A DNA stretch of 64,000 nt, taken from the NCBI RefSeq assembly GCF_000016125.1, contig NC_009135.1, positions 558,001-622,000 of the forward strand, given 5' to 3'. The notes beneath the pieces were generated by a model. The model was not told the origin of the DNA. It did no database searches and saw only the letters and a list, made by a program, of their open reading frames with translations. The stretch is from Methanococcus maripaludis C5. Lineage in GTDB: Archaea; AGJL01; Methanococci; Methanococcales; Methanococcaceae. Both the position numbers and the translations under genes were made by a program. This document shows, piece after piece, positions 1 through 64,000 of the stretch; within the stretch, counting starts at the first letter, position 1, and the number at the start of each line of letters is the position of its first letter.

Positions 1-317
1 TTAGTTTCGCCCATAACCAGCATTGAACGAAATTCCATGATCTCTGGAATTGAAATATTATCCCATCGACTTGGATCATCCATAAAAGACGTATCCCCTT
101 CTACCGGTGGAACCATTGGCCCAATCCTGACATTCGGGTATCCAAATTCTCCAACAAAAACAGAAGGGGGGGATGCTCCAAAAATCTCTTTTTTATTTAT
201 TTTGGATTCAACTGCTTTTGCAACTCTGAATTTTTCAAGTATCGGGCATCGGGGCCTTCCACAAAGCAGTTTTCTACCTTTACAAAGAGCACATGTTTTT
301 GACCGGAAAAGTTCCAT
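1..317 (-). CDS. nreA: Nre-type archaeal DNA-repair-associated protein, N-terminal part (runs off the left edge)
   Basis: Reading the minus strand from the ATG at 317 gives a protein beginning MELFRSKTCALCKGRKLLCG, open to the edge of the window (about 105 residues visible). The N-terminal cysteine cluster (CALCKGRKLLCGRPRCP) followed by a segment with FGASPPSVFVGEFGYP-like spacing and an EIMEFRSML stretch matches what I know of the archaeal Nre family (DUF650), whose members in halophiles are linked to repair of DNA damage through PCNA and Hef. The function in methanogens is not established. The C-terminal half, where a PCNA-binding motif would lie, is outside the window. The next gene (lysO) is divergent, so the 215-bp gap should hold both promoters. 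The opposite-strand reading frame over the same bases is a shadow. Confidence 0.75.
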   Translation of the reverse strand, partial: MELFRSKTCALCKGRKLLCGRPRCPILEKFRVAKAVESKINKKEIFGASPPSVFVGEFGYPNVRIGPMVPPVEGDTSFMDDPSRWDNISIPEIMEFRSMLVMGET

Positions 318-461
318 AAAATCCCTTTGAAATTTTTAAATTACAATTTTAAATTTATCCATTATTAAGGCTTTTTTTATAAATAATCTTTAGGCATTCA
401 CCTAATTTAAACTTTTTTTAGATTTTTCGTAAACTTTGAAAGATTTAAATGTATTTAGTTG

Positions 462-482
462 GTTTTACAAAGATATATAAGC
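462..482 (+). promoter_or_regulatory. BRE/TATA promoter of the split lysO genes
   Basis: The sequence TTTTACAAAGATATATAAG has a purine-rich BRE directly before an AT-only TATA box (471-480), about 50 bp upstream of the ATG at 532. This is the usual arrangement of a methanococcal promoter with a short leader; an RBS-like AAGGCG precedes the start. Confidence 0.6.
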
Positions 483-531
483 TAATCTGACTAAATGTAT
501 AGTCTTAACTTCAAAACAGAAGGCGATTCTA

Positions 532-780
532 ATGAATATAATTTATATTTTGATAGTCGGTTTAATTATCGGCTATTTATTTAAGAGCAAGATTGAAAAA
601 ATCGATTTATCAAAACCAATAAATTTCGCACTCCTTCTCTTGATATTTTTTATGGGCGTGGAGGCCGGAAAAGTTGATTTAAACGCATTTTCAACGTTTG
701 TAGTTTCAATGGAATTTTCAATTATTGTAATGGTTACAAGCCTCCTTACAGCGGTATTTTTGGGAGGTAGATTTAGATGA
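532..780 (+). CDS. lysO: LysO-family lysine exporter, N-terminal subunit
   Basis: An 82-aa, almost entirely hydrophobic protein with about three membrane helices: an N-terminal helix (about residues 2-16), a second around 31-45 carrying the family-like ALLLLIFFMGVEAG segment, and a third around 55-75. It matches the first third of LysO/YbjE (DUF340), which exports L-lysine and toxic analogues such as thialysine. In bacteria LysO is normally one chain of about 300 residues; here the family is split in two, and the next ORF supplies the rest with a 4-nt ATGA overlap, implying translational coupling. RBS AAGGCG before the ATG. Family assignment is fairly firm; the substrate is inferred from the family. 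Confidence 0.7.
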   Translation: MNIIYILIVGLIIGYLFKSKIEKIDLSKPINFALLLLIFFMGVEAGKVDLNAFSTFVVSMEFSIIVMVTSLLTAVFLGGRFR

Positions 781-1364
781 ATTTTACAGTTTTGGTATTA
801 ATCGCCCTAATTTTGGGATTTATCGTTGGAAAAATATTTGGAATAGATTTTGGAAACATGTATGAAATAATGCTCTATATCCAGATTTTGTTAATTGGAA
901 TCGACCTTGGAAAAAGTAGTGGTCTTAGGGGAGTTAAAAAAGTTGGAAAATTTGGGATATTACTTCCTTTATTTACGATTATCGGGTCATTGATCGGCGG
1001 AATAATTTCATCAATCGTTTTAGACATCCCTTTAAAATATGCACTCGCAATTGCATCTGGAATGGGGTGGTACAGTCTTTGTGGGCCAATTTTAGCAGAA
1101 TATTCTGCAATTTATGGAGTAATGGGATTTTTGGTAAATCTTGCAAGAGAAGTTTTGACAATTGTTTGTTATTCATTTGTGGTAAAAAAGTTTCCAAAAG
1201 ATATGGCAATTACGCTTGGTGGTGGAACCAGCATGGATTCAACACTTCCAATAATTGTTAAATTTGGTGGAAAAGACATAATGATTCTTTCATTCGTCCA
1301 CGGGTTTATATTGACACTTCTAATTCCATTTATAACGCCGTTTATATTGATGCTTCCATTGTAA
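777..1364 (+). CDS. lysO: LysO-family lysine exporter, C-terminal subunit
   Basis: A 195-aa membrane protein with about six hydrophobic segments. Residues around 100-115 contain the GMGWYSLCGPILAEY-type motif that is strongly conserved in LysO/DUF340, and a GGGTSMDSTLPI stretch lies near 155-165; both are polar patches inside otherwise hydrophobic helices, as expected for a transport path. The ATG overlaps the stop of the preceding 82-aa gene, so the pair forms a two-gene operon that together equals a full-length exporter. It is likely to assemble with the upstream protein in the cytoplasmic membrane. No frameshift evidence: both halves have clean termini, so I treat the split as natural. Confidence 0.75.
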   Translation: MNFTVLVLIALILGFIVGKIFGIDFGNMYEIMLYIQILLIGIDLGKSSGLRGVKKVGKFGILLPLFTIIGSLIGGIISSIVLDIPLKYALAIASGMGWYSLCGPILAEYSAIYGVMGFLVNLAREVLTIVCYSFVVKKFPKDMAITLGGGTSMDSTLPIIVKFGGKDIMILSFVHGFILTLLIPFITPFILMLPL

Positions 1365-1429
1365 TATCCTAATAATCTATTTTAAAAGGAATTACCAACT
1401 AAATTATTTTTAAAAATTTAAAAAGTTAT

Positions 1430-2344
1430 TTAGATTATATTTGAGTCGTTGTATTTATTTCCAGATTCTTTGAAATCTGTGTTATTTAAAATTTCTAAAT
1501 CAATACCGTAACTCGAAATTTTATTTCCATGAATGTCGCAGTCGTTTGAATCGTAAATACCCATGCCCAGAATCATAGCGTCTACTATGTCATTTGAAGT
1601 TATTTTAGCATTTGTAGCCATATATAAGTATATGCCTTGATAAGCATCCACTATATCATTTGAAGTTATTTTTAAATCCGTGGCTATATATGCACATATA
1701 CCTCGAGAATTATTTATTATGTCATTTGAAGTTATTTTGGCATTTGCGGAGTTACCGCTAAGAGTAATTCCCAATCCAGAATCAATAATTTCATTATTTA
1801 CTATTTCAACATTTGTTATCGGTATTGTGTATGGGTATGCGGTGGAAATATACAGCGGAAACATGCATTCAGAAATGCTGTTTTGTTCTACCCTAATATT
1901 TTCACATCCTTCATATATTCCAATACCATCTTCATCACTGTTTGGAATGTTATTTTTAAATATGGTACTGTCTGATACGCCCATAAAGCATATTCCGGAT
2001 GCAAATCCGCTGATATTCATATCTTTAATTGTGAGTCCAGAAACGTATAATGCCCGTACTCCACAATCTTGGGTATACCCGTTATGAATATAGTCCCCTT
2101 CAATATAATGTCCATTCCCCTCAAGAGTCACGTTATCTACAATTATTTCTATTGCAGGACCATTCAAACCTGATTCAGACACATTTAACAAGTATTTTCC
2201 AGAATCATTTATGGTATAAGGTAATGAATTTATGTAGTTAGTATTTGTTCCTTTTTCACCACCTGCTGCAGCATACGCAAAAGACATACTCAAAAATACT
2301 GCGAGAGCTAAAGCTATTAATGGTTTATAACTAATTTTAGTCAT
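1430..2344 (-). CDS. secreted right-handed parallel beta-helix (NosD-like) protein
   Basis: A 304-aa protein with a clear signal peptide (basic MTKISYK, hydrophobic core LALAVFLSMSFAYA, then AAGG). The mature part is built of beta-helix rungs with regularly spaced N-x-I/N-D-I turns (KITSNDIINNSRG, KITSNDIVDAYQG, KITSNDIVDAM), the pattern of NosD/pectate-lyase-like carbohydrate-binding or -modifying domains. No catalytic residues can be assigned. The repeated rungs are also visible as near-identical 60-70-nt DNA repeats between about 1560 and 1740. The protein probably acts outside the membrane or at the S-layer. It is a paralogue of the broken gene just upstream (2605-3242): signal peptide, the YIN(S) start of the mature protein and the 5' flank are all shared. 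Confidence 0.7.
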   Translation of the reverse strand: MTKISYKPLIALALAVFLSMSFAYAAAGGEKGTNTNYINSLPYTINDSGKYLLNVSESGLNGPAIEIIVDNVTLEGNGHYIEGDYIHNGYTQDCGVRALYVSGLTIKDMNISGFASGICFMGVSDSTIFKNNIPNSDEDGIGIYEGCENIRVEQNSISECMFPLYISTAYPYTIPITNVEIVNNEIIDSGLGITLSGNSANAKITSNDIINNSRGICAYIATDLKITSNDIVDAYQGIYLYMATNAKITSNDIVDAMILGMGIYDSNDCDIHGNKISSYGIDLEILNNTDFKESGNKYNDSNII

Positions 2345-2450
2345 TTTTAATTCACCCCCGTGTTTACAATTAGATTTATCCTTTTATTGCTATTTAAAAG
2401 TAATTAAAAAACGTTTATAACGGTTTAATAGTTTAATAAATAATTTATAC
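2345..2450 (-). promoter_or_regulatory. 5' flank of the beta-helix gene, duplicated at 3243-3348
   Basis: About 100 bp upstream of the intact beta-helix gene is almost the same as the 100 bp upstream of its broken paralogue (3243-3348). Both have the RBS region (GGGGGTGAATT or AGGGGTGAATT on the coding strand), a TGTAAACAC segment, an AT-rich TATA-like stretch and a run of TTTAAT repeats. This shows the duplication included the promoter. From 2451 to 2604 I see only AT-rich sequence. Confidence 0.6.
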
Positions 2451-2604
2451 CATTATTAATTAAAAAATAAGGTATTATAAAACGTATTTATAGAATATGC
2501 GGGTTTTAAACGTAAATTGTCGAAAATCTTGAAGGAAAATCACAATTTAAATTTCAAAAAAGTCCATTTTCGTTTAAAAATTAAAAAAAGAAATATTTAT
2601 TTTA

Positions 2605-3242
2605 TTATTCTGTGATATGATTTCCGCTTATATCATTTACTTCTTCATCAAGGGAAATGTCATTGGGCACAAATTCTTTCTCCCAGTCGGGCCACCAACT
2701 TGTGAAATACCAGTAGCTATTATTTAGCACAGTATTTGCATGTATTTTGTTGCCGTCACAATCGTAACCCAATGCTACGATTCCTCCCCCATAGTAAAAT
2801 CCAAGGTTATTGTTACAGACATCATTGTTAATTATTTTATTTCCATCAGACTCACACATTAATGCTATTCCATAGCAACAGCCTGTTACATTATTTTTTT
2901 CTATCATGCAGTTTGTGGCATTCTGAAGCACTATTCCAGCAAGTTGGCAAGATATGGTCGTATCTTTTACAGTTGCCCCCTTACAATTTATTAAATATAC
3001 TCCAGAACCGTCACCACTGATGTGGTATCTGTTTCCATCAAATGTAACGTCATTAGCTGTAATGTAAATGGGCCCAGTTATGTCATTCATTAAAAGATAT
3101 TTTCCAGATTCATTTATTCGCCTGAAGAATTTATGTATCTAGTATTGCCCTGATCCCCTGTAGGAGCAGCGCTTAAAGCAACTAAGCTCATCATCATTGC
3201 GAGAGCCAAGGCTATCAGTGGTTTATAACCAATCTTAATCAT
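2605..3242 (-). pseudogene. secreted beta-helix protein, paralogue of the preceding gene, frameshifted after the signal peptide
   Basis: From an ATG at 3242 the minus strand encodes a signal peptide (MIKIGYKPLIALALAMMMSL...) and the mature start TRYINSSGE, then a TAA. One base out of frame, the text continues as RINESGKYLLMNDI and runs open to 2605. The paralogue at 1430-2344 reads TNYINSLPYTINDSGKYLLN across the same place, so a small deletion near 3118-3125 has shifted the frame. The remaining 161 residues still show beta-helix rungs (KNNVTGCCYGIALM, KIINNDVCNNNLG, KIHANTVLNNS). The gene is shorter than its paralogue. It is either a young pseudogene or a sequencing error; the rest of the frame is intact, so decay is recent. 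Confidence 0.7.
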
Positions 3243-3395
3243 TTTTAATTCACCCCTGTGTTTACAATTAGTTTTATTCCCTTATTACTATTTAAAATTA
3301 ATTAAAAAACGATTATAACACTTTAATACTTTAATAACCGGTTTATAACGATATTCATTATTATTGTCTTAAAATGTAGATTTAATTTACACTTT

Positions 3396-4220
3396 TTATC
3401 TAAGCCAGTTCATAACGCCCTGCCAGAATTTTCCAAGTACCCCTTGTGGTTCAGTGTCTTGGCTGGTGCCTTGATATTGGTTACTTTGCCCAGACTGGGT
3501 CGATAAATTTCCCTGTGCACCATATCCAGTACCTGTTTCCATATCACCAGATATAATTTCGAGATACTCTGATTCACTGATGTACTGTGGCTCGTATGAC
3601 CCACCATTTGTTTCAATTACTTTTGTAAATGATCTTAAATGGTTTCTTGAACCTTTTTCTAAATTGTCATATACTGCAGTGATATCTTGATTATCAGATA
3701 TTTCATTCAATCTTTGCAAATCATAAATGTCTAAATCTTCAACTGTTGCACCGACTATTAATGAATCTAATAATGAAGTCGACCCAGTTTCAACCAAACT
3801 TGCATATAATTCGTTTAAATCCTGATTTGTAAATACTCCTCTTGTATCGCCAGTAACAGGATCCGTTAAATTATATTTATCCAATAGTAATTTTACTGCA
3901 TTAGTGTGTGTACTTTCACTATTTGCGATATTTAAGAAAATCTGCTGGCCCCAAATATCATATAGCTCCAAGTAAACGTCCCTAGCTAATTTTTCCTCTT
4001 CCCTCATTAATATTAAACCATCAATTTCTTCCGGACTTAATTCTTCAACAGCGTACATGCTAATTTCTTGCTGATGATTTACCTGAGTGTCATCATACAA
4101 TTGATACAATTGTCCACCTTGATTTTGTCCGTAGCCCTTACCCTGATTACCCTATGCAAACGCAGAACTTAGGATGACTAAGAGTATTATTGCAGTTGCA
4201 GTAAATCTCATCGTTTTCAT
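3396..4220 (-). pseudogene. DUF2202 ferritin-like exported protein, interrupted by one in-frame TAG
   Basis: The minus-strand frame starts at an ATG at 4220 with a signal peptide (MKTMRFTATAIILLVILSSA, then FA) and meets a TAG at 4152-4154 exactly after the predicted cleavage region. The same frame continues without interruption for about 250 residues to 3396. The body contains the DUF2202 pattern: EIDGLILMREEEKLARDVYLEL, then FLNIANSESTHTNAV, then a later EKGSRNHLRSF; the paired E...E and E-S-x-H residues are those expected of a four-helix ferritin-like metal site. The C-terminus is a Gln/Ser/Gly-rich tail and a short amphipathic end. A CAG-to-TAG change would explain the stop, since Gln follows many such junctions here. 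Methanococcus is not known to use pyrrolysine, so I call it a nonsense mutation. Translation from an internal TTG near 4109 would give an unexported protein. Confidence 0.7.
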
Positions 4221-4466
4221 TATTGCCCATCCCCCATAATTTTTTAATATGATTATTTATTTTAAAAAAGAACTTTAAGATAGTTTTGAAATGGGCATAA
4301 TCTGAAGTATAAAAAACCGAAATTTTTGTAATAAAAACGTATGTTTTTCTAACTTTTCAAATCTTTTAAAAAAGTAGCGATTTATTTCGGATTTTCGGTT
4401 ATAAAACCCGTTATAAAATCAAAGTAAGAATATTTTTAATTTTATGGTTTTTCTGACCTATTTCTA

Positions 4467-5170
4467 TTATAATTTAGAATCTTTTAATGCAAAGTTGACA
4501 GCTGCTTCTGCATGTATTTTCGAAGTATCAAAAATAATTGCATCACAGTTTTCCTGTTTTATAAGCAGTGGAATTTCGGTACAGCCCAGTATTATTCCTT
4601 CTGCCCCGTTTTTACAAGATTATCTATAATTTTTAAGTATTTTTGTCGGGATTCTTCTTTTATTATTCCAGAAACCAGCTCTTTATAAATTACATTATGA
4701 ACTACGTCTCTTTCTTCGTCAGATGGAATTATTACCTCTATTCCGTGTTTTTCTTTTAATCTGCCAGAATAAAATTCCTGTTCCATTGTAAATTTTGTAC
4801 CTAAAAGCCCTACTTTTTTGATATTTTTCTGTTTTATGTCTTCTGCAACTGCGTCAACAATGTGAACCAATGGAATGTTTATATTTTCTGAAACTGAATC
4901 TGCAACAGTGTGCATCGTGTTTGTACATATCACAATTCCTTCTGCCCCTGCTTTTTCAAGCGTTTTGGCAATGTCTGTGAGTTTTTCTGCAATAACGTCC
5001 CATTCTTCATCATGAGATAACTTGTCAAATTCTGCAAAATCAACAGAATAAAGAATACATTTTGCTGAATGGGGAGCTCCAAGTTTATCCCGAATAGATT
5101 GATTTATAGTTCGATAATATTCTAAGGTGGATTCCCAGCTAAGGCCCCCGATTAATCCAATAGTTTTCAT
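4467..5170 (-). pseudogene. aspartate/glutamate racemase family protein with a C-terminal frameshift
   Basis: From ATG 5170 the frame encodes 192 residues beginning MKTIGLIGGLSWESTLEYYR, the hallmark start of the cofactor-independent aspartate racemase family (two-base mechanism using two cysteines). The first catalytic-type cysteine lies in VICTNTMH (about residue 83). The frame ends early at 4592. In the next frame the family's expected end follows directly: GAEGIILGCTEIPLLIKQEN, containing the second cysteine (GCTE), and stops at 4467-4469. The break is at a run of four G (coding strand ACGGGGCA); five G would restore one continuous protein of about 234 residues, the usual family length. 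This is either a homopolymer sequencing error or a recent frameshift. If real, the enzyme lacks its second catalytic cysteine. Confidence 0.8.
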
Positions 5171-5257
5171 GATTTTCCCCTTGTTTAATTTTTTTAATTT
5201 AGATTATTTTTAAAATAGGACCTGTTCTCTCAGGACCTTAAAATTTATTTTTAAAAC

Positions 5258-5545
5258 TCATTCAAAACTTTCCAAAATCAGATTTATTAGATATATTTTG
5301 TCGTGATGATCGAAATCAAGAATTATTATCGTATTTCCATCGATTTTGTAAGTTAAAACAAACGATTTATCGATATGTACTCTTCGAATTCCTTTCATAT
5401 CGTTTCTAAGTGGTTTATAATGGTCAGGATTTTCCATTATTTCTTTAATCTTTTTATTTATGATTTCAAGCTGTTTTTTATTTTTCTTCTGAAGTTTTTT
5501 AAATGCCTTATAAGCGTCTTCTGAAATCTCAATATTATAAGTCAT
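5258..5545 (-). CDS. RelE/ParE-type toxin of a type II toxin-antitoxin pair
   Basis: A 95-aa basic protein, MTYNIEISEDAYKAFKKLQK..., with the RelE-fold layout: N-terminal strand, two Lys-rich helices (KAFKKLQKKNKKQLEIINKKI), then the strand cluster YKPLRNDMKGIRRVHIDKSFVLTYKIDGNTIIILDFDHHDKIY. Conserved positions for this fold are present (R in GIRRVHI, Y in LTYKI, and a C-terminal HHDKIY). RelE toxins cleave mRNA on the ribosome; ParE relatives poison gyrase. The HHD-Y ending resembles the archaeal RelE type. It overlaps the upstream antitoxin by 11 nt, so it is translated from the same transcript. Confidence 0.85.
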   Translation of the reverse strand: MTYNIEISEDAYKAFKKLQKKNKKQLEIINKKIKEIMENPDHYKPLRNDMKGIRRVHIDKSFVLTYKIDGNTIIILDFDHHDKIYLINLILESFE

Positions 5546-5765
5546 TTAACCCAAACTCCTCTGAAAAGTTGTTTACCTTTCTAAATTTGCCTTTGCAGAT
5601 TCTTTCGATCTTTTCGATATATTCCTGTCTTAGTTCGGGTTCTTCTTCGATAATCGAACGCATGAAAAACTCAATCTGTTTACTCATGCTCATTCCACGA
5701 TCTTTGCAGTGTTTTGAAAATTTTGAATATACTTCTTCATCTACATTGAATGATTTTACAGCCAT
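5535..5765 (-). CDS. antitoxin of the RelE-type pair (ribbon-helix-helix-like)
   Basis: A 76-aa acidic protein. The N-terminus AVKSFNVDEEVYSKFSKHCKDRGMSMSKQIEFFMRSII has the strand-helix-helix pattern of ribbon-helix-helix DNA-binding antitoxins. The C-terminal part (EEEPELRQEYIEKIERICKGKFRKVNNFSEEFGLNDL) is charged and helical, as expected for the toxin-wrapping tail. It starts at the ATG at 5765 with an AAGGTGA RBS. The gene order antitoxin then toxin with overlap is standard. It should autorepress through the AT-rich repeat just upstream (5781-5815). Confidence 0.8.
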   Translation of the reverse strand: MAVKSFNVDEEVYSKFSKHCKDRGMSMSKQIEFFMRSIIEEEPELRQEYIEKIERICKGKFRKVNNFSEEFGLNDL

Positions 5766-5780
5766 GCTTTCACCTTATTT

Positions 5781-5815
5781 AATATTATATAATGTTAAAT
5801 AATGTTATATAATTT
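5781..5815. promoter_or_regulatory. probable operator/promoter of the toxin-antitoxin operon
   Basis: Two near-identical 15-bp AT-only units (AATATTATATAATGT and AATGTTATATAATTT) are separated by a short spacer, 15-50 bp upstream of the antitoxin start. They include TATA-like boxes for the minus strand. A repeated, partly palindromic operator over the promoter is typical of RHH antitoxin autoregulation. Confidence 0.45.
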
Positions 5816-5888
5816 TCCGCTAGTTGAGCGAAAAGTATGGGGTAAAAAAATAGATTAAATCTGATATGGTAAATAGATTAAAAATTAG

Positions 5889-6569
5889 TTATTTCTGTTT
5901 TAATTCATAAAATACCTGTTTTCCGTCCTTTTTCCTAATGATTACACTAGTTTTTTCCAGACGTTTTAAAGTATCATATAATGCTTTTGTACCGCCTTTA
6001 AAATTCTTTACAAGGTCTTTTGGTTGTGAACGGCCATTCTTTAAGATAGATAATACCTGTTCATTATCAGTTTCTCGTTTAATTGTTTTTTTATACCGTT
6101 CAGTATTAATGTACTTCTCAATTCCGTTAAATTTACTTTCCATTACTTTAATTTTTTCAGAACTTATTTTTTCGTTATTTTTTCTATTATCCATCCAGGT
6201 TTTAACAACGGTCCAGTTCTTATTAACATGTTCTAAATCTTTAATCCGGTCTTCTAATTCTTTGATTTTCAAATCCTGTTGTTCTTTGACTTTCTGTTCC
6301 TGTTCAATATATTTCAATATTTTATCTAATGTATTTCCCAATTCTTGGATCTTTTTTGTATTGTTTTTGATATCTTCGAAGTATTCTGGGAGCCCTTCAT
6401 CTAAATCCTTAAAGTACTTAGAATGCTCTTTTAATTCTTTACTAATTCCATTAACTTTATTATCAAGTTTGCCTAACTCTAACGTTATTTTATCATTATC
6501 TAGTATATTTCTCCCATTTTCATTATTATTTTCAATTGTTTTACGTATTTTATCTAAAATAATCCTCAC
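5889..6569 (-). CDS. coiled-coil protein with C-terminal winged-helix domain
   Basis: A 226-aa hydrophilic protein. Residues about 1-140 form long Lys/Glu-rich helices with heptad-like spacing (KLDNKVNGISKELKEHSKYF, KKIQELGNTLDKILKYIEQ, KIKELEDRIKDLEHV), i.e. a coiled coil. The last 65 residues (EQVLSILKNGRSQPKDLVKNFKGGTKALYDTLKRLEKTSVIIRKKDGKQVFYELK) look like a winged-helix DNA-binding domain with a beta-hairpin wing. I do not recognise a named family. The combination suggests a dimeric DNA-binding regulator or chromatin-like factor. It stands alone between AT-rich gaps. Confidence in coding is high, in function low. Confidence 0.6.
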   Translation of the reverse strand: MRIILDKIRKTIENNNENGRNILDNDKITLELGKLDNKVNGISKELKEHSKYFKDLDEGLPEYFEDIKNNTKKIQELGNTLDKILKYIEQEQKVKEQQDLKIKELEDRIKDLEHVNKNWTVVKTWMDNRKNNEKISSEKIKVMESKFNGIEKYINTERYKKTIKRETDNEQVLSILKNGRSQPKDLVKNFKGGTKALYDTLKRLEKTSVIIRKKDGKQVFYELKQK

Positions 6570-7248
6570 CCTAAAATTAAATTTATTATTCCCTGTTTAA
6601 AAATAATTATAATATAATTTTATCTTTAATTACCTAGTATATTATCTATTAAACCACGTATAAAAGGTTAATTTGAATTATAATGTAATTATTAAGAAAA
6701 TAAGGGGTATTTCAGAGATATTGGCAGATATCCGGTTAATTATTCGTAATCAAATATGGCCTTTGACCCAAATTGCCAAAATCACGGGTTTGAATACTAG
6801 ATGTTAAATTAAATTGAAAAATGAAAAAAATTTAAAAAATAGATATTTGGGAATAATCAACTAATAATTATTTTTTATACTGATAAATTCTTTTTAACTA
6901 AGAAAAGGGAAAATAGCCAATAATAGGGCATATTAGGTTCTGGGAGATAAAAAAAACTAAAAAAATGGGTACCAGTCATAAATTAAATTGAAAAATTTCT
7001 AGTTCAAAATCCTTCAGGAGCTCCAGATGATATAATTATTTTTAAGTTTCTTTAGTTTTGATCCTCAAAAAACCAGGGATTCTGATACTGAGGTCATGAT
7101 TCCATATTCATGAAAACCACTCTTCCAGGGAGTAAAAAAATAGATTAAAAATCTGATACGATACATAAATTAAATTGAAAAATTTTTCAAATTTTTTTGA
7201 AAGATCCTTTGAAACCAGGGTATCTTCAAGGGTAGAAAAGTAATATAA
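6570..7248. other. non-coding gap with dispersed AT-rich repeats
   Basis: No gene seen. A motif close to ATAAATTAAATTGAAAAAT occurs near 6804-6822, 6978-6997 and 7165-7184. A second motif, GTAAAAAAATAGATTAAA followed by TCTGATA, occurs near 5842-5867 (before the coiled-coil gene's end) and 7132-7158. These look like decayed copies of one larger unit around the 125-aa and 226-aa genes rather than regulatory sites. A CCTCA/TGAGG inverted pair lies near 7062-7095. Confidence 0.4.
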
Positions 7249-7626
7249 TTATATTTTAACTTTCTTTTTAAGAATAGCTTGTTCGTTCTGAAGCCTTATG
7301 TTTAATGTCGATAGGGTATAGTTTAATGCTTCTTCAAGCACTCGATAATCCTTCCACTCATTACGAGTTCTTTTAAAGCGTTTCAAGTTTTCAAAGAATT
7401 CATATTTCACATCTTCAGATAAGTTCAGCTGTTTTGATATTTTTCCAGCTTCAGTTTTCAAGATCTGTAACTTCGAACATTTTGCATTATTAAATACTGA
7501 TTCAGTCTGCAGATATCCACAACATTTGTTTTCAGTATCAACAAAAACTGGCCTGACCTTTCCAGTCAAATATTCTTTTTCATAATGGACTACAGCCTTC
7601 AAACACTTTGGACATATTCTAATCAT
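7249..7626 (-). CDS. small hypothetical protein with N-terminal zinc-ribbon-like cysteines
   Basis: A 125-aa protein starting MIRICPKCLKAVVHYEKEY. The CPKC pair (residues 5-8) and a CC pair (about 35-36, NKCCGYLQTE) could bind one zinc ion; the rest is a Lys/Glu-rich helical stretch (about 50-120). I do not recognise the family. It lies just outside the leftmost tRNA-Ser-derived repeat (7946), alone between two AT-rich gaps, and could be part of, or a leftover of, the neighbouring island. The ATG at 7626 is preceded on the coding strand by a GAGGGGT RBS-like stretch. Confidence 0.5.
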   Translation of the reverse strand: MIRICPKCLKAVVHYEKEYLTGKVRPVFVDTENKCCGYLQTESVFNNAKCSKLQILKTEAGKISKQLNLSEDVKYEFFENLKRFKRTRNEWKDYRVLEEALNYTLSTLNIRLQNEQAILKKKVKI

Positions 7627-7945
7627 CTAAAACCCCTCACGTAGTTATTGATAGTAATATACTACATGAAAGGTTTTTTGTTTGAAATATAAGTATATGC
7701 TGAATATTACGGCAATTAAACAATAAAATAGCGGTTTAATAGTATAAAGATACCGTCCACTTACTCCGGAAACTTTCAGAAAAAAGAAGCCCAAAACGGC
7801 GAGTTTAATAACACTAAAATTTTAATCCGGTAGTCTCTGGAATAACTTTTATGGTCCTAATGGTGTTAACCTCCTTGAAAAAAGCTAAAACCCTAAAAAG
7901 TACAATCGGTCTTTAAAAATTCCAACGGAAATCGTTTTAAAAAGA

Positions 7946-8004
7946 AAGCGCAGAGGGAGGGATTTGAACCCCCGCTCCCCAGTGGAGAACCGGATTTCAA
8001 GTCC
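7946..8004 (-). repeat. attachment-site copy: 3' part of tRNA-Ser(UGA), leftmost
   Basis: This segment matches the 3' portion of the intact tRNA-Ser gene at 61706-61792 from just outside the discriminator base through the T arm, long variable arm and into the anticodon stem, ending at GTCC (8001-8004). Beyond it, the D arm and 5' acceptor strand are missing, so it cannot be a functional tRNA. A 3'-tRNA fragment of this kind is the usual trace left by integrase-mediated insertion (attL). A second copy sits at 44493-44545. Confidence 0.85.
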
Positions 8005-8254
8005 CGATTTAAAAAAAATTAGCATATCTTTTTCCATTTTCAATTTAGGGAAGAATATGGTCATTTTGTTAAACTTAGTTGAAAATTTTGCAAGAGAATG
8101 ACACGGTAAACGGTCCGGTCATTAAGGTTAGTCCTTATACCTTTGAAAATTGGAAATTTTGAAATGTTATTTTTGAGTATATTGTATACGGGACGGTGTC
8201 CCGTGATGTTTGGTTGTGGTGCCGTGTGTTTTAAATTATGTTTTTTCGAGAAAA
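8005..8254. other. gap right of the att copy
   Basis: No gene. It contains a TCCGGT box (8114-8119) and a short GC-richer stretch with the inverted pair GGGAC/GTCCC (8191-8203: CGGGACGGTGTCCCG), which could form a small hairpin at the 3' end of the APH-like gene and may be its terminator. The region left of the att copy (7627-7945) holds another TCCGGT (7826-7831) and no gene. Confidence 0.4.
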
Positions 8255-9163
8255 TTATTCATCAATCATGCATTTTGCATCAATATACCATTTCGGAATT
8301 ACCGTATTGAAATAATCGTAATCAATAAGCGCTTTTGAAGCCTGTTCTTTCATGATATTAATCTGTTCATCGCCAAAAGGAATTGCCCAAGGCAGTGACG
8401 AGATTGTATTAACGGATATGTAGAGGGCGAGTAACTGGAAAAACTTTTCAGGAATATTTCCATTAAAGTAACCATCTATTTTACCAACTGCAAATGCTTT
8501 ACTTACCTCTACATCCCATATAATTCGGTTAAATTCTTCAAATGGGTCTCCGAAATCATAACGATTAAAATCAATTATTGCAACATCACCGCTATATGTT
8601 AAAATCATATTTCCAATATGGTAATCCCCATGTTGCAGTGTTGATCCAATATCATTTAATAAATGCCTATTACGAGTTATGTGTTCAATAAATAACTCGC
8701 CATTTTCATATTTTAATGGGCATTCTAAATATGCTTTAATTTTTAGATCTATCTTTTTATTAAACCTGTTTTCCCAGGGGTCCATGTTTGAGGGGATATT
8801 TACCGAATGGATTTTTTTAAGTATTTTTCCAGATTTTATTCCAAGGTTGTACTGTTCCATCGTATTCTTTTTTAGAATGGCTGTTTCTAAGTCTTCGCCT
8901 TCAACCCATGTGAGCAGCATGTATACGCCAGATTCACAAATTCCAAAATCAACTGGTTTTGACATTTCAAAGTCCATTTTGCTGAGTTCACATAATATAT
9001 TGTACTCTTTTTGTTTTCTTTCGTAGAATTTAATATCCGATATTCTAAGCAGGAGTTGTTTCCCATTTTTCGTGATAATATGGTATTTTTTATCTTCCGA
9101 CCACCCTTTATCCACTTCTTCAATGATATCCCATGATTCGCTTCCATTAATCCCTTTAAACAT
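8255..9163 (-). CDS. aminoglycoside phosphotransferase-fold kinase
   Basis: A 302-aa protein of the APH/choline-kinase superfamily. The N-lobe has an invariant-type Lys region (LLRISDIKFYERKQKEYNIL) and hinge (YMLLTWVEGEDLE). The C-lobe has Brenner's motif LQHGDYHIGNM (about residues 175-183; catalytic Asp and Mg-binding Asn) and the DFG-equivalent VAIIDFNRYDFGDP (about 195-205). Such proteins phosphorylate small molecules (aminoglycosides, homoserine, choline, or sugars); the archaeal substrate cannot be told from sequence, and no antibiotic role is implied. Full length for the family. It is the first gene inside the putative island to the right of the left att copy. Confidence 0.8.
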   Translation of the reverse strand: MFKGINGSESWDIIEEVDKGWSEDKKYHIITKNGKQLLLRISDIKFYERKQKEYNILCELSKMDFEMSKPVDFGICESGVYMLLTWVEGEDLETAILKKNTMEQYNLGIKSGKILKKIHSVNIPSNMDPWENRFNKKIDLKIKAYLECPLKYENGELFIEHITRNRHLLNDIGSTLQHGDYHIGNMILTYSGDVAIIDFNRYDFGDPFEEFNRIIWDVEVSKAFAVGKIDGYFNGNIPEKFFQLLALYISVNTISSLPWAIPFGDEQINIMKEQASKALIDYDYFNTVIPKWYIDAKCMIDE

Positions 9164-9261
9164 ATTATCACTTTTTGTGTCTGGAGTTTATATCAAATTT
9201 ATAATTAAATATTTTTAAATTTCTAAAAAATTAAAGTAAATTAAATCCAAAATACACTTTT

Positions 9262-10215
9262 TTAACTAAACACTATCAATACACCGATTATAAAAATATC
9301 TATAAGTAACGTAATAAATGCATTAATCATGACTATTTTTGTTCCCAATTTCGACCCGAACAATGAAACATGCAGGGGAATTGAATGTTTTGTGTATCTT
9401 GTTGAGATAGATAGGATATTTGCAAATATCAATCCGATTATTACTTCTTTTGAATTTAAAACACCATTTTCCAAAAGTCCGCTTCCCATCACCATTGCAG
9501 TTTGAATATTGATTAAATCTGCGATTACCAAAATTCCAACACTCGGATCAAGATCTAAAAAGCCAGTAAAAGGAGTTATAATCACTATTACATATTCAAA
9601 AACACCTGAATTCGAGAAATACAGAACAATAAATGTAGTTATAAACATTATTGGAATAATCCGCCTTGAAATTTTCAAAGTACTGTTAAGAGATTTATTA
9701 AATATGTTTTTAGTATTCTTTTTTTCTTCGATTTTTGGTTCAAAATCAATATCTTTTGAAACTATTGCAAGATAAAAAAGTCCAATAATCGTTTTTACCA
9801 GTGCAACACCTGATCGAATTAAAATATAAAATACTCCCGTCATTCCAAGAAGAGGTATTGCAACAGGTATAAAAAATGTAAATGTGTGGGAAAATATCGT
9901 TGGAAAAGAGTTTGCAAGGGAACATCCAATAATCTCTTTTTCAGTAACTTTTTGGTCTTTATATCCTTCAGCAAGTATGGAATACCCAACAGTTGGACTG
10001 AAAAAGCATGAAAGTATGGAATACATGGAAAGTTGATTCATTTTTAAGTGTTTAGTAAACGGATACAAAAAATCACTTACTTTTTTCATTACACCCATAT
10101 TTATCAGGCAATTCATGACAAACATTGTCAAAAGAACAACTGATGCCATTTCTAGGGTGTATGTTGCAGAACTTACTAAAGAAATACTAAACACTGAAAA
10201 ATCAAAAATATTCAT
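9262..10215 (-). CDS. membrane protein with nucleoside-recognition (Gate) domains
   Basis: A 317-aa protein with about eight hydrophobic helices arranged as two similar halves. Each half has the Gate-domain feel of spore-maturation SpmA/SpmB and nucleoside-transporter relatives (SYSILSCFFSPTVGYSILAEGY and LILVIADLINIQTAMVMGSG-like segments around residues 65-85 and 235-255). Archaeal members (COG3366-like) are uncharacterised transporters. A charged loop (residues about 155-175, EPKIEEKKNTKN) separates the halves. It is monocistronic, with neighbours in the same direction at about 100 and 280 bp. Substrate unknown. Confidence 0.65.
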   Translation of the reverse strand: MNIFDFSVFSISLVSSATYTLEMASVVLLTMFVMNCLINMGVMKKVSDFLYPFTKHLKMNQLSMYSILSCFFSPTVGYSILAEGYKDQKVTEKEIIGCSLANSFPTIFSHTFTFFIPVAIPLLGMTGVFYILIRSGVALVKTIIGLFYLAIVSKDIDFEPKIEEKKNTKNIFNKSLNSTLKISRRIIPIMFITTFIVLYFSNSGVFEYVIVIITPFTGFLDLDPSVGILVIADLINIQTAMVMGSGLLENGVLNSKEVIIGLIFANILSISTRYTKHSIPLHVSLFGSKLGTKIVMINAFITLLIDIFIIGVLIVFS

Positions 10216-10498
10216 CGAGTCACCATTCTTAATACAAACTAATAAAAAATTAATATCTCATTATTTAAAGCCTTTTGGAAATAAATCCAGATATTACGCC
10301 GTATAATTAAATTAAAGTTTATAAGTGTTCAAGAATGGCTTAAATAAAGATATTTTGATTAAATTAGTAAAAATCCTTATCAAATAGGGATTTTAAAAAG
10401 TTGAAAAATGATACATAAAAAAAGATAATTCTAAACTTTTTTATATTTTTAAATTTTAAAACAGTTTAAATTCGAAAAAAGAAAAATCAATTTTTTAT

Positions 10499-11278
10499 TT
10501 ATTGCTGGGATTCTACTTTTTTTAGCATTTCCCCAACATCTCCCTCAATCATGATGTTATCAAGCCTGTTTCCTTTAAGATTTTCACGCGCCATTGTTAT
10601 TGAGTAAGGAATAACACCCAAGATAGGAATGTTTTTCTTTGATAGGGCATCTTCAAGGATTGTTTTTGTTTCATCATCAACCCTATTTAGAATAACTCCA
10701 AATGGTTTGCCTGCTTCTTTGGATAATCCAGATATCTTTTCACTTAATAAAACGGCATCATTAGATGGATCAACCACCATGACTACGGAATCTACTCCCC
10801 CAACTATTCCACGACCAAAGTGTTCAACCCCAGCTTCAGTGTCAACCAAAACCCATTCATTATCGTTTACAGTGAGATTGGTTAAAAAGTCTCTTGCAAT
10901 TACTCCCATTGGGCATGCACAGCCTTCATGACTATGTTCTATCTTTCCAATCTGCATGAAACCTTTGTTTCCAGTCCAAGATACAAATTCGGATGAAAGT
11001 TCATCCAACTTACTTTTCTCAAATAGGGGTACTTTTTCATCCCCTTCGTTTTTGATTCTGGCCCTTAGTTTCGCCCCTACTACTGGCCTACCGCCCATAT
11101 AGTTCATGAGTGTTTTTTCTGCAGGCCCTGTTCCAACCATTGTGCTAAGACCTAAGTTGGATTCATCAGAATCTACAATTAAAACCTTTTTTCCCTGTTC
11201 TTCAATCTTTTGAGCCATTAATGTAATCAAAGTACTTTTTCCGCAACCGCCACGGCCGCAAATAACCATTTTAGGCAT
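10499..11278 (-). CDS. cooC: CooC-type MinD-like ATPase (nickel insertion for CO dehydrogenase)
   Basis: A 259-aa P-loop NTPase of the MinD/ParA/CooC group. The start is taken at ATG 11278, since GGAGGT lies 7 nt before it; the open frame extends 15 nt further upstream to a TTG inside that RBS. The deviant Walker A is ICGRGGCGKSTL (about residues 4-15), Walker A' is VLIVDSDES, and DTEAGVEHFGRG gives the Walker B/switch region. The HEGCACPMG segment carries the CxC pair that in CooC dimers binds nickel/zinc. CooC loads nickel into the C-cluster of CO dehydrogenase/acetyl-CoA synthase in an ATP-dependent way. No cdh genes are visible nearby, so partner and context are unproven. A maturation factor among island genes is noteworthy. 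Confidence 0.8.
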   Translation of the reverse strand: MPKMVICGRGGCGKSTLITLMAQKIEEQGKKVLIVDSDESNLGLSTMVGTGPAEKTLMNYMGGRPVVGAKLRARIKNEGDEKVPLFEKSKLDELSSEFVSWTGNKGFMQIGKIEHSHEGCACPMGVIARDFLTNLTVNDNEWVLVDTEAGVEHFGRGIVGGVDSVVMVVDPSNDAVLLSEKISGLSKEAGKPFGVILNRVDDETKTILEDALSKKNIPILGVIPYSITMARENLKGNRLDNIMIEGDVGEMLKKVESQQ

Positions 11279-11505
11279 AATTTTAACCTCCAAATTTACG
11301 AATACTGCTGGTTAATGCTTAGTATAAACAACTATATAAATCATACATATTTAATATAAAGTATTATTTAATACTTATAAAAATATATTTAAGTAATATG
11401 AACATACTCATTATACAGTTGGTTTAGGTTATCAAACGATTCATCTTACCAAAAACAGCAGCATTTGCCATATTCCAGTGATTTCATAAAAAATACTTAT
11501 CTTTT

Positions 11506-12372
11506 TTATTTCAAAACTGCATGGATGTATGAGACATTGTTTTTCTCCCATGCTTCTACACTATAACCTGCTTCCAAAAACAGTGCTTTCCAGTCTTCTG
11601 GACCCCTTTGCACACCATGAAAATGATCAATTGGCTCCACTGCAAATACTTCACCGGATGGTTTTAAAACCCGTTTAATATCTTGCAATGCTTTTGCTAC
11701 GTCATCAAGATGATGCAACATAAAAAAACAGGTAACTGTATCGAAGTATTCATCTTCAAAAGGTAATTCATAGGCGCTGGCTACAGCAAAATGTGTATTG
11801 GTTACGCCTTCAATTTTTGCATTTAATTTGCACTGTTCTATTGAACCATCAATGATGTCTACCCCATATATTATAGATTCTGGCTTTGCTTTAGCCATAT
11901 TTATTGCAAGAGATCCAATACCACAGCCTACGTCAAGTATATTCTTTCCGTTCAGTGATGGAAGAAGACTGTTGAATGCTTCCATTTTCCGGGGTTCCAT
12001 AGAAGTTTGTGGAAACTTTGCTTCTTTAATTTGATCAAAAGAAGTATATGGTAAAATACTATAGATGCGGGCACCATTTTCAGCCATTAACCCCCTTACA
12101 TAATGCATATCTCCTTCTTTTTGAATGTAGCTTACAACTGAAACTCCAAGACTATTACAAAACCTTTTATTTAGTTCTTCTATGTTTTTATGAAACTTTG
12201 TTTTCAGAGGGTCATGTATTACCATATAATGTGAGTATTTATCGGTAAAAATTTCGTCTTCTGCACCCGTAATTTCAATACCGCTTATTGCCTGTCTCCA
12301 TAAATGCGGCATTTTTAGGTTATCTTCTGTGGTATGGTTATGAACTTTTCCGATATTTTCCATTTGATTCAC
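11506..12372 (-). CDS. class I SAM-dependent methyltransferase
   Basis: A 288-aa protein. Residues about 145-155 show motif I (NILDVGCGIGSLAINMA) with the acidic motif II (IYGVDIIDGSIEQC) 25 residues later, then AYELPFEDEYFDTVTCFFMLHHLDD (motif III/IV), the usual Methyltransf_11 signature. The N-terminal ~130 residues (KVHNHTTEDNLKMPHLWRQAI...) are an extra domain that should carry substrate specificity, which I cannot name. It is likely to methylate a small molecule. It sits alone, with about 200 bp to cooC downstream. Confidence 0.75.
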   Translation of the reverse strand: MNQMENIGKVHNHTTEDNLKMPHLWRQAISGIEITGAEDEIFTDKYSHYMVIHDPLKTKFHKNIEELNKRFCNSLGVSVVSYIQKEGDMHYVRGLMAENGARIYSILPYTSFDQIKEAKFPQTSMEPRKMEAFNSLLPSLNGKNILDVGCGIGSLAINMAKAKPESIIYGVDIIDGSIEQCKLNAKIEGVTNTHFAVASAYELPFEDEYFDTVTCFFMLHHLDDVAKALQDIKRVLKPSGEVFAVEPIDHFHGVQRGPEDWKALFLEAGYSVEAWEKNNVSYIHAVLK

Positions 12373-13141
12373 CGTTACTTAGTTTATAAGACATTATTTT
12401 TTCTCATTTCAGATATTGCGATAAATAATGCAAAAATTAGTCCAAAAATCAAAAATCAATATCTTAGTTATTAAAAAAAGAATATTTAATAATACCGATT
12501 AAGTTTGATCCATTAATTTGTTTTGAAACATTATCATTATCCTGCAAGTTCTAAAATCTAGCCTAAATTACGTTTATTAGTTTTAATCGCCCTGCCGGGT
12601 AAAATTTAAGAGTTTGATCTAGATTTTAAATATCAATACACTAAAAAACAGAGTTTTTTGTGTTAATAAATCTTTGATTTATATAATATATCAAAATGTA
12701 ATGAATTGATAGTTAATTACCAAATGGATAAATTTTAAAAAAGTAAAAAAAGACTTTTGAAAACCCATACACTCCCCCCGAATGTAAAAAGGTTCCAGTA
12801 TCGGTGCGTGAAATTAGGTCAAGAAAGTATATTTCTATTCCAAAAGGTGTTCCACAGTTATAGAAATTTCTATGTCAGCCCCCCGAAAAATTAAGTTTCG
12901 GGTAATATAATTTCTAAAATTCGCAGTATTTAACGATTACGGCAAAATAAACGATAAAAACCTGTTAAAATTGATTTAAAAAAATATTTGGTTCAGATGG
13001 ATAATTTATTAAAAAATTGCTTCAAATTCTGGTAATTTACCATATTAATTTCATGCCAATTGAGTTTTCAAAAGTAGGCTGAGTTTTGAAAACCTAGCGA
13101 TTTCTCGCCAAAATTAACTCTGAAATTACGAATATAAAAAG
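12373..13141. other. 770-bp gap with hairpins and no intact gene
   Basis: No intact gene. It contains a perfect 7-bp stem CCCGAAA...TTTCGGG (12882-12902) and a palindrome ATAGAAATTTCTAT (about 12860-12873), both within a slightly GC-richer block (12770-12905) with runs of C. These could be terminators or traces of a decayed element. The missing N-terminal part of the broken ablB (next feature) would be expected here but I cannot read it. Confidence 0.35.
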
Positions 13142-13612
13142 TTGATTTTGTTTCGTGAATATGGATTAACTGATTTAAAAAAGCGTTATGATCTGCCCCA
13201 AAACAAGATTTTTCTAGACTGGATATGGGATATGAATCTAGAAAACTCCAATTCTGAAACCTTGTATTTTAGTGTCCCTTTGGGCACCATTCAATTCAGG
13301 GTATGGCGATTCTTGCCATTATACATTATTTGAAATGGATCTTAAAAATAAATGTGTGGAAATGACTGATTTTGCAGTTCTTCCAGAGTATCGAAAACAG
13401 GGGCTTTCAGAGTATTTATTGTATTTAATGGAAAAAATAATGAAATATACTGATTTAGGGTGTTTTACACAATTTCACGGAGTTTATCTTACGGAATGAA
13501 TATTACATTTAAAAAAATGGGCTATATCTACGGCGGAACTGCGGTAAATAATACAAACATCTGTGGAAAGTTTGAAGACATGAATTTATGGTATAAGGTC
13601 GTAGAAGAGTAA
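13142..13612 (+). pseudogene. ablB: broken ablB-like beta-lysine N-acetyltransferase
   Basis: Three successive frames together give the second half of a GNAT acetyltransferase. First comes a frame from 13142 (FREYGLTDLKKRYDLPQNKI...). A second frame from about 13272 reads APFNSGYGDSCHYTLFEMD and MTDFAVLPEYRKQGLSEYLL, where the Q/R-x-x-G acetyl-CoA site is R-K-Q-G-L-S. A third frame from 13497 reads NITFKKMGYIYGGTAVNNTN and ends VVEE at 13612. The NITFxKxGYxYGGTxVNNTNI ending is characteristic of AblB, which acetylates beta-lysine to the osmolyte N-epsilon-acetyl-beta-lysine in methanogens. The convergent neighbour encodes a KamA/AblA-type aminomutase, which fits. At least two frameshifts and the loss of the N-terminus make this a pseudogene. 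Confidence 0.75.
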
Positions 13613-13652
13613 TTTACAACTTATTTTTAATAAAAAAAAGGATTTGAAAAAT

Positions 13653-15437
13653 TTAAAAATAATACCATATAGACTGGTAATCTTCTATTTTTTCACCCCG
13701 TCTTTTTAATTCATTGAGATAATTTTGAATAGGAACATCTTTATAGATATAAGTTTTAGTAAGCGCTATATTTTTCTCCCATGGGTGAAACTCGTAAACT
13801 CTACTCCCATCTTTTAAAATCATTATTAAATCATGATCCTGATAAAAATTCAAATTATTTTTACCGAGTTTAGGTACATTGAAAACTGTGCTATCGGTTC
13901 TACAGTATCCTGGAAGTAACCTTGCTTCTTCCTTTCTCTCTTGAAGTGCTCTTGCTATTGGAACTCTATAATTTACGGTTTCTTCCTTTCCTTTTGTATT
14001 AAACAAGTAGTAAGGTTCAATTCCGACAAGTTTTAAGGCTTTTCTAAGAGCTGAAGTTTCAAATCGTCTGCTGTTTTCGACAGTAAATACTTGCTGATTA
14101 TATACATATATTCCATTATTTTTTAATTTTGATACGGCATCTTTTAAGTCTTTTGTAACTTCATAGACGTGTTCTATGTGAGTAGATACTGCAACTTCAC
14201 GAATACCTGGTTCATTGTAATGTCCAAGTACTTCTGTAAATTCATCAGTTATTCTTTGAGGGAGAACCACAGGCGTTCTTGTTCCAATTCTTATTCGCTC
14301 TAAATGTTTAATTTCCGAAAATTCGGATAAAAGGTATGCTAAGTATTCTTCACTTAATATTCCGGGGTCACCCCCTGTTAAAAGTACTTCTTTAATGGAT
14401 TCATTATTTCTAAACCATTCGATTGCATTTTCAACAGATTCTTTTTTTGCCAGTGCATTTTTTGAAAATACGTCTTTAATTTGCCAATTTCTTTGACAAT
14501 AAACACATATTTGGGCACATGTTTCATATGGTTTCATTATCGCAATCATTGGATATCGTCTTGTTACAAGGTCAACTGGCGATGTATCCGTTTCACCCAT
14601 AAAATCGAGACTTTCTCCGGAATTTCTAGCTTCAGCTGTTTTTTCGACATAATTTAGAGGTGGAATCACCTGCGCCCTTACTGCGTGATCATATTTCCTG
14701 TCAGTCGTGTTATCCATTAAAGAAACATAATACGGCGTTATACCAAAAGGAATATTATTTTGACGAGCTTTTTCAATCGCATTTTTTTCAGAAACTGAAA
14801 GAGCCACTAAATTTTCTAAAGTTTTCGAATTTATAACAACATTTTCAAGCTGCCAGTTCCAGTCGTTCCAGTTTTCTTCATTCGCTCCAAAATAATTTAG
14901 AATCCTTTTTTTATTTTCTTTTCTTTTTTCAGAAACTTTTTTGGAGAGTCCTGAGGGGTAGCGCCCGATATAATATTCAACCTCGTTAGATAGTTTATCA
15001 AGATCTTTTGATCGAAGAACCGCTGAATTTCTACCACTAAATTTAAAAAACTCGGGAAATTTTTCCATATATATCCCAGATTTTCCATTTATTCCTTTTA
15101 AAAGGTAGATGAATTCGTTTAAAAATCCTAATGAAATTCCGGAAGTTTCCCCCCGATAAAGTTTCCAAAGAGCAGTTATTGCAGAAAATCCCGCCAATTT
15201 TTCATTTTTTGGTGACAGGACATTTTTAAAAGTTTTAATGCATTCCTTCATGTTGATTATTTCGAGTTTTGGAAAAACAGTATTTTCAAAATAAAGCATT
15301 TTTTCAATAGAATTTAAGTATTCATATAAATTATGTCTTAAATCGTCGACATCCTTGCTTTTTCTCAAAATATCGTGAAAATTCGGATCTATTTTAAATA
15401 AATGCTCCATTTTTGAATTAAAATGGTCGTTTTGCAT
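13653..15437 (-). CDS. kamA: KamA-family radical SAM aminomutase (lysine 2,3-aminomutase type)
   Basis: A 594-aa protein. The core has the radical SAM motif CAQICVYCQRN (CxxxCxxC at about residues 305-312), followed by VLLTGGDPGILS, the SAM-binding GGDP. Then come RIRIGTRTPVVLPQRI, AVSTHIEHVYEV and YNQQVFTVENSRRFET (about 430-470), all typical of lysine/glutamate 2,3-aminomutases, which use PLP and a 4Fe-4S cluster to move an amino group from C2 to C3. The protein is about 150-170 residues longer than AblA; the extra N-terminal domain (1-190, HFNSKMEHLFKIDPNF...) is of unknown role. A broken ablB lies tail-to-tail downstream. The likely product is beta-lysine or a beta-amino acid; the exact substrate is inferred. 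Confidence 0.75.
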   Translation of the reverse strand: MQNDHFNSKMEHLFKIDPNFHDILRKSKDVDDLRHNLYEYLNSIEKMLYFENTVFPKLEIINMKECIKTFKNVLSPKNEKLAGFSAITALWKLYRGETSGISLGFLNEFIYLLKGINGKSGIYMEKFPEFFKFSGRNSAVLRSKDLDKLSNEVEYYIGRYPSGLSKKVSEKRKENKKRILNYFGANEENWNDWNWQLENVVINSKTLENLVALSVSEKNAIEKARQNNIPFGITPYYVSLMDNTTDRKYDHAVRAQVIPPLNYVEKTAEARNSGESLDFMGETDTSPVDLVTRRYPMIAIMKPYETCAQICVYCQRNWQIKDVFSKNALAKKESVENAIEWFRNNESIKEVLLTGGDPGILSEEYLAYLLSEFSEIKHLERIRIGTRTPVVLPQRITDEFTEVLGHYNEPGIREVAVSTHIEHVYEVTKDLKDAVSKLKNNGIYVYNQQVFTVENSRRFETSALRKALKLVGIEPYYLFNTKGKEETVNYRVPIARALQERKEEARLLPGYCRTDSTVFNVPKLGKNNLNFYQDHDLIMILKDGSRVYEFHPWEKNIALTKTYIYKDVPIQNYLNELKRRGEKIEDYQSIWYYF

Positions 15438-15585
15438 AGTTATCTCCTCTAATATTTAAAAATGGAGTATCGTTCTTTAAAAGATTTTGTCAAAAATAGA
15501 ATATATTTCGAGTTAAAAAGTCCCCAATCCTAACATTTATTAAAAGTATTATAAAGTATTTATTGTTAAATTATAACTTTTTTTC

Positions 15586-15760
15586 TTACCCCTTTTTCTT
15601 TTCTTCAAGTTTTTCAATTGTTTTAACTTCTAAATCATGATATTTTTCATTTTTTTTGAAAATACGGCTTAAATTAATTTTCAGTTAGGTCCTCTATATT
15701 TTTCTTATACTTCTCACTATCAATTATCAAATCCACATCCTTATACAAAACATGTGCCAT
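15586..15760 (-). pseudogene. remnant of a small gene, frameshifted
   Basis: An ATG at 15760 opens MAHVLYKDVDLIIDSEKYKK and stops at 15674. One frame over, the reading continues LSRIFKKNEKYHDLEVKTIE and ends KLEEKKKG with a stop at 15586. Together this would be a charged helical protein of about 58 residues. The family is not recognised. Confidence 0.3.
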
Positions 15761-15948
15761 AATATTGCCCAAACATATATATTTTCTAAAAAAAGGTAAT
15801 CACGTTAAAATAGTTTAAATCTGCAAAATTACCTTTCCAATATCCACTGAATTTTTCTCAAAATCCATCCAGTATCGGAAGATTTTCTCAGGATTACAAG
15901 ATCTTTAACTTTTGAACGTGAAAAGAATTTCCAATATGGCAGGTTACT

Positions 15949-16038
15949 TTAATCGAAAGTCCACGTTTCAAAAGCCTTTAAAAGCTGTACAGTGCTCAAA
16001 GTAAGAGTTGTATCAAAATAAGGTTCAATAAGTGCCAT
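15949..16038 (-). CDS. 29-aa ORF with strong RBS, probably the 5' end of a decayed gene
   Basis: The ATG at 16038 follows GGAGGGGGTTTGAAAG, a good RBS. The peptide MALIEPYFDTTLTLSTVQLL plus KAFETWTFD is then stopped by TAA. Codons look native but the product is very short. Downstream sequence in another frame (SNLPYWKFFSRSKVKDLVIL) may be its former continuation, so a decayed gene is more likely than a functional microprotein. Confidence 0.3.
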   Translation of the reverse strand: MALIEPYFDTTLTLSTVQLLKAFETWTFD

Positions 16039-16299
16039 CTTTCAAACCCCCTCCAAAAATAAAAAAAATAATTTCCAATAATAAAACTGTCTTTATAGAA
16101 TTATAAAAAGAATATTTTAAAATTATTAAATATTGTCCGGATGGGTTAATTTATAAATTTTTTGAAAAATTTTTCAGATTTTAACCTTCATTTGGGAATA
16201 TATGGACCATTTTAAAAGTTAACTGAATCATTTGGTTTAAGTTATATAATGCTAAATCAAAAATTTTATTAAAGCATGTAATTTGTAAAATGGGGGATT

Positions 16300-17262
16300 A
16301 TGTTAGGGTACTTGTTATTGTACATGATATTCGGGGGAATTTTACTTGCATACGGGAGTGACTGGTTTATTGAAGGAAGTACTCGGGTTGCAAAACACTT
16401 CAATGTTTCAAATTTTGTAATCGGTGCAACGATTGTCGCATTTGGAACTTCTCTTCCAGAAATTGTAACAAGTAGCGGTGCTGCACTTTCTGGATCTCCA
16501 GGGCTTGCTGTTGGAAATGCTATTGGAAGCTGCATTGCAAATATCGGAATTATTTTGGGAATTAGTGTACTGATGTATCCATTAATTATTAAAAAACGGG
16601 CAATTATTAAAAATGGAAATATTTATCTTATTGCAACAATATTGCTGGTTATTTTAGGATACAATGGTTTTTCAAGGTTTGACGGATTGATATTATTTCT
16701 TTTTATGATTATTTATGTAATATATACGATCAAAACAAGTGAATCCGATGAAGAAGAAATCATTTCAGATATTACTGTTAAAAAGGCTTCGATATTTATT
16801 GTAGTTGGCTTACTGGCTGTGATTTTAGGGAGTGATTTATTTATAGGAGGCGCAAAAGGGATCGCAGAATATTTTAACGTTCCTGAAAGTATTATTGGAT
16901 TCTCACTTGTTGCATTTGGAACTTCGTTACCAGAACTTGCGTCTTCAGTTGCTGCTGCAAAACGAAAACTTGGAAGCATTGTTCTTGGAAATGTAATTGG
17001 GAGTAATATTGCAAATACCTGCGTAGCTCTTTCATTTTCCGCAATGATTGTAGATATCCCAAAATACAACGTAGAATTGATGGTAAATACAATAATGGCA
17101 CTTTTAATAATTTTTACAATGAATCGGGAAAAAATAAAGAAAATGTTGAACTTTAAGAACTTTAGAACAGATTACTTCTCAAAAATAGATAGAATCGATG
17201 GTATTTCTTACATCTTGATTTATTTGATATTTTTGGCTTATCTTTTGGGATATATATTTTAA
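16300..17262 (+). CDS. Na+/Ca2+ exchanger family (CaCA) antiporter
   Basis: A 320-aa integral membrane protein with about ten helices in two inverted-topology halves. The two alpha repeats are clear: NFVIGATIVAFGTSLPEIVT (about residues 39-58, followed by NAIGSCIANIG) and SIIGFSLVAFGTSLPELASS (about 197-216, followed by NVIGSNIANT). The acidic residue of each GTSLPE motif binds the cation. Length and layout are those of the archaeal NCX_Mj type (about 300 aa), which exchanges Ca2+ for Na+. The acidic loop between halves (TSESDEEEIISD, about 146-157) is short and not a calcium-binding regulatory domain. Starts at ATG 16300 with GGGG upstream. Confidence 0.9.
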   Translation: MLGYLLLYMIFGGILLAYGSDWFIEGSTRVAKHFNVSNFVIGATIVAFGTSLPEIVTSSGAALSGSPGLAVGNAIGSCIANIGIILGISVLMYPLIIKKRAIIKNGNIYLIATILLVILGYNGFSRFDGLILFLFMIIYVIYTIKTSESDEEEIISDITVKKASIFIVVGLLAVILGSDLFIGGAKGIAEYFNVPESIIGFSLVAFGTSLPELASSVAAAKRKLGSIVLGNVIGSNIANTCVALSFSAMIVDIPKYNVELMVNTIMALLIIFTMNREKIKKMLNFKNFRTDYFSKIDRIDGISYILIYLIFLAYLLGYIF

Positions 17263-18951
17263 TAATGTATGAATTTCTTTTTTCCATTTTTAACCCAACA
17301 TATTGTTTTGAGTACCCTAAAGTTTAAATAACGCTATTTTCAAAAATTATAATGCCCGAGGTGGGAAAGATCTTGGGAAATGGGGAGTGTCAGGGTCGTT
17401 AAACGGTTTCATACACTTTTTAGAACAGTTCAATTTCAGGTATTGTTGAATTGTTCCATATCTATTTTAACCTTTTTAACGCTATTTTTAATTATAAAAT
17501 ACAATTGTTAAAAAATAGAATAAATAAAAATTATTAAATTTTAACACAAATTATCTTTTTTGCTGATGTTTTTTCTGCACATCTTGATTTTCCTGCAAAT
17601 TAAAGGCAGAGGTCATATTAACACTTTTAAAATTGGATATATGTTACCAGATTTCAGATAAAACTCCTCTAAAAAAGTCTTTTTTGTTACCCTATATATG
17701 TCTTAATTATTAGATTTTAGATCAATTTAAATCAGAAAATCTAATGGAAAAAATATTAATGGGTGCCAACAATATAATTTATAAGGGGAATTTTCCCCCA
17801 TTAATCCTGAACAGACATTTTGAAATAGGGGATAGTTTATAGGATTTAAAAAAGTTGGATTATGAATATGGGGATTTTATTTAATTTGGGGAAATTAAAT
17901 ATTTTCAACACGATTTTTAATATTTGGGGGATTCATTTCTCCCCGATCCCACTCGTAAGAATTTTTACTTAGATAAACATATACATAAATTCTCTTTTCA
18001 AATTAGATCATTTATACTAATCGATCAATATATTAATCAACTGAACCCTTTCGATTCCATATTAAAAATATTGTATATTTTGTATTGATATTTGGCCATT
18101 GAACTTCCTAAAAATGATTTAAATTATTAATTAAATTATGTAATCGGCTTTTAAAAACGTAAGATATGAATCTAAATCGATAAATATCAAATAAAAAGAT
18201 TTAAAAAATAAAAATAGTAAATTAAGGTCTTATCTTCCCATAACTCTCAAATACTCTCTTTTTAAAGATTCTTTGTTTTTGTGAAGATATATTGTTATTT
18301 TGGAATGCCTATAACAAAAACACAAATATCACATATTGTTTGCCATATATTGAATAACTATTTAAAATTAAATGAGGAGTATTGTGGAAGTAACCAAAAA
18401 AAATAAAACGTTCTGAACTCGAAAATGAAATTGCAGGGTTGGAAAGAATCTAAAACAATTGATGCAGATATAACAGTAACGAGGGACAAAAACAATCTAA
18501 ATTTTGCACTTAATTATGTTTGTGGTGATGTTTTTTTCGCAGGTATGGTTTATACAGGATCTACAATTGGTGGCCTTCCCATGGGGTGATGCTTTTAAAA
18601 TATGGCTTATTATGATGATACTTCAAATGGATCTTACTATCTATTGAACAAGGAGATTAGAAAAGACAGGATCTTGATTACCATATTAGATAATGAATAA
18701 AATCTAACAATTTTCCCATTTTGTCAGATCAGCCATTAAAAATTAACTTTTTAGAAAAAAGAACTTAAAAATGTTAAGTTGATTGAATATTTGAAAGAAG
18801 ATTAAAGATAATTTGAGTTTTTACCCAAATTCAGGTATAAAAATCGGTATTATTTTATTTAAAATAATTTTCAAAACATAACCGTATTATACCAAAATTT
18901 ACAAAATATTGTATCAAAAGTGTTTTAATTTTCAAACGGGGGTGTTTTCAA
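17263..18951. other. 1.7-kb gap: decayed sequence, a G-rich block, one gene remnant
   Basis: No intact gene. 17352-17405 is an isolated G-rich block (see findings) that also encodes a 16-aa frame MPEVGKILGNGECQGR. 17740-17960 has repeated GGGGA/TTCCCC tracts in AT-rich surroundings. 18372-18700 is a gene remnant listed separately. The last 100 bp should contain the promoter of the EVE gene; GTATTATACC near 18884 is TATA-like. Confidence 0.4.
18372..18700 (+). pseudogene. remnant of a small gene in at least three frames
   Basis: Three short in-register pieces follow each other: MRSIVEVTKKNKTF (ATG 18372, stop), then MKLQGWKESKTIDADITVTR to GGLPMG (18425-18589), then MAYYDDTSNGSYYLLNKEIR to ILDNE (18602-18700). 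The middle piece has a plausible coding character with a hydrophobic FFAGMVYTGSTIGG segment. I do not recognise the family. The broken frames suggest a recently inactivated gene beside the defence module. Confidence 0.35.
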
Positions 18952-19392
18952 ATGAACTATTTTTTATGTATTACAACTGAAGAAAATGCGAAAGTTATCT
19001 TGGATAAAAAAATCTGGGGAGTTTCTAAAAATTATAAAAATTCAATTTCAAAGGTTTCCCCAGGTGATCATTTAATAATTTACGAAATGGGAAAATCAAA
19101 AACTAAAACATCTGAAGCAAAACCTCAATATATAAGGGCAGTTTATGAAGTAACGTCTGAACTTAAAGAAGATACTAAAAAAATCTTTGAAGCTCACCCA
19201 AACAACCCAAAAGAAGTCTATCCATTAAGAGTTAAATTAAATGAAGTTAAAATATTCGAAAAACCGATTTTGTTTAAAGAATTAGTTCCTGAAATGGAAT
19301 TTATTAAAAATAAAAAACAGTGGTCTGGTTCTTTAAGAAGAGCAATGGCTCAAATTAATGAAGGAGATTATAAAAGAATTATTGGGAATTAA
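18952..19392 (+). CDS. EVE-domain (PUA-like) protein
   Basis: A 146-aa single-domain protein of the EVE/UPF0310 group: MNYFLCITTEENAKVI, then WGVSKNYKNSISKVSPGDHLIIYEMG (about residues 22-47), YPLRVKLNEVKIFEKPI, and the C-terminal FIKNKKQWSGSLRRAMAQIN (about 117-136). EVE domains have a PUA-like fold that binds flipped modified bases in DNA or RNA, and in bacteria they are often fused to or next to restriction genes. RBS GGGGGTG at about 18938. The TBP-like gene follows after 29 bp in the same direction and is probably co-transcribed. A close paralogue at 48592-49029 sits next to a second type I restriction-modification system, so the link with restriction is repeated in the window. Confidence 0.8.
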   Translation: MNYFLCITTEENAKVILDKKIWGVSKNYKNSISKVSPGDHLIIYEMGKSKTKTSEAKPQYIRAVYEVTSELKEDTKKIFEAHPNNPKEVYPLRVKLNEVKIFEKPILFKELVPEMEFIKNKKQWSGSLRRAMAQINEGDYKRIIGN

Positions 19393-19421
19393 AATATATA
19401 TTTAAAATTTAAGGTAAAACA

Positions 19422-19946
19422 ATGGAACTTCCAGAAATTAATATTGTAAATGTTGTGGGGTCATGTGATCTTAAAACTCCAATGAATTTGGAAAAAATTT
19501 ATCCTTTGATCGAAAATTCTGAGTATGATCCTGAAAGGTATCACTGTATTTATATACGAACTCCCGGAATTAAAAGACTTGTTACAATATTTAAATCTGG
19601 AAAATTAAATACCGCAGGTTCCAAATCGATCGAAGAAGCTAAATCCGCAGTTTTGGAAATTGTGGATAAATTAAATGAATTGGGTTTTACTGATAAAAGA
19701 CCAGAAGTTAAAATTTACAATATTGTTGCGAATATATCTTTTAATAAAAAATTCGATCTCGAAGAAATTTCTGAAAATTTTGGAGCAGAATATGAACCAG
19801 AACAATTTCCGGGCGTAGTTTTAAAAATAAACGATCCCAAAGCTACTTTTTTAATATTTAAATCTGGTAAAATCGTCATAAATGGCGTAAAATCAAATGA
19901 AGAATTAGAAAATGCCGTAAGATGGATCTGTGAAAACTTAAGTTAG
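19422..19946 (+). CDS. divergent TATA-binding protein (TBP) homologue
   Basis: A 174-aa protein with the two direct repeats of TBP: residues about 5-85 (INIVNVVGSCDL... NSEYDPERYHCIYIRTP... LVTIFKSGKLNTAGSKSIEEA) and about 95-172 (VKIYNIVANISF... AEYEPEQFPGVVLKINDPKA... FLIFKSGKIVINGVKSNEEL). Repeat two keeps the EPEQFPG and LIF-SGK blocks with both DNA-intercalating-type phenylalanines (129 and 146). Repeat one has Tyr40 instead of the first Phe and an altered YHCI block, and both repeats have KSGK where archaeal TBPs I know have GSGK. Length fits TBP (about 180). The divergence and the position between an EVE gene and an hsd operon suggest a second, specialised basal factor, not the housekeeping TBP, which should lie elsewhere. 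It is probably co-transcribed with the EVE gene. Confidence 0.85.
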   Translation: MELPEINIVNVVGSCDLKTPMNLEKIYPLIENSEYDPERYHCIYIRTPGIKRLVTIFKSGKLNTAGSKSIEEAKSAVLEIVDKLNELGFTDKRPEVKIYNIVANISFNKKFDLEEISENFGAEYEPEQFPGVVLKINDPKATFLIFKSGKIVINGVKSNEELENAVRWICENLS

Positions 19947-19987
19947 GTATTAAGTTTTGTAAACATGAAAATGATACAGAAAAATAT

Positions 19988-20002
19988 CGAAAGATATATA
20001 TA
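19988..20002 (+). promoter_or_regulatory. BRE/TATA promoter of the first hsd operon
   Basis: CGAAAGATATATATA is a strong archaeal BRE + TATA box. With the usual 25-bp spacing, initiation would be near 20025, about 45 nt before the TTG of the half-S gene. It gives the hsd genes their own promoter downstream of the TBP-like gene. Confidence 0.65.
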
Positions 20003-20069
20003 CCTCCGACTCACAATATAATACATGTTAACAGTACAATGATACACGAATTCGGGGGAGAATATAATT

Positions 20070-20645
20070 TTGAAATTAAAAGATATTTCATCAATTCGTT
20101 CAGGACTTTTACTTTCAAGGAAGAAGTCTGACGATAGATCAAATGCAAATAAATACCCTCTGATCACATTAAAGTCAGTAGATGATTCCGGAGTATTAAA
20201 TAAGGAATTTTTAGATGAATTTTATACTCTTGAAGAAATTTCAAACGAATATCTCACAAGTGAAAATGACATTATTGTAAGACTCAGGGAACCAGTATTT
20301 GCATGCAGCATCGAAAAAGAAAATGAAGGATTATTGATTCCATCATATTTTGCAAAGTTATCAATCAATGAAGAATATTCAAAAGAATTTCTTTCAAAAT
20401 ATGTTGCACATTATATAAATTCAAAAAATGCTCAAAAAGAATTTAAAAAAGATACTGAAGGATCTGTGATTTCAATGATCAAGCTAAAAGCAATTGAAAA
20501 TCTCGAAATTCCAGAAGTTCTTATCGAAAAGCAGGAAAAGATAATTAAAATTGCTGAATTTAAACAAAAAGAGCTAAAACTTTTGAAAGAACTTACAATT
20601 TTAAAAGAAAAATACTATTCAAAAATTCTTGAAAATATTATTTAA
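20070..20645 (+). CDS. type I restriction specificity-like protein, single TRD (half HsdS)
   Basis: A 191-aa protein: one target-recognition-like domain (KLKDISSIRSGLLLSRKKSD... YPLITLKSVDDSG... YLTSENDIIVRLREPVFACS... FAKLSIN... SKYVAHYINSKNAQKEF) followed by a C-terminal coiled coil (IPEVLIEKQEKIIKIAEFKQ KELKLLKELTILKEKY). This is the organisation of half an HsdS subunit, which could dimerise to make a full specificity unit. The start is a TTG with GGGGGAG 9 nt upstream. It precedes hsdM by 15 bp in the same operon, which also contains a full-size hsdS further down. Its role could be alternative specificity or a regulator of the system. Confidence 0.75.
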   Translation: MKLKDISSIRSGLLLSRKKSDDRSNANKYPLITLKSVDDSGVLNKEFLDEFYTLEEISNEYLTSENDIIVRLREPVFACSIEKENEGLLIPSYFAKLSINEEYSKEFLSKYVAHYINSKNAQKEFKKDTEGSVISMIKLKAIENLEIPEVLIEKQEKIIKIAEFKQKELKLLKELTILKEKYYSKILENII

Positions 20646-20660
20646 CGTGGGGTAAAAATT

Positions 20661-22145
20661 ATGAAAACCAATCAAGCTACGATTAATGCCATATTATGGA
20701 AAGCATGCGACACATTTAGGGGAACAATTAATTCAGATCAGTATAAAGATTACATCTTAACAATGCTGTTTGTAAAATATCTTTCCGATTACTACAAGGA
20801 AAAATTGGAAGAATATAAAGAAAAATATGGGGATAAAGAAGATAGAATCCAGAAAAGTCTTTCAAGGGAAAAATTCATACTCGATGAATCCTGTACGTTT
20901 GAATATATCTATAAAAATAGAAATGCGGAAAATTTAGGGGAAATTATAAATTCTGCACTCGAAAGGATTGAAGAAGACAACAAGGCAAAACTTGAGGGAG
21001 TATTTAGAAATATCGACTTTAACAGCGAAGCAATGCTTGGAAAAACAAAGGAAAGAAATGCACTTTTAAAACACTTATTGGATGACTTCAATGATCCAAA
21101 ACTCGATTTAAGACCTTCAAAACTTGCTGGAAATGATGTTATCGGGGATTCTTACGAATACATGATCGCATACTTTGCAAGTGATGCGGGTAAAAAAGGT
21201 GGAGAATTTTTCACGCCGTCCCAAGTTTCAAGATTGGTTGCAAAATTAGTAAGTCCAAAATCTGGAAACAGAATATACGACCCAACGTGTGGCTCAGGAT
21301 CTCTTTTAATTAAAGCATCAAAAGAAGTTCCAGATAACAACTTCCAGATTTATGGTCAAGAAAAAAACGGTCAAACATATGCGCTTTGTAGAATGAACAT
21401 GTTTTTGCACGAAATTGATGATGCAAAAATTGAATGGGGGGACACGATTAGAAACCCACTTCATTTAGAAAACGATTCTTTAATGAAATTTGACGTAGTT
21501 GTTGCAAATCCTCCGTTTTCACTTGATAAATGGGGCGATGATTATGCAGAAAATGACCCATATAAACGGTTTGGTTACGGAATTCCTCCAAAATCAAAAG
21601 GGGACTATGCATTTGTTGAACACATGGTATATTCAGCAAATGAAAATGGAACTGTTGGTGTAGTTTTACCTCACGGGGTACTATTTAGGGGTGCAAGTGA
21701 AGGAAAAATTCGTGAAGGGTTAATTAATGATAATTACCTTGATGCAGTAATCGGACTTCCACAAAACCTTTTCTTTGGAACAGGAATTCCAGCATGTATT
21801 CTGGTCTTTAAAAAGAATAAAATTACAAACGATGTAATATTTATCGATGCATCAAAAGAATTTGAATCCGGAAAGAATCAGAACGTTTTAAGGGATTTGG
21901 ATATTGAAAAAATTGTTGAAACTTATAAAAATAGGCAGGATATTGAAAAATATTCGCATGTTGCAAGTTTAGAAGAAATTAGGGAAAACGACTACAATTT
22001 AAATATTCCAAGATATGTCGATACCTTTGAAGAGGAAGAGCCTGTTGATTTAAATCAGGTTAAAACAGACATTTCAAAAATTGAAGGCGAATTGAAAGAC
22101 ATTCAAAAAGAAATGGACAAATATTTGGATGAACTGGGGTTATAA
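20661..22145 (+). CDS. hsdM: type I restriction-modification methyltransferase subunit
   Basis: A 494-aa N6-adenine DNA methyltransferase. The N-terminal helical HsdM domain (about 1-150) is followed by FFTPSQVSRLVAKL, the SAM-binding motif I DPTCGSGSLLIKA (about residues 207-219), QIYGQEKNGQTYALCRMNM and the catalytic motif IV VVANPPFSLDKW (NPPF, about 283). The C-terminus ends in a coiled coil (KTDISKIEGELKDIQKEMDK) suited to pairing with HsdS. Together with HsdS it methylates an adenine in each half of a bipartite site. Operon order is half-S, M, S, R; RBS GGGGT; hsdS starts 2 nt after its stop. Confidence 0.92.
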   Translation: MKTNQATINAILWKACDTFRGTINSDQYKDYILTMLFVKYLSDYYKEKLEEYKEKYGDKEDRIQKSLSREKFILDESCTFEYIYKNRNAENLGEIINSALERIEEDNKAKLEGVFRNIDFNSEAMLGKTKERNALLKHLLDDFNDPKLDLRPSKLAGNDVIGDSYEYMIAYFASDAGKKGGEFFTPSQVSRLVAKLVSPKSGNRIYDPTCGSGSLLIKASKEVPDNNFQIYGQEKNGQTYALCRMNMFLHEIDDAKIEWGDTIRNPLHLENDSLMKFDVVVANPPFSLDKWGDDYAENDPYKRFGYGIPPKSKGDYAFVEHMVYSANENGTVGVVLPHGVLFRGASEGKIREGLINDNYLDAVIGLPQNLFFGTGIPACILVFKKNKITNDVIFIDASKEFESGKNQNVLRDLDIEKIVETYKNRQDIEKYSHVASLEEIRENDYNLNIPRYVDTFEEEEPVDLNQVKTDISKIEGELKDIQKEMDKYLDELGL

Positions 22146-22147
22146 TT

Positions 22148-23401
22148 ATGGAGGAAGTAGCAGAAGGATACAAAGAAACCAAAATTGGAGTAATTCCCGA
22201 AGATTGGCAGGCCGTTAAACTTTCAGAATCAGTTAATTTATTTGGAGGTTTTGCGTTTTCGAGTGAAGATTCTAAATCAGAAGGGGTAAAATGGTTAAAA
22301 ATTGCAAATGTGGGCATCGATAAAATTACCTGGGAAAATGAATCGTATTTGCCTTTTGAATATTTGGAAAAATATTCCAATTATGCATTATCTAAAAATG
22401 ATATAGTTATGGCACTTACTCGCCCGATTTTAAATTCAAAACTTAAAATTTCAAAAATTACCGATTTGGATATACCTTGTTTATTAAATCAAAGAGTGGG
22501 GAAATTGGATCCCAAACAAAATACTTTTGGGGATTATATATACCATAGTTGTAAAATGCCTATGTTTATACATTCAATGAATGTTGCAATGGCAGGTACG
22601 GATCCCCCAAATATTGGTTTTAGGGATTTATCCAAGATACAAATACCGCTCCCACCACTCCCCGAACAGCAAAAAATCGCTGAAATTTTATCAACATGGG
22701 ATAATTCAATTGAAAATTTAGAAAATTTAATTTCTAAAAAAATTGAAATTAAAAAAGGACTCATGCAAAATTTATTGACAGGAAATGTTAGGTTTCCGGG
22801 CTTTGAAGATGAATGGAAGGAAGTTAAAATTGGATCGTTACTGAATGAAGTTAAACGGAAAATCGAATGGGACGATTCAAAACTATACGATTTGGTAAGT
22901 TTAAAAAGACGATCCGGCGGAATTTTCTATCGAGAATCATTATATGGTCATCAAATACTTACTAAAACATTACAACCAATAAAAGAAGATGATTTTTTAA
23001 TATCAAAAATGCAAGTTTTGCATGGCGCATTAGGAGCCGTATCAAAAGAATTTGAAGATATGTATGTTTCAAGTTCTTATGCAATATTTAATTCGAAAAC
23101 GCCAGAAAAATTTAACATTAAGTTTTTCGACTGGCTTTCGAAAACTCCGATAATGTATCATTATGCATATATTTCCAGCTATGGAGTACATATTGAAAAA
23201 ATGACATTTAATTTGAAATTATATCTCAAAGAAAAGGTAATGGTTCCAAATTCTATCGAAGAACAAGAATCGATTGTACGGGTTTTATCAACACAAGACA
23301 AAGAAATTGAACTTTTAAAACAGAAATTGGAACTTGTAAAAACCCAGAAAAAAGGTTTAATGCAAAATTTATTGACTGGAAAGGTGAGGGTAAATGTTTA
23401 A
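22148..23401 (+). CDS. hsdS: type I restriction specificity subunit
   Basis: A 417-aa HsdS with two TRDs and two conserved coiled-coil regions. TRD1 begins YKETKIGVIPEDWQAVKLSE; conserved region one is LPPLPEQQKIAEILSTWDNS to LMQNLLTGNVRFPGF (about residues 170-220); TRD2 starts FEDEWKEVKIGSLL; conserved region two ends KTQKKGLMQNLLTGKVRVNV. The two repeat ends are nearly identical at DNA level (22751-22793 and 23347-23389), which allows TRD exchange by recombination. HsdS sets the recognised bipartite sequence; the specificity cannot be predicted here. A 53-codon ORF overlaps its stop (23394-23552). Confidence 0.92.
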   Translation: MEEVAEGYKETKIGVIPEDWQAVKLSESVNLFGGFAFSSEDSKSEGVKWLKIANVGIDKITWENESYLPFEYLEKYSNYALSKNDIVMALTRPILNSKLKISKITDLDIPCLLNQRVGKLDPKQNTFGDYIYHSCKMPMFIHSMNVAMAGTDPPNIGFRDLSKIQIPLPPLPEQQKIAEILSTWDNSIENLENLISKKIEIKKGLMQNLLTGNVRFPGFEDEWKEVKIGSLLNEVKRKIEWDDSKLYDLVSLKRRSGGIFYRESLYGHQILTKTLQPIKEDDFLISKMQVLHGALGAVSKEFEDMYVSSSYAIFNSKTPEKFNIKFFDWLSKTPIMYHYAYISSYGVHIEKMTFNLKLYLKEKVMVPNSIEEQESIVRVLSTQDKEIELLKQKLELVKTQKKGLMQNLLTGKVRVNV

Positions 23402-23517
23402 TAAAATATTTACTCTCTTCGAATCGCCCATCGAAAACGTAAGTTGGCGAGCTATAAACCCAAAGGTTTATTTAAAAGGCAATTGGGCATCTCTTAACTG
23501 GAAAGGTGAGGGTAAAA
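23374..23517. repeat. 20-bp direct repeat flanking a ~100-bp segment between hsdS and hsdR
   Basis: ACTGGAAAGGTGAGGGTAAA occurs at the 3' end of hsdS (23375-23394 region) and again about 123 bp later. Removal of the intervening segment would leave an hsdS ending with only a slightly different tail and a normal short spacer before hsdR. Confidence 0.65.
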
Positions 23518-23552
23518 ACTTCTTAAATTACTTTTTTTTAACAAATTTTTGA
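23394..23552 (+). CDS. candidate 52-aa protein between hsdS and hsdR
   Basis: An ATG at 23394 overlaps the end of hsdS by 8 nt and has a good RBS, GGTGAGGGT, 5-8 nt upstream. The peptide MFNKIFTLFESPIENVSWRA...NWKGEGKNFLNYFFLTNF ends at a TGA at 23550-23552, 10 bp before hsdR. No family is recognised. The segment 23374-23393 (ACTGGAAAGGTGAGGGTAAA) recurs at 23498-23517 inside this ORF, so the ~120 bp between looks like an insertion or slippage product, and the ORF may be a by-product of it. Coding is plausible but unproven. Confidence 0.4.
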   Translation: MFNKIFTLFESPIENVSWRAINPKVYLKGNWASLNWKGEGKNFLNYFFLTNF

Positions 23553-23562
23553 GGGGAATTTA

Positions 23563-26500
23563 ATGTCAAATCCATATATAAATACAGAAATAAAAGTCCA
23601 AAAAGATTCAATTGAACTTTTAAAAAATTTAGGATACGAATTCATTTCAGAAGACGAAAATAAACTTCTAAGAAATAACTTAAAAGAAGTAATTTTAAAA
23701 GATATTTTAAAAGAACAGCTTAATAAATTAAATTCTTACAATTACAAGGGAAAAACATACAAATTTTCAGAAAAATCAATTGAAAATGCAATAGCTGATC
23801 TTGATGTTCCATTAACTGAAGGTCTAATCAAATCAAATGAACACGTATATGACCAATTAATTTTGGGAAATTCTTATGAAGAAACTCTTGATGATTGCAG
23901 CAAGAGAAGTTTTTCAATAAAATATATTGATTTTGATAACCCTGAAAACAACGTATTTCACGTAACCGAAGAATACACTGTTCAAAAACAAAATTTAAAC
24001 CAAACAGAAAGAAACAAAAGACCCGACTTAATTTTATTTGTAAATGGTATCCCCTTAGGAATTATCGAACTTAAAAGGACGTCAGTATCGGTCGAAACGG
24101 GAATTTCTCAGGTTATAAATTATCAAAACAGAGATTATATCCCCCATTTATTTAGATACATTCAAATTGCAGTTGCAGGAAATCCTGGAAATGTTTATTA
24201 TGCAACAACCGGAACTGAAAAGAAATTCTGGTCAGTATGGAAAGAAGACCTTTCAGATGATTTATTAAACAGTATAGTAAAGAATAGAATTCCAACAAAA
24301 CTTGATAAGGACATCTATTCCCTATTTAATAAAGCTAGATTTTTAGAAATTATAAAAGAATACACAATTTTTGATGCAAATATCAAAAAAATTGCAAGAT
24401 ATCAGCAGTATTTTGCAATAAAAGAAACTTTAAAATCAATTGATAATTTTGATGCAAATGGAATTAGAAGCGGGGGACTTATCTGGCACACTCAAGGATC
24501 AGGAAAATCCCTAACGATGGTAATGCTTACAAGGGCATTAAAAAGAAAGATTAATAATTCAAAAATTGTTGTCGTAACTGATAGGGTAGATCTTGATAAA
24601 CAGATCAAAGAAACCTTTTTACATGCAAGATTGGATGTGTTAAGAGCAACTACTGGTCAAAATCTTGTAAAATTTTTAAAAGAAAACAAAGATGCGGTAA
24701 TTACAACTGTTATCAATAAGTTTGAGTCAGCCATGAGAAATGATATCATAAATGATTCTTCAAATGTGTTTGTATTAGTTGATGAGAGCCACAGAACTCA
24801 GTATGGAACTTTTCACGCAAAAATGAAAAAGACATTCCCACACGCATGCTATATTGGGTTTACTGGAACTCCATTAATGAAAAAAGAAAAGAATTCATTC
24901 AATAAATTTGGGCATATGATTCACAAGTACACAATGGATCAGGCAGTAGCTGACAAGGCGGTAGTTCCACTATTGTATGAGGGAAGAGAAGTTCCACAGG
25001 AAATTACTGATAAAAAATGGCTCGATAAGAAATTTGAACTTATTTCAAGAGATCTTTCAGACGAACAGAAAGAAGATTTAAAGAAAAAATGGGCAATATT
25101 CCAAAAAGTTGCATCAAGTGAGAGAAGACTCGAAGTAATTGCAATAGATATCAATGAACACTTCAAAAAGAATTTACTTGGAACAGGATTTAACGCAATG
25201 CTTGCAACAAATTCAAAATTTGAAGCAGTAAGATATCATAAAATTTTTGAGAATTATGGGGATATCAAAACCGCATTTGTAATTTCACCTCCAGATTTGA
25301 AGGAAGGAGTCGAAGAATTGGACGATGAAAATAAAAAACTCGTGCAAAACGAATGGGGAAAAATAATTAAAAATTACGGATCCGAAGAAGATTACGAAGA
25401 TAGAATTAAAAGTGAATTTAAAGCCGGAGAAATCGATCTATTGATTGTTGTTGATAAATTGTTAACAGGATTTGATTCTCCACGGACAACGACACTTTAT
25501 GTGGACAAGGAATTGAAAGACCACAGGCTCCTTCAGGCAATTGCAAGGGTAAATAGGCTCTATGATGAAAAAGATTGTGGATTTATTATTGATTATAGGG
25601 GGCTCTTAGGAAAACTGGATATGGCACTTACAAGCTACACTTCACTTGCAAACTTCGATGAAGAAGATCTTGGAACTACAATGATAAATACGGAGCAAGA
25701 AATCCATCTTTTTAAAAATTACTACTCGCATTTGATAGATTTATTTAAACCCGTGAAAAACAAAAATGATAGGGAAGAATACGAAGTATTTTTAGCAAAT
25801 AACGATCTAAGAAAGGAGTTTTATAAATATTTAAAACACTACGTAAAGCATCTTGGATATGCACTTTCAAGTGAGCAGATATATGATCTCGTAGATGATT
25901 TGAAAAAATACAAAAATGCGTTAAAATTCTATGTAGAACTTAGAAAAAATGTATCTTTAAGATATTATGAAAGAATAGACTTTGGAAAATACGAAGAGCA
26001 TATGCAAAAATTACTTGACACGTATATCGGTGCAAGTGATGTTGAACATTTAACTGAACTTGTAAATATTTTTGATGTCGAAAACTTCAATCGAGAAATT
26101 GTAAGGGTTGAAGGGGGCCGTGCAAAAGCAGATCTCATTAAAAGTGCTGTTGAAAAGCATATCAAACATAGTTTTGACGAAAACCCAGTATATTACCAAT
26201 CACTCTCTGATAGAATTAAAGAAGTTTTAGACAAATATCATGAAAAACGGATTTCAGATGAAGAATATTTGAAAAGTATGCAACATGTCCTAAAAGATGT
26301 GCAATCTAAAAATATGGATCTAAAAACCTATCCAACATTAATTTCTGAAAGTCAGGATGCAAAAATAATATTTGATAACATTTACGAGTATTTTGGAGAA
26401 TATACTGGAAACGGCTTTGAAGACGATTTAGCAGAATTATCACTGAAATTTGATAGTGAAATTAAAAAGAATCTAAAAGTTAATTGGGTAGAAAGCCAAG

Positions 26501-26637
26501 ATGTTCACAATTCAATCAAACAGGGAATTGATGATATTTTATGGAATTTAGAAGATGAAATGGATATTTCGGTAGATAATGAAAAAATCATTGAAAAAAT
26601 AATGACAATGGCAATAAGCAGATACGGGAAATTATGA
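23563..26637 (+). CDS. hsdR: type I restriction endonuclease/translocase subunit
   Basis: A 1024-aa HsdR of normal length. The N-terminal PD-(D/E)XK nuclease is visible as RPDLILFVNGIPLGIIELKR (about residues 150-170; D...ELK). The SF2 translocase follows: Walker A WHTQGSGKSLTMVML (about 307-320), VVVTDRVDLDKQI, DEAH-type box VLVDESHRTQYG (about 405-416), FTGTPL, LLTGFDSPRTTTLYVDK and the QAIARVNRL motif VI. The C-terminal helical region contacts M and S. In the absence of methylation the complex translocates and cuts DNA. RBS TGAGGGG; its last 4 nt overlap the following metallopeptidase start. Confidence 0.93.
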   Translation: MSNPYINTEIKVQKDSIELLKNLGYEFISEDENKLLRNNLKEVILKDILKEQLNKLNSYNYKGKTYKFSEKSIENAIADLDVPLTEGLIKSNEHVYDQLILGNSYEETLDDCSKRSFSIKYIDFDNPENNVFHVTEEYTVQKQNLNQTERNKRPDLILFVNGIPLGIIELKRTSVSVETGISQVINYQNRDYIPHLFRYIQIAVAGNPGNVYYATTGTEKKFWSVWKEDLSDDLLNSIVKNRIPTKLDKDIYSLFNKARFLEIIKEYTIFDANIKKIARYQQYFAIKETLKSIDNFDANGIRSGGLIWHTQGSGKSLTMVMLTRALKRKINNSKIVVVTDRVDLDKQIKETFLHARLDVLRATTGQNLVKFLKENKDAVITTVINKFESAMRNDIINDSSNVFVLVDESHRTQYGTFHAKMKKTFPHACYIGFTGTPLMKKEKNSFNKFGHMIHKYTMDQAVADKAVVPLLYEGREVPQEITDKKWLDKKFELISRDLSDEQKEDLKKKWAIFQKVASSERRLEVIAIDINEHFKKNLLGTGFNAMLATNSKFEAVRYHKIFENYGDIKTAFVISPPDLKEGVEELDDENKKLVQNEWGKIIKNYGSEEDYEDRIKSEFKAGEIDLLIVVDKLLTGFDSPRTTTLYVDKELKDHRLLQAIARVNRLYDEKDCGFIIDYRGLLGKLDMALTSYTSLANFDEEDLGTTMINTEQEIHLFKNYYSHLIDLFKPVKNKNDREEYEVFLANNDLRKEFYKYLKHYVKHLGYALSSEQIYDLVDDLKKYKNALKFYVELRKNVSLRYYERIDFGKYEEHMQKLLDTYIGASDVEHLTELVNIFDVENFNREIVRVEGGRAKADLIKSAVEKHIKHSFDENPVYYQSLSDRIKEVLDKYHEKRISDEEYLKSMQHVLKDVQSKNMDLKTYPTLISESQDAKIIFDNIYEYFGEYTGNGFEDDLAELSLKFDSEIKKNLKVNWVESQDVHNSIKQGIDDILWNLEDEMDISVDNEKIIEKIMTMAISRYGKL

Positions 26638-27302
26638 TAAAATCTGTTGAAATAGTAAAAAAAGACATCAAAAATATGTATTTATCCGTAAATCCTGACT
26701 GTTCTGTAATTTTGAAAGCTCCAATAAATACCCCTGATTCATTTATTGAATCATTTTTAAAGAAAAAAGAGTCTTGGATTGAAAAACAAGTAACTCATTT
26801 CAAATCAATGGGAACTGTAACTGCGGAAAAAAGGTACGTTAGCGGGGAGTCTTTCAAATACCTTGGAAAAAATTACCGTTTGAAAGTGCATAAATCCACC
26901 GAAGAAAGAGTAAGCCTCTATCGAGGATATATTCATCTGTATGTGGCAGATAAGGAAGACCTAGATAAAAAAAAGCAGCTTATCGAAAACTGGTATACCA
27001 CTAAATCCAAAGAAAAGCTCTTTGAAATTTTTATTGAAAACTATTCAAAAGTTACGAATAATATCCCAAAATTTGCAGTTCGGAAAATGAAGAAAAGGTG
27101 GGGTTCTTGCAATTCTGAAAAGAACAAGATCATTTTAAATGAAAAACTGATCGAAAAACCAAAATACTGCATCGAGTATGTCGTATTTCATGAACTTGCT
27201 CATTTAAAACATCCAAATCACAGTAGGGGATTTTATAATTACTTAACGTATTTAATGCCTGATTGGGAATTTAGGCGTGAACGGTTGAATGAAGTTAATT
27301 AA
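26634..27302 (+). CDS. YgjP-type zinc metallopeptidase (SprT/M48-like)
   Basis: A 222-aa protein with KRWGSCNSEKNKIILNEKLIEKPKYCIEYVVFHELAHLKHPNHSRGF-type order; the zinc site HELAH is at about residues 186-190 with a third ligand His in the following KHPNH. This is the DUF45/YgjP family, which is very often encoded at the end of type I restriction operons. The biochemical role there is unknown; proteolytic control of HsdR is a common suggestion only. The ATGA overlap with hsdR implies translational coupling. Confidence 0.88.
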   Translation: MIKSVEIVKKDIKNMYLSVNPDCSVILKAPINTPDSFIESFLKKKESWIEKQVTHFKSMGTVTAEKRYVSGESFKYLGKNYRLKVHKSTEERVSLYRGYIHLYVADKEDLDKKKQLIENWYTTKSKEKLFEIFIENYSKVTNNIPKFAVRKMKKRWGSCNSEKNKIILNEKLIEKPKYCIEYVVFHELAHLKHPNHSRGFYNYLTYLMPDWEFRRERLNEVN

Positions 27303-27326
27303 TGGGGAAAACGGGGGCGTAAAACT

Positions 27327-28340
27327 TTGAAGAAAATACTTTCTATTATTTTTAGTTGTATGTTATTGCTTACATCTTTTTCAGGATGCATTGATTTTAA
27401 GGATGACGATGACGTTTTCGTGGCAATAATGCTTAGTGAACAGAATTCAAAATCTAATTTAGAAACAATATCTGAAAACAATGTTCAAAACGTATCTAAT
27501 GAAAATGATTCCAATACGTATGACGTTCAAAATATATCTGAAGAAGATCGGGAACTTTTGAAAAATAAAATGAATAATTTTTCAGAAAGTTTGGATTTGT
27601 GGATGGATAGTCCTGAATTTGATAATTTTACAATTAAATTGGCAAAAAATATTTCAAAACTCCCAAGATGTAATATCAGTATACCCGAAGGAGTAACCGA
27701 ATATAATTCGAGAGTTTCAAATCTTACCACGTGCCTTCATGAATACAAAAATTTAGCAGAAGGTCTGAACAAAGATTTTAATCTAGAAATGCCTTATGCA
27801 GATGATTTCCAGATAAATAAATTTACTTCTGCTGCAAAAACTGACGAATTGGACGATGTACTGACAACCATACTCTTGATTGATCAATACAATTCATTAA
27901 TCGATTCTGCAGAGAATGTAGTATATAAAAACAGGGATTCTTACGCAAAATTTTATACTGCACTAGCTGTTTTTGGAGTTAGTATAATTTTAATTCAGGA
28001 AAATATGGCATACAAGGTAAGTTATAAAATAGTTGGCACAGTTTTTATAAAATCTGGCCTTTACAAGCTCGTTTCTAATTCGGGCGTACTTAAATTTGCA
28101 ATGAGTATCACGCACTGGGAAATAAGGGATGAGATAGGAAGTATTCCTTCAAATTCTGATGGAATAATATCTAATTTCAAAGATGGAAACATTTCGGTAA
28201 ATATGGATGCTGCAAAAGACACTTATGAAAATTTGAAAAATGAATCAATTGTTAAAGATGCAACAGGAATTGTTGAAAACGTAAATGTTTCTGAGACGGT
28301 CGAAACAGTGGGTGGAATAATATCTGGATTTATAAAATAA
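27327..28340 (+). CDS. exported lipoprotein of unknown function
   Basis: A 337-aa protein that begins KKILSIIFSCMLLLTSFSGC, a lipoprotein signal with lipobox-like FSGC (Cys about residue 21), then an Asp-rich stretch DFKDDDD and an Asn/Ser/Glu-rich linker (40-75). The middle is helical; a hydrophobic segment around residues 208-225 (FYTALAVFGVSIILIQ) could insert into the membrane. The start is TTG. It follows the metallopeptidase by 24 bp in the same direction and might be read from the hsd transcript, but a role in restriction is not supported. No known family recognised. Confidence 0.6.
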   Translation: MKKILSIIFSCMLLLTSFSGCIDFKDDDDVFVAIMLSEQNSKSNLETISENNVQNVSNENDSNTYDVQNISEEDRELLKNKMNNFSESLDLWMDSPEFDNFTIKLAKNISKLPRCNISIPEGVTEYNSRVSNLTTCLHEYKNLAEGLNKDFNLEMPYADDFQINKFTSAAKTDELDDVLTTILLIDQYNSLIDSAENVVYKNRDSYAKFYTALAVFGVSIILIQENMAYKVSYKIVGTVFIKSGLYKLVSNSGVLKFAMSITHWEIRDEIGSIPSNSDGIISNFKDGNISVNMDAAKDTYENLKNESIVKDATGIVENVNVSETVETVGGIISGFIK

Positions 28341-29108
28341 ATAAATTTTAAAAACACAAACTCTTTTTTAAAAATTTAAAACAAAAAATTTTCCAAAATT
28401 TTTATAGCGGCCCTAAACCCCCGCACCCCAAACAAAAATACCTAGCAAAAACATACAAGTTTTTAGGTATTTTTATTCCCCCATCAAAATCATATGTCAA
28501 TTGCGCCCTATTTTGAAACATATGCTAATCACATCAAAATAGTAACGAAAACTACATAATTTAACAAAACTGATACAATACTAAAGTGGCTACGCATTTT
28601 ACTTAGAAACAGTATATTATTATTACGGCGTTAAGGAATGAATTTTTAAGTAACCTTGCAAAATAAAAATGAAATTTATCAACTTAAAAATAAAGAAAAT
28701 TCTAAAGATATTCACTGTAAAATAGATCACTTAAACAATATTATATTTTTAAGTCAGTTTAGATTATTAACTATAGATTCTTAGATATGGGGCATAATTA
28801 GATATTAAATTCTTTTGAAATTTTTAAAAGAAATATCGTTTAAAATTTTTAGTTGTAAATAGGATTTTTATATAATATTAATAATTTATTATAAAATATT
28901 CTATTTACAACTGAAGTACTTCTAATTTAGTTAATCTAATCTTTTAGATAACCTTTATATTATAATGATGAATATTTATATTATTTCTTCTTAAAATTAT
29001 TTATAAAAGTAATACTATTCTTATAAATTTTTAAAAATTATCTAAATTATTCTTTAATTTTTATAAAAATTCGAAAAAAAGCTATAGCTTACGCTACTTC
29101 GATCTAAA
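28341..29108. other. 768-bp AT-rich gap with a strong hairpin
   Basis: No gene found. Near its left end is the hairpin listed at 28434-28474. From 28620 to 29100 the sequence is extremely AT-rich with long A/T runs, just downstream of the convergent primase-helicase gene. It could include an unwinding region but I see no iterons. Confidence 0.4.
28434..28474. terminator. long AT-rich hairpin between convergent genes
   Basis: AAAAATACCT (28434-28443) pairs with AGGTATTTTT (28465-28474), and inside it AAAAAC pairs with GTTTTT around a 6-nt loop, giving a nearly continuous stem of 16 bp. T-rich sequence follows. It lies about 95 bp after the lipoprotein stop. It could terminate transcription from either side; an old inverted-repeat element is the alternative. 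Confidence 0.45.
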
Positions 29109-32100
29109 TTATGCCATTGCAGACTGATATGAAATTATTACATCTGATGATAATTTTATAAATATACCTGAATCCAATACGAGTTTTATTGACTCGATAT
29201 GATCGTTATCTATTCCAATATAATTGTCTTTAATATATCTTAAAATTTGGTTTGTTTTTGCTTTCCCGCCTAATTTCTCTAAAGTTTCATTTATTGCTTT
29301 TTCAGGTGTTGTATATTCTTTTAATTTGTCTTTTAATTGTTGTTTTGATTTAACGACTTTGAATATTACTTCATTCATACTCTTGAAATATCCAATTCCT
29401 TTTTTATCGTCCCATCTTGCGATGTTTCCAAATTGTTTTGCATATTCTTTAATTTTATCTATGCTTATTTGATCAAATTCATCTACTTTTTCAAATTCAC
29501 TATTTAATCTATCCCTAATTTTTAAAAAATCTACTTTTTTTCCGTTTTCACTATTCACAATATTTTCGTAAATTGTGTACAATATGTAATTTGTATATGC
29601 CCGTGCATTGTTAGAGCATACTTTATGTAGATTTTTTATATGTTTTGAACTATTTTTAAATACACTTAAATTTTTAATTAATCGTATATTTTCCGTTAAT
29701 TTATGCCATCCTCGATTTCCTTTATTGTAATTTTCTTGTCTCTTTTCAGGCTCCAATATTCCTTCATCTTCTGCATTTATTATGGTGACATATTTTATAG
29801 TTTCTGATTTTTTATTTGCTAATTTTACGGATTCTTGTGAAATATTCTTTCTTAACATTACTTCTCGTACTGTTTTATCATCTTCGTATGCAATTCTTTT
29901 TAATGCAGTTCCGTCTTTTTCATATGCTTTTTCAAGTTCAAAATATATGTGTCGTCTGTTGTTGATATGTGTTGTAAATTCGGATTTTTCATCTTTTGTA
30001 TATTCTTTTTCATTTACAATATTCACGTTTTTTTCTAAATCATCACATCTATTTATCATCATATGTAGCATGATTTTTGAATTCATAACCTGTTTACTTA
30101 TATAATCTGAATATTTTTTCATTACTGCAATTTCATTTACAACATATTTTTTTGCATCTAAATCATATGTTAATAATTTATCCTCAGAGCCATAGCCTGT
30201 TTTCAATGCCAATATTTCATTAATATCTGCTATATCTACACAATCATCATATGCTTCTGGATATATTGATAATAATTGTTCTAAACTTTTTAAGTGATAT
30301 TTTTTAATATCTGATAATGTATATTCTTCAATTGTAGATAATATTTCAGGAGTTTCTGATACACTATTATGTATCTTTAATACTAATTCTCTAATTCTTT
30401 CATCAGAATATTTGGCAATATCTGAATTTATTACATGTAGTATATCTAATATATTTTTTCGCACATCATTTTCAAAATTTTCTTTTGAAATATATTTTGG
30501 ATTTTGTTTATTTAAATCTACATACAGGTAAATTTTTTGACATCCATTCCTAAATCTTGCGATAAATTGCAAAAATGTATTATAATTATCTATTTTATGA
30601 ATATGTATATTTCCAATATTCAAATTTTCAATATTTACCCCATCTGCAATTGCTGATGTACATATGCACACATCTAAATTTTCAGGCAGTTTTTCTTCTT
30701 CCATTACGTTTGTATACTCTATTGATTCTTTTGATTCTGCATCTAATAATGCACATATTATGCCTTGTTCTTCTAAACGGGCTTTTATTTTTCGGTTCTG
30801 TTCTTTGTTATTATTAAATATGATCTGTGTTTTTCCACTTTCTTTTTGATCTTCGTAATCATACAGCACTGCTTCAATCAATAATTTTAATGGCACATTT
30901 GAATCAACTACGCTTATATCATCGTATTTGAATCTCTTATTTTTTTGAATTATTTTAATAATCGGCAATTTTTTGTAGTTTAAATTGTAGTTCGTTGCAG
31001 TAACGTATATTGTTCGATTTACTAGTTTACTTACCTTATTTAGTGCATCTAAAGCCTGATTTCTAAAATTATGCTGTAAAACTACGTTGTGTGCTTCGTC
31101 AACGTATAAATTAAACTCTGAAATATCTTTTCTTTCAGCAAGTCTTCCGATTTGATCATATGTGGTTACGATAAAGTTTGCACTATTCAATTTTTCTTGC
31201 GATACTTTTGAATTTTCATACAATGCAACGATTCCTTTTTGATTTTTATATTTTAGCCCTAATTGCTTTGAATTTGATAAATATGGTACTGCCAATATTG
31301 TTTTATTTTCATTATTTGATATAAATTTATTAAATATGGCTGTTGTTTTTCCCGATCCTGTTGGCGATAACATACAAATTTCTTTTTGTTTACCGTTGCA
31401 TTTTTCATCAATTCTATTAAAAATATAATCTATTGTATCTACTGGGATATATTGATCTATCTCTAATAATTCTATATCATTTGTATGGTATGATAATGCT
31501 TGATTTACACATGCCGACATATTATGATATACATCTTCAAACTCTTCTTCATTTAAATGTTGGAAATATGCATTTTTATATCTTTCTTTTGTAATTTCCA
31601 TATCTTTAGTAATATATGTATTTGGTAATTTATAATTTTTTTTGGCCATATCAATGATTTTAATTAAGTCTTTTTTTGAAATATTTGGGTCAATATCTAT
31701 TATATTTTCATCAAATACTACTTTTGGAATATTTATTCCATGTATTTCGTTGTGATATAATTTTGTAAGATCATTATAAAATTCACTGTACAACCCTTCT
31801 ATTTCCAATATTTTTTTAAAAGAATCTATATCTCTAACATATAATAATTGTAAAAATGACGGGTTTTCTAATTGATCATCAACATAATTACAGTATGTTT
31901 TTGCAAAAGATCCATTTGGGTATATTAACAGTACTTGATCTCCACCTTCTGTATCTAATCCATAATTATCGATCTTAAAATGATTTCCTTTATTCTCATA
32001 CTCGTATCCTATCATTTTTAAGATATTTTCTAATTTATCTTTTCCACCAGATATTTTCATCTGGTATTTTTTACATAATTCTAATATTTGCTTAAGCATT

Positions 32101-32915
32101 TTTTCTCGCATATATGTTGATCCAAATACACACACATTTTTTGTTGCTGTTACATAATCATTAATTGTGGCTATTTTTTTATCTATCGTATATTCTTCAT
32201 CTATTTTATAATTATCATCAAATTCAATAATATTTTTAATATTTGAAAATAATTCTTCTTTATTATAAATATTATTATTTATATCTATAATTCTACATTC
32301 TTTTTTTATAATATTTTCTGTCGCATTTTTTTTAATATTGTATGTTCCAGGCAATCTTAATCTGGGGTTTGTTTCATATTTTTTTATACCCCCATTAATT
32401 ATTTTTTTATGTTGTTTATCATATTTTACATATTTTTTAAGAATGCTATTTAGTTCCGTACATTCGTAAAAATCATCTAATTTATAATATATATGATATC
32501 CATTACCTGTTGATATAATCATTGATGGTTTTGGCATATGTTTTAAATAATTATTGAGATATGATTCACAAGTATTTTCTGCATTATTATCTTTTTTAAT
32601 AACATCTATTTCAAAATATATTATGTTGGTATTATCATAATGTTGTTTTGCTTTTGAATAATAATTATCTTTTTTTTGTATATCTCGAGGTACAAAATCT
32701 AAATTTATTGGATGTATATCTACATAATAATTATATTTACTTATTAAGTCTTTTTTTAATATTTTTGTTATTACATTATCGATATTTTTATCATAATTAT
32801 TATCTCCTGTTAATTCGAATGCATATCCTTTTGATTTTCCATTTATTGGTACTAATCTTATTGCAGTAGCTACTTTGTTTTGATCCTTAAACATGAAATT
32901 TATGTATTTTTCCAC
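29109..32915 (-). CDS. large primase-helicase (AEP-like primase fused to SF2 helicase)
   Basis: A 1268-aa, Asn/Lys/Ile-rich protein. The N-terminus looks like an archaeo-eukaryotic-primase (RepB/virus-type) domain: NIIYFEIDV (E102, D104; motif I), MIISTGNGYHIYYKL (about 132-146; the G-x-H motif II), and NPRLRLPGTYNIKK (183-196; the R...RLPGTxNxK motif typical of plasmid and virus primases). A middle region of unknown fold is followed by an SF2 helicase: Walker A LSPTGSGKTTAIF (about 515-527), LAVPYLSNSKQ, ANFIVTTYDQIG, DEAH box VDEAHNVV (about 605), and VCICTSAIADGVNIENLNIG with QFIARFRNG (motif VI). A C-terminal winged-helix-like tail follows (about 1200-1260). This suits a replication protein of a mobile element. 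The start is a GTG without clear RBS; an ATG eight codons in is an alternative. Confidence 0.75.
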   Translation of the reverse strand: MEKYINFMFKDQNKVATAIRLVPINGKSKGYAFELTGDNNYDKNIDNVITKILKKDLISKYNYYVDIHPINLDFVPRDIQKKDNYYSKAKQHYDNTNIIYFEIDVIKKDNNAENTCESYLNNYLKHMPKPSMIISTGNGYHIYYKLDDFYECTELNSILKKYVKYDKQHKKIINGGIKKYETNPRLRLPGTYNIKKNATENIIKKECRIIDINNNIYNKEELFSNIKNIIEFDDNYKIDEEYTIDKKIATINDYVTATKNVCVFGSTYMREKMLKQILELCKKYQMKISGGKDKLENILKMIGYEYENKGNHFKIDNYGLDTEGGDQVLLIYPNGSFAKTYCNYVDDQLENPSFLQLLYVRDIDSFKKILEIEGLYSEFYNDLTKLYHNEIHGINIPKVVFDENIIDIDPNISKKDLIKIIDMAKKNYKLPNTYITKDMEITKERYKNAYFQHLNEEEFEDVYHNMSACVNQALSYHTNDIELLEIDQYIPVDTIDYIFNRIDEKCNGKQKEICMLSPTGSGKTTAIFNKFISNNENKTILAVPYLSNSKQLGLKYKNQKGIVALYENSKVSQEKLNSANFIVTTYDQIGRLAERKDISEFNLYVDEAHNVVLQHNFRNQALDALNKVSKLVNRTIYVTATNYNLNYKKLPIIKIIQKNKRFKYDDISVVDSNVPLKLLIEAVLYDYEDQKESGKTQIIFNNNKEQNRKIKARLEEQGIICALLDAESKESIEYTNVMEEEKLPENLDVCICTSAIADGVNIENLNIGNIHIHKIDNYNTFLQFIARFRNGCQKIYLYVDLNKQNPKYISKENFENDVRKNILDILHVINSDIAKYSDERIRELVLKIHNSVSETPEILSTIEEYTLSDIKKYHLKSLEQLLSIYPEAYDDCVDIADINEILALKTGYGSEDKLLTYDLDAKKYVVNEIAVMKKYSDYISKQVMNSKIMLHMMINRCDDLEKNVNIVNEKEYTKDEKSEFTTHINNRRHIYFELEKAYEKDGTALKRIAYEDDKTVREVMLRKNISQESVKLANKKSETIKYVTIINAEDEGILEPEKRQENYNKGNRGWHKLTENIRLIKNLSVFKNSSKHIKNLHKVCSNNARAYTNYILYTIYENIVNSENGKKVDFLKIRDRLNSEFEKVDEFDQISIDKIKEYAKQFGNIARWDDKKGIGYFKSMNEVIFKVVKSKQQLKDKLKEYTTPEKAINETLEKLGGKAKTNQILRYIKDNYIGIDNDHIESIKLVLDSGIFIKLSSDVIISYQSAMA

Positions 32916-33290
32916 GTCTGATGCAGAACTCGTTGAATTATTGATATTTTTCGATGAGGTATCGTTTGATATGTTATCACACTGATTTTCTTAAAAAATA
33001 TATAATGTTTCGTATCATCACCTTCTCGGGTGAGGAAAAAATTATAATATGAAATATAATATAATTGATATAGTATATATATTTAACTATTTAGATATTT
33101 TTGTTCACAGATCTTTCGATTAAATTTAAATAATTTTCTACTATTTCTTAAAATTTATCAGTTCTAATCCTTTCTTCAAATTCATAAAGTTTTAAGACTT
33201 CTTTTCCTTTATTGGTTAGTTTAAAATAGGATTTAGGTATTTTACAAAACACTTCTTTAAAAATTCCATATCAAAAAAATAAAAAAGTAA
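32916..33290. other. gap upstream of the primase-helicase
   Basis: No convincing gene. The minus strand has GAAGGTGATGATACGAAAC at about 33013-33031, an RBS-like box with ATG opening a 13-codon frame (MIRNIIYFLRKSV) that stops before the main gene; it could be a leader or the true start disturbed by a frameshift. 33040-33090 is AT-rich with TATA-like boxes. Around 33150-33270 the minus strand carries a short stretch resembling the end of a winged-helix regulator (compare the KKYYTLTEKGLKIM end of the 100-aa gene at 34717), likely a decayed copy. Confidence 0.35.
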
Positions 33291-34727
33291 TTAATTATTT
33301 TTTAAAGTATATCTCGTTGATCGAGCTTTCCCTTTCATTTCGAGGATATTTTCTTCGACCATTTCTTTTAAAATTTCTCTAGTTCTGCTTCTTTTTAAAT
33401 CGATTAAGTTTTCTATTTCTGTTGATGTAGCAGAACCATTTTCGGAGATATATAATATTATTTTTTTATGATTTTCATCCATATCGTCCACTATCGTCCG
33501 GTCAAGTTTAGTATCGTCCACTATCGTCCGGTCAAGTTTAGTATCGTCCACTATCGTCCGGTCACCAACAAGCGGTCGATAGAATCTAACTTTTAAAAAT
33601 GAGGTTTCAATAATTTCCGGCTTTTTAAGCCCGTATTTTTCACATTCATTAAATATTTTTCTAAATCCTGACCCCCACTGCTCAATAAATTTTGTTTCTT
33701 TAAATATTCTTGCAATTATGGGATTTCTCACTTCCGAACATCCTGTTCCAAGGTTATCAATATTTATTGTATTTGGAAGGGAACCTGGAGAAGTTATCTC
33801 TAAAAGGCTGTCAGAAATTGAAACTTTAATGTCTGATCCTAAAATTGAATAATCTCTGTGAACAACAGCATTTATCAACGCTTCCCTTAACGCAATAAAT
33901 GGGATTTCATAAGAGTCTTTTCTTTGCAGCCCTTCAATTTTTCCAGAGAGATTAAGATGTGATTTTAAAAACTTTTCGGCCATTATAATCTGTTCGAATA
34001 TAGTTCCTTCAATTTCTTTTTGGTCAATAAATTCAACAGCATCGTTTCCTTTGAATCTTGCACATCGTATTTTATAATTTTTTAATCCAAGAAGTGCAAT
34101 AAGGGCGTTTGTTGGATATTTTTTACCATTTTTACTTTTAATTAATTTTAAATTTTCTAAAACGTTTTCGGTAAATTTTTTCCCAGTTAATTTTTCAAGC
34201 TGTGTTAGAATGGCGTTTAAATCAAGCTCTTCAATTTTAAATTCCATATTGATGTCTTCATCATAAGCAATGTTTTCGCCTTCAAGCATTAAACGCCTAA
34301 CGGCATTACTATCACCCTTTTTATTTACATTATCTATTCTAAGATATGTCCCATTGTTAATCCCTTCTTTTTTTAAAAAATACGGCTTTTTACTTCCCGG
34401 ATAAATTCTTATAATCAAAATAATTTTTCCATCAATATTTTGAGTGAATATTTCTGGGCTTATCTGTGGTTCGCATGAATCCGCAATTGTATTTACAATT
34501 AATTCCCTTAATTTAGGGATTTCATCCGGATCTAGACCAATTATCTCATTTAAGCCATCTTTAACTCCCATGATAATTTTTCCGCCTGCAGTATTTGAGA
34601 AAGCTACAGCTGTTTTTGCAATCTGGTTATTTTGCGGCATTTGTTCCTTAAATTCAAGGGTTTTTCCTTCGCCTTTTTCAATATCGTTTAAAATTTGCAT
34701 ATTTCTCAACAAAAAACTATTTTTCAT
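33291..34727 (-). CDS. AlbA_2 (Schlafen-like) domain protein with C-terminal winged helix
   Basis: A 478-aa protein. The N-terminus has EGKTLEFKEQMPQNNQIAKTAVAFSNTAGGKIIMGVKDG (about residues 18-58), the AlbA_2/Slfn-AAA_4 signature. A GHKL-like ATP-binding part follows, with ALREALINAVVHRDYSILGS (about 280-300) and SPGSLPNTINIDNLGTGCSEVRNPIIARIF, as in COG2865 proteins. The end is a winged helix (KIILYISENGSATSTEIENL to YTLKNN). Such proteins are usually called transcriptional regulators or RecG-like, and recur in defence islands. Between the ATPase-like part and the HTH lies a tandem DRTIVDDTKL repeat. The start overlaps the end of the winged-helix gene upstream by 11 nt, so the two form an operon. 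Confidence 0.75.
   Translation of the reverse strand: MKNSFLLRNMQILNDIEKGEGKTLEFKEQMPQNNQIAKTAVAFSNTAGGKIIMGVKDGLNEIIGLDPDEIPKLRELIVNTIADSCEPQISPEIFTQNIDGKIILIIRIYPGSKKPYFLKKEGINNGTYLRIDNVNKKGDSNAVRRLMLEGENIAYDEDINMEFKIEELDLNAILTQLEKLTGKKFTENVLENLKLIKSKNGKKYPTNALIALLGLKNYKIRCARFKGNDAVEFIDQKEIEGTIFEQIIMAEKFLKSHLNLSGKIEGLQRKDSYEIPFIALREALINAVVHRDYSILGSDIKVSISDSLLEITSPGSLPNTINIDNLGTGCSEVRNPIIARIFKETKFIEQWGSGFRKIFNECEKYGLKKPEIIETSFLKVRFYRPLVGDRTIVDDTKLDRTIVDDTKLDRTIVDDMDENHKKIILYISENGSATSTEIENLIDLKRSRTREILKEMVEENILEMKGKARSTRYTLKNN
33482..33563. repeat. 30-bp tandem repeat inside the AlbA_2 gene
   Basis: A 30-bp unit containing CCACTATCGTCCGGTCAAGT is present 2.7 times (period starts 33482, 33512, 33542). 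In protein it gives DRTIVDDTKL twice and DRTIVDD once in the linker before the winged helix. The copies are nearly identical, so copy number may vary between strains by slippage without a frameshift. Confidence 0.9.
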
Positions 34728-35019
34728 TCATTATCTTTTCAATTTCATTACATAGAAGCATTATTTTTAACCCTTTTTCTGTAAGAGTATAGTATTTCTT
34801 TGGAATTCTTTTATCCGTCCTAACTTCTTCTGAAACTAAAAGATTTTCTTCTTCTAATTCTAACAACAATTTACTCAGATTACTTTTATGAATCCCTAAT
34901 TTCGAAACTATTTCGCTAAAATTGATTCTATTGTTTTTTTCTTTACCTGATTCGTGAATATATAACAAATTCAAAACTTCAAGGGCAAATGCCTTAGATA
35001 ATAATTTTAAATAACTCAT
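34717..35019 (-). CDS. winged-helix transcriptional regulator
   Basis: A 100-aa protein of MarR/ArsR-like winged-helix type: KLLSKAFALEVLNLLYIHES, INFSEIVSKLGIHKSNLSKLLLELEEENLLV (recognition helix about residues 45-60) and the wing TDKRIPKKYYTLTEKGLKIM. It is related to the N-terminal domain of the 292-aa regulator at 39216-40094 (shared S-x-L-SKLLLE, K-x-P-K-x-YY-x-LT-x-x-GKK/LK pattern). It is cotranscribed with the AlbA_2 gene and probably controls the divergent promoters in 35020-35310. Confidence 0.8.
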   Translation of the reverse strand: MSYLKLLSKAFALEVLNLLYIHESGKEKNNRINFSEIVSKLGIHKSNLSKLLLELEEENLLVSEEVRTDKRIPKKYYTLTEKGLKIMLLCNEIEKIMNEK

Positions 35020-35059
35020 AAAAATCCCAATTTTCTTTTTTTAATTATATAATTTGTTT

Positions 35060-35160
35060 GTATTATATAATATTGTTATTGTATAGTACTACAGTTAGTA
35101 CTTTTACTAAAGATTTATATATCAAAAAGGTCATAATATAAATTGTAAGTAATATTACAA
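35060..35160. promoter_or_regulatory. divergent promoter region with TAGTAC boxes and a TTGTAA/TTACAA dyad
   Basis: TAGTAC occurs at 35084-35089 and 35096-35101, between a minus-strand TATA-like stretch (35060-35070) and a plus-strand AAAGATTTATATATC promoter (35109-35123). Downstream, TTGTAA (35143-35148) and TTACAA (35155-35160) form an inverted repeat. The TAGTAC box also occurs upstream of the related regulator at 39216-40094, which suggests shared operators. From 35161 to 35310 only a 7-codon ORF (ATG 35230, MILREKEP, RBS ACGGGG) is seen. Confidence 0.5.
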
Positions 35161-35310
35161 ACTATTAGTCCATACACTATAGATTACATATCATAAAATT
35201 TCATTAAAAACTTAGAACGGGGTTTTAATATGATTTTACGAGAAAAAGAACCATAGATTTCATTAATTACTTTATTAAACTTTTAATTAAGCAAAAGAGG
35301 GGTTATAACA

Positions 35311-36126
35311 ATGGAAAAAAGAGAAATGCATACAAAAATTATTGGCGATATAAAAATCTGCGAATACTTAGATTCGACAATTCAAGCAGTATTAATTCCA
35401 AGATCTCTTTTAAAATCAATAAAAGAAGTTTCTGAATGTTCTAATTTGGATGGAACAGGAATATATTTTCTATTTGGGGATTCTGACGAATTAGGAAAAG
35501 TTGAAACCTATATTGGGGAATCAGAGCAAGTTTTAAAGCGATTATCCGAACATAAAGAGACTTTGGAATGGAATTCTTGCGTATACATTTTATCTTCAAA
35601 AAATCAGTTCAATAAAGCATATATCAAGTATTTAGAATCGCAATTTATTTCAAAAGCTGCACTTTCTAAAAAAGTTAGATTATTAAATTCCTACAACAGC
35701 CAGAACATTCAGCTTGAATATGGCAAAATAACCCTCGATAGGTTCATTCCCGATGTTGAGGGGTATTTATCGGCACTCGGGTATCCATTATTTGAAAAAC
35801 TTGACGAAAACACTGAATTAACGTTTTACTGTAATACGGAAAATGGAACTGCTAGGGGTAAATATATTGGTGGAAAATTCAAAGTATTAAAAAATTCCCA
35901 TGCAAAATTTGGAGAATCATCAAGTATGTCACCACACAACGTACTTTTGAAAAATACCCTTATAAATTCGGGAATACTTCAAAAATCAAATAGAACTTGC
36001 GTATTTACAGAAGATTACGAATTTAATTCTGCGAGTGCGGCAGCATGCGTTGTAAAAGGTGCAAATGTGAGCGGATGGACTGTCTGGAAAACAAGTGATG
36101 GTAGAACATTAAAAGATGTATATTAA
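35311..36126 (+). CDS. GIY-YIG nuclease with C-terminal DUF4357
   Basis: A 271-aa protein. Residues about 48-130 hold the GIY-YIG nuclease signature: TGIYFLFGDSDELGKVETYIGESEQVLKRLSEHK (GIY, then YIG, then the R of KRLSEH) and the distal E of KYLESQF. The C-terminal 60 residues (ASAAACVVKGANVSGWTVWKTSDGRTLKDVY) match DUF4357, often found with GIY-YIG domains in restriction and defence loci. The predicted activity is a DNA-nicking or cutting enzyme; the target is unknown. RBS GAGGGG. The 155-aa gene follows after 12 bp and is probably co-transcribed. Confidence 0.8.
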   Translation: MEKREMHTKIIGDIKICEYLDSTIQAVLIPRSLLKSIKEVSECSNLDGTGIYFLFGDSDELGKVETYIGESEQVLKRLSEHKETLEWNSCVYILSSKNQFNKAYIKYLESQFISKAALSKKVRLLNSYNSQNIQLEYGKITLDRFIPDVEGYLSALGYPLFEKLDENTELTFYCNTENGTARGKYIGGKFKVLKNSHAKFGESSSMSPHNVLLKNTLINSGILQKSNRTCVFTEDYEFNSASAAACVVKGANVSGWTVWKTSDGRTLKDVY

Positions 36127-36138
36127 GGTGGTAAATTT

Positions 36139-36606
36139 ATGAAAAACAAGCATTTTTCAGCATTCAATAACTATGGGCATTTTCAAATGTCATTATATAT
36201 TCCTGAAAGACTTAGAATAGATTACAAGTCATTTTTAAAAGGTAGATTAGAATTTAGGGTATTGAAAGACCCGAAATCTAAATTCTTAATTACATTGGTT
36301 CATTTTTTAGAAAATGGACTTATTTACGAACTCCCCTTCGATCCACAACTGAACGATTATTCAGACAGTTTAACGGCTGAAGATCTTTCAATTATAATAT
36401 TTAATAGTACTAAAATGGATATAATGGATGAAAAAGAATTAAAAATTCCGCCGGAATTGTTAGAATCTTGGAATTTAATTTGGGAAAAATCTAATGAGTT
36501 TGAATCAATTGAATATTCTAGAGAATATTTAGAATGGTTAAATACACTTTATTCATACGATATTGACACACTATTTGAAAAATCAGAATTTGTGTGTTTA
36601 ATTTAA
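36139..36606 (+). CDS. hypothetical protein, operon partner of the GIY-YIG nuclease
   Basis: A 155-aa acidic soluble protein (KNKHFSAFNNYGHFQMSLYI... ESWNLIWEKSNEFESIEYSR). I recognise no family or catalytic motif. It starts with GGTGG 7 nt upstream and directly follows the GIY-YIG gene, so it may be an immunity or accessory factor, by position only. The end (DTLFEKSEFVCLI) lies 50 bp from the convergent HI0074-like gene. Confidence 0.55.
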   Translation: MKNKHFSAFNNYGHFQMSLYIPERLRIDYKSFLKGRLEFRVLKDPKSKFLITLVHFLENGLIYELPFDPQLNDYSDSLTAEDLSIIIFNSTKMDIMDEKELKIPPELLESWNLIWEKSNEFESIEYSREYLEWLNTLYSYDIDTLFEKSEFVCLI

Positions 36607-36657
36607 TTTTTTATTTTTTTAAAAATTAATTTGAAAACTTAAAATATCCATATTCAT

Positions 36658-37050
36658 TCACTCTTTTTTTAAAATAATGTCATAAAGATTTTTTAAATTT
36701 TTAAAATGACTCGATTTGATTTTATTGTATGTCTTTTTGGTGAGTTTTTCGTCAAACTGGTTTAAAATCTTGTTTTTATCGTTTAGCATATCAATCCAGT
36801 CATTTAAATTTTCAATAATTCCGTAAGCAAACGCTTTTTCAAAAGCAATCCTTGGACTTTTTACTTCTCCAATATCTTGATAATTTAAAAAATATTTAAT
36901 GGTTTTAAAAGCGAATTCATAGCATATTTCAAATCTATGAATTACCCCATCAATTATGATTGAATTTGAAGAATCTAACTTTAAACCTTCATCTAACCAA
37001 TCAAGTGCATTTTTGAAGTTTTCTAACTTTTTTTCGAGTTTATTGTCCAT
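36658..37050 (-). CDS. HI0074-type nucleotidyltransferase substrate-binding protein
   Basis: A 130-aa all-helical protein: LEKKLENFKNALDWLDEGLK, RFEICYEFAFKTIKYFLNYQ (about residues 42-62), SPRIAFEKAFAYGIIEN and WIDMLNDKNKILNQFDEKLT. This is the HI0074 (HepT-related, four-helix) family that pairs with a minimal nucleotidyltransferase (MNT) to form a two-component enzyme or toxin-antitoxin-like unit. Here the adjacent gene on the same strand is a Fic protein, and two MNT genes lie further upstream, so the normal pair is split by the Fic gene. The start is 25 bp after the Fic stop, so it can be co-transcribed. Confidence 0.8.
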   Translation of the reverse strand: MDNKLEKKLENFKNALDWLDEGLKLDSSNSIIIDGVIHRFEICYEFAFKTIKYFLNYQDIGEVKSPRIAFEKAFAYGIIENLNDWIDMLNDKNKILNQFDEKLTKKTYNKIKSSHFKNLKNLYDIILKKE

Positions 37051-37075
37051 ATATTTCCCAAATAATTTAAAATGT

Positions 37076-38254
37076 TTAACGAATATGTTTTGGATCCAAA
37101 ATTTCTAAAATTTTATTTGAAACATAAAGTTTATCCCGTTTTTTTGATTTTTCGTTTAATTCGAGCATTTTTAATGAAACCATGCCTTCCACTAACCGTT
37201 TTGCTGTTGGATAAGTTATACCCAGTGCCAATTCTACATCTTTGATATCTAGATATGGATTTTTAAATAAAAGTTCGATTATTTGAATTATTTTAAGTTT
37301 ATCGTTTGATTTAATGTTTTTATTTTCCATAACAATTTTTGAAAGTTCTTTTCTGTAATTTAAAAGTCTTTTTGAGAAGTAAGTTGCTCTTTCTGATTGA
37401 ATGGTTATTGCTTCAAGGAAAAATTTTATCCATTCATCAATTTTTCCCCTGGAACTTACATGGTAAAGCCTATCTTGATATTCAGTTCTTCTTTCGCTGA
37501 AAAATTCACTTAAATATAGTGCAGGTTTTTTTAAAAGCCCATATTTCATAAGTATTAAAATTATTAAAATTCTTCCGGTTCTTCCATTTCCATCTCTAAA
37601 TGGGTGTATTGTTTCAAACTGGTAATGCATGAGTGCAATTTTATATATTAACGGGATTTCATCTTTATTCTTGATGTATTCAATTAAATTTCTAATAAGC
37701 ATTTTAGTTCTTCTTGGCGATGCTGGAACAAATTTTGCATATTTTAGCCCCGTACTTTTGGTTCCAATATAGTTTTGGAGTCGCTTATATTCTCCAGGTG
37801 TTTTGTCTTGCCCTCGAACCCCATCTAAAAGTATTTTATGGATTTCAAGTATCAGATCTTCAGTTATTTCCTTATTTATCCCGTATTCAAGGGCAGTTTT
37901 ATAATTTGTAACTTCTAAAATATCATATTTTTTTTCACTTACTTCTGGTTTTTTTTCATTTATTAAAAAGTCTGAGATTGTAGTATGGATACCTTCAATT
38001 TCGGAGCTCAAAACAGCCTCTTTTAAAATAAATGGTTTTTCAAGTAAAGTTAATTCTTCATCTGAAAAGTTTTCCAAAAGACCATCTAGTTTAGAAATTC
38101 GAGATACTGCTTTTTCAGTATCTAAAATAAGATTTCGGTAATCTGGAATGTAATCTTTGTAGGGTAAATCACATGGCTCAAATAAATAGTAGTCATTTAG
38201 TTTATCGTAGACCACTTTTCCAGTTTTTGATTCTTTAAAGTCATCAGGGTTCAT
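37076..38254 (-). CDS. Fic-domain AMP-transferase, class II
   Basis: A 392-aa Fic protein. The catalytic loop HPFRDGNGRTGR is intact (residues 217-228; His217 catalytic, Asn and Arg for nucleotide). An inhibitory helix SSEIEGI with the (S/T)xxxE(G/N) motif is N-terminal (about 83-89), which defines class II Fic proteins, where Glu87 blocks ATP in the resting state. A C-terminal winged-helix domain (LFKNPYLDIKDVELALGITY PTAKRLVEGMVSLKMLEL) follows. Fic enzymes transfer AMP to Tyr/Thr/Ser hydroxyls of proteins such as gyrase or GTPases. It has a long 5' region with two 35-bp repeats (38297-38423). Confidence 0.9.
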   Translation of the reverse strand: MNPDDFKESKTGKVVYDKLNDYYLFEPCDLPYKDYIPDYRNLILDTEKAVSRISKLDGLLENFSDEELTLLEKPFILKEAVLSSEIEGIHTTISDFLINEKKPEVSEKKYDILEVTNYKTALEYGINKEITEDLILEIHKILLDGVRGQDKTPGEYKRLQNYIGTKSTGLKYAKFVPASPRRTKMLIRNLIEYIKNKDEIPLIYKIALMHYQFETIHPFRDGNGRTGRILIILILMKYGLLKKPALYLSEFFSERRTEYQDRLYHVSSRGKIDEWIKFFLEAITIQSERATYFSKRLLNYRKELSKIVMENKNIKSNDKLKIIQIIELLFKNPYLDIKDVELALGITYPTAKRLVEGMVSLKMLELNEKSKKRDKLYVSNKILEILDPKHIR

Positions 38255-38296
38255 AAATATCCTTGTAAAATTTTAATATTTTATTGTCGTTGCTAC

Positions 38297-38423
38297 TCGT
38301 TATTAAAAATTTTATGCATTTTCTTTAATAAGTAGTTTTTCTTACAACTCATTTTTAAAAAAATTTTAATAACGATTCTAAAAAGTCTTCGTTATTAAAA
38401 ATATTATACATTTTCTTTAATAA
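38297..38423. repeat. two 35-bp direct repeats upstream of the Fic gene
   Basis: TCGTTATTAAAAAT-TTAT-CATTTTCTTTAATAA occurs at 38297-38331 and 38389-38423 with two mismatches; an inverted TTTTAATAACGA lies between them (38365-38377). They cover the likely promoter of fic (minus strand) and could bind the Fic C-terminal winged helix or another autoregulator. The rest of 38255-38496 is AT-rich with no gene. Confidence 0.7.
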
Positions 38424-38496
38424 CTAAAAAAGTACTCATAATAATGATTTATTATCAATAGATCCTACAATATGCAGTAAATATACACTATCTTTT

Positions 38497-38805
38497 TTAT
38501 TCGACATTGTATATTACCTCAATATCTTTTAAAACGTCTTTTTTTATGTATTTACTTAATGAATTTTCAGTTACAAGATCGACTTTTTTTCCAAAAATTT
38601 TAGATAATTCTTTTGAAATTTTTATTATCTTAAATAAACTTTTATTTCCTGAGAATTTAACCAAAAAATCAATATCACTATCTTTAGTTTCTTCCCCTCT
38701 TGAATATGATCCAAAAAGTCCTAGATATACGATATTTTCTCTTTCGCATAATTCTTGTATTCGTTTATCGTTTAAAATTGAAGTTTTGCTCAACATAATT
38801 ATCAT
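38497..38805 (-). CDS. minimal nucleotidyltransferase (MNT), first copy
   Basis: A 102-aa protein with the MNT core VYLGLFGSYSRGEETKDSDIDFLVKF: GSYSRG (residues 32-37) and the two metal-binding Asp of DSDID (D44, D46). MNT proteins transfer nucleotides; with HEPN or HI0074-like partners they form toxin-antitoxin systems where MNT AMPylates the toxin. No HEPN gene is adjacent; the second MNT is 26 bp upstream and Fic follows about 240 bp downstream, so the set may be one transcription unit with the HI0074-like gene at its end. Confidence 0.85.
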   Translation of the reverse strand: MIIMLSKTSILNDKRIQELCERENIVYLGLFGSYSRGEETKDSDIDFLVKFSGNKSLFKIIKISKELSKIFGKKVDLVTENSLSKYIKKDVLKDIEVIYNVE

Positions 38806-38831
38806 AAGGATTTTTGAAAGTTCTTGTATTT

Positions 38832-39137
38832 TTAATTTATCTTAACTTGAGTTACTTCCTTTAATATTTTATCTCTGATTTCAACTTTTAAATCATCTTT
38901 AATTACTAAATCAACGTCTTTTTGAAACAAATCTTCAAGATAATATTTTAATCCCATGTAATTGTCAAAATTAATAGAATTTTCCTGAAATTCTACCAAA
39001 ACATCAATGTCTGATGTTTCGTTCTGTTCATTTCGAACATATGACCCAAATATTCCGAGGGTCTTAACTTTGTATTTTTTAATCAACAAATCCCTGTTTT
39101 CATGCAGGATTGTTTTAAATTCAGATAAAGTTTTCAT
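38832..39137 (-). CDS. minimal nucleotidyltransferase (MNT), second copy
   Basis: A 101-aa MNT paralogue with KTLGIFGSYVRNEQNETSDIDVLVEF: GSYVRN and D-x-D (DID) as in the preceding gene. The start is placed at the ATG at 39137 because GGGATA precedes it at a suitable distance; a TTG four codons upstream (39149) is less likely. The family and partner considerations are the same as for its neighbour, but the sequences are only moderately similar (the tail here is KDDLKVEIRDKILKEVTQVK), so this looks like an independent copy and not a recent duplicate. Its gene begins 66 bp after the 292-aa regulator's stop. Confidence 0.85.
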   Translation of the reverse strand: MKTLSEFKTILHENRDLLIKKYKVKTLGIFGSYVRNEQNETSDIDVLVEFQENSINFDNYMGLKYYLEDLFQKDVDLVIKDDLKVEIRDKILKEVTQVKIN

Positions 39138-39215
39138 GAAATATCCCAATTTCAGATTTTAATTAAGGCATACTTTAAAAGATATTTAGATTATAAAAAG
39201 TTAAAAAAAGAAAAA

Positions 39216-40094
39216 TTATTTCAAATTTTCAATATATTGTATAATTTTTTCTGCAATTTCTTCAGGTGTTTTTACAACTGCTCTTTTATAATGTTTTTCG
39301 AATAACTCTTTTTTCCGCAACCATTTTTCTTCGTTTAATTTTTTGCATGCTTCTGTTTCTTCAAAATACACCACGGGGGATTTTTCGACGAATTCTTCTT
39401 CAACTTCCGCATTAATCTCATTAAAAATCTCATTTATATTTGGCGTATTAAAAAAAACATACATTTTATCATAAATGTTCCGAACTAAAACAACTACACC
39501 TTCTTTTATTTCGTTATAAATGCTGTTTCCATAGTCGTATACTTCATGATTTTCAAAAAATACGTATAAATTCTCGCCTTTTCCACGGTACTGGTAAGCT
39601 AAATCAGGTTCTAAAACATAAGGTATAGCATTGTTAAATTCTTCACCTTCGATTGCAGGTTTACTTTCAGCCCCATTTGTGGATAAAAATAACTGATCTT
39701 GAAAATAGTCCTGAAAATGGGGAGTAAGATCTTTGGCACGATGTGCATACTCTACGTTTACTGTTAATTCAGTGCTTATCCTTTCATATTTTTCTGAAAG
39801 TTTTTTATCAACTATTTGATATAGATCCATAGCTTTTTTTTCAAGGCGGTACTGTTTTAATAATTTTTTACCGATGGGGGTTAATTTATAATATGGTTTA
39901 GGGGTTTTTTTGCCTTCTCTTTCTTCTTTTCGTTCCACTAGGTATTTTTCATTCATTTCTAATAGCAATTTGCTAAGGTATGCCTTCGAAAACTCCATTT
40001 TCAGGTCATTGAATATTTTTAAAAATTCCGTTCGTCCATGGTCAGACAAATATTCCATTATCTCAATTACATATTTTTTTCCCATTGTAGTCAT
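39216..40094 (-). CDS. winged-helix regulator with a large C-terminal sensor-like domain
   Basis: A 292-aa protein. The N-terminal 75 residues are a winged helix (KYVIEIMEYLSDHGRTEFLK, FSKAYLSKLLLEMNEKYLVE, KTPKPYYKLTPIGKKLLKQY) closely related in pattern to the 100-aa regulator at 34717-35019. The remaining 200 residues contain an unrecognised mixed alpha/beta domain (NVEYAHRAKDLTPHFQDYFQ, YQYRGKGENLYVFFENHEVY, VVVLVRNIYDKMYVFFNTPN) that could sense a ligand or protein. Clean start at ATG with GAGGTGC RBS. A region rich in TAGTAC boxes (40322-40366) separates it from the divergent integrase genes, so it may control element excision or its own expression. Confidence 0.65.
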   Translation of the reverse strand: MTTMGKKYVIEIMEYLSDHGRTEFLKIFNDLKMEFSKAYLSKLLLEMNEKYLVERKEEREGKKTPKPYYKLTPIGKKLLKQYRLEKKAMDLYQIVDKKLSEKYERISTELTVNVEYAHRAKDLTPHFQDYFQDQLFLSTNGAESKPAIEGEEFNNAIPYVLEPDLAYQYRGKGENLYVFFENHEVYDYGNSIYNEIKEGVVVLVRNIYDKMYVFFNTPNINEIFNEINAEVEEEFVEKSPVVYFEETEACKKLNEEKWLRKKELFEKHYKRAVVKTPEEIAEKIIQYIENLK

Positions 40095-40321
40095 AATGCA
40101 CCTCGATTTATGATCTCAAAATTCGATCAATCGATTTTTAAAATCTCTATATCTATCAATACGGTATTAATCAAATATATACTTATTGTAAATTTTAAAA
40201 ATTAATGTAAATAAAATAAGTTACCTAAAAGATAATCAAAGCAAATATTCTGAAACGCCATAATTTTGGACTTTTTAAAATTTGTTCATTTTCACGAAAA
40301 TCCAGTATCTATAACTTTATA

Positions 40322-40366
40322 TAGTACGATCTGAATATTAGTACTTGTACTAGGTAATAATAGTAC
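40322..40366. promoter_or_regulatory. TAGTAC operator cluster between the regulator and the integrase genes
   Basis: TAGTAC at 40322-40327, the perfect inverted repeat TAGTACTTGTACTA at 40339-40352, and TAGTAC at 40361-40366. Similar boxes lie upstream of the related regulator at 35084-35101. From 40367 to 40606 the sequence is AT-rich; GGAGGTATAATCC TTGAAATAG at about 40549 is an RBS followed by an immediate stop, likely a remnant. Confidence 0.6.
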
Positions 40367-40606
40367 GATAAATATATCTAATATATTAAATGGTTATGTC
40401 AACTAATTAGGTATCAAATCAAATTAGATTCTAAATTCCATAATACTACCATAATATACCTAATTTGAATTTCCAACTATAAATAATTAATTAATTACCT
40501 AAAAAGGCCATTTATTAAAGGAATTAACAAATTATTCGAAAATTGCTGGAGGTATAATCCTTGAAATAGAATATAAATGATTAAAATGTTTAACTGGTGA
40601 TATTTT

Positions 40607-40849
40607 TTGAATACCTTACGATTAACGCTTATAACTGACATGGACTGCAGAACTGCCCGGTACATGCTGCATAAATTGGAAAATATTGATAAAATTAGGC
40701 CAGAAATTTTAAAAAGGGCTGTAGAACTTGATAAATCATTTAGAAGAACAATTACACTTTCAGACGTAGAAGAAAAAATTTATGAAAAATACGGAAAAGC
40801 AACAAATTTGATGGTAAATTACGCAATTATCGCAGAGGGGATGGAATGA
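40607..40849 (+). CDS. 80-aa protein translationally coupled to an integrase
   Basis: An 80-aa, mostly helical, charged protein (LRLTLITDMDCRTARYMLHK, LENIDKIRPEILKRAVELDK, SLSDVEEKIYEKYGKATNLM then VNYAIIAEGME). TTG start with GGTGAT upstream. Its stop overlaps the integrase start by 4 nt (ATGA), so it is coupled to it; it may be an excisionase-like partner, but I recognise no family. A decayed copy of its last 20 residues lies just before the next integrase (43024-43102). Confidence 0.55.
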   Translation: MNTLRLTLITDMDCRTARYMLHKLENIDKIRPEILKRAVELDKSFRRTITLSDVEEKIYEKYGKATNLMVNYAIIAEGME

Positions 40850-41889
40850 GTAAAAAAGTTTTAAAAAATACATTTAAAATAGAATTTTTGGGTAATGGCT
40901 CCAACGATAAAATATATGCAGAAAAAATACCAATGAACCCCATAAACAAATGGAATGACATATACGGGTCAGAAAGATTAGGTAGCGGCATAAATCACAG
41001 TACTATACAAAATGAAAGTTCAATTTTGGCAGTTTTTCTAAGTTTTTGTGACGAAGAACTTCATAAAGAACCAAATACATTAACTTCAGCCGATTTAAAA
41101 AAATTTTTCTATTACTTAAGATATGTAAGAAAGCCAAACAATAGTAAAATTAAAAATAAGCTACAAAACGAAAGAATTTCAGAAAAAGCATTTAAAATCT
41201 ATTATACGTTGGTAAAAAAGTTTTATGCGACATTAAATCTTGAAAACTTTAAACAATTTGAAAAAGAATGTCAAACCCCCATTTTCAGAAAAACAAGACC
41301 AAATCCCCATGATGCAATTACCAGCGAAGAGTTCAATAAAATAATCAACGAGATTGAAAATAGCGACAGTAGTACCAAAATAAGAAATATACTTGCATTT
41401 AGGCTGCTTTGGGATACGGGAGCAAGAATTTCGGAAATTATTAAATTAAGATACAAAGATTGTGATTTTGAAAAAGGAAGATTTAATATTTCAAACACAA
41501 ATCGAGAAATTAGAACGGTGGTCTGTTCAAATGAAACTCTGAAACTATTTAATCAACATTTAAGCAAAATAAATGATTTTAGCAATCCTGATGATCCAAT
41601 ATTTCAAGTTTCAGGAGGTGAAAAAAGTCGGCAGATCAGTTCAAATCATTTAATCAAAGCAATGACCAAAACAGTGCAAAAATTAAAAGAAAAAGGAATT
41701 ATCGAAAATAATCGAGATTTAGTATTGTATTCGTTAAGACCTGGTCGAGCAGTTGAAGTCTTTGATGGGGGCCTTTCGATCGCACATATTCAACAATTGC
41801 TTGGACATCACGACATTCGAACGACAATGAAGTATAACCCTGTGATTGAGAGATGTCCAGATTTGGATAAACTTCAAAATAACTTATAA
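40846..41889 (+). CDS. tyrosine recombinase (XerC/D-like), motif II His replaced
   Basis: A 347-aa integrase: N-terminal SAM-like domain (about 45-130), catalytic domain from 155. Arg I is in WDTGARISEIIKLRY, the HxxR box reads YSLRPGRAVEVF (the His is Tyr, the Arg kept), then LLGHHDIRTTMKYNP with the third His and the nucleophilic Tyr. The two other integrases of the window have the normal HSLRHGRA. The His-to-Tyr change may reduce or abolish activity, although some recombinases tolerate Lys or Tyr there. Extended N-terminus (KNTFKIEFLGNGSNDKIYAE) compared with the others. Part of the left island. Confidence 0.85.
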   Translation: MSKKVLKNTFKIEFLGNGSNDKIYAEKIPMNPINKWNDIYGSERLGSGINHSTIQNESSILAVFLSFCDEELHKEPNTLTSADLKKFFYYLRYVRKPNNSKIKNKLQNERISEKAFKIYYTLVKKFYATLNLENFKQFEKECQTPIFRKTRPNPHDAITSEEFNKIINEIENSDSSTKIRNILAFRLLWDTGARISEIIKLRYKDCDFEKGRFNISNTNREIRTVVCSNETLKLFNQHLSKINDFSNPDDPIFQVSGGEKSRQISSNHLIKAMTKTVQKLKEKGIIENNRDLVLYSLRPGRAVEVFDGGLSIAHIQQLLGHHDIRTTMKYNPVIERCPDLDKLQNNL

Positions 41890-41938
41890 ATTAAATTTCC
41901 TAAATTTACACAATTTGTAAAAAATAACTGGTGATATT

Positions 41939-42466
41939 ATGGAACATGAATTAAATGGAACTTTTGAAGAAAATAATGAAAAAATGGTTGTAGTAAGAAT
42001 TTTTAGCAACAATTACTGGTCAACGTTAGGCATGATAGAGGAACATGGCGAATCAATACCCTTAGAATTGTACCCTCATGAGGGGGATCTAGGAAGCAGG
42101 TACTCTAAAGAAATGGATAATCTTTTGGATTCTTTTAATGAAGACCCTGTCGAAAAAATAAGGTACTGTGACCGTAGCTACGAACTTTGGGCTTTTCCTT
42201 ACCATGAGGATGAAGTGGCCATTAATGGTTACTACCAGTATAAATGGTGGCTTGAAGAATTTATCACAGAATGGGGCTTTTCAAAAGATTCTATACGGTC
42301 TACATATGATTATCAAGGATACGGTGTACCCCTTATGGATTATGCATGTGGAAATGTGATATGTATGGTCGCTTTAAAAATAACGGAAGAAAAATATAAC
42401 GAAATCAAATCAGATCTAGAAAAAAAGTATAGTTCCGTAGGCATCATGGATTACGAGAACAATTAG
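41939..42466 (+). CDS. hypothetical protein in the integrase cluster
   Basis: A 175-aa acidic protein (EHELNGTFEENNEKMVVVRI, ELWAFPYHEDEVAINGYYQY, KWWLEEFITEWGFSKDSIRS, YACGNVICMVALKITEEKYN). No family recognised. RBS CTGGTGAT just before the ATG, identical in type to that of the 80-aa gene. It follows the integrase by 49 bp and may be cargo of the same cassette. Confidence 0.5.
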   Translation: MEHELNGTFEENNEKMVVVRIFSNNYWSTLGMIEEHGESIPLELYPHEGDLGSRYSKEMDNLLDSFNEDPVEKIRYCDRSYELWAFPYHEDEVAINGYYQYKWWLEEFITEWGFSKDSIRSTYDYQGYGVPLMDYACGNVICMVALKITEEKYNEIKSDLEKKYSSVGIMDYENN

Positions 42467-42533
42467 GTGTATGATCGTAATTTCTTTAAATTAAATATAT
42501 TATTTACATATTAAACAAGTCGAGGCGATTTTT

Positions 42534-42941
42534 TTGCAAGATTTAAAAGTAGAAAAAATAATTCCATATAATATTTATTTTTCAATATCCGAATGTAAAC
42601 AACTGATTGACGAGTCATATCTTGTAATAGATAGGGGTCTTCCAAGAGAATATTATTATGATGATATAAAAGCATCTGAAATAGTGGAATCCATTCTTTT
42701 ACCACGGGTACTGGGGGAGGTAATATATTTACATGAAGAAGATTCGGTATATTATTCTTCAATAGATGGTAAACAGCGTATATTGTCAATGATAAGATTT
42801 ATTAATAACGAATTTCCATTAACTGAACTTAAAAAACTTAAAGAACTAAATGGAAAGTATTTCAGGGATTTAGATTCCCAATTACAAAGAAAATACGAAA
42901 AGTGGGGAATATGGGCAATATTGCTTAAAAAAGAATCATAA
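42534..42941 (+). CDS. DUF262-type (GmrSD N-terminal) fragment or stand-alone domain
   Basis: A 135-aa protein with the order SILLPRVLGEVIYLHEEDSV YYSSIDGKQRILSMIRFINN EFPLTELKKLKELNGKYFRD: the DGxQR box (IDGKQR, about residues 81-86) is the NTP/DNA-handling motif of DUF262, the N-terminal ParB-like domain of the modification-dependent nuclease GmrSD. Full-length relatives are several hundred residues long; here the C-terminal nuclease (DUF1524, HNH) is missing and the ORF ends after YEKWGIWAILLKKES. TTG start with GAGGCG upstream. Either a remnant or a small natural member. Confidence 0.6.
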   Translation: MQDLKVEKIIPYNIYFSISECKQLIDESYLVIDRGLPREYYYDDIKASEIVESILLPRVLGEVIYLHEEDSVYYSSIDGKQRILSMIRFINNEFPLTELKKLKELNGKYFRDLDSQLQRKYEKWGIWAILLKKES

Positions 42942-43023
42942 TCCAAAATGATTTTTTTAAGATTTAATCAGCGGTTTCACTGATTTTTATATTTGGTGGA
43001 ATATGCAAATAAAGCCGAATATT

Positions 43024-43102
43024 GATGACTAAACAGTTTACGACAATTACAAAAAAACTAAATTTATGATAAATTACAAAAATATTTCAGAGGGATGGGA
43101 TG
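43024..43102 (+). pseudogene. decayed 3' end of an integrase-coupled small gene
   Basis: The frame VYDNYKKTKFMINYKNISEG immediately before the integrase at 43100 aligns with the end of the 80-aa gene at 40607-40849 (IYEKYGKATNLMVNYAIIAEG). No start or upstream part is left; the region 42942-43020 is unreadable. It shows that the small gene plus integrase unit was once present twice. Confidence 0.6.
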
Positions 43103-44101
43103 AGCAGAAGGAAATTTGATCTCAAAGGACAATTATCTGACCAAAAAACTAAAATTGAATCACCAAAACGATTAGAAGAACATAATCCATATCTTATTAA
43201 ATTTATCGAAGAAAGAGAATTTGATAAAATTAAAGAAAGTACTATTAAAGAAGATGTATTACGACTTAGAATCTTTTTGTCGTTTTGTGATGATATTGGA
43301 AAAATTCCCGAAACTATGGATTATCACGAATTTAAACGTTTTTTCGTGTATTTAGAAAAAAAAAGAGGATGCACTCATCAAACACTAGTTCGATACTATA
43401 ATTTATTAAAAGTATTTTATAGGCTATTTAAATTCACAGCATTTAATGAATTTAATAATGAATGCATCGAGAGAAAGACTTTTTCAAAAAAATCAAAAAC
43501 AAGAAGTTATGATGATGTAAATAACGAAATTATGGATAAGGTGCTTGATGAAATACTTGATGGAAACAGCGCTACAAAAAATCGAGATGGACTTATGATG
43601 CTGGTTTTGTGGGAAACAGGCTGTAGGCGGTCAGAAGTTATACGCATAAAATACAATGATTTTGATTTTAAAACTGGGCAGATAAGATTAACAGATACTA
43701 AAAATGGGGAAGATAGATATGTTGTAGTTTCAAAAAAGACCACTAACTTGATAAGAGAGTACAGTTCAGAAAATATTTTGAAAGGGCCTGAAAATTTTAT
43801 TTTTCAAAGTGAAAAAGGTAAACTTGGAAAACAGGTAAAACCTGGCCATCTTTCAGAAGTTTTCAGAAGAGCAATTGATAATTTAATTAGTAAAGGGGAA
43901 ATCGAGGCTGGAAAGAGGTATGTTCTCCATTCTTTAAGGCATGGTAGGGCAGTTGCATTATTGGATGAGGGTACTTCCGTTGAAATTGTAAAGGAAATTT
44001 TAGGCCATAGTGACGTAAAGACTACGATGATTTATGCACATGCAAAAGAGAGAACAAAAAAGATGTTACCAGACATTCGAAAAAAATTAGATCAAAGATA
44101 A
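43100..44101 (+). CDS. tyrosine recombinase, intact catalytic set
   Basis: A 333-aa integrase of the XerC/D-like archaeal type. Catalytic residues: Arg in WETGCRRSEVIRIKY (about residue 178), HSLRHGRA (HxxR, about 278-281), LGHSDVKTTMIYAHA (third His and the nucleophilic Tyr, about 304-314). N-terminal core-binding domain present. It lies about 390 bp left of the tRNA-derived att copy at 44493-44545, and four TCCGGT boxes fall between. It likely mediates integration/excision of the island to the left. A remnant of a small coupled gene precedes it. Confidence 0.9.
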   Translation: MSRRKFDLKGQLSDQKTKIESPKRLEEHNPYLIKFIEEREFDKIKESTIKEDVLRLRIFLSFCDDIGKIPETMDYHEFKRFFVYLEKKRGCTHQTLVRYYNLLKVFYRLFKFTAFNEFNNECIERKTFSKKSKTRSYDDVNNEIMDKVLDEILDGNSATKNRDGLMMLVLWETGCRRSEVIRIKYNDFDFKTGQIRLTDTKNGEDRYVVVSKKTTNLIREYSSENILKGPENFIFQSEKGKLGKQVKPGHLSEVFRRAIDNLISKGEIEAGKRYVLHSLRHGRAVALLDEGTSVEIVKEILGHSDVKTTMIYAHAKERTKKMLPDIRKKLDQR

Positions 44102-44492
44102 CTATAATTTCATAACTGTTTTTTACTTTTTTTATATTGTAATCAATCTGTTTTTTAATTTTTAATATTTTGAAAAATCGATCAAAATCCATATTTTATA
44201 AATCTTAAAATTTTTACAATTTATGAAATTAGAATAATTACTGTTTATTTTAGAAAAAATTAGTGTAACAGCCTTTAAATTTTAACTTAGTCCGGTAAAA
44301 GTTAAGTCCGGTACCCTAAAACCCTAAATACGACCAATCGGGGCTCCTACAAAGGTATCAAATCTCCTGTCCGGTACCCCGTGTAGGGACAAAAGGTAGT
44401 CCTTCGCTCGTAATATCTTCAGAATAAGCAATGAGTTAAACTTTTCTGTCCGGTCTTAAAAAAGCTCAGTAATCTGGACGTGAAATTAAAAA
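44102..44492. other. gap left of the central att copy with repeated TCCGGT boxes
   Basis: No gene. TCCGGT occurs at 44290-44295, 44306-44311, 44370-44375 and 44449-44454. The box is the reverse complement of ACCGGA in the att core (tRNA anticodon stem). Positions next to att and an integrase gene suggest recombinase binding sites. Confidence 0.5.
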
Positions 44493-44545
44493 CGCAGAGG
44501 GAGGGATTTGAACCCCCGCTCCCCAGTGGAGAACCGGATTTCAAG
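44493..44545 (-). repeat. attachment-site copy: 3' part of tRNA-Ser(UGA), central
   Basis: 53 bp identical to the tRNA-Ser 3' end from the base next to the acceptor through the T arm and variable arm to TTTCAAG in the anticodon loop (44539-44545). It breaks off 4 nt earlier than the left copy at 7946-8004, suggesting the crossover lies at the anticodon loop. It is the junction between the left island and the 17-kb element. Confidence 0.88.
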
Positions 44546-44706
44546 GCATTAATTGGAAATAATTGCATTATTTCATTAACGCAGTTAGTAAATGTGTTTA
44601 AAATGTTATGCACTTGGCGTTGACTGGCGCTAATAACGGTAATACTCTTTTTAACAAACAATTTACAGTTATTCGGTAAATAAACGCTTTTACGGTCACG
44701 CTCAAG

Positions 44707-44727
44707 GGTCCGATTTAGTGGATGCCA
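44707..44727. repeat. 21-bp direct repeat, left copy (second at 61650-61670)
   Basis: GGTCCGATTTAGTGGATGCC plus A is present here and at 61650-61670, i.e. just inside both ends of the 17-kb element, in the same orientation. It could be an arm-type binding site for the integrase at 44780-45745. No copy was seen near 8000. Confidence 0.75.
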
Positions 44728-44779
44728 TATGCTCAAACGACAATTTTGTTCACAAGGTGTTAACTGTTGATGACTATAC

Positions 44780-45745
44780 TTATAATATCTTTGAAATCTT
44801 ATCGAGCATTTTATTTTTACGTTCTGTAGAATGCGAGTAAATCATTGTAGTTTCTATTGATGTATGTCCAAGATATTCCTTTACAACATCTAGCGGAACG
44901 CCTTTATCGAGTAAATTTACTGCTCGACCATGTCTAAGCGAGTGTAAGACAAGCCACTTGTTTTCAGGGACACTACCTTCGCGCTTTAACTCGTTTACAA
45001 TACCCACAAATTTTTCACCTAATTGGCGTTTATTGATTATCCCGTCATAAGCGGATTTAAACAAGTAATCATCGGGCCCTTGGTCACCTTGATGTTGTAA
45101 ATAATAGTTTAGTAGTTTTAACGTTTCTTTTGAACAAACCACAGTTCTTTCACGTTTTGTTTTTGTGTTGGTGAGTTTGAACACACCTTTTTTAAGATCA
45201 CACGCAGAATATGTTAATTCAGCAACTTCAGATACTCTACAACCTGTATCCCACAATAATCGAAGAAATGTGGCATCACGTATTTTTGTCGATCCTTTCA
45301 TTCCAATTAACTTTTCGAGGATCATGTTTAGCGTTTCTTCGTCAATAGCATCGTAATGTCTAATTTCATGTTTGGTAAATCGCTTTCGCTCTTTACTTTC
45401 CACTAAAAAGTCATTGAAGTTTTTGTATTTCATGATCCTGTAAAACACAGTGAGCAACTTGAAGTACTTGTTTATGGTTGTATCTTTGCACTTCCGATCA
45501 TGCCTCAAGTGGTTAAAAAACGCAACGTAGTCTTTATTGTCTGTGGTATCAACGGTTTTGTTTAAAGTGTAATATATGTAGTTCAAATAGACTTTAAGCC
45601 GTTGACTGTCGTTTTTAATTGTTCGTTCCTTTAATCCATCAAAACGACGCTGTATTGTAAACTCTTTATCGATTTTATCAATTTCAAGTTTCTTGTAGTC
45701 GATTTTTTCTTCTGATTCGTCCGATTTACTTTTAATAAGTATCAT
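44780..45745 (-). CDS. tyrosine recombinase of the 17-kb element
   Basis: A 321-aa integrase closely related to the 43100-44101 enzyme: RLLWDTGCRVSEVAELTYSA (Arg), HSLRHGRAVNLLDKG (HxxR) and YLGHTSIETTMIYSHST (His and Tyr nucleophile), C-terminus RKNKMLDKISKIL. The N-terminal core-binding domain (KEFTIQRRFDGLKERTIKND) is complete. It is transcribed towards the central att copy, 234 bp away. Its gene is intact, not split by integration as in SSV-type elements, so the att site is outside the gene. The start is ATG 45745; upstream AAAGGTGGT at about 45768 is too far to be sure. Confidence 0.9.
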   Translation of the reverse strand: MILIKSKSDESEEKIDYKKLEIDKIDKEFTIQRRFDGLKERTIKNDSQRLKVYLNYIYYTLNKTVDTTDNKDYVAFFNHLRHDRKCKDTTINKYFKLLTVFYRIMKYKNFNDFLVESKERKRFTKHEIRHYDAIDEETLNMILEKLIGMKGSTKIRDATFLRLLWDTGCRVSEVAELTYSACDLKKGVFKLTNTKTKRERTVVCSKETLKLLNYYLQHQGDQGPDDYLFKSAYDGIINKRQLGEKFVGIVNELKREGSVPENKWLVLHSLRHGRAVNLLDKGVPLDVVKEYLGHTSIETTMIYSHSTERKNKMLDKISKIL

Positions 45746-46103
45746 GTCATGTATATCGTCGATTTTACCACCTTTGCGTAATTTTGGTACTTTATCATAT
45801 CAATAAAAGCACCATGAATGTTGAAATCATCAAAATATCACCAAATATTGCATTGTGTAATTCATGTAAAATATGTGAAAATCGGTTTTGGCACGATTAT
45901 GCAAATCTTTCAGATTTGCCAGTGCGCTGATCAATAAATTTGTGAGAAAAATAGATTTACAGTAACAATTATCTTAAATTTAACAACGCAGGTTCAACGA
46001 CGATTGGCCGGATTTAGCGTATTTAGAACATCATGGTTAAAATAATGTCAAAAATGTATGTTTAAGGTTATACGCACAAGTAACATTTTATTGGCAAGTT
46101 TTC
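45746..46103. other. gap between integrase and tandem array
   Basis: No gene. Contains one copy of the 29-nt hairpin motif (45899-45927, listed with the other two). The rest is ordinary AT-rich sequence with the integrase promoter expected near 45750-45850. Confidence 0.4.
45899..45927 (-). repeat. 29-nt hairpin motif, copy 1 of 3
   Basis: On the minus strand: GCGCACTGGC followed by AAATCTGAAAGATTTGCAT. GCAAATCT and AGATTTGC form an 8-bp stem with loop GAA. The same motif is at 57453-57481 and 57755-57783 on the plus strand. The copies therefore face each other across most of the 17-kb element. Confidence 0.8.
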
Positions 46104-46631
46104 AATCAGTATGACCGAAATGTAAAATCAGTATGACTAAATTATTTCATCCTACCAAATTGTGAATTTCATCCTACCAATATAATTGGTATGACCAAAA
46201 TACAAAATCGGTATGACTGAATAAATTCGGTATTACCAAAATACAAAATCGGTATGACTGAATAAATTCGGTATTACCAAAATACAAAATCGGTATGACT
46301 GAATAAATTCGGTATTACCAAAATACAAAATCGGTATGACTGAATAAATTCGGTATTACCAAAATACAAAATCGGTATGACTGAATAAATTCGGTATTAC
46401 CAAAATACAAAATCGGTATGACTGAATAAATTCGGTATTACCAAAATACAAAATCGGTATGACTGAATAAATTCGGTATTACCAAAATACAAAATCGGTA
46501 TGACTGAATAAATTCAGTAACACTGAATCACGAATTCGGTATGACTAAATCGTGAAAACATGAACTTGGTCTAATTCGGTATGACCAAAATACAAAATCG
46601 GTATGACTAAATTATTTCATCCTACCAAATT
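46104..46631. repeat. 41-bp tandem (iteron-like) array
   Basis: Seven exact 41-bp units start at 46209, 46250, 46291, 46332, 46373, 46414 and 46455, each with CGGTATGACTGAATAAATTC followed by GGTATTACCAAAATACAAAA and T. Each unit has two related boxes, GGTATGACT and GGTATTACC (the latter a GGTA/TACC dyad). The array is flanked on both sides by a 33-bp variant unit (46129-46161 and 46599-46631) containing GTATGACTAAATTATTTCAT and then CCTACCAAATT. There are no unique spacers and no cas genes. It is best read as an origin/partition iteron cluster or a repressor-binding array of the element. Confidence 0.9.
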
Positions 46632-46881
46632 AAATCCGTAAAATGGATTCCCCAATTTAGTATGAAGAATTTACGAGCATTATCGTTGACACAAATTGAA
46701 ATTATGAACTTGACAAATGATGCATTAAAACGGTTAATGACTTTATTAGTTTTATATTTCCATAAATATCCAACCAATACAGAATACATTCCGTTACAGT
46801 AATTAAATAATATTCGGCAGTTATACGTTAATTACAGAGATTATAAATACCCATATTGTTAAACAATAAAATGTGATTATA

Positions 46882-47079
46882 ATGGTTCAAGCGAAAGATG
46901 TTATTGATGCATTGCTTAAAATAATGCCTGAGTTGACACAAGATGATGCTGTAAAATTATATGAAAATAGCAGCGTACCTAGTTTATTAACTGATAAACT
47001 TGTTCGGGAACATGGCGATGATGAAGAATTGGCTAAAACAGTTTTAGTCGAAAACAAACTTTATGAAAACTGCAGATAA
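46882..47079 (+). CDS. small acidic helical protein next to the iteron array
   Basis: A 65-68-aa protein (VQAKDVIDALLKIMPELTQD DAVKLYENSSVPSLLTDKLV REHGDDEELAKTVLVENKLY). All-helical, no family recognised. The start may be GTG 46873 or ATG 46882; no clear RBS. It is the first gene after the array and may be a maintenance or regulatory factor, by position only. 47080-47320 has no gene. Confidence 0.5.
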   Translation: MVQAKDVIDALLKIMPELTQDDAVKLYENSSVPSLLTDKLVREHGDDEELAKTVLVENKLYENCR

Positions 47080-47320
47080 AATTGATTAATTAATAATATC
47101 GACATTTTTTAATTTTTAAGCGAAATAGCGATAGCTAACAATACAATTGTGTAATTTACATAATACTGTTATTATTCCGACCTTACATTTTAACGGCAGA
47201 TAACAGCAATAATAAATATTGTCGATAGGATAGTAATGTAAGTCATAAAATAATAACCATATATTTTCTGAAAATGCAACCAATAAATTGAATTTACGCA
47301 AAATGGGGAACGGGGTATAT

Positions 47321-48385
47321 ATGTATAGCATTAAAGATAATCAAGCAACGAAAATTGAAAGGGTTACTTTTTCGGACTTAAAAATGACTGAAAACGATAT
47401 TGAAGAGATTTTAAGATGTAACATCAACATGTTGTGTGATGAAGAAGAATCACTACTTATTGTTGGAAGACAAGTTAAAAACGAGAAAAACGGTCGAAGT
47501 GATCTTACTGCAGTAGACAACAACGGAAACATTGTTTTAATTGAAATTAAGCGAGATAAAAAAGACATTGAAAACCGTAAAGAAGCGTTTGAGTTTCAGG
47601 CAATTCGATATGCTGCAAGCTATGCTAAAATTGAAAGTCCAGATGAGTTAGTTAAACTTGTTTACGCACCGTATATTGAAAAGTACAAGGGTGAATTTGA
47701 AATCGGTGAACTCACATCATATGAATTAGGTATTCGTAAACTTAACAAATTTTTGGAAGCAAACGATGTTATTAATTTTAACGAAAAGCAGAGAATAATT
47801 CTTGCAGCAGGCGAATACGACGAACAGACACTTTCTGCAGTAGCTTGGTTGAATAAAAATAGTGTTGATATGGGTTGTTATAAATTAACACCGTATCCAA
47901 TTAACGGTGAAACAATTATAAAAGCTGAAAAAGTACTGCCGCTTGCAAAATACACGGATTATTATGTTAATTTAATGGATAATACCACCCGTTATGTTTC
48001 GAAACGCGAAAAAGCAATTACGAGAAGAGTTTTACCCAAAATAGAAGACATGCTTTTATGGGGTGCTGTTAAAGCTGGTGACATAATAAAAGCAAAAGAT
48101 TATGGGGCTGAAGCGGTCCTCTTAAAAAATGGAAATGTATTGGCCGCCCCTACCAAAATTTTAAAAATTGAACGTTTATCAGCAGATGATAAGAGCATAC
48201 CAATGCAAAACGGTGTCGCTACTGAAATGTCAATGCAAACGTGGCTTAAGGATGTTTACGGATGGTCAAGTATCCAGACATACAATTTCGCAGTCCATAA
48301 AGAAAGTGGTAAAACATTATCGCAGATCCGTGAAGAGTATATGGAAAAACTAGCGAAAGAAACAGACGATACCGTCGATCAATAA
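47321..48385 (+). CDS. PD-(D/E)XK nuclease-like protein, possibly with a RAMA-like C-terminus
   Basis: A 354-aa protein from the ATG at 47321, which follows ACGGGG (an upstream TTG at 47288 lacks an RBS). Residues about 50-90 carry a nuclease core: NGRSDLTAVDNNGNIVLIEIKRDKKD (D...E-x-K) as in NucS/DUF91-like and other restriction-type folds, followed by AFEFQAIRYAASYAKIE. The C-terminal 110 residues (WGAVKAGDIIKAKDYGAEAV LLKNGNVLAAPTK, MQTWLKDVYGWSSIQTYNFA) resemble a RAMA-type domain associated with restriction enzymes and adenine methylases; this part of the call is weaker. It may sense and cut modified or foreign DNA. It precedes a second EVE gene and a type I RM system. Confidence 0.65.
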   Translation: MYSIKDNQATKIERVTFSDLKMTENDIEEILRCNINMLCDEEESLLIVGRQVKNEKNGRSDLTAVDNNGNIVLIEIKRDKKDIENRKEAFEFQAIRYAASYAKIESPDELVKLVYAPYIEKYKGEFEIGELTSYELGIRKLNKFLEANDVINFNEKQRIILAAGEYDEQTLSAVAWLNKNSVDMGCYKLTPYPINGETIIKAEKVLPLAKYTDYYVNLMDNTTRYVSKREKAITRRVLPKIEDMLLWGAVKAGDIIKAKDYGAEAVLLKNGNVLAAPTKILKIERLSADDKSIPMQNGVATEMSMQTWLKDVYGWSSIQTYNFAVHKESGKTLSQIREEYMEKLAKETDDTVDQ

Positions 48386-48591
48386 TCATTTACGTTGTGT
48401 AGCGGTTTACTTTTGGGCAATATACAAACGCTGCTATCCTCTTTTTTACAATTTTTAATTTTACCTGTATTTTGAATGTGTTCGACCTACGTTTTCGCCC
48501 ACAATGCTGCATTTTTACAGATTAATTCGAAAGTTCTAAAAATGATATTAACAGAAAATTATAGTAATTGCTTAAAAATCGGGTGGTTATT

Positions 48592-49029
48592 CTGACAAAT
48601 TACTTCATGTGTATCACAAACGAAGAAAACTGGAACGTTGTAAAGGACAAAAAAGTCTGGGGCGTTTCTGAAATGTACAAAAACACGATCGCTAAGGTTG
48701 AAAAGGGCGACATGCTGTTAATTTACGAAATGGGCAAAAACGGCAAAGAGCCAAAACCACAATATGTTCGTGGACTTTACGAAGTTACCTCAGAAGTTAA
48801 AACAGATAATAAACGAATATTTGGGATACACCCAAATAGACCAAATGAAACATACCCTTTAAGGCTTAAATTAAAAGAAATCGAAGTGTTTGAGTCGCCA
48901 ATTTTATTTAAACCGCTCGTAAACAGCCTCGAATTTATAAAAAACAAAAAACAGTGGTCAGGTTCACTTAGACGTGCAATGGTTCCTTTAAACGAATCCG
49001 ACTTTAACACCATTTTAAATAGTAAATAA
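48592..49029 (+). CDS. EVE-domain (PUA-like) protein, second copy
   Basis: About 145 aa, closely similar to the protein at 18952-19392: NYFMCITNEENWNVVKDKKVWGV, AKVEKGDMLLIYEMGKNGKE, FIKNKKQWSGSLRRAMVPLN. Homology indicates the start near the CTG at 48592 (TNYFMCIT), 6-7 nt after GGGTGG; an upstream TTG (48568) gives eight extra non-conserved residues. The family reads modified bases by a PUA-like pocket. It lies opposite the small gene at 49034 and the second hsd operon. The 186 bp before it contain no gene. Confidence 0.8.
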   Translation: MTNYFMCITNEENWNVVKDKKVWGVSEMYKNTIAKVEKGDMLLIYEMGKNGKEPKPQYVRGLYEVTSEVKTDNKRIFGIHPNRPNETYPLRLKLKEIEVFESPILFKPLVNSLEFIKNKKQWSGSLRRAMVPLNESDFNTILNSK

Positions 49030-49033
49030 TAGG

Positions 49034-49243
49034 TTAATAGTCGTAAACTGGTTCTTTTCGAGGTATGAAAACGACACCACCATGAATTTTAAACAATTCA
49101 TCCCATTTCTTCTTGTCTGCAAGTCGTCGATCAAGTTCATCGAGATAATCCAATAATTTCAGGATTGTTTCGTAATCATTATTTTCGTAAGCCCTTTCTA
49201 GTTTTTTAGCCCAGTAATTGTCTAGTGCTTCTTCGTAATTCAT
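49034..49243 (-). CDS. 69-aa protein, end of the second hsd region
   Basis: Acidic, helical: NYEEALDNYWAKKLERAYEN NDYETILKLLDYLDELDRRL ADKKKWDELFKIHGGVVFIP. The pattern resembles small helical repeats but no family is assigned. RBS GAGGCATAAA-like before the ATG. It is on the same strand as hsdR, 225 bp downstream of it, and converges with the EVE gene (4 bp apart). Confidence 0.5.
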   Translation of the reverse strand: MNYEEALDNYWAKKLERAYENNDYETILKLLDYLDELDRRLADKKKWDELFKIHGGVVFIPRKEPVYDY

Positions 49244-49468
49244 ATTTTATGCCTCGTTTTTCATTTTTGACTATAATTACATCCGTATTGCCAATATTAT
49301 ATATACTTTAATTAATCGATACGTGTAGATCAACAAATATCTGTTTGTAAATGCTAAAAAAGGATAATTTATGTGCAATTAACAATTATCAAAAAAGTAA
49401 AGAGTGAATGTAGTTGTTAGGCGTTAGTAGATACGCCCATCTGAAACAAATGCTGCAACGTGCTAATG
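49244..49468. other. short gap downstream of the second hsdR
   Basis: 225 bp, no gene seen. Contains AATATTATATATACTTTAAT (about 49291-49311), a TATA-like block for the 69-aa gene. Confidence 0.4.
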
Positions 49469-52400
49469 TTACCGGTTTCTGTAATTTCGGTATACTTGTC
49501 GTGCCATTTCTTGCTGTATTGTGTTGTAAAAAGTTCTGTTTTCAAAGATCTTTTTAAAAGAATTCGATTGTTCTAAGAAGCAGCTGCGAGTGGCTTTATC
49601 GAAGAGTTCTGGGAAGAAACTATCGTTAAATATCTCAAACGAATCTTTCGTGTACTGTTCAAGTTTTTCACTGTCGTTTAGTAGTTTTCCGTAGATTGTT
49701 TTAACCATGACCTTGTCACCATCGCTAAACTCGCCTTCGTAAACTTCATTGATCTTTGAGATTATTGCATCTAGCAATTCATCGTTACCAGTTACTCCGA
49801 TTACATTATCAATTGTTTTAGGATTTGTAAGCATTGCGCAGTCGTCCTTAGTTTCAAGACTGATATCGCCTTCGAAAGTTTTGCTGAGCTTGTAGTATTC
49901 GAGTTTGATTTTATCCTCGAGGTCGATCTTTTCAGCTGAGTTTTTAGGCAGCATTTTTTCGAGATATTGCAAGAAGCGATATTCCTTCTGTAAATCCTTA
50001 TCGAACATTCTTTCAATTTGTGTGATGTACGAATACCATTTTATAAAGTTTCTGACCGCTTTTTTAAACTTGAACTGATCTTCTTCGCTAATTTCGGAAT
50101 ACACCCTAATTATCGGCAGGAACATACTCGTGATTTTACCGTGAGCAGTATTTGACTGCGCACCTGATTTATAGTAAATCTTGGTACTTTTCTCAACATC
50201 GTCATCATTGTATATTCTGAAATTTCTAAGAAGCGCTTTTGTATCATAAATTAAATTAACATTGATTTCTTCGTCAAGGGCGGTTTCTTTGTAGTATGGT
50301 GCAAATGAAAGTAATATGTCTTCTGAATTGTTCACAAAGTCGAGTATAAATGTATCGTTTTTATAAGGGGCGGTTCTGTTAAGTCTTGAAAGTGTTTGAA
50401 CAGCTTTAACACCATTAAGCTTCTTGTCAACAAACATCGTGTGTAATAAAGGTTCATCAAAGCCTGTCTGATACTTTTCAGCAACTATCAGCATGTTAAA
50501 TTCGTCCCCGTGAAATACCTGTGGGAGCTGCTTTTCACTTATTTTATTACCTGATTTTGTTACATTCATTCCACTTTCAGTATATTCTTCGTCTCCGTCT
50601 TTTACGGTTCCAGAAAATGCTATAAGAACATCAAGATCGTTGTATCCTTTATTTTTAATGTATTTCTTAAATTCTTTGTAATATCTAACTGCGTGAAGTC
50701 TTGATGGTGTTATAATCATTGCTTTTGCTTGACCATTGATTTTTTTGGAAGTGATTTCACGGAAGTACTCAACCATAACTGATGTTTTTTGCTGTAAGTT
50801 ATATGGGTGCAGTGATTCGTAACGCCTGATAGCCCTTTTTGCTTCACTTTCTGGTAATTCAGGATTATCAGGTATGTTTTTAGCGATTTTAAAGCATGTT
50901 TTATAAGTCATGTAATTTTTAAGCACATCAAGAATGAATCCTTCTTCGATTGCCTGTTTCATCGAATATATGTGGAATGGGTGGAATGAACCATCAGTGC
51001 ATCGATTTCCAAACATTTCTAATGTTTTTTGTTTTGGTGTTGCAGTAAATGCGAAAAATGATAAATTTTGGTGTCGCCCGTGTGTACTTAACTCACTTAC
51101 CAGCTTATCTTCGAAATCTTCAGAAGCTTCTTCAGCTTCACCCTCAATTTTAGCATATTCTTCAAGTGCATCTTTGTTATCTGCAAGTGCAATCTTTAAT
51201 TTCTGTGCACTCGTTCCAGTCTGACTGGAATGCGCTTCGTCAACAATTACAGCGAATCGTTTACCCTTATTGTTTTCTACATCTTCATAGATTACAGGGA
51301 ATTTTTGAAGTGTTGTAACGATAATCTTTTTACCATCGTTAATTGCGTTTTTCAAATCTTGAGATGTTTTTTTATCCCCTATTGTTTCAACGAGGCCGTA
51401 AGTGTGGTCGAAACCAGATATTGTATCTTGAAGCTGACTGTCAAGCACTTTCCTATCGGTTACAACGATAACTGAATTGAATATGCTGTTATTATCCTCA
51501 TCGTGAAGACTTGCAAGTCTGTAAGCAATCCATGCGATACTGTTACTTTTGCCTGATCCTGCTGAATGCTGAATCAAGTAATTACATCCAGATCCGTGCT
51601 GTTTTACGTTGTTTACAAGCTTTGTTACAACATCGAGCTGGTGATAACGAGGAAATATTAACTTTTGACTGATTTTTGTAGTTTCACGTCCGTTTTTAAC
51701 TACTTTTTTCTTTTCAACGTTTATATGGAGGAATCTGTGTATGATGTTCATCAGTGAATCTTTCGTCAATACCTGCTCCCAGAGGTATGATGTAGCATAT
51801 CCGTCTTTGTTTTCAGGATTACCTGCACCACCGACCTGTCCAGCTCCGCCAGAACCCTGGTTAAATGGTAAAAACATAGTGTTTGGTCCGGCTAATTTTG
51901 TAGTCATTGCTACTTCATGCAAATCAACAGCAAAATATGCTAAAAATCGTTTGTTAAACTGGAAGCATGGCTCTCGAGGGTTTCTATCGTACATGAACTG
52001 TTTTTTACCGTTTTCGATAGATTGACCAGTAATCTGGTTTTTAAGCTCTAGCGCAACTATCGGAATACCATTAAGCGATAAAACCATATCAATTGTATTT
52101 TTGTTTTCCGTTGAGTATGCAAACTGTCGTGTAACTGTTAATATGTTATTTTCGTATTTTTTCACGAGTTCATGGTTTAAATTTGATTCGGGTTTAAAGT
52201 AGCATAGCTTTAACTTAACACCCCTATCAGCAATGCCCTTTCTAAGTGAATACAGTAGTCCTTGCGCATTGACAGAATCATTGAATCGCTTGAATAGATT
52301 GTTTTCTGCTTCATCCCCATAAATGCGTACATACCGATCCCATTCCTTTTCTTGTGTTGTTTTGATGAATTCAACAAGTTTTGATAAATCTATTCCACGT

Positions 52401-52498
52401 TCCGCACTGTAGCTAGACTTATCGCCTTTGATATACCCACCATTAGTTAGCATTGACTCTTCAATGTCCTGTTCAAATCGCTTTTCTGTGTATTCCAA
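49469..52498 (-). CDS. hsdR: type I restriction endonuclease/translocase subunit, second system
   Basis: A 1009-aa HsdR, unlike the first (different subfamily). N-terminal nuclease: MVLSLNGIPIVALELKNQIT (D...ELK; about residues 137-160). SF2 motor: Walker A IQHSAGSGKSNSIAWIAYRL (about 310-325), VIVVTDRKVLDSQLQD, DEAH-type AVIVDEAHSSQTG (about 420), FFAFTATPKQKTLEMFG, MLIVAEKYQTGFDEPLLHTM and AVQTLSRLNRTAPYK. C-terminal helical region complete. Encoded downstream of hsdS by 25 bp on the same strand, order M-S-R. Restricts unmodified DNA as part of the type I complex. Confidence 0.93.
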   Translation of the reverse strand: MEYTEKRFEQDIEESMLTNGGYIKGDKSSYSAERGIDLSKLVEFIKTTQEKEWDRYVRIYGDEAENNLFKRFNDSVNAQGLLYSLRKGIADRGVKLKLCYFKPESNLNHELVKKYENNILTVTRQFAYSTENKNTIDMVLSLNGIPIVALELKNQITGQSIENGKKQFMYDRNPREPCFQFNKRFLAYFAVDLHEVAMTTKLAGPNTMFLPFNQGSGGAGQVGGAGNPENKDGYATSYLWEQVLTKDSLMNIIHRFLHINVEKKKVVKNGRETTKISQKLIFPRYHQLDVVTKLVNNVKQHGSGCNYLIQHSAGSGKSNSIAWIAYRLASLHDEDNNSIFNSVIVVTDRKVLDSQLQDTISGFDHTYGLVETIGDKKTSQDLKNAINDGKKIIVTTLQKFPVIYEDVENNKGKRFAVIVDEAHSSQTGTSAQKLKIALADNKDALEEYAKIEGEAEEASEDFEDKLVSELSTHGRHQNLSFFAFTATPKQKTLEMFGNRCTDGSFHPFHIYSMKQAIEEGFILDVLKNYMTYKTCFKIAKNIPDNPELPESEAKRAIRRYESLHPYNLQQKTSVMVEYFREITSKKINGQAKAMIITPSRLHAVRYYKEFKKYIKNKGYNDLDVLIAFSGTVKDGDEEYTESGMNVTKSGNKISEKQLPQVFHGDEFNMLIVAEKYQTGFDEPLLHTMFVDKKLNGVKAVQTLSRLNRTAPYKNDTFILDFVNNSEDILLSFAPYYKETALDEEINVNLIYDTKALLRNFRIYNDDDVEKSTKIYYKSGAQSNTAHGKITSMFLPIIRVYSEISEEDQFKFKKAVRNFIKWYSYITQIERMFDKDLQKEYRFLQYLEKMLPKNSAEKIDLEDKIKLEYYKLSKTFEGDISLETKDDCAMLTNPKTIDNVIGVTGNDELLDAIISKINEVYEGEFSDGDKVMVKTIYGKLLNDSEKLEQYTKDSFEIFNDSFFPELFDKATRSCFLEQSNSFKKIFENRTFYNTIQQEMARQVYRNYRNR

Positions 52499-52523
52499 GT
52501 TTTAACGCCCCCGCTCGTTATCG

Positions 52524-53888
52524 TTATTTAACTTCCTTCTTACCAGTAACTACTTCGTAAATTAGTGATTTCTTGTATGCTTTGAGTTCTGTGATTAATT
52601 GTTGTTTTTTGGTGATTAATTGATCTATGGTTTGACATGTTTCTTCAATAAATTTACCAATAGCGATTTGTTCGTTATGCGGCGGCACAAGAACCGGTAA
52701 TTTTTTAAGCAATTCCTGGCTTAACGAAGCTCTTGTTACTAAATTCATTTCTTTAACGAAGAATCGCCTATGCATATCACTTCTAAAATAATATTTTGAA
52801 TATAATGGATTCAATAATTTCGAATCAAACGGTCTGAACCTAATTAAAAATCCTGCAAAAACTGCATCATTCATGGTATGCATACATGTAGCGGTGAATC
52901 CAATTTCATCAATGGTTTCAGAAGTTCGCGTAAAGAAAACATCGCCGTATTCAACGGAATAATTCGATTTATCAAATTCATTCGATTCTACCAATCCTTC
53001 AACGGATTTTGGAAGTTCATAGTTTTTATAAACGTCTCCGTAACTAACAAAAGGATAACCCGAACCGAAATAACTTGAACTTTTACTAATCCCATTTTGC
53101 AACGTTCCCAGATACCGAATTTTTATAATATCCCAGTGTTCAGGAATATCGCCGATCCATTCAATACCGCTATCTTTCATCGTTACAGTTGGATCGAGTC
53201 CTTTAGTCACGGTTTCCGTTATAATTGACTGTTTGTAACTTTTGTATTCATCAATTGACGATTTGGTTTTCTCGATAATGCTGTCGATTTGGCCAACTTT
53301 ATCATCGAGGTACTGTGCAATTTCTTGTTGCTCATCAACGGGCGGTAAAATGAGTGAAATTGATTTTAAAATTTTCTGAGTAATGCTATATACCTTAATT
53401 CCGACTACGCGTTTTTGTATTTGACTTTTTATATCTGGCGATTTTAACAAATAACCCAAATACGTCGAGTTTACATTAATGAGGGGCCTGCCCAAAATCG
53501 TGTGTGAACCTGCAAATATTGGTTTATTATTGCTTTCACGGATAAATAAACAATTACCACTACCTTCAATATCTTCTGACGTGTCACAGAATATAAAATC
53601 GCCTTCAGAAGCTATTGCAGATGGATTAGTGTCGATAAACTCCACTGGAACTTTTGGTAAGTTATCCCTTGACGATACAATATCAAATGTGTATTTTGAG
53701 TGGATATCGCCATAATTTACACAATCAACTCCGTTTTCGACGAGTTCTGCTTTCGTGATACTTAACCCCGTATTTAGGCCCAATATATATTTCAACTTCT
53801 TTACGCCCCAATCCGCAGGAATATCGCCGATCCACTCGATACCACTATCTTTCATCGCACGAGCCATGTTATTCACCGTCTTTACCAA
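52524..53888 (-). CDS. hsdS: type I restriction specificity subunit, second system
   Basis: A 454-aa HsdS with two halves, each starting with the same phrase: MKDSGIEWIGDIPADWGVKK (about residue 13) and MKDSGIEWIGDIPEHWDIIK (about 235). Each TRD is followed by a conserved coiled coil: LPPVDEQQEIAQYLDDKVGQ IDSIIEKTKSSIDEYKSYKQ and VPPHNEQIAIGKFIEETCQT IDQLITKKQQLITELKAYKK. This is the archetype of a bipartite specificity subunit with two TRDs. Its start overlaps the hsdM end by 20 nt, so the genes are coupled. Specificity is unpredictable from sequence. Confidence 0.93.
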   Translation of the reverse strand: MVKTVNNMARAMKDSGIEWIGDIPADWGVKKLKYILGLNTGLSITKAELVENGVDCVNYGDIHSKYTFDIVSSRDNLPKVPVEFIDTNPSAIASEGDFIFCDTSEDIEGSGNCLFIRESNNKPIFAGSHTILGRPLINVNSTYLGYLLKSPDIKSQIQKRVVGIKVYSITQKILKSISLILPPVDEQQEIAQYLDDKVGQIDSIIEKTKSSIDEYKSYKQSIITETVTKGLDPTVTMKDSGIEWIGDIPEHWDIIKIRYLGTLQNGISKSSSYFGSGYPFVSYGDVYKNYELPKSVEGLVESNEFDKSNYSVEYGDVFFTRTSETIDEIGFTATCMHTMNDAVFAGFLIRFRPFDSKLLNPLYSKYYFRSDMHRRFFVKEMNLVTRASLSQELLKKLPVLVPPHNEQIAIGKFIEETCQTIDQLITKKQQLITELKAYKKSLIYEVVTGKKEVK

Positions 53889-55632
53889 AGAGCGATTTTA
53901 AACTGCCTGTCAATTCAGCTTCAATTACACAGATCCTTTCAGCAACCATATCAGACTTTTCAGGTGCAACGTACTTGTAAAAGTGTCTTGTAAATGGTAT
54001 CTCGTAGCCTATCGTTGTTTTTTTATCATCAATCCACGCTTCAGGGTTGTACGGTAAAACTTCACGCTTAAAATACTCTTCGATATCTTCGGTTAACGGT
54101 ACGTTCTCAGTATCCCGCTTTGACGTATCGGGCGCAGGTTTACCTTTTTTAATTACGATTTTACCTTTTTCGTCCTTCAATGGTGATTCGACAGTAATCT
54201 TGTAGTAACCAAAATCTTCGTTATTAAATACTTTAGATTCAACGGACTTTTCGCCGTAATCGTAGTATTTATCGCTAAATTCACCGTATGCTTTGACAAT
54301 TGCTTCTCTACAATCAGTAGATAAGTCTACTCGCTTGTTACCAATTGATTTTCGTCTTTTTACATACATGTTGGATGCATCGATTAATTGAACTTTACCT
54401 GCTCTTTCATCCGATTTATTTTTTGAAATTAACCAAACATATGTTGTAATTCCCGTGTTGTAGAACAGATCGTTAGGTAACTGAACAATTGCATCTAACC
54501 AGTCGTTTTCAATAATGTATTTCCGAATTTCGGATGGGCCGGAACCTGCATCGCCTGTAAAAAGCGGAGATCCGTTATGGATAATTGCAAGTCTCCCTGT
54601 GTCCTTAAGCTTGCTGATACCATTTAGGGTAAATAACATCTGACCGTCTGATATTTTTGGTAAACCGACACCGAATCTACCTTTTTCAGCGAGTTTATTT
54701 TCTTTGTCGACTGCTTTTTTCTGCGCTTTCCAATCAACACCAAATGGCGGATTTGAAATACAGTAATCAAATGTGTAGCCTTTAAACTGGTCGTTAATAA
54801 GGGTATCGCCAAAACGCATATTGTCGGCTTTTCCACCACGAATTATCATGTCGGCTTTTGCAATTGCAAATGTTTCAGGATTAAATTCCTGGCCGAATAC
54901 ACTGACTTCGATTTTGTTGTCTAATTGCTGTATTCGCTCAGTAAGACAAGTAAGCATCTGTGATGTACCCATGGCCATGTCGTAACATGTTTTTGGACTT
55001 CCATCGAATTCATCTTCAGTTACAAGTAAATCGGTCATTAAATAGATAATATCTCGCGCAGTAAAGTGAGCTCCAGCTTCTTCGTTGTATGACTCAGAAA
55101 ACTTTCGTATAAGCTCTTCGAAAATATAGCCCATATCGGCAGTTGAAATCGCATCAGGTCCCATGTATGAACTTGGCTTGTTAAATTCCTGTATCACGTA
55201 AAACAACTTATCTTCTTCGGGTGTACTACCAACGAGGTCTGAAATGATATGTTCGAACTTGAAATGCTTTATGATATCTTGAATATTGTCTGAAAATCCC
55301 GCAATAAACTTCCTGAAATTTGCTTCGATATGATCAGGATCGTTTAGCAATGTCTCAAAAGTGAACGGACTAGTGTTGTAAAATGGGTAACCTGCAGCTG
55401 ATTCGAGGAAACCTTCCTTAACTTCAAAATCCTTGATTTCTTCGCACGTTTTTAACACTGCATCTTTAGTCGGTAAAAGCGTATCATTTAGCCTTTTTAA
55501 CACCGTCATTGGTAAGATTACTTTCCCGTATTCATGTGGTTTAAAAGTTCCACGAATAATGTCAGCAATGTTCCAGATCATGTTTGCTTTTTCCTGGACA
55601 TTGATGTTGGTCTGATGATACAATGCACTCAT
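53869..55632 (-). CDS. hsdM: type I restriction-modification methyltransferase subunit, second system
   Basis: A 587-aa HsdM. Helical N-terminal domain (MIWNIADIIRGTFKPHEYGK VILPMTVLKRL), then HFTARDIIYLMTDLLV, SAM motif I CYDMAMGTSQMLTCLTERI (about residues 215-230), VFGQEFNPETFAIAKADMII and motif IV FDYCISNPPFGVDWK (NPPF, about 300). Motif I has AMGTSQ where the textbook form is ACGTGG; I believe this is a natural variant in a subfamily, not a defect, because motif IV and the rest are intact. The C-terminus contains an additional domain (VESPLKDEKGKIVIKKGKPA). GAGGGG RBS before the ATG. Confidence 0.9.
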   Translation of the reverse strand: MSALYHQTNINVQEKANMIWNIADIIRGTFKPHEYGKVILPMTVLKRLNDTLLPTKDAVLKTCEEIKDFEVKEGFLESAAGYPFYNTSPFTFETLLNDPDHIEANFRKFIAGFSDNIQDIIKHFKFEHIISDLVGSTPEEDKLFYVIQEFNKPSSYMGPDAISTADMGYIFEELIRKFSESYNEEAGAHFTARDIIYLMTDLLVTEDEFDGSPKTCYDMAMGTSQMLTCLTERIQQLDNKIEVSVFGQEFNPETFAIAKADMIIRGGKADNMRFGDTLINDQFKGYTFDYCISNPPFGVDWKAQKKAVDKENKLAEKGRFGVGLPKISDGQMLFTLNGISKLKDTGRLAIIHNGSPLFTGDAGSGPSEIRKYIIENDWLDAIVQLPNDLFYNTGITTYVWLISKNKSDERAGKVQLIDASNMYVKRRKSIGNKRVDLSTDCREAIVKAYGEFSDKYYDYGEKSVESKVFNNEDFGYYKITVESPLKDEKGKIVIKKGKPAPDTSKRDTENVPLTEDIEEYFKREVLPYNPEAWIDDKKTTIGYEIPFTRHFYKYVAPEKSDMVAERICVIEAELTGSLKSLFGKDGE

Positions 55633-56346
55633 TAAATTCCCCTCGTATTTTCGTAAAGTAATTTATGTTTAGTTTTTCTCGCAATTGTCTGTTTATCGGA
55701 CATTTAATTTCATTACCAACATCTGTATTCGGTTGTGGTAAATCAGGTACTTGTAAATTAAAATTAATCATCGTTAAATATGGTAAAAGAACTGTAATGC
55801 TGATTAAACATGCAGTTTAACTTACTGCTTTGCCTGTCCGCGTATTCTGGGATTATAATGTTGTTTTTATAATTCATACTTATTGAAAGACTTATAAACA
55901 TAACTTATTACGCTATATTCACCCAACATTAAAAACATTGCGATTTTAACTGCACAATAAAGATGATGCAAGGTTATTGAATTGATCGGACAATAAAAAT
56001 AGGCAGTGTTGATAATCAAAAAGACTTTTGAAACACCCAAATTTGGTAGTGCTCAACATGCCTATTCATACGTATTTGCCTGCAATGGTGAATATCTCGA
56101 CAAATTGGATGTTACCGTTTAGTAAATTAAAAAAAGCATTTCGTTTAAATTCAAATTTTTGTAAATGCTTATAAAGAATTGTGTAAATTATTGGGTTTAT
56201 TAAACAGGCGTATTAACCGGTAAGCCACCACGAAGTTCATTTTTATCATTAAATGTATATTTCGCAACAGCAGACGGCCTCGTTACTTTCGCCAAAATGT
56301 AAAAAAGTATGGTTGTTGTAATTGATCTTCAAATAACTTCCGTATC
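55633..56346. other. 714-bp gap upstream of the second hsdM
   Basis: Contains the promoter region of the hsd operon (AT-rich near 55790-55910) and two short frames: a 38-aa plus-strand ORF (56006-56122, listed) and a minus-strand stretch ending at about 56207 that reads ILAKVTRPSAVAKYTFNDKN ELRGGLPVNTPV, in the same frame as the broken gene at 56347-57002 but after two stops. The latter may be a former C-terminal part of that gene. Confidence 0.4.
56006..56122 (+). CDS. candidate 38-aa ORF
   Basis: GTG-initiated frame MLIIKKTFETPKFGSAQHAY then SYVFACNGEYLDKLDVTV, stop TAG at 56120-56122. Codon use looks native, but there is no convincing RBS and no recognised family; it may be a fragment of a lost gene. 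Confidence 0.25.
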   Translation: MLIIKKTFETPKFGSAQHAYSYVFACNGEYLDKLDVTV

Positions 56347-57002
56347 TTAAAAGCTGAGATCATCAAAAATTTCATCAAACATGGACCTTTCAAGTCCCAT
56401 TGTTTTCATTATATTGTCAAGGCTTTCAAAAGTCATGATATTATTATCTGAAAGTGCAATCGACTTAACTTTAGACTTTATGTTGTATTTCGCAACATTT
56501 AACAGTCCATTTTCCCAGCGTTCATGATACAATTGAATCAACTCTGAATTCAACATTCCGATCATCGCAAATCCTTTAACGGGCGTGTATTTTTCTTTCA
56601 TGTATCCAATAATTGGCTGAACTGCCGTTTCAACTGCTTGCTGTTCTTTCGAAAGATCTTTGTTTTCGTCACTAATATTTTTAACAACTTCTGTTGATTT
56701 TGCCCATATCTCCTGACCGTAAATCTCTTTCATTGTATCTGTCGATATCTTTCCATTTCGTATGTCCTCAGCGATTAGTTTACTGACTTCATTCACTGCC
56801 GCTATTGAAGTGTACTGGCTGCCGATAGCAGCACTGTCTTCATAGCCGATAGATCTTATCACGCTGACATTATAAGGATTATTTATGTCGATTCCGAAGT
56901 TCCACCCAACGGGTAATTTCTAGTGGGTATTGAGTATACGTAATTAGTAATAGCTTTGTTTGACGCTTTAATATAATATTCTCGATCTTTAATGTAGGTC
57001 AT
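56347..57002 (-). pseudogene. hypothetical protein of the element, frameshifted near its N-terminus
   Basis: The minus strand starts at ATG 57002 (after CAGGTAAATC) with MTYIKDREYYIKASNKAITN YVYSIPTRNYP. Near 56908-56918 the frame shifts, and the continuing frame reads PVGWNFGIDINNPYNVSVIR SIGYEDSAAIGSQYTSIAAV and runs open to 56347. Joined, this is a ~218-aa mostly helical protein with no recognised family. The alternative is a 171-aa protein from a GTG at 56862, which lacks the coding-like PVGWNFGIDI segment. I favour a frameshift, real or by sequencing. Confidence 0.6.
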
Positions 57003-57269
57003 GATTTACCTGCCGTAACAAATTGCTAATGCGTGTTTAATCTAAATTTGATTTCCAAATGTAAAACGATTAAAATATTATCGTCAATTTGCAATTCATA
57101 CGACAATTGTTACTACTACAGGATATATAACAATTACTGAATCTGTAAAGTATTCATGAGTAAATTTTAAAAGTCCCTTCGTAATCAAAGCAATAATTAT
57201 AATTTTTTTATGGCTCTAGCGCATTTTATCACCCCATTTATAATTCAAATAATTGTTTAAGTACAATAT

Positions 57270-57690
57270 CAACCCCGAAAGGGGGATGTCTATGTGGCTC
57301 TTGTCGAATGAATGTCTATGTTCTGATTTAATCCGTTAAACTCCAAAAAACCCTTTAGGGAATGTCTCGCTATTAATGTCGACCCTGAAAGGGGATGTCT
57401 TTGTCGACTGATTTTATCGAAAAAAGTATGCTAGTTAATTTATATGGTATATGCGCACTGGCAAATCTGAAGGATTTGCATAAGGACTATTAATTTAAAT
57501 ATACGCGGCAATAGTGCCGTAATTAATTAAATATCCAATTCGTAGCAGATGAAATTGTTTAACTGAAACATAGACAGTCATAACAACAATTTAACATAGA
57601 CATTAAGCCCTTTAGGCTTTAACGACAATTTAACATAGACACTAAGCCCTTTAGGGGCTTTGACAACAATGTAACATAGACATTTCCTGA
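57270..57690. repeat. inverted arrays of ATGTCTATGT / ACATAGACAT boxes with short G/C hairpins
   Basis: Left half: ATGTCTATGT-type boxes near 57287, 57312, 57362 and 57395 (two shortened), each by a small palindrome such as ACCCCGAAAGGGGG, CCCTTTAGGG or CCCTGAAAGGGG. Right half: AACATAGACA boxes near 57567, 57592, 57630 and 57674, beside AAGCCCTTTAGG, AAGCCCTTTAGGGGCTT and TTCCTGAAGGAA. The two halves are in opposite orientation around about 57480. Multiple protein-binding boxes plus small stems before a replicative helicase gene suggest an origin. Confidence 0.75.
57453..57481 (+). repeat. 29-nt hairpin motif, copy 2 of 3
   Basis: GCGCACTGGC followed by AAATCTGAAGGATTTGCAT; stem GCAAATC/GATTTGC, loop TGAAG. 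Same family as 45899-45927 (reverse) and 57755-57783. Confidence 0.8.
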
Positions 57691-57754
57691 AGGAACAGGG
57701 TGGTGCATCGTTAGCGCATTTAACATGCAATTAAAAAAATATTCTGATTACAAT

Positions 57755-57783
57755 GCGCACTGGCAAATCTGGAAGATTTGCAT
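57755..57783 (+). repeat. 29-nt hairpin motif, copy 3 of 3
   Basis: GCGCACTGGC followed by AAATCTGGAAGATTTGCAT; stem GCAAATCT/AGATTTGC, loop GGA. The stem is conserved while the loop differs among copies. A partial ATGCACTGGC occurs at about 57813. Confidence 0.8.
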
Positions 57784-58259
57784 AATATACTCTTTAAAAA
57801 AATGTTATTTTTATGCACTGGCCGATACAAAATTTACTGACAGTAGTTATTGTTGCAGTCACCCACAAGTATATATACTATAACGTAACATAGTATAAAC
57901 ATATATTGATATTCTAATATAATAATATAATTAATAATATATCCAGTACGAATGAAGTAACAGTATTATGTACTCTGTTTTTATTAACACGCACTTAGCG
58001 TAGATTTTTAAGTACTAGTTATTATTTTTACAATTTGTTACACCCCAGTTACAGAAATAAAGTAACGGGCGCATATGGTTTAAATCACTATTGACGCTCA
58101 ATACGTGCTTATTTTACTTTCGTTGATATTTTTTTAGTAGGTCTTCTCATTTTTTGAAATATCGCATAATCTTAAGTTGCATTTATATACTATCGAAATT
58201 ACTGGTATTTTGCGGTAAAAAGTATGAAATAAAACACGAAATCGATGAAGAGGCATAAA

Positions 58260-60287
58260 ATGGTCAACGAAAAACAAGCACTGACAGAAACCCTGAAAGA
58301 TCAGATAGTACAGTCATTACTAGACTATCGTGAAAGTCAAAACGATAGTTCTTCAAATCTTAAAGAAGTTTTCCGACACTTTGTTACAAACCATTTAATC
58401 ATTCCGATGACGTCTAAGGATATTACGGACATATTTGGGGGACTTGATGCTAAATCTAACAGTATCAAAGCATACATTACGAATTTTACAAATGATGGAC
58501 TCATTTATAAGGATGATTCAGGGTATTTACACAAATCACAAACCGATATGGCGGACATTGTAGTTTATTTACAAAATAACTACACTGAGCAGTTGAAAAG
58601 TGGTAAAAGTATAATTGTCGACTTTCAGCAAGATTTTAAATCGGACGAGTTTTTATTGGCGCTTTTAAAAAACAATCCGGAGCAGCTTTTCAAAATGTTT
58701 AACGAAGCACTGGTTAAATCGCAAAATTCACTGCAAAAACAGACATTTAATAATATTATTGGTATCGAAAACGTGCCTGATGAATACAAGTGTAATATTG
58801 AAGATATAAATTCAGCTTTGCTCTCCAAAATTGTTGAATTCGAGGGTATTGTATCAATAGCGTCTACAAGAAAAACAGTGCTCAAAAAAGCAGTTTATTC
58901 ATGCAATTGCGGCAATAAAGACGAAAAAGTATTTAACAACGTGATTACAAGCAGCCCTGATAAAATATGTAAATGCGGAAAGAAAATGGAACTTAATGGC
59001 TCAAAGTCGTTATACATTGATATTCAGGAATTCAAGTTGCAGCAACCTGTAGAAACAATGAATAATCCGAAAGAACCGCCAAAATACATGTCAGTGTTTT
59101 TCGAAAACTCGCCAGGCATTTACAGCGGCAAATTAAATATTGTCGGAATACCATTTAAGAAAAAGCAGAAAAACGGACCATTGTATGATATACACGTTTA
59201 TGCCAAATCCGTAGTGCCTGTAGAAGACATTATCGATAATAGGTTGGACGAAAGCAAAATAAAAGATATAAAACGGATTTCAGATTATTGTATCGATAAT
59301 AATATTGATTTACTCGATAAACTGTCCGAATTAGTTGTTCCGACCATTCAGGGTTACGAAAAAGTAAAAAAAGCAATATTGCTGCAACAAATGAAGGGCG
59401 CATACGGATTAACCCGTAATGATTTACACATACTACTTGTTGCAGATCCTGGAGTCGGTAAATCAGAAATACTACGTACAATTTCAAAATTACCTAAAAA
59501 TTTATACGGATCAATTACTGGAACATCTGGTGTTGGATTGACTGCATCTGTTGAGCAGGAAAAAACAACCGTTGGTGATAGCGGCTGGGTAACTAAACCT
59601 GGATTATTGGTCACCAAAAACGGAGGAACTGCGTCACTTGATGAGTTAACTGTAGATAAAGACTTATCGTCCCATTTATTGGAAGCGATGGAGTCTCAAG
59701 AAATACACATCGCAAAAGCAGGGATTAATATAAGCTTGCCTGCAAAAATCGCGATTCTTGCAGCATGTAATCCTAAAAACGGGCGTTGGGATAAGTCCAA
59801 AGGACTAATTGATCAGATCGAATTAACTGAACCTATTTTAGACCGGTTTGATTTAATATTTGATATGAACACGGGCCAAAACAGCGAATTAGATGCTGAA
59901 ATCGCTCGAAAAACAATTCGAAATTATAATAACGGATCTGAAGCTATTGACACTATCGTCGAAACTACCGTAACTATCGGGGAAGACGTAATTAACCGTG
60001 AATTTTTACTTGACTTTATAGAATATGCAAGAACGCTGCAAGTAAAGATTCCAGAAAATATCAATGAGATTATGGTTAATTATTATGTCGCCCATAAGAA
60101 GAAAGACAATAGCAGTTCCGTTAGATTGCTCGAAACACTCATTCGGCTTTCAACAGCATTTGCAAAAGCCAGGCTTGCCACTGAAATTAGTGATCAAGAT
60201 TTTAAAAACGCCTGTGAACTATTTGAATCATCCATAAAAGTTCGAGAAGTTAACGCACCTGTAAAAACCGTTGCTTCGGCCTCATAA
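58260..60287 (+). CDS. mcm: MCM replicative helicase of the integrated element
   Basis: A 675-aa MCM (or 680 from an upstream ATG at 58245; the second ATG has GAAGAGG about 6 nt before it). An N-terminal region of about 180 residues with a winged-helix feel is longer than usual. The zinc-binding part has four Cys (YSCNCGNKDEKVF and KICKCGKKM, about residues 214-245). The AAA+ core: Walker A LLVADPGVGKSEILRT (about 395-408), Walker B GGTASLDELTVDKDLSSHLL EAMESQEIHIAKAG, sensor 1 AILAACNPKNGRWD, arginine finger EPILDRFDLIFD, then a C-terminal winged helix. MCM unwinds DNA at forks; Methanococcales are known to carry extra mcm copies spread by mobile elements. Here the gene sits between the putative origin and the tRNA-proximal end. 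Confidence 0.92.
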   Translation: MVNEKQALTETLKDQIVQSLLDYRESQNDSSSNLKEVFRHFVTNHLIIPMTSKDITDIFGGLDAKSNSIKAYITNFTNDGLIYKDDSGYLHKSQTDMADIVVYLQNNYTEQLKSGKSIIVDFQQDFKSDEFLLALLKNNPEQLFKMFNEALVKSQNSLQKQTFNNIIGIENVPDEYKCNIEDINSALLSKIVEFEGIVSIASTRKTVLKKAVYSCNCGNKDEKVFNNVITSSPDKICKCGKKMELNGSKSLYIDIQEFKLQQPVETMNNPKEPPKYMSVFFENSPGIYSGKLNIVGIPFKKKQKNGPLYDIHVYAKSVVPVEDIIDNRLDESKIKDIKRISDYCIDNNIDLLDKLSELVVPTIQGYEKVKKAILLQQMKGAYGLTRNDLHILLVADPGVGKSEILRTISKLPKNLYGSITGTSGVGLTASVEQEKTTVGDSGWVTKPGLLVTKNGGTASLDELTVDKDLSSHLLEAMESQEIHIAKAGINISLPAKIAILAACNPKNGRWDKSKGLIDQIELTEPILDRFDLIFDMNTGQNSELDAEIARKTIRNYNNGSEAIDTIVETTVTIGEDVINREFLLDFIEYARTLQVKIPENINEIMVNYYVAHKKKDNSSSVRLLETLIRLSTAFAKARLATEISDQDFKNACELFESSIKVREVNAPVKTVASAS

Positions 60288-60584
60288 CGAAGTGTTATGT
60301 TCAAATGGCAATTTACCCCCTTCTTGAACATACCTTTCAATCAGGTAATTTGTTACACGGATCCAGTCAACTCTTTGGCCGAATTCGCCCAAAATGGAAG
60401 ATCGCAGTGAACCAAGTTCAGACATTTCAAATATTGTGCATTCGCTATTAATAAGCAGCATGAGTTCATAGTGGGAAGTGCACTGTGTAATTTTTTCCGA
60501 CCATTCTCCGGAAATGTAACCTTTATTATTTAATGTATCGATTACAAGTTCTGTTAATTTGTAGTTTACTATAATATCATCCAT
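60282..60584 (-). CDS. hypothetical 100-aa protein, convergent with mcm
   Basis: A 100-aa acidic helical protein (DDIIVNYKLTELVIDTLNNK GYISGEWSEKITQCTSHYEL MLLINSECTIFEMSELGSLR SSILGEFGQRVDWIRVTNYL). No family recognised; possible small helical adaptor or wHTH. Its 3' end overlaps the mcm stop by 6 nt on the opposite strand. RBS GGTGTTAAT-like before ATG 60584. Confidence 0.55.
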   Translation of the reverse strand: MDDIIVNYKLTELVIDTLNNKGYISGEWSEKITQCTSHYELMLLINSECTIFEMSELGSLRSSILGEFGQRVDWIRVTNYLIERYVQEGGKLPFEHNTSL

Positions 60585-61705
60585 ATTAACACCATTATTA
60601 CTTTTTTGCCCATAGGACGTTTTTTAATTGTTTTATTTATTATTGTATCGTTATTAACAGTGTGTTTAGCTATTAAGCGTATTTACGCAATCACTGTATT
60701 GATATATTACAAAATTTACCTTACAATAACAATTTACTGTTTGAAAGTACAGTTTGATAACCAAAAGTGATTCGAACGTTTTATACGATATTCATTATTA
60801 TTGTTTTAAACTGTAGCCTATCGAAATCATACTTATTGCATTCTTAAGTTTCGCAGTTTATACTTCAGCTGCTGCGAGCTTTTAATGTGGATACTGTTAA
60901 ATACATTCTTAGTTTGACCAAATGTTGTTTTCAAATTTCCGAAATCATGTGTCCAAAAATTACACACTGTCAATTACTTTTTTTATGTCATGGAAGTGTT
61001 CCGACTAAAGGTGAAGATATACGAATTACCTCTTCAAGTCCTGAATCGATAGGCTATAAACACTAAACATCATATTAAAGGTAATATTGGTAATTTCATG
61101 CAGTATGCTAACGCTATATATACTAAATGGCCACGAATACGCCATTCAATACCAAATAAATGTCCCGTACAAGTACTCTGAGGTACTCATATATATTGTA
61201 AAATAAATTCTAGCGCTTTTAATATGTCTATTGGCAATTTGGTGGATACAATGAAGATAAACGTAAATTATCAGCGTATTAGTGGCGTATTTACCTAGCG
61301 ATTATCAGCGTAATTAACAATAAAAGTGCCGCGGTTTTGAAGCATTTAATTGTGGTTATATGATAATATGGGTTGTTCGGAAAAATTTTTCAAATTTTCA
61401 AAAACTGCGAAAAAAGTAGTGAATGTTCCGTCAATTAAGTGGGGCATGAAGTAAATATTGTCGATATCAACACCTCAATATAGCAGATGGTGGTTGAGGT
61501 TGGCCAATGACGCCGGAGTTGAATTTCGATATTAGTCCTGTACAACATAACTGCGCATCAAGATGCACTGGGACGGTTCAGGATAGCTGTTAAAAAAAGG
61601 TCCTTCGACGTTTAAATTACGTTAATTGTTAATCTGCGTTAAAAAAGCTGGTCCGATTTAGTGGATGCCAACGTTCGTGGCGTTATTTAGCGTTTCAAAA
61701 TGAAG
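60585..61705. other. 1.1-kb gap between the last element gene and the tRNA
   Basis: No gene seen on either strand. Contains the right copy of the 21-bp repeat (61650-61670) and a GC-richer block at about 61475-61590 (see findings). The rest is AT-rich; no remnants of known genes could be read. Confidence 0.5.
61650..61670. repeat. 21-bp direct repeat, right copy
   Basis: Same as 44707-44727 and same orientation, 36 bp outside the tRNA-Ser 3' end. See the left copy for interpretation. Confidence 0.75.
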
Positions 61706-61792
61706 CGCAGAGGGAGGGATTTGAACCCCCGCTCCCCAGTGGAGAACCGGATTTCAAGTCCGGCGCCTTTGGCCAAGCTCAACCACCTCTGC
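61706..61792 (-). tRNA. tRNA-Ser(UGA), intact
   Basis: The minus strand folds into a full type II tRNA of 87 nt: acceptor GCAGAGG/CCTCTGC with discriminator G (C at 61706), D arm GAGCTTGGCCAAAGGC, anticodon stem CCGGA/TCCGG around loop CTTGAAA (anticodon TGA, reads UCA), a long variable arm (TCTCCACTGGGGAG region) and T loop TTCAAAT. No encoded CCA. It is the intact copy at the right border: its 3' part recurs at 44493-44545 and 7946-8004, so it serves as the integration target (attB/attR). Confidence 0.95.
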
Positions 61793-61933
61793 TCGCACTT
61801 GTACTTAAGCGATTCAGCTATATATACTTTTCTATTATTCCCCATAATAATAGCAATAATTTTTATTTAAAGAATGTAATTGGCCCTAAAATTAATGTTC
61901 GGGTTTAATTTTGAAATTCATAAAATTAAATTA
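61793..61933. other. tRNA promoter region
   Basis: TATATATACTTTTC (about 61819-61832) lies upstream of the tRNA on the minus strand and is probably its TATA box; nothing else is seen. Confidence 0.45.
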
Positions 61934-62155
61934 TTATAATTCAATTTCACTTAAAATTCCTTTCAAAGCTTTTAATTCTTCTGGAGTTAATGTAATTCCT
62001 TTTCTCATTCGTTCATGTTCCGGATTCCAGTCCCTTAAATCGTATTTTGGTTCTTTTTCGTTCCAACTTACAAGGTTTAGCTCTTTTTTCCATCCATTTG
62101 GGTATTCATAAAGTACTCCGATATGTTCGACAATTTCAAATGTAATTTCTGCCAT
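61934..62155 (-). CDS. YdbC/PC4-like single-stranded DNA-binding protein
   Basis: A 73-aa protein, ITFEIVEHIGVLYEYPNGWK KELNLVSWNEKEPKYDLRDW NPEHERMRKGITLTPEELKA LKGILSEIEL. The SWNxxxPKYDxRDWxPxHExMxKGITLT core is the YdbC family (PC4-like fold). Bacterial relatives bind ssDNA; PC4 is a transcription co-factor in eukaryotes. Normal length. It is outside the integrated element and is a chromosomal gene; RBS GAGG before the ATG. Confidence 0.8.
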   Translation of the reverse strand: MAEITFEIVEHIGVLYEYPNGWKKELNLVSWNEKEPKYDLRDWNPEHERMRKGITLTPEELKALKGILSEIEL

Positions 62156-62311
62156 GTGTAAAACCTCGTTTAGATATAAATAATTAAAAAAGATTTAATA
62201 AACATTTTTAAAATAAGTTTGGATATTTTTGTAAAATTGATTTGAAAAAATAGGAATAAAAAAATTTGGTGTATGCCTGTAACTATCAATATCAAAAATT
62301 AAAGGAATGGA

Positions 62312-63169
62312 TTAGTATGGAACAGGAAGTCCCATCTCTTTTCTATGAACGATTTCTTTATCGTTTTTCTCTTTTTTCTGGAGCGCAAGTTTTTGAACTA
62401 AGTCAAGACCTGGTTTCACGTCTTCAATTGGTTTTGTTTCAAGGGCTCCAGCTTCAATCATTTTGTTTAGGTATTCTTCCCCTTTTGCAGTTCTAACAAA
62501 AATTGTGCTCCATCCGTCAGGGCTTCCGACTGAACCTGTTGAGATATCTGCAAGTTCTGCGGTGTAGTCCATACAAACGTGGCATGATTTTTGTTCGTAC
62601 ATGTGTGTATCTTTCAAAGGAACTGTTTTTACATCACCTGATTTTGAGTAAACCCAGAATTTACCTTTTCCAATATCGGTTTTTAAAACATCGTTCATTC
62701 TAATTCCAGCATACTGTTCTACAATTGCTTTCATACCTTCGTAAGGGAAGTTTTCCATGCAGAATATTCCCATCACAAGTGCAATTTTTGAATCAGTGTG
62801 TCTAAAACCCATTGGGTATTTCATTAATTTTCTAATTGCTCGAACCTGACAAGGAGTTCCAACAATTCCAACTTTTTCAAGTGCATATTCTCTTACTGCA
62901 TCTTTTAACACAGCAATGTTTGGAGAAACTGTATATTTTGTTCCCGCAGCTGAAAGTACTTCTTCAGGAGTTGTAGCAATTTTTGGAACTGCTTTAAATC
63001 CATCTTCAGTATTTGCAACAATTACACCATCTAAAAGGCCATTTTCTAAACCGTAGATGTATGACGCAGAAATTATTCCTCCGTCCTGTGATTTTTTAAG
63101 TATTGCTTTATCTGTGGCTCTTGCAGATATAGCTGTTTTATATGTTCCAAAAGGATCCATAATTAACAC
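62312..63169 (-). CDS. frhB: coenzyme F420-reducing hydrogenase, beta subunit
   Basis: A 285-aa Frh[41 protein letters not shown] (N-terminal domain with the QDGG motif), [20 protein letters not shown] (about residues 100-120), [20 protein letters not shown] and [20 protein letters not shown] (about 190-210). It carries FAD and a 4Fe-4S cluster, and passes electrons from the hydrogenase small subunit to F420. In Methanococcus there are two F420-reducing hydrogenases, Fru (selenocysteine) and Frc (cysteine); the A subunit that would tell them apart is outside the window. Last gene of the operon; frhG ends 12 bp before its start. Confidence 0.93.
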
Positions 63170-63181
63170 CTCTAAACTTAA

Positions 63182-63910
63182 TTATTCGATTTTTTGAACT
63201 AATTCTGGAAATCTAACTCTTGGGCACTGGGCTCCACAAAGGCCGCATTTTATGCAAAATTCGCTTAGTATATTCGGTTTTCCTTCAATCATCTCTATTG
63301 CTCGAACTTGACATGCTGCAGCACAAGTTCCGCAACCCATGCAAAGCGACTGGTCTATAACATTTTTGATTACATCGCATCCGCAAGCATCTTTTCCATA
63401 TTTTGCAATTTCTGCAAATGGTTCTAAATAATCCATATCGCCGTTTAATGCAGCCATAATTAAGTTTACAATTGATTCTGGTGAAGGTGGACATCCTGGA
63501 AGTGCCAAATCCACTTTAATTACATCACCAATTGGAACGAAAGAGGCATGCGAAGGCTGTGGCATTTGATTTCCTCTTCCAAATCTAGTAACTCCGCCAG
63601 ATGCTGCACAGGCACCGAGTGCTACAACAATTTTTGAATTTTTTCTTGTAGTCAAGATGTCTTCAACTGAGTGGTGGTCGTCTAAACAGACACTTCCTTC
63701 AACGAGTGCAATGTCAATGTCTTCAGGAATTTTTCTTTCGATCAATATTTTATCGTCAGTTTCAGTAATTTCTGTCTTTTCATCTGCGAGTGTTAATGCA
63801 TACACTAGATCAACAGCTCCCAATATATCTAAAAGTTTTTCATAAGTGTCTGAAAGGGAGATTAAACATCCTGTACAACCACTCATGTGTATATGGGCAA
63901 CTCTTACCAC
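63182..63910 (-). CDS. frhG: coenzyme F420-reducing hydrogenase, gamma (small) subunit
   Basis: A 242-aa FrhG. N-terminal cluster ligands [11 protein letters not shown] (Cys12, Cys15), [15 protein letters not shown] (Cys101), [13 protein letters not shown] (Cys140), as in NiFe-hydrogenase small subunits. The C-terminus has two 4Fe-4S ferredoxin motifs: [18 protein letters not shown] and [18 protein letters not shown]. It transfers electrons from the NiFe site to FrhB. GTG start with GGTGA 4-5 nt upstream, overlapping the region after frhD by a few bases (operon A-D-G-B). Confidence 0.93.
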
Positions 63911-63920
63911 TATATCACCA

Positions 63921-64000
63921 TTATTCGTTTAATTCATCTATTATTAATAAAACAGCGCCATCTACAGCAGCATTTACTTCGTCTGAAAGTTCGAGAAGAA
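63921..64000 (-). CDS. frhD: coenzyme F420-reducing hydrogenase maturation protease, C-terminus (partial)
   Basis: On the minus strand the last 25 residues read [25 protein letters not shown] and stop at 63921-63923, 10 bp before frhG. The position between frhA and frhG, and the acidic helical end, fit FrhD, the endopeptidase that trims the large subunit after nickel insertion. The catalytic part is outside the window, so the call rests on position. Confidence 0.7.

Follow-up and report, generated by a model that had tools for sequence, protein, structure and literature searches.

A tandem 41-bp repeat array as a putative iteron-like locus in an integrated MCM-bearing element of Methanococcus

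A tandem array of 41-bp units was identified in a 17.2-kb element integrated in a tRNA-Ser gene, between positions 44493 and 61706 of the window (the whole 64,000-nucleotide stretch analysed). Judging from its architecture and from the recurrence of its short box in two related elements, the array is probably a docking site for one of the element's own replication or upkeep proteins. The genome comprises replicons of 1,780,761 and 8,285 bp, sizes that match Methanococcus maripaludis C5 and its plasmid pURB500, which we take them to be. We tentatively read the array as an iteron-like multi-site binding array for replication start or for copy-number/incompatibility control of the excised element, and put the chance of this reading slightly below even. 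An element-encoded protein would read the partial dyad RGT-NNN-ACY, and boxes placed about every two helical turns would let many copies of it load side by side. A single 41-bp unit would have been amplified recently in C5, with the sister elements retaining only about three boxes. Two features by which iterons are recognised are present, namely a short box directly repeated several times with near-helical spacing (22 boxes, 22/19 bp) and conservation of the box in related replicons (two sister elements). The earlier note had offered a partition site or a copy-control iteron set; the boxes, their spacing and their enrichment in the sisters fit the latter, whereas for the former no ParA/ParB-like gene was found among the proteins scanned.

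Tandem Repeats Finder reports a period of 41 with 8.3 copies (score 652) at 46179-46519, bearing out the tandem 41-mer array first noticed. The letter-identical units start at 46220, 46261, 46302, 46343, 46384, 46425 and 46466, and the unit directly 3' of them, at 46507, carries 10 mismatches. These seven identical copies support the suggestion of recent amplification, in which one 41-bp unit would lately have multiplied in the C5 strain. The earlier note also described the same 33-bp variant unit on each side. A matching bracketing unit is real on both sides, but its size is 56 bp, and its 33-bp core agrees at 32 of 33 positions (46129-46161 versus 46599-46631); a third, partial copy lies at 46163-46175. 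In a wraparound alignment the bracketing units are degenerate 41-mers on the same lattice as the core, so the bracket is the array edge and not a separate boundary element. The whole array holds 22 boxes (14 RGTATGACY, seven GGTATTACC and one AGTAACACT), and box starts in its core alternate at 22 and 19 bp, about two helical turns. The dyad character ascribed to the boxes holds as the partial dyad, which becomes perfect in the variant at 46516.

Other classes of repeat were considered. The array is non-coding, with no ORF of 50 aa or more inside it, and a coding repeat was rejected. A CRISPR array was rejected because the entire 41-bp unit is identical and unique spacers are absent. A structured RNA was also set aside, since the strong folding of the self-complementary units (z -9) is expected from repeated dyads and no Rfam match was obtained. 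The 41-mer was not found elsewhere in the host genome, the array was absent by DNA homology from every other genome in a set of 61 and from plasmid records, and no exact 30-mer of it matched IMG/VR contigs.

Table 1. Features of the array, the integrated element and its relatives (window positions unless a contig is named).
Feature	Position	Strand	Remarks
attL, copy of tRNA-Ser 3' half	44493..44544	+	52-bp exact match to 61706-61757
Candidate integrase accessory (arm) site GGTCCGATTTAGTGGATGCCA	44707..44727	+	exact second copy 61650-61670
Tyrosine integrase	44780..45745	-	Pfam Phage_integrase 9e-35; 68-69% identical to G002/G003 integrases
33-bp hairpin repeat GCGCACTGGCAAATCTGAAGGATTTGCATAA	45893..45925	-	inverted relative to copies 57451-57483 and 57753-57785
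Left bracketing variant unit	46106..46161	+	two boxes and a TACCAAA half box
First near-consensus unit	46179..46219	+	4 mismatches; directly 5' of the seven identical units
Seven letter-identical 41-bp units	46220..46506	+	two boxes per unit, GGTATTACC and GGTATGACT
Degenerate units, including perfect dyad ATTCAGT-AAC-ACTGAAT	46507..46575	+	
Right bracketing variant unit	46576..46631	+	51/56 identical to 46106-46161
65-aa acidic helical protein	46882..47079	+	pI 4.5; TATA-like ATTATAAATAC ~40 bp upstream
Candidate defence nuclease, PADLOC PDC-S11	47321..48385	+	E 7.5e-36
Second repeat cluster, CATAGACA boxes	57268..57700	+	upstream of mcm
Element MCM helicase	58245..60287	+	
100-aa acidic helical protein (ORF60282)	60282..60584	-	gene adjoins box region in both sisters
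tRNA-Ser(TGA), attachment gene / attR	61706..61792	-	
G002 sister element	C2:100.9-126.4 kb		
G003 sister element	C1:303.5-330.6 kb		

The 3' half of the attachment gene, tRNA-Ser(TGA), recurs as exact copies at 44493 and near 7949, and the left flank of attL resembles the tRNA flank of two other Methanococcus genomes, G002 and G003. The three 3' halves (7949, 44493 and 61706) delimit at least two tandem elements, at about 7.9-44.5 and 44.5-61.7 kb. Further integrase-family genes lie in the window at 40846-41889 and 43100-44101, and the neighbouring element contains a 30-bp perfect tandem repeat (2.8 copies, 33482-33564) overlapping an ORF at 33291-34727. The element with the array encodes the integrase (minus strand), the 65-aa ORF, the candidate defence nuclease, EVE, the type I restriction genes hsdR, S and M, a 171-aa ORF without assignment, mcm and the 100-aa ORF. 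The array was initially placed at the other end from mcm, which is correct for the linear integrated map, but in the excised circle it lies ~3.1 kb from the mcm end with att and int in between.

Related elements occupy this tRNA-Ser in G002 and G003 as well. All three elements have the integrase, EVE, MCM and the 60282-like 100-aa protein in common; identity to the C5 proteins is 68-69% for the integrase, 86-89% for EVE, 32-38% for the 100-aa protein, and 60% and 52% for MCM, the 52% copy being broken by stops. The candidate defence nuclease is 77% identical in G002, and no homologue of it was found in G003. Queries with the integrase and MCM against IMG/VR and GTDB contigs returned no close relative as a further sister. 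The earlier note listed absence from related elements among its refuting conditions, and on this point the outcome is mixed, the 41-mer array being absent from both the G002 and G003 elements and the box being present in them.

Several counts describe this conservation. Of the 9-mers that the three elements share in their non-coding DNA, GGTATGACT has the top combined count (10, 3 and 1 copies), and exact AAAAAGRGTATGACTCTTTTT occurs solely in the sister elements, twice in G002 and once in G003. RGTATGACY is present four times in each sister element, where its frequency in the remainder of the two genomes predicts about 0.19 and 0.34 copies. The combined Poisson p of 3.3e-7 is optimistic, as the box was already known when the test was run. 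Three of these four copies share a strand in each sister and sit next to the 100-aa gene, in DNA with few genes. Among 37 genomes, two GGTATGACY within 60 bp were found only in the array and the G002 element, and the reversed pattern, used as a control, gave one match, elsewhere; the close-pair pattern also matched 11 viral contigs. Both sister elements have gene-poor stretches, 4-5 kb long (L047 6268-10157, L048 4566-9508), and related blocks of about 330-550 bp are repeated within and between them. A 328-bp stretch without large ORFs (L047 about 11356-11682; L048) is 88% identical between the two, more alike than most of their genes, and has no Rfam match; it is a candidate non-coding RNA or regulatory block. 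Both sisters also have a degenerate inverted tRNA-Ser 3' half beside the integrase gene (L046:7212, L045:8753), absent at the corresponding place in the C5 element.

Comparison of gene orders suggests that the C5 element differs from its sisters by an inversion, and undoing it brings the C5 array to the same place and orientation as the sister boxes. The 33-bp hairpin repeat, all three copies of which are in the C5 element (21 genomes searched), could be an endpoint of this inversion. A second repeat cluster, which also carries short G+C hairpins, lies near the detrended minimum of the cumulative GC skew of the element (57276), and this minimum is not at the array. In G003 the box region is near the skew minimum, which is not clearly so in G002. 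GC skew does not place an origin at the array, and it gives no clear origin signal either before or after the proposed inversion is undone. One may speculate that both repeat regions belonged to one origin region split by the inversion.

The main rival to the iteron-like reading, and a strong one, is neutral amplification. Here slippage or unequal exchange would have multiplied the units of a small functional site, comparable to the sisters' three-box sites, and the length of the array would be without function. The seven identical units with their degenerate edges and the absence of the array from all relatives agree with such a minisatellite, as does the fact that in the degenerate flanking units the box columns are kept no better than the linkers (79% versus 78% conserved; Fisher p = 1). 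It leaves unexplained, however, that the box in the amplified unit is conserved from element to element and that two box types follow a regular 22/19 spacing. We consider this rival somewhat unlikely.

Alternatively, the array could be an operator at which a regulator bound to the boxes controls the small downstream ORF together with the candidate defence gene (46882-48385). The TATA-like box of this ORF follows the array at ~200 bp, the array is oriented like both genes, and in G002 the boxes share a strand with the 47321-like gene. Those boxes, however, are more than 3 kb from that gene, G003 keeps boxes though a homologue of neither gene was found there, the array overlaps no promoter, and the element yielded no known regulator fold. 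The operator is regarded as unlikely. A tie between the array and the nuclease was likewise rejected, since IMG/VR relatives of the nuclease have no such array or box cluster.

For the iteron-like reading, we infer that the boxes would be read by the element MCM, via an N-terminal extension, or by the 100-aa protein. The 65-aa protein, proposed earlier as the partner of the array, is an unlikely box reader: it is acidic, no counterpart was detected in G003, and its helical model (AF2 pLDDT 87) has no PDB fold match; a weak homologue exists in G002. The model of the 100-aa protein is also helical (AF2 pLDDT 65) and has no PDB fold match. The element MCM ends about 16 residues after MCM_lid, and MCM_C was not found there; it lacks the C-terminal winged helix that the aligned host MCMs have. 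At its N-terminus it bears an unassigned extension of ~100 residues, conserved in G002 and G003, that may include a DNA-binding domain. A winged helix is not claimed for this extension, as the Pfam hints are weak (MCM_C 0.17 and 0.05, HTH_45 0.054) and an hhalign comparison with the C-termini of host MCMs, at 4.1%, was no better than its control at 2.6%. In a bolder version, which we hold to be improbable, origin boxes are read by the element MCM itself, which would have lost the usual C-terminal winged helix and acquired a new N-terminal DNA-binding domain. Methanococcales have no recognisable Orc1/Cdc6, and how replication starts there is a standing question (PMC3984812). If this version were true, MCM would be a helicase that both finds a repeat array and loads itself there with no help from Orc1/Cdc6, which the order lacks.

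Tandem dyad boxes also look like bacterial centromere arrays, but a centromere-like partition site has little probability, because no ParA/SegA-type ATPase or ParB-type protein was found among the element proteins scanned (Pfam detected no ParA/ParB-like gene in ten proteins around the array). Accessory (arm) sites for the integrase are very improbable: the integrase keeps 68-69% identity and, of the seven window proteins with computed charge, it alone is strongly basic, but the array is 1.6 kb from attL, most sister boxes lie 3 kb or more from att, and exact 21-bp repeats within 60-220 bp of both att sites fit better. This 21-bp repeat, GGTCCGATTTAGTGGATGCCA, has one exact copy just inside each element end and none in G002/G003, and would be the better candidate for an integrase accessory site.

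Compared with known systems, the array resembles bacterial plasmid iteron origins and copy-control loci in having direct box repeats spaced by about two helical turns, which lie outside coding sequence in a replicon that brings a replication gene of its own. It differs in the 41-bp unit with two box types, and the element, in which no iteron-binding Rep was identified, has MCM instead, with the array 3 kb from mcm. Tandem dyad boxes are shared with ParABS/SegAB centromere arrays, whereas no ATPase or adaptor gene was found in the element. pURB500 (8285 bp) is comparable to the element in its host, in having repeats of its own and in an integrase-family gene. The 41-mer is unrelated to the repeats of this plasmid, among them TGTTCGATAAAAAAATCGAACA and CACGATATCGTG, and iterons of the pURB500 type were rejected; no MCM match was detected in pURB500 at 1e-30. 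Plasmids of the pT26-2 family share with the element tRNA-Ser integration, a tyrosine integrase, intergenic repeats and MCM as the likely replication protein (PMC6972569), but the present element differs in gene content and carries restriction/defence genes. The survey of that family listed for strain C5 only a remnant without detectable limits, placed putative origins of related MCM plasmids in repeat-rich or GC-skew regions, mostly near the Rep gene, and reported no conserved origin consensus (PMC6972569), whereas one box is common to three elements here. Amplified 22-fold in one of these elements, the box offers defined bait DNA with which to look for an initiator or copy-control protein in a methanogen amenable to genetics, and it could yield a new vector origin. 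Repeat arrays of such form are already known; what is new is the array itself and a box common to three MCM-bearing Methanococcales elements.

Follow-up and report, generated by a model that had tools for sequence, protein, structure and literature searches.

A candidate replication origin of facing hairpin-and-box units upstream of mcm in an integrated element of Methanococcus maripaludis C5

We propose that positions 57270-57700 of the window (the whole 64,000-nucleotide stretch of Methanococcus maripaludis C5 DNA analysed here) serve a 17.2 kb integrated element as an initiator-binding region, most probably as its replication origin, and that this region is recognised by the element's own MCM. 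On the sequence evidence laid out below we hold this reading to be moderately probable. According to it, the element would excise and its MCM would bind facing hairpin-plus-box units via an N-terminal winged-helix-like domain. Such self-binding would replace the Orc1/Cdc6 step, and perhaps also the recruitment role that the C-terminal winged helix has in other MCMs. Two opposed MCM complexes would assemble on the facing arms and unwind either the spacer between them or an AT-rich stretch towards mcm, leading to bidirectional replication.

The array is located in a 1.24 kb non-coding gap between two divergent genes, 57003 (-) and 58260 (+, mcm). In its left arm all boxes are forward: a CCCCGAAAGGGGG hairpin followed by ATGTCTATGT (57273-57295), a box without a hairpin (57312-57321), a CCCTTTAGGG hairpin with the degenerate box ATGTCTCGCT (57351-57371) and a CCCTGAAAGGGG hairpin with ATGTCTTTGT (57383-57404). 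A 163-bp spacer (57405-57567) separates them from the right arm, where all boxes are reverse: CTGTCTATGT without a hairpin (57568-57577), a box with a AAGCCCTTTAGGCTT hairpin (57594-57618), the box GTGTCTATGT with a AAGCCCTTTAGGGGCTT hairpin (57633-57659) and a box with a CCTGAAGGAACAGG hairpin (57674-57698). Exact copies of ATGTCTATGT are at 57286+, 57312+, 57594- and 57674-, and copies with one mismatch at 57395+, 57568- and 57633-. The first-pass annotation had described four boxes per side, each beside a small G/C stem. The four right-hand boxes stand; on the left there are strictly three (≤1 mismatch), the fourth being the degenerate 57362+ (ATGTCTcgct, three mismatches to ATGTCTATGT), so that the count is 3 + 4 by the strict and 4 + 4 by the loose definition. 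A GC-rich hairpin lies directly 5' (in box orientation) of six of the eight boxes, giving a unit of GC hairpin and then box, and is missing at 57312+ and 57568-. Five of these hairpins pass a threshold that is reached by 1.5% of window positions. The left-forward/right-reverse ordering alone would be expected in ∼6-11% of random orientations. The spacer itself is not exceptional in composition (AT ∼0.65-0.70) and cannot clearly be recognised as an unwinding element; AT content is higher at 57850-57950, outside the arms.

The boxes are restricted in their distribution. In pattern searches of the host genome (contigs of 1,780,761 and 8,285 bases), ATGTCTATGT occurred exactly four times in the whole 1.79 Mb, every time in this array, and the reversed control pattern had six genome matches compared to no further copies of ATGTCTATGT beyond the array. 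The top 10-mer was present in seven copies within 471 bp, while 500 dinucleotide shuffles gave at most four. When the upstream box count was compared among 39 Methanococcales mcm genes, this mcm ranked first (runner-up, five). Thus the facing arrays reported by the first-pass annotation are real, unique in the genome and above all 500 shuffles, and several short boxes adjoining a rep gene (mcm) are what is seen in iteron-type origins. The GC-skew minimum also falls at the boxes (57.1 kb), which proves nothing because it coincides with the divergence in gene orientation. Neither a comparison of the array sequence with viral contigs nor one of the intergenic region with plasmids returned a match.

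A second repeat, a 33-bp hairpin with the stem GCAAATC/GATTTGC, is present at three genome sites, all of them in the element: inside the spacer (57451-57483, +), at 57753-57785 (+) and at 45897-45927 (-). It was absent from six congeneric genomes; its 7-bp stem is kept and its 5-nt loop varies, and it is possibly a cruciform, primer or recombination site. This pattern of a kept stem and a varying loop, and the strong folding of 57260-57720 as single-stranded DNA (z = -5.2), would also fit a repeat cluster that is selfish or has no function, or a structured RNA. Such an origin of the repeats is very improbable in our view: the sole match in an Rfam search was the tRNA, with none for the array, the boxes are conserved in the array as well as the hairpins, and mcm-side repeats recur in sister elements (see below).

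Could the boxes instead be operators for the divergent genes 57003 (-) and 58260 (+), bound by a regulator that might be the HTH of the MCM itself? Their position between these genes would suit this role, and initiators often regulate their own gene. Archaeal operators, however, are normally found at the core promoter. The mcm promoter/leader (58175-58259, +) contains a TATA-like element (58182-58189) and a GAGG before the ATG, and the segment 58175-58306 is 77% identical to the related element in genome G016, being the only upstream stretch that we found conserved between the two. The closest box is ∼500 bp from this conserved TATA region, a distance that weakens an operator role, and ∼280 bp from the left gene; moreover, eight hairpin units far exceed what an operator would need. 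We therefore judge the operator explanation to be rather improbable.

The boxes belong to the 17.2 kb integrated element (44493-61758), as the 3' half of tRNA-Ser(TGA) is duplicated exactly over 53 bp at both of its ends: attL (44493-44545) is a copy of the tRNA 3' half and attR (61706-61758) lies within the tRNA-Ser gene (61705-61792, -). This att duplication and a tyrosine integrase (44780-45745, -; Phage_integrase, 9.4e-35) are the hallmarks of a tRNA-integrating element, and the earlier suggestion of a mobile replicon carrying its own mcm is borne out. In addition to the integrase, the element carries nuclease-like, EVE-domain, type I restriction-modification and mcm genes, a 41-bp tandem array and a 100-aa ORF (60282-60584, -), which by eye resembles a 98-aa ORF of the G017 element region. 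After excision, the predicted circle would have mcm on one side of att and int on the other. Related elements are present in genomes G016 and G017, with related int (68-69% identity to the C5 integrase), EVE and mcm genes and an identical tRNA-Ser att sequence; the element in G016 also shares the nuclease gene and that in G017 hsdRSM. Methanococcales elements of the pT26-2 family are similarly located in tRNA-Ser and combine a tyrosine integrase with an MCM replicon (PMC6972569). The C5 element differs from them in its genes (restriction-modification, EVE, nuclease), and the conserved membrane/ATPase core of pT26-2 was not seen among its Pfam-scanned ORFs. A survey of that family found the ori close to rep in 12 of 15 elements and no ori consensus conserved among them (PMC6972569).

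Several further observations concern the surroundings of the element. Besides the two att copies, a third copy of the tRNA-Ser 3' half is present at 7946-8004, and the 17.2 kb element seems to have a tandem neighbour, a second element of ∼36 kb that carries two more integrases (40846-41889, 43100-44101) and a DEAD-helicase protein of 1268 aa (29109-32915). Just inside the ends of the 17.2 kb element there is a 21-bp exact direct repeat (44707-44727 and 61650-61670), a candidate integrase arm site. Next to the tRNA-Ser gene, part of its sequence is repeated in inverted orientation (61489-61523 versus 61753-61787), and a similar copy is found near tRNA-Ser in G016 and G017. The gene divergent from mcm (56347-57003, -) has an apparent frameshift at ∼56.9 kb (ATG at 57003, frame resuming at 56862).

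Only one repeat cluster in the window is stronger than the facing boxes, namely the 41-bp tandem array (46179-46519, +; 8.3 copies). It contains ∼20 boxes TCGGTATKAC in direct orientation, spaced about every 20 bp (46.1-46.63 kb), is confined to the element and has a copy of the 33-bp hairpin repeat (45897-45927) beside it. This array, which might be an origin, a centromere or a set of integrase arm sites, is an equally good iteron candidate and the strongest competitor as origin. If the array at 46.1-46.6 kb were the replication origin, the facing boxes would be an accessory site bound by the same protein, e.g. a copy-control or incompatibility region. We consider this unlikely, as the tandem array adjoins the integrase and, even when the distance is taken across att in the circular form, is separated from mcm by ∼3 kb; furthermore, the integrase-side tandem array was not found in G016 or G017, whereas mcm-side repeats are present in all three elements. 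The existence of two separate arrays also allows one of them, perhaps the facing one, to be a partition centromere, and inverted box arrays are commonly centromeres. As no ParA/ParB-like gene was seen among the larger ORFs of the element, a centromere appears quite improbable.

We now return to the preferred reading, in which the boxes are bound by the element MCM. This 675-aa protein (58260-60287, +) consists of a variable N-terminal wHTH-like domain (aa 20-87) and an MCM core with OB, AAA+ and lid domains (PF00493, 1.4e-60; PF17855; PF17207). We prefer a start at 58260 (MVNEK...), a corrected position, since the G016 relative has kept both the ATG and the upstream GAGG. The protein lacks the C-terminal winged helix of canonical archaeal MCMs: 16 residues follow the lid in C5 and 18 in the G016 element MCM, while all other Methanococcales MCMs sampled have a C-terminal tail of 85-92 aa (one reads on beyond), the exceptions being the C5 and G016 element MCMs and the truncated one of G017. 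In S. islandicus, MCM contacts Cdc6-1 through its C-terminal winged helix (PMC5333045), so its absence here would fit an Orc-independent route. No Orc1/Cdc6 (TIGR02928) scored above the curated cut-off anywhere in the genome, and none of the element ORFs scanned had an Orc1/Cdc6 Pfam match.

The part before the core is 113-118 aa long in the element MCMs compared to 18-40 aa in typical chromosomal MCMs, and among 36 genomes an N-terminal domain of the C5 type was clear only in the C5, G016 and G017 elements. Weak, sub-threshold matches to MCM_C and other HTH families occur, at a shared position, in each of the three homologues. The N-terminal parts also align with the pMEFER01-type N-terminal domain (profile match probability 42%), which is a winged helix (F-93_WHD, 2.5e-5; 1tbx, 5e-4). 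On these sub-threshold matches, the C5-type domain is a probable winged helix. When the N-terminal alignment was searched as a profile against the PDB, no match was significant, and a single-sequence AlphaFold model of the domain had low confidence (pLDDT 53) and was discarded. We do not claim that the N-terminal domain is a relocated C-terminal one, for which hhalign gave a probability of only 18%. Searches of viral contigs with the MCM and with the MCM alignment returned no match, and the only match in a scan of genome contigs was a distant Woesearchaeota MCM.

The first-pass annotation had named a lack of box conservation upstream of related mcm genes as grounds against an origin, and the boxes are indeed not conserved: the C5 box cluster is absent from both sister elements, G016 and G017. 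This loses force because the MCM, too, has changed in its putative DNA-binding part, and because the sister elements share another family of mcm-flanking repeats. Over the MCM core (aa 131-600), identity is 68% for the pair C5-G016 and 61% for G016-G017. In the HTH block (aa 20-87) the order reverses, with 16% identity between C5 and G016 and 44% between G016 and G017. The C5-G016 identity resumes on both sides of the block (74% for aa 1-19, 51% for aa 88-130), and a discordance of this size between core and HTH was reached by none of 100,000 samples of 68 core columns. In the tree, the three element MCMs form one clade (100/100), within which C5 is joined with G016 (98/75). The repeats follow the HTH block. 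G016 and G017 have a common family of ∼100-130 bp repeats, which are direct and lie on both sides of mcm, not in facing arrays upstream; a profile built from the G017 repeats alone finds those of G016 (2.5e-10, 8e-8) and not those of C5 (0.21). Hence the putative DNA-binding domain and the repeats appear to have changed together between C5 and its sisters, which is the pattern that an exchange of a DNA-binding domain with its sites would leave, seen here in three elements only, one of which (G017) has a decayed mcm. Because non-coding DNA diverges fast in any case, the absence from C5 of the repeats shared by its sisters counts only in part as independent evidence. In-frame stops interrupt the G017 mcm (locus L036, 10109-11932) close to its 3' end, and the G017 element is probably decaying.

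Other replicons show similar combinations. Several mobile Methanococcales MCMs, that of pMEFER01 among them, have an N-terminal winged helix and, in most cases, a long upstream non-coding gap; they differ in keeping the C-terminal tail (88-90 aa), in the type of N-terminal domain and in the boxes. Upstream of the mobile mcm genes of pMEFER01, G010 and G032, whose products all bear an N-terminal winged helix, two-orientation boxes are in modest excess and reach five copies (0, 1 and 2 of 60 shuffles, respectively, were as high), and no excess of such boxes was found upstream of the G023 mobile mcm or of the chromosomal mcm genes tested. The 8,285 bp plasmid of the same strain, which we take to be pURB500, has an ORF-free region (L037, 67-395) where ∼10 boxes AATGTTCGAT, some in each orientation, lie beside a wHTH-like ORF. 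It also encodes an 870-aa protein (794-3406, -) with an MCM-type winged helix at its end and no Pfam domain found. Thus pURB500 resembles the C5 element in combining many short two-orientation boxes, in an ORF-free region, with a neighbouring wHTH-like ORF and a large candidate replication protein; it differs in the sequence of its boxes and in that Pfam does not identify the large protein as an MCM.

The C5 array also resembles Orc1/Cdc6-ORB archaeal origins in that inverted boxes are arranged about a spacer beside a replication gene. In contrast to these origins, it has no ORB consensus and no adjoining orc1/cdc6. A likeness of the boxes to the ORB G-string had been suggested earlier; against an ORB-type consensus of 20 nt, the best match had mismatches at 7 of 20 positions, no better than shuffles. 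Of the earlier proposal of a candidate origin, an origin or initiator-binding region therefore remains the best reading, and the ORB resemblance is not supported. A further close parallel comes from the viral and mobile MCMs of Thermococcales, whose N-terminal HTH was proposed in a 2026 preprint to recognise origins (PMC12934983). Both are mobile MCMs with an N-terminal DNA-binding-like domain and without an Orc1/Cdc6 partner, in which origin recognition and helicase are proposed to be combined. The C5-type extension is shorter (113-118 versus ∼200 aa), the C-terminal winged helix is missing in C5, and in C5 candidate cognate sites are visible that change with the domain.

How replication starts in Methanococcales has been described as an open question, as Orc1/Cdc6 is unrecognisable or very divergent and mobile mcm genes are many (PMC3984812, PMC5333045). 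As a tentative extension of our reading, one that we think somewhat more doubtful than not, the element may encode a self-recruiting MCM, which has lost its C-terminal winged helix, carries an N-terminal DNA-binding domain and would load itself at the facing hairpin-plus-box origin without Orc1/Cdc6, the domain and boxes being swapped between elements as a specificity cassette. With a small element, a genetically tractable host and a visible candidate initiator together with its candidate sites, recognition of an origin by MCM itself becomes directly testable. What the C5 element would add to the 2026 Thermococcales proposal is a set of candidate cognate sites, along with a naturally occurring case in which domain and sites have both changed between relatives.
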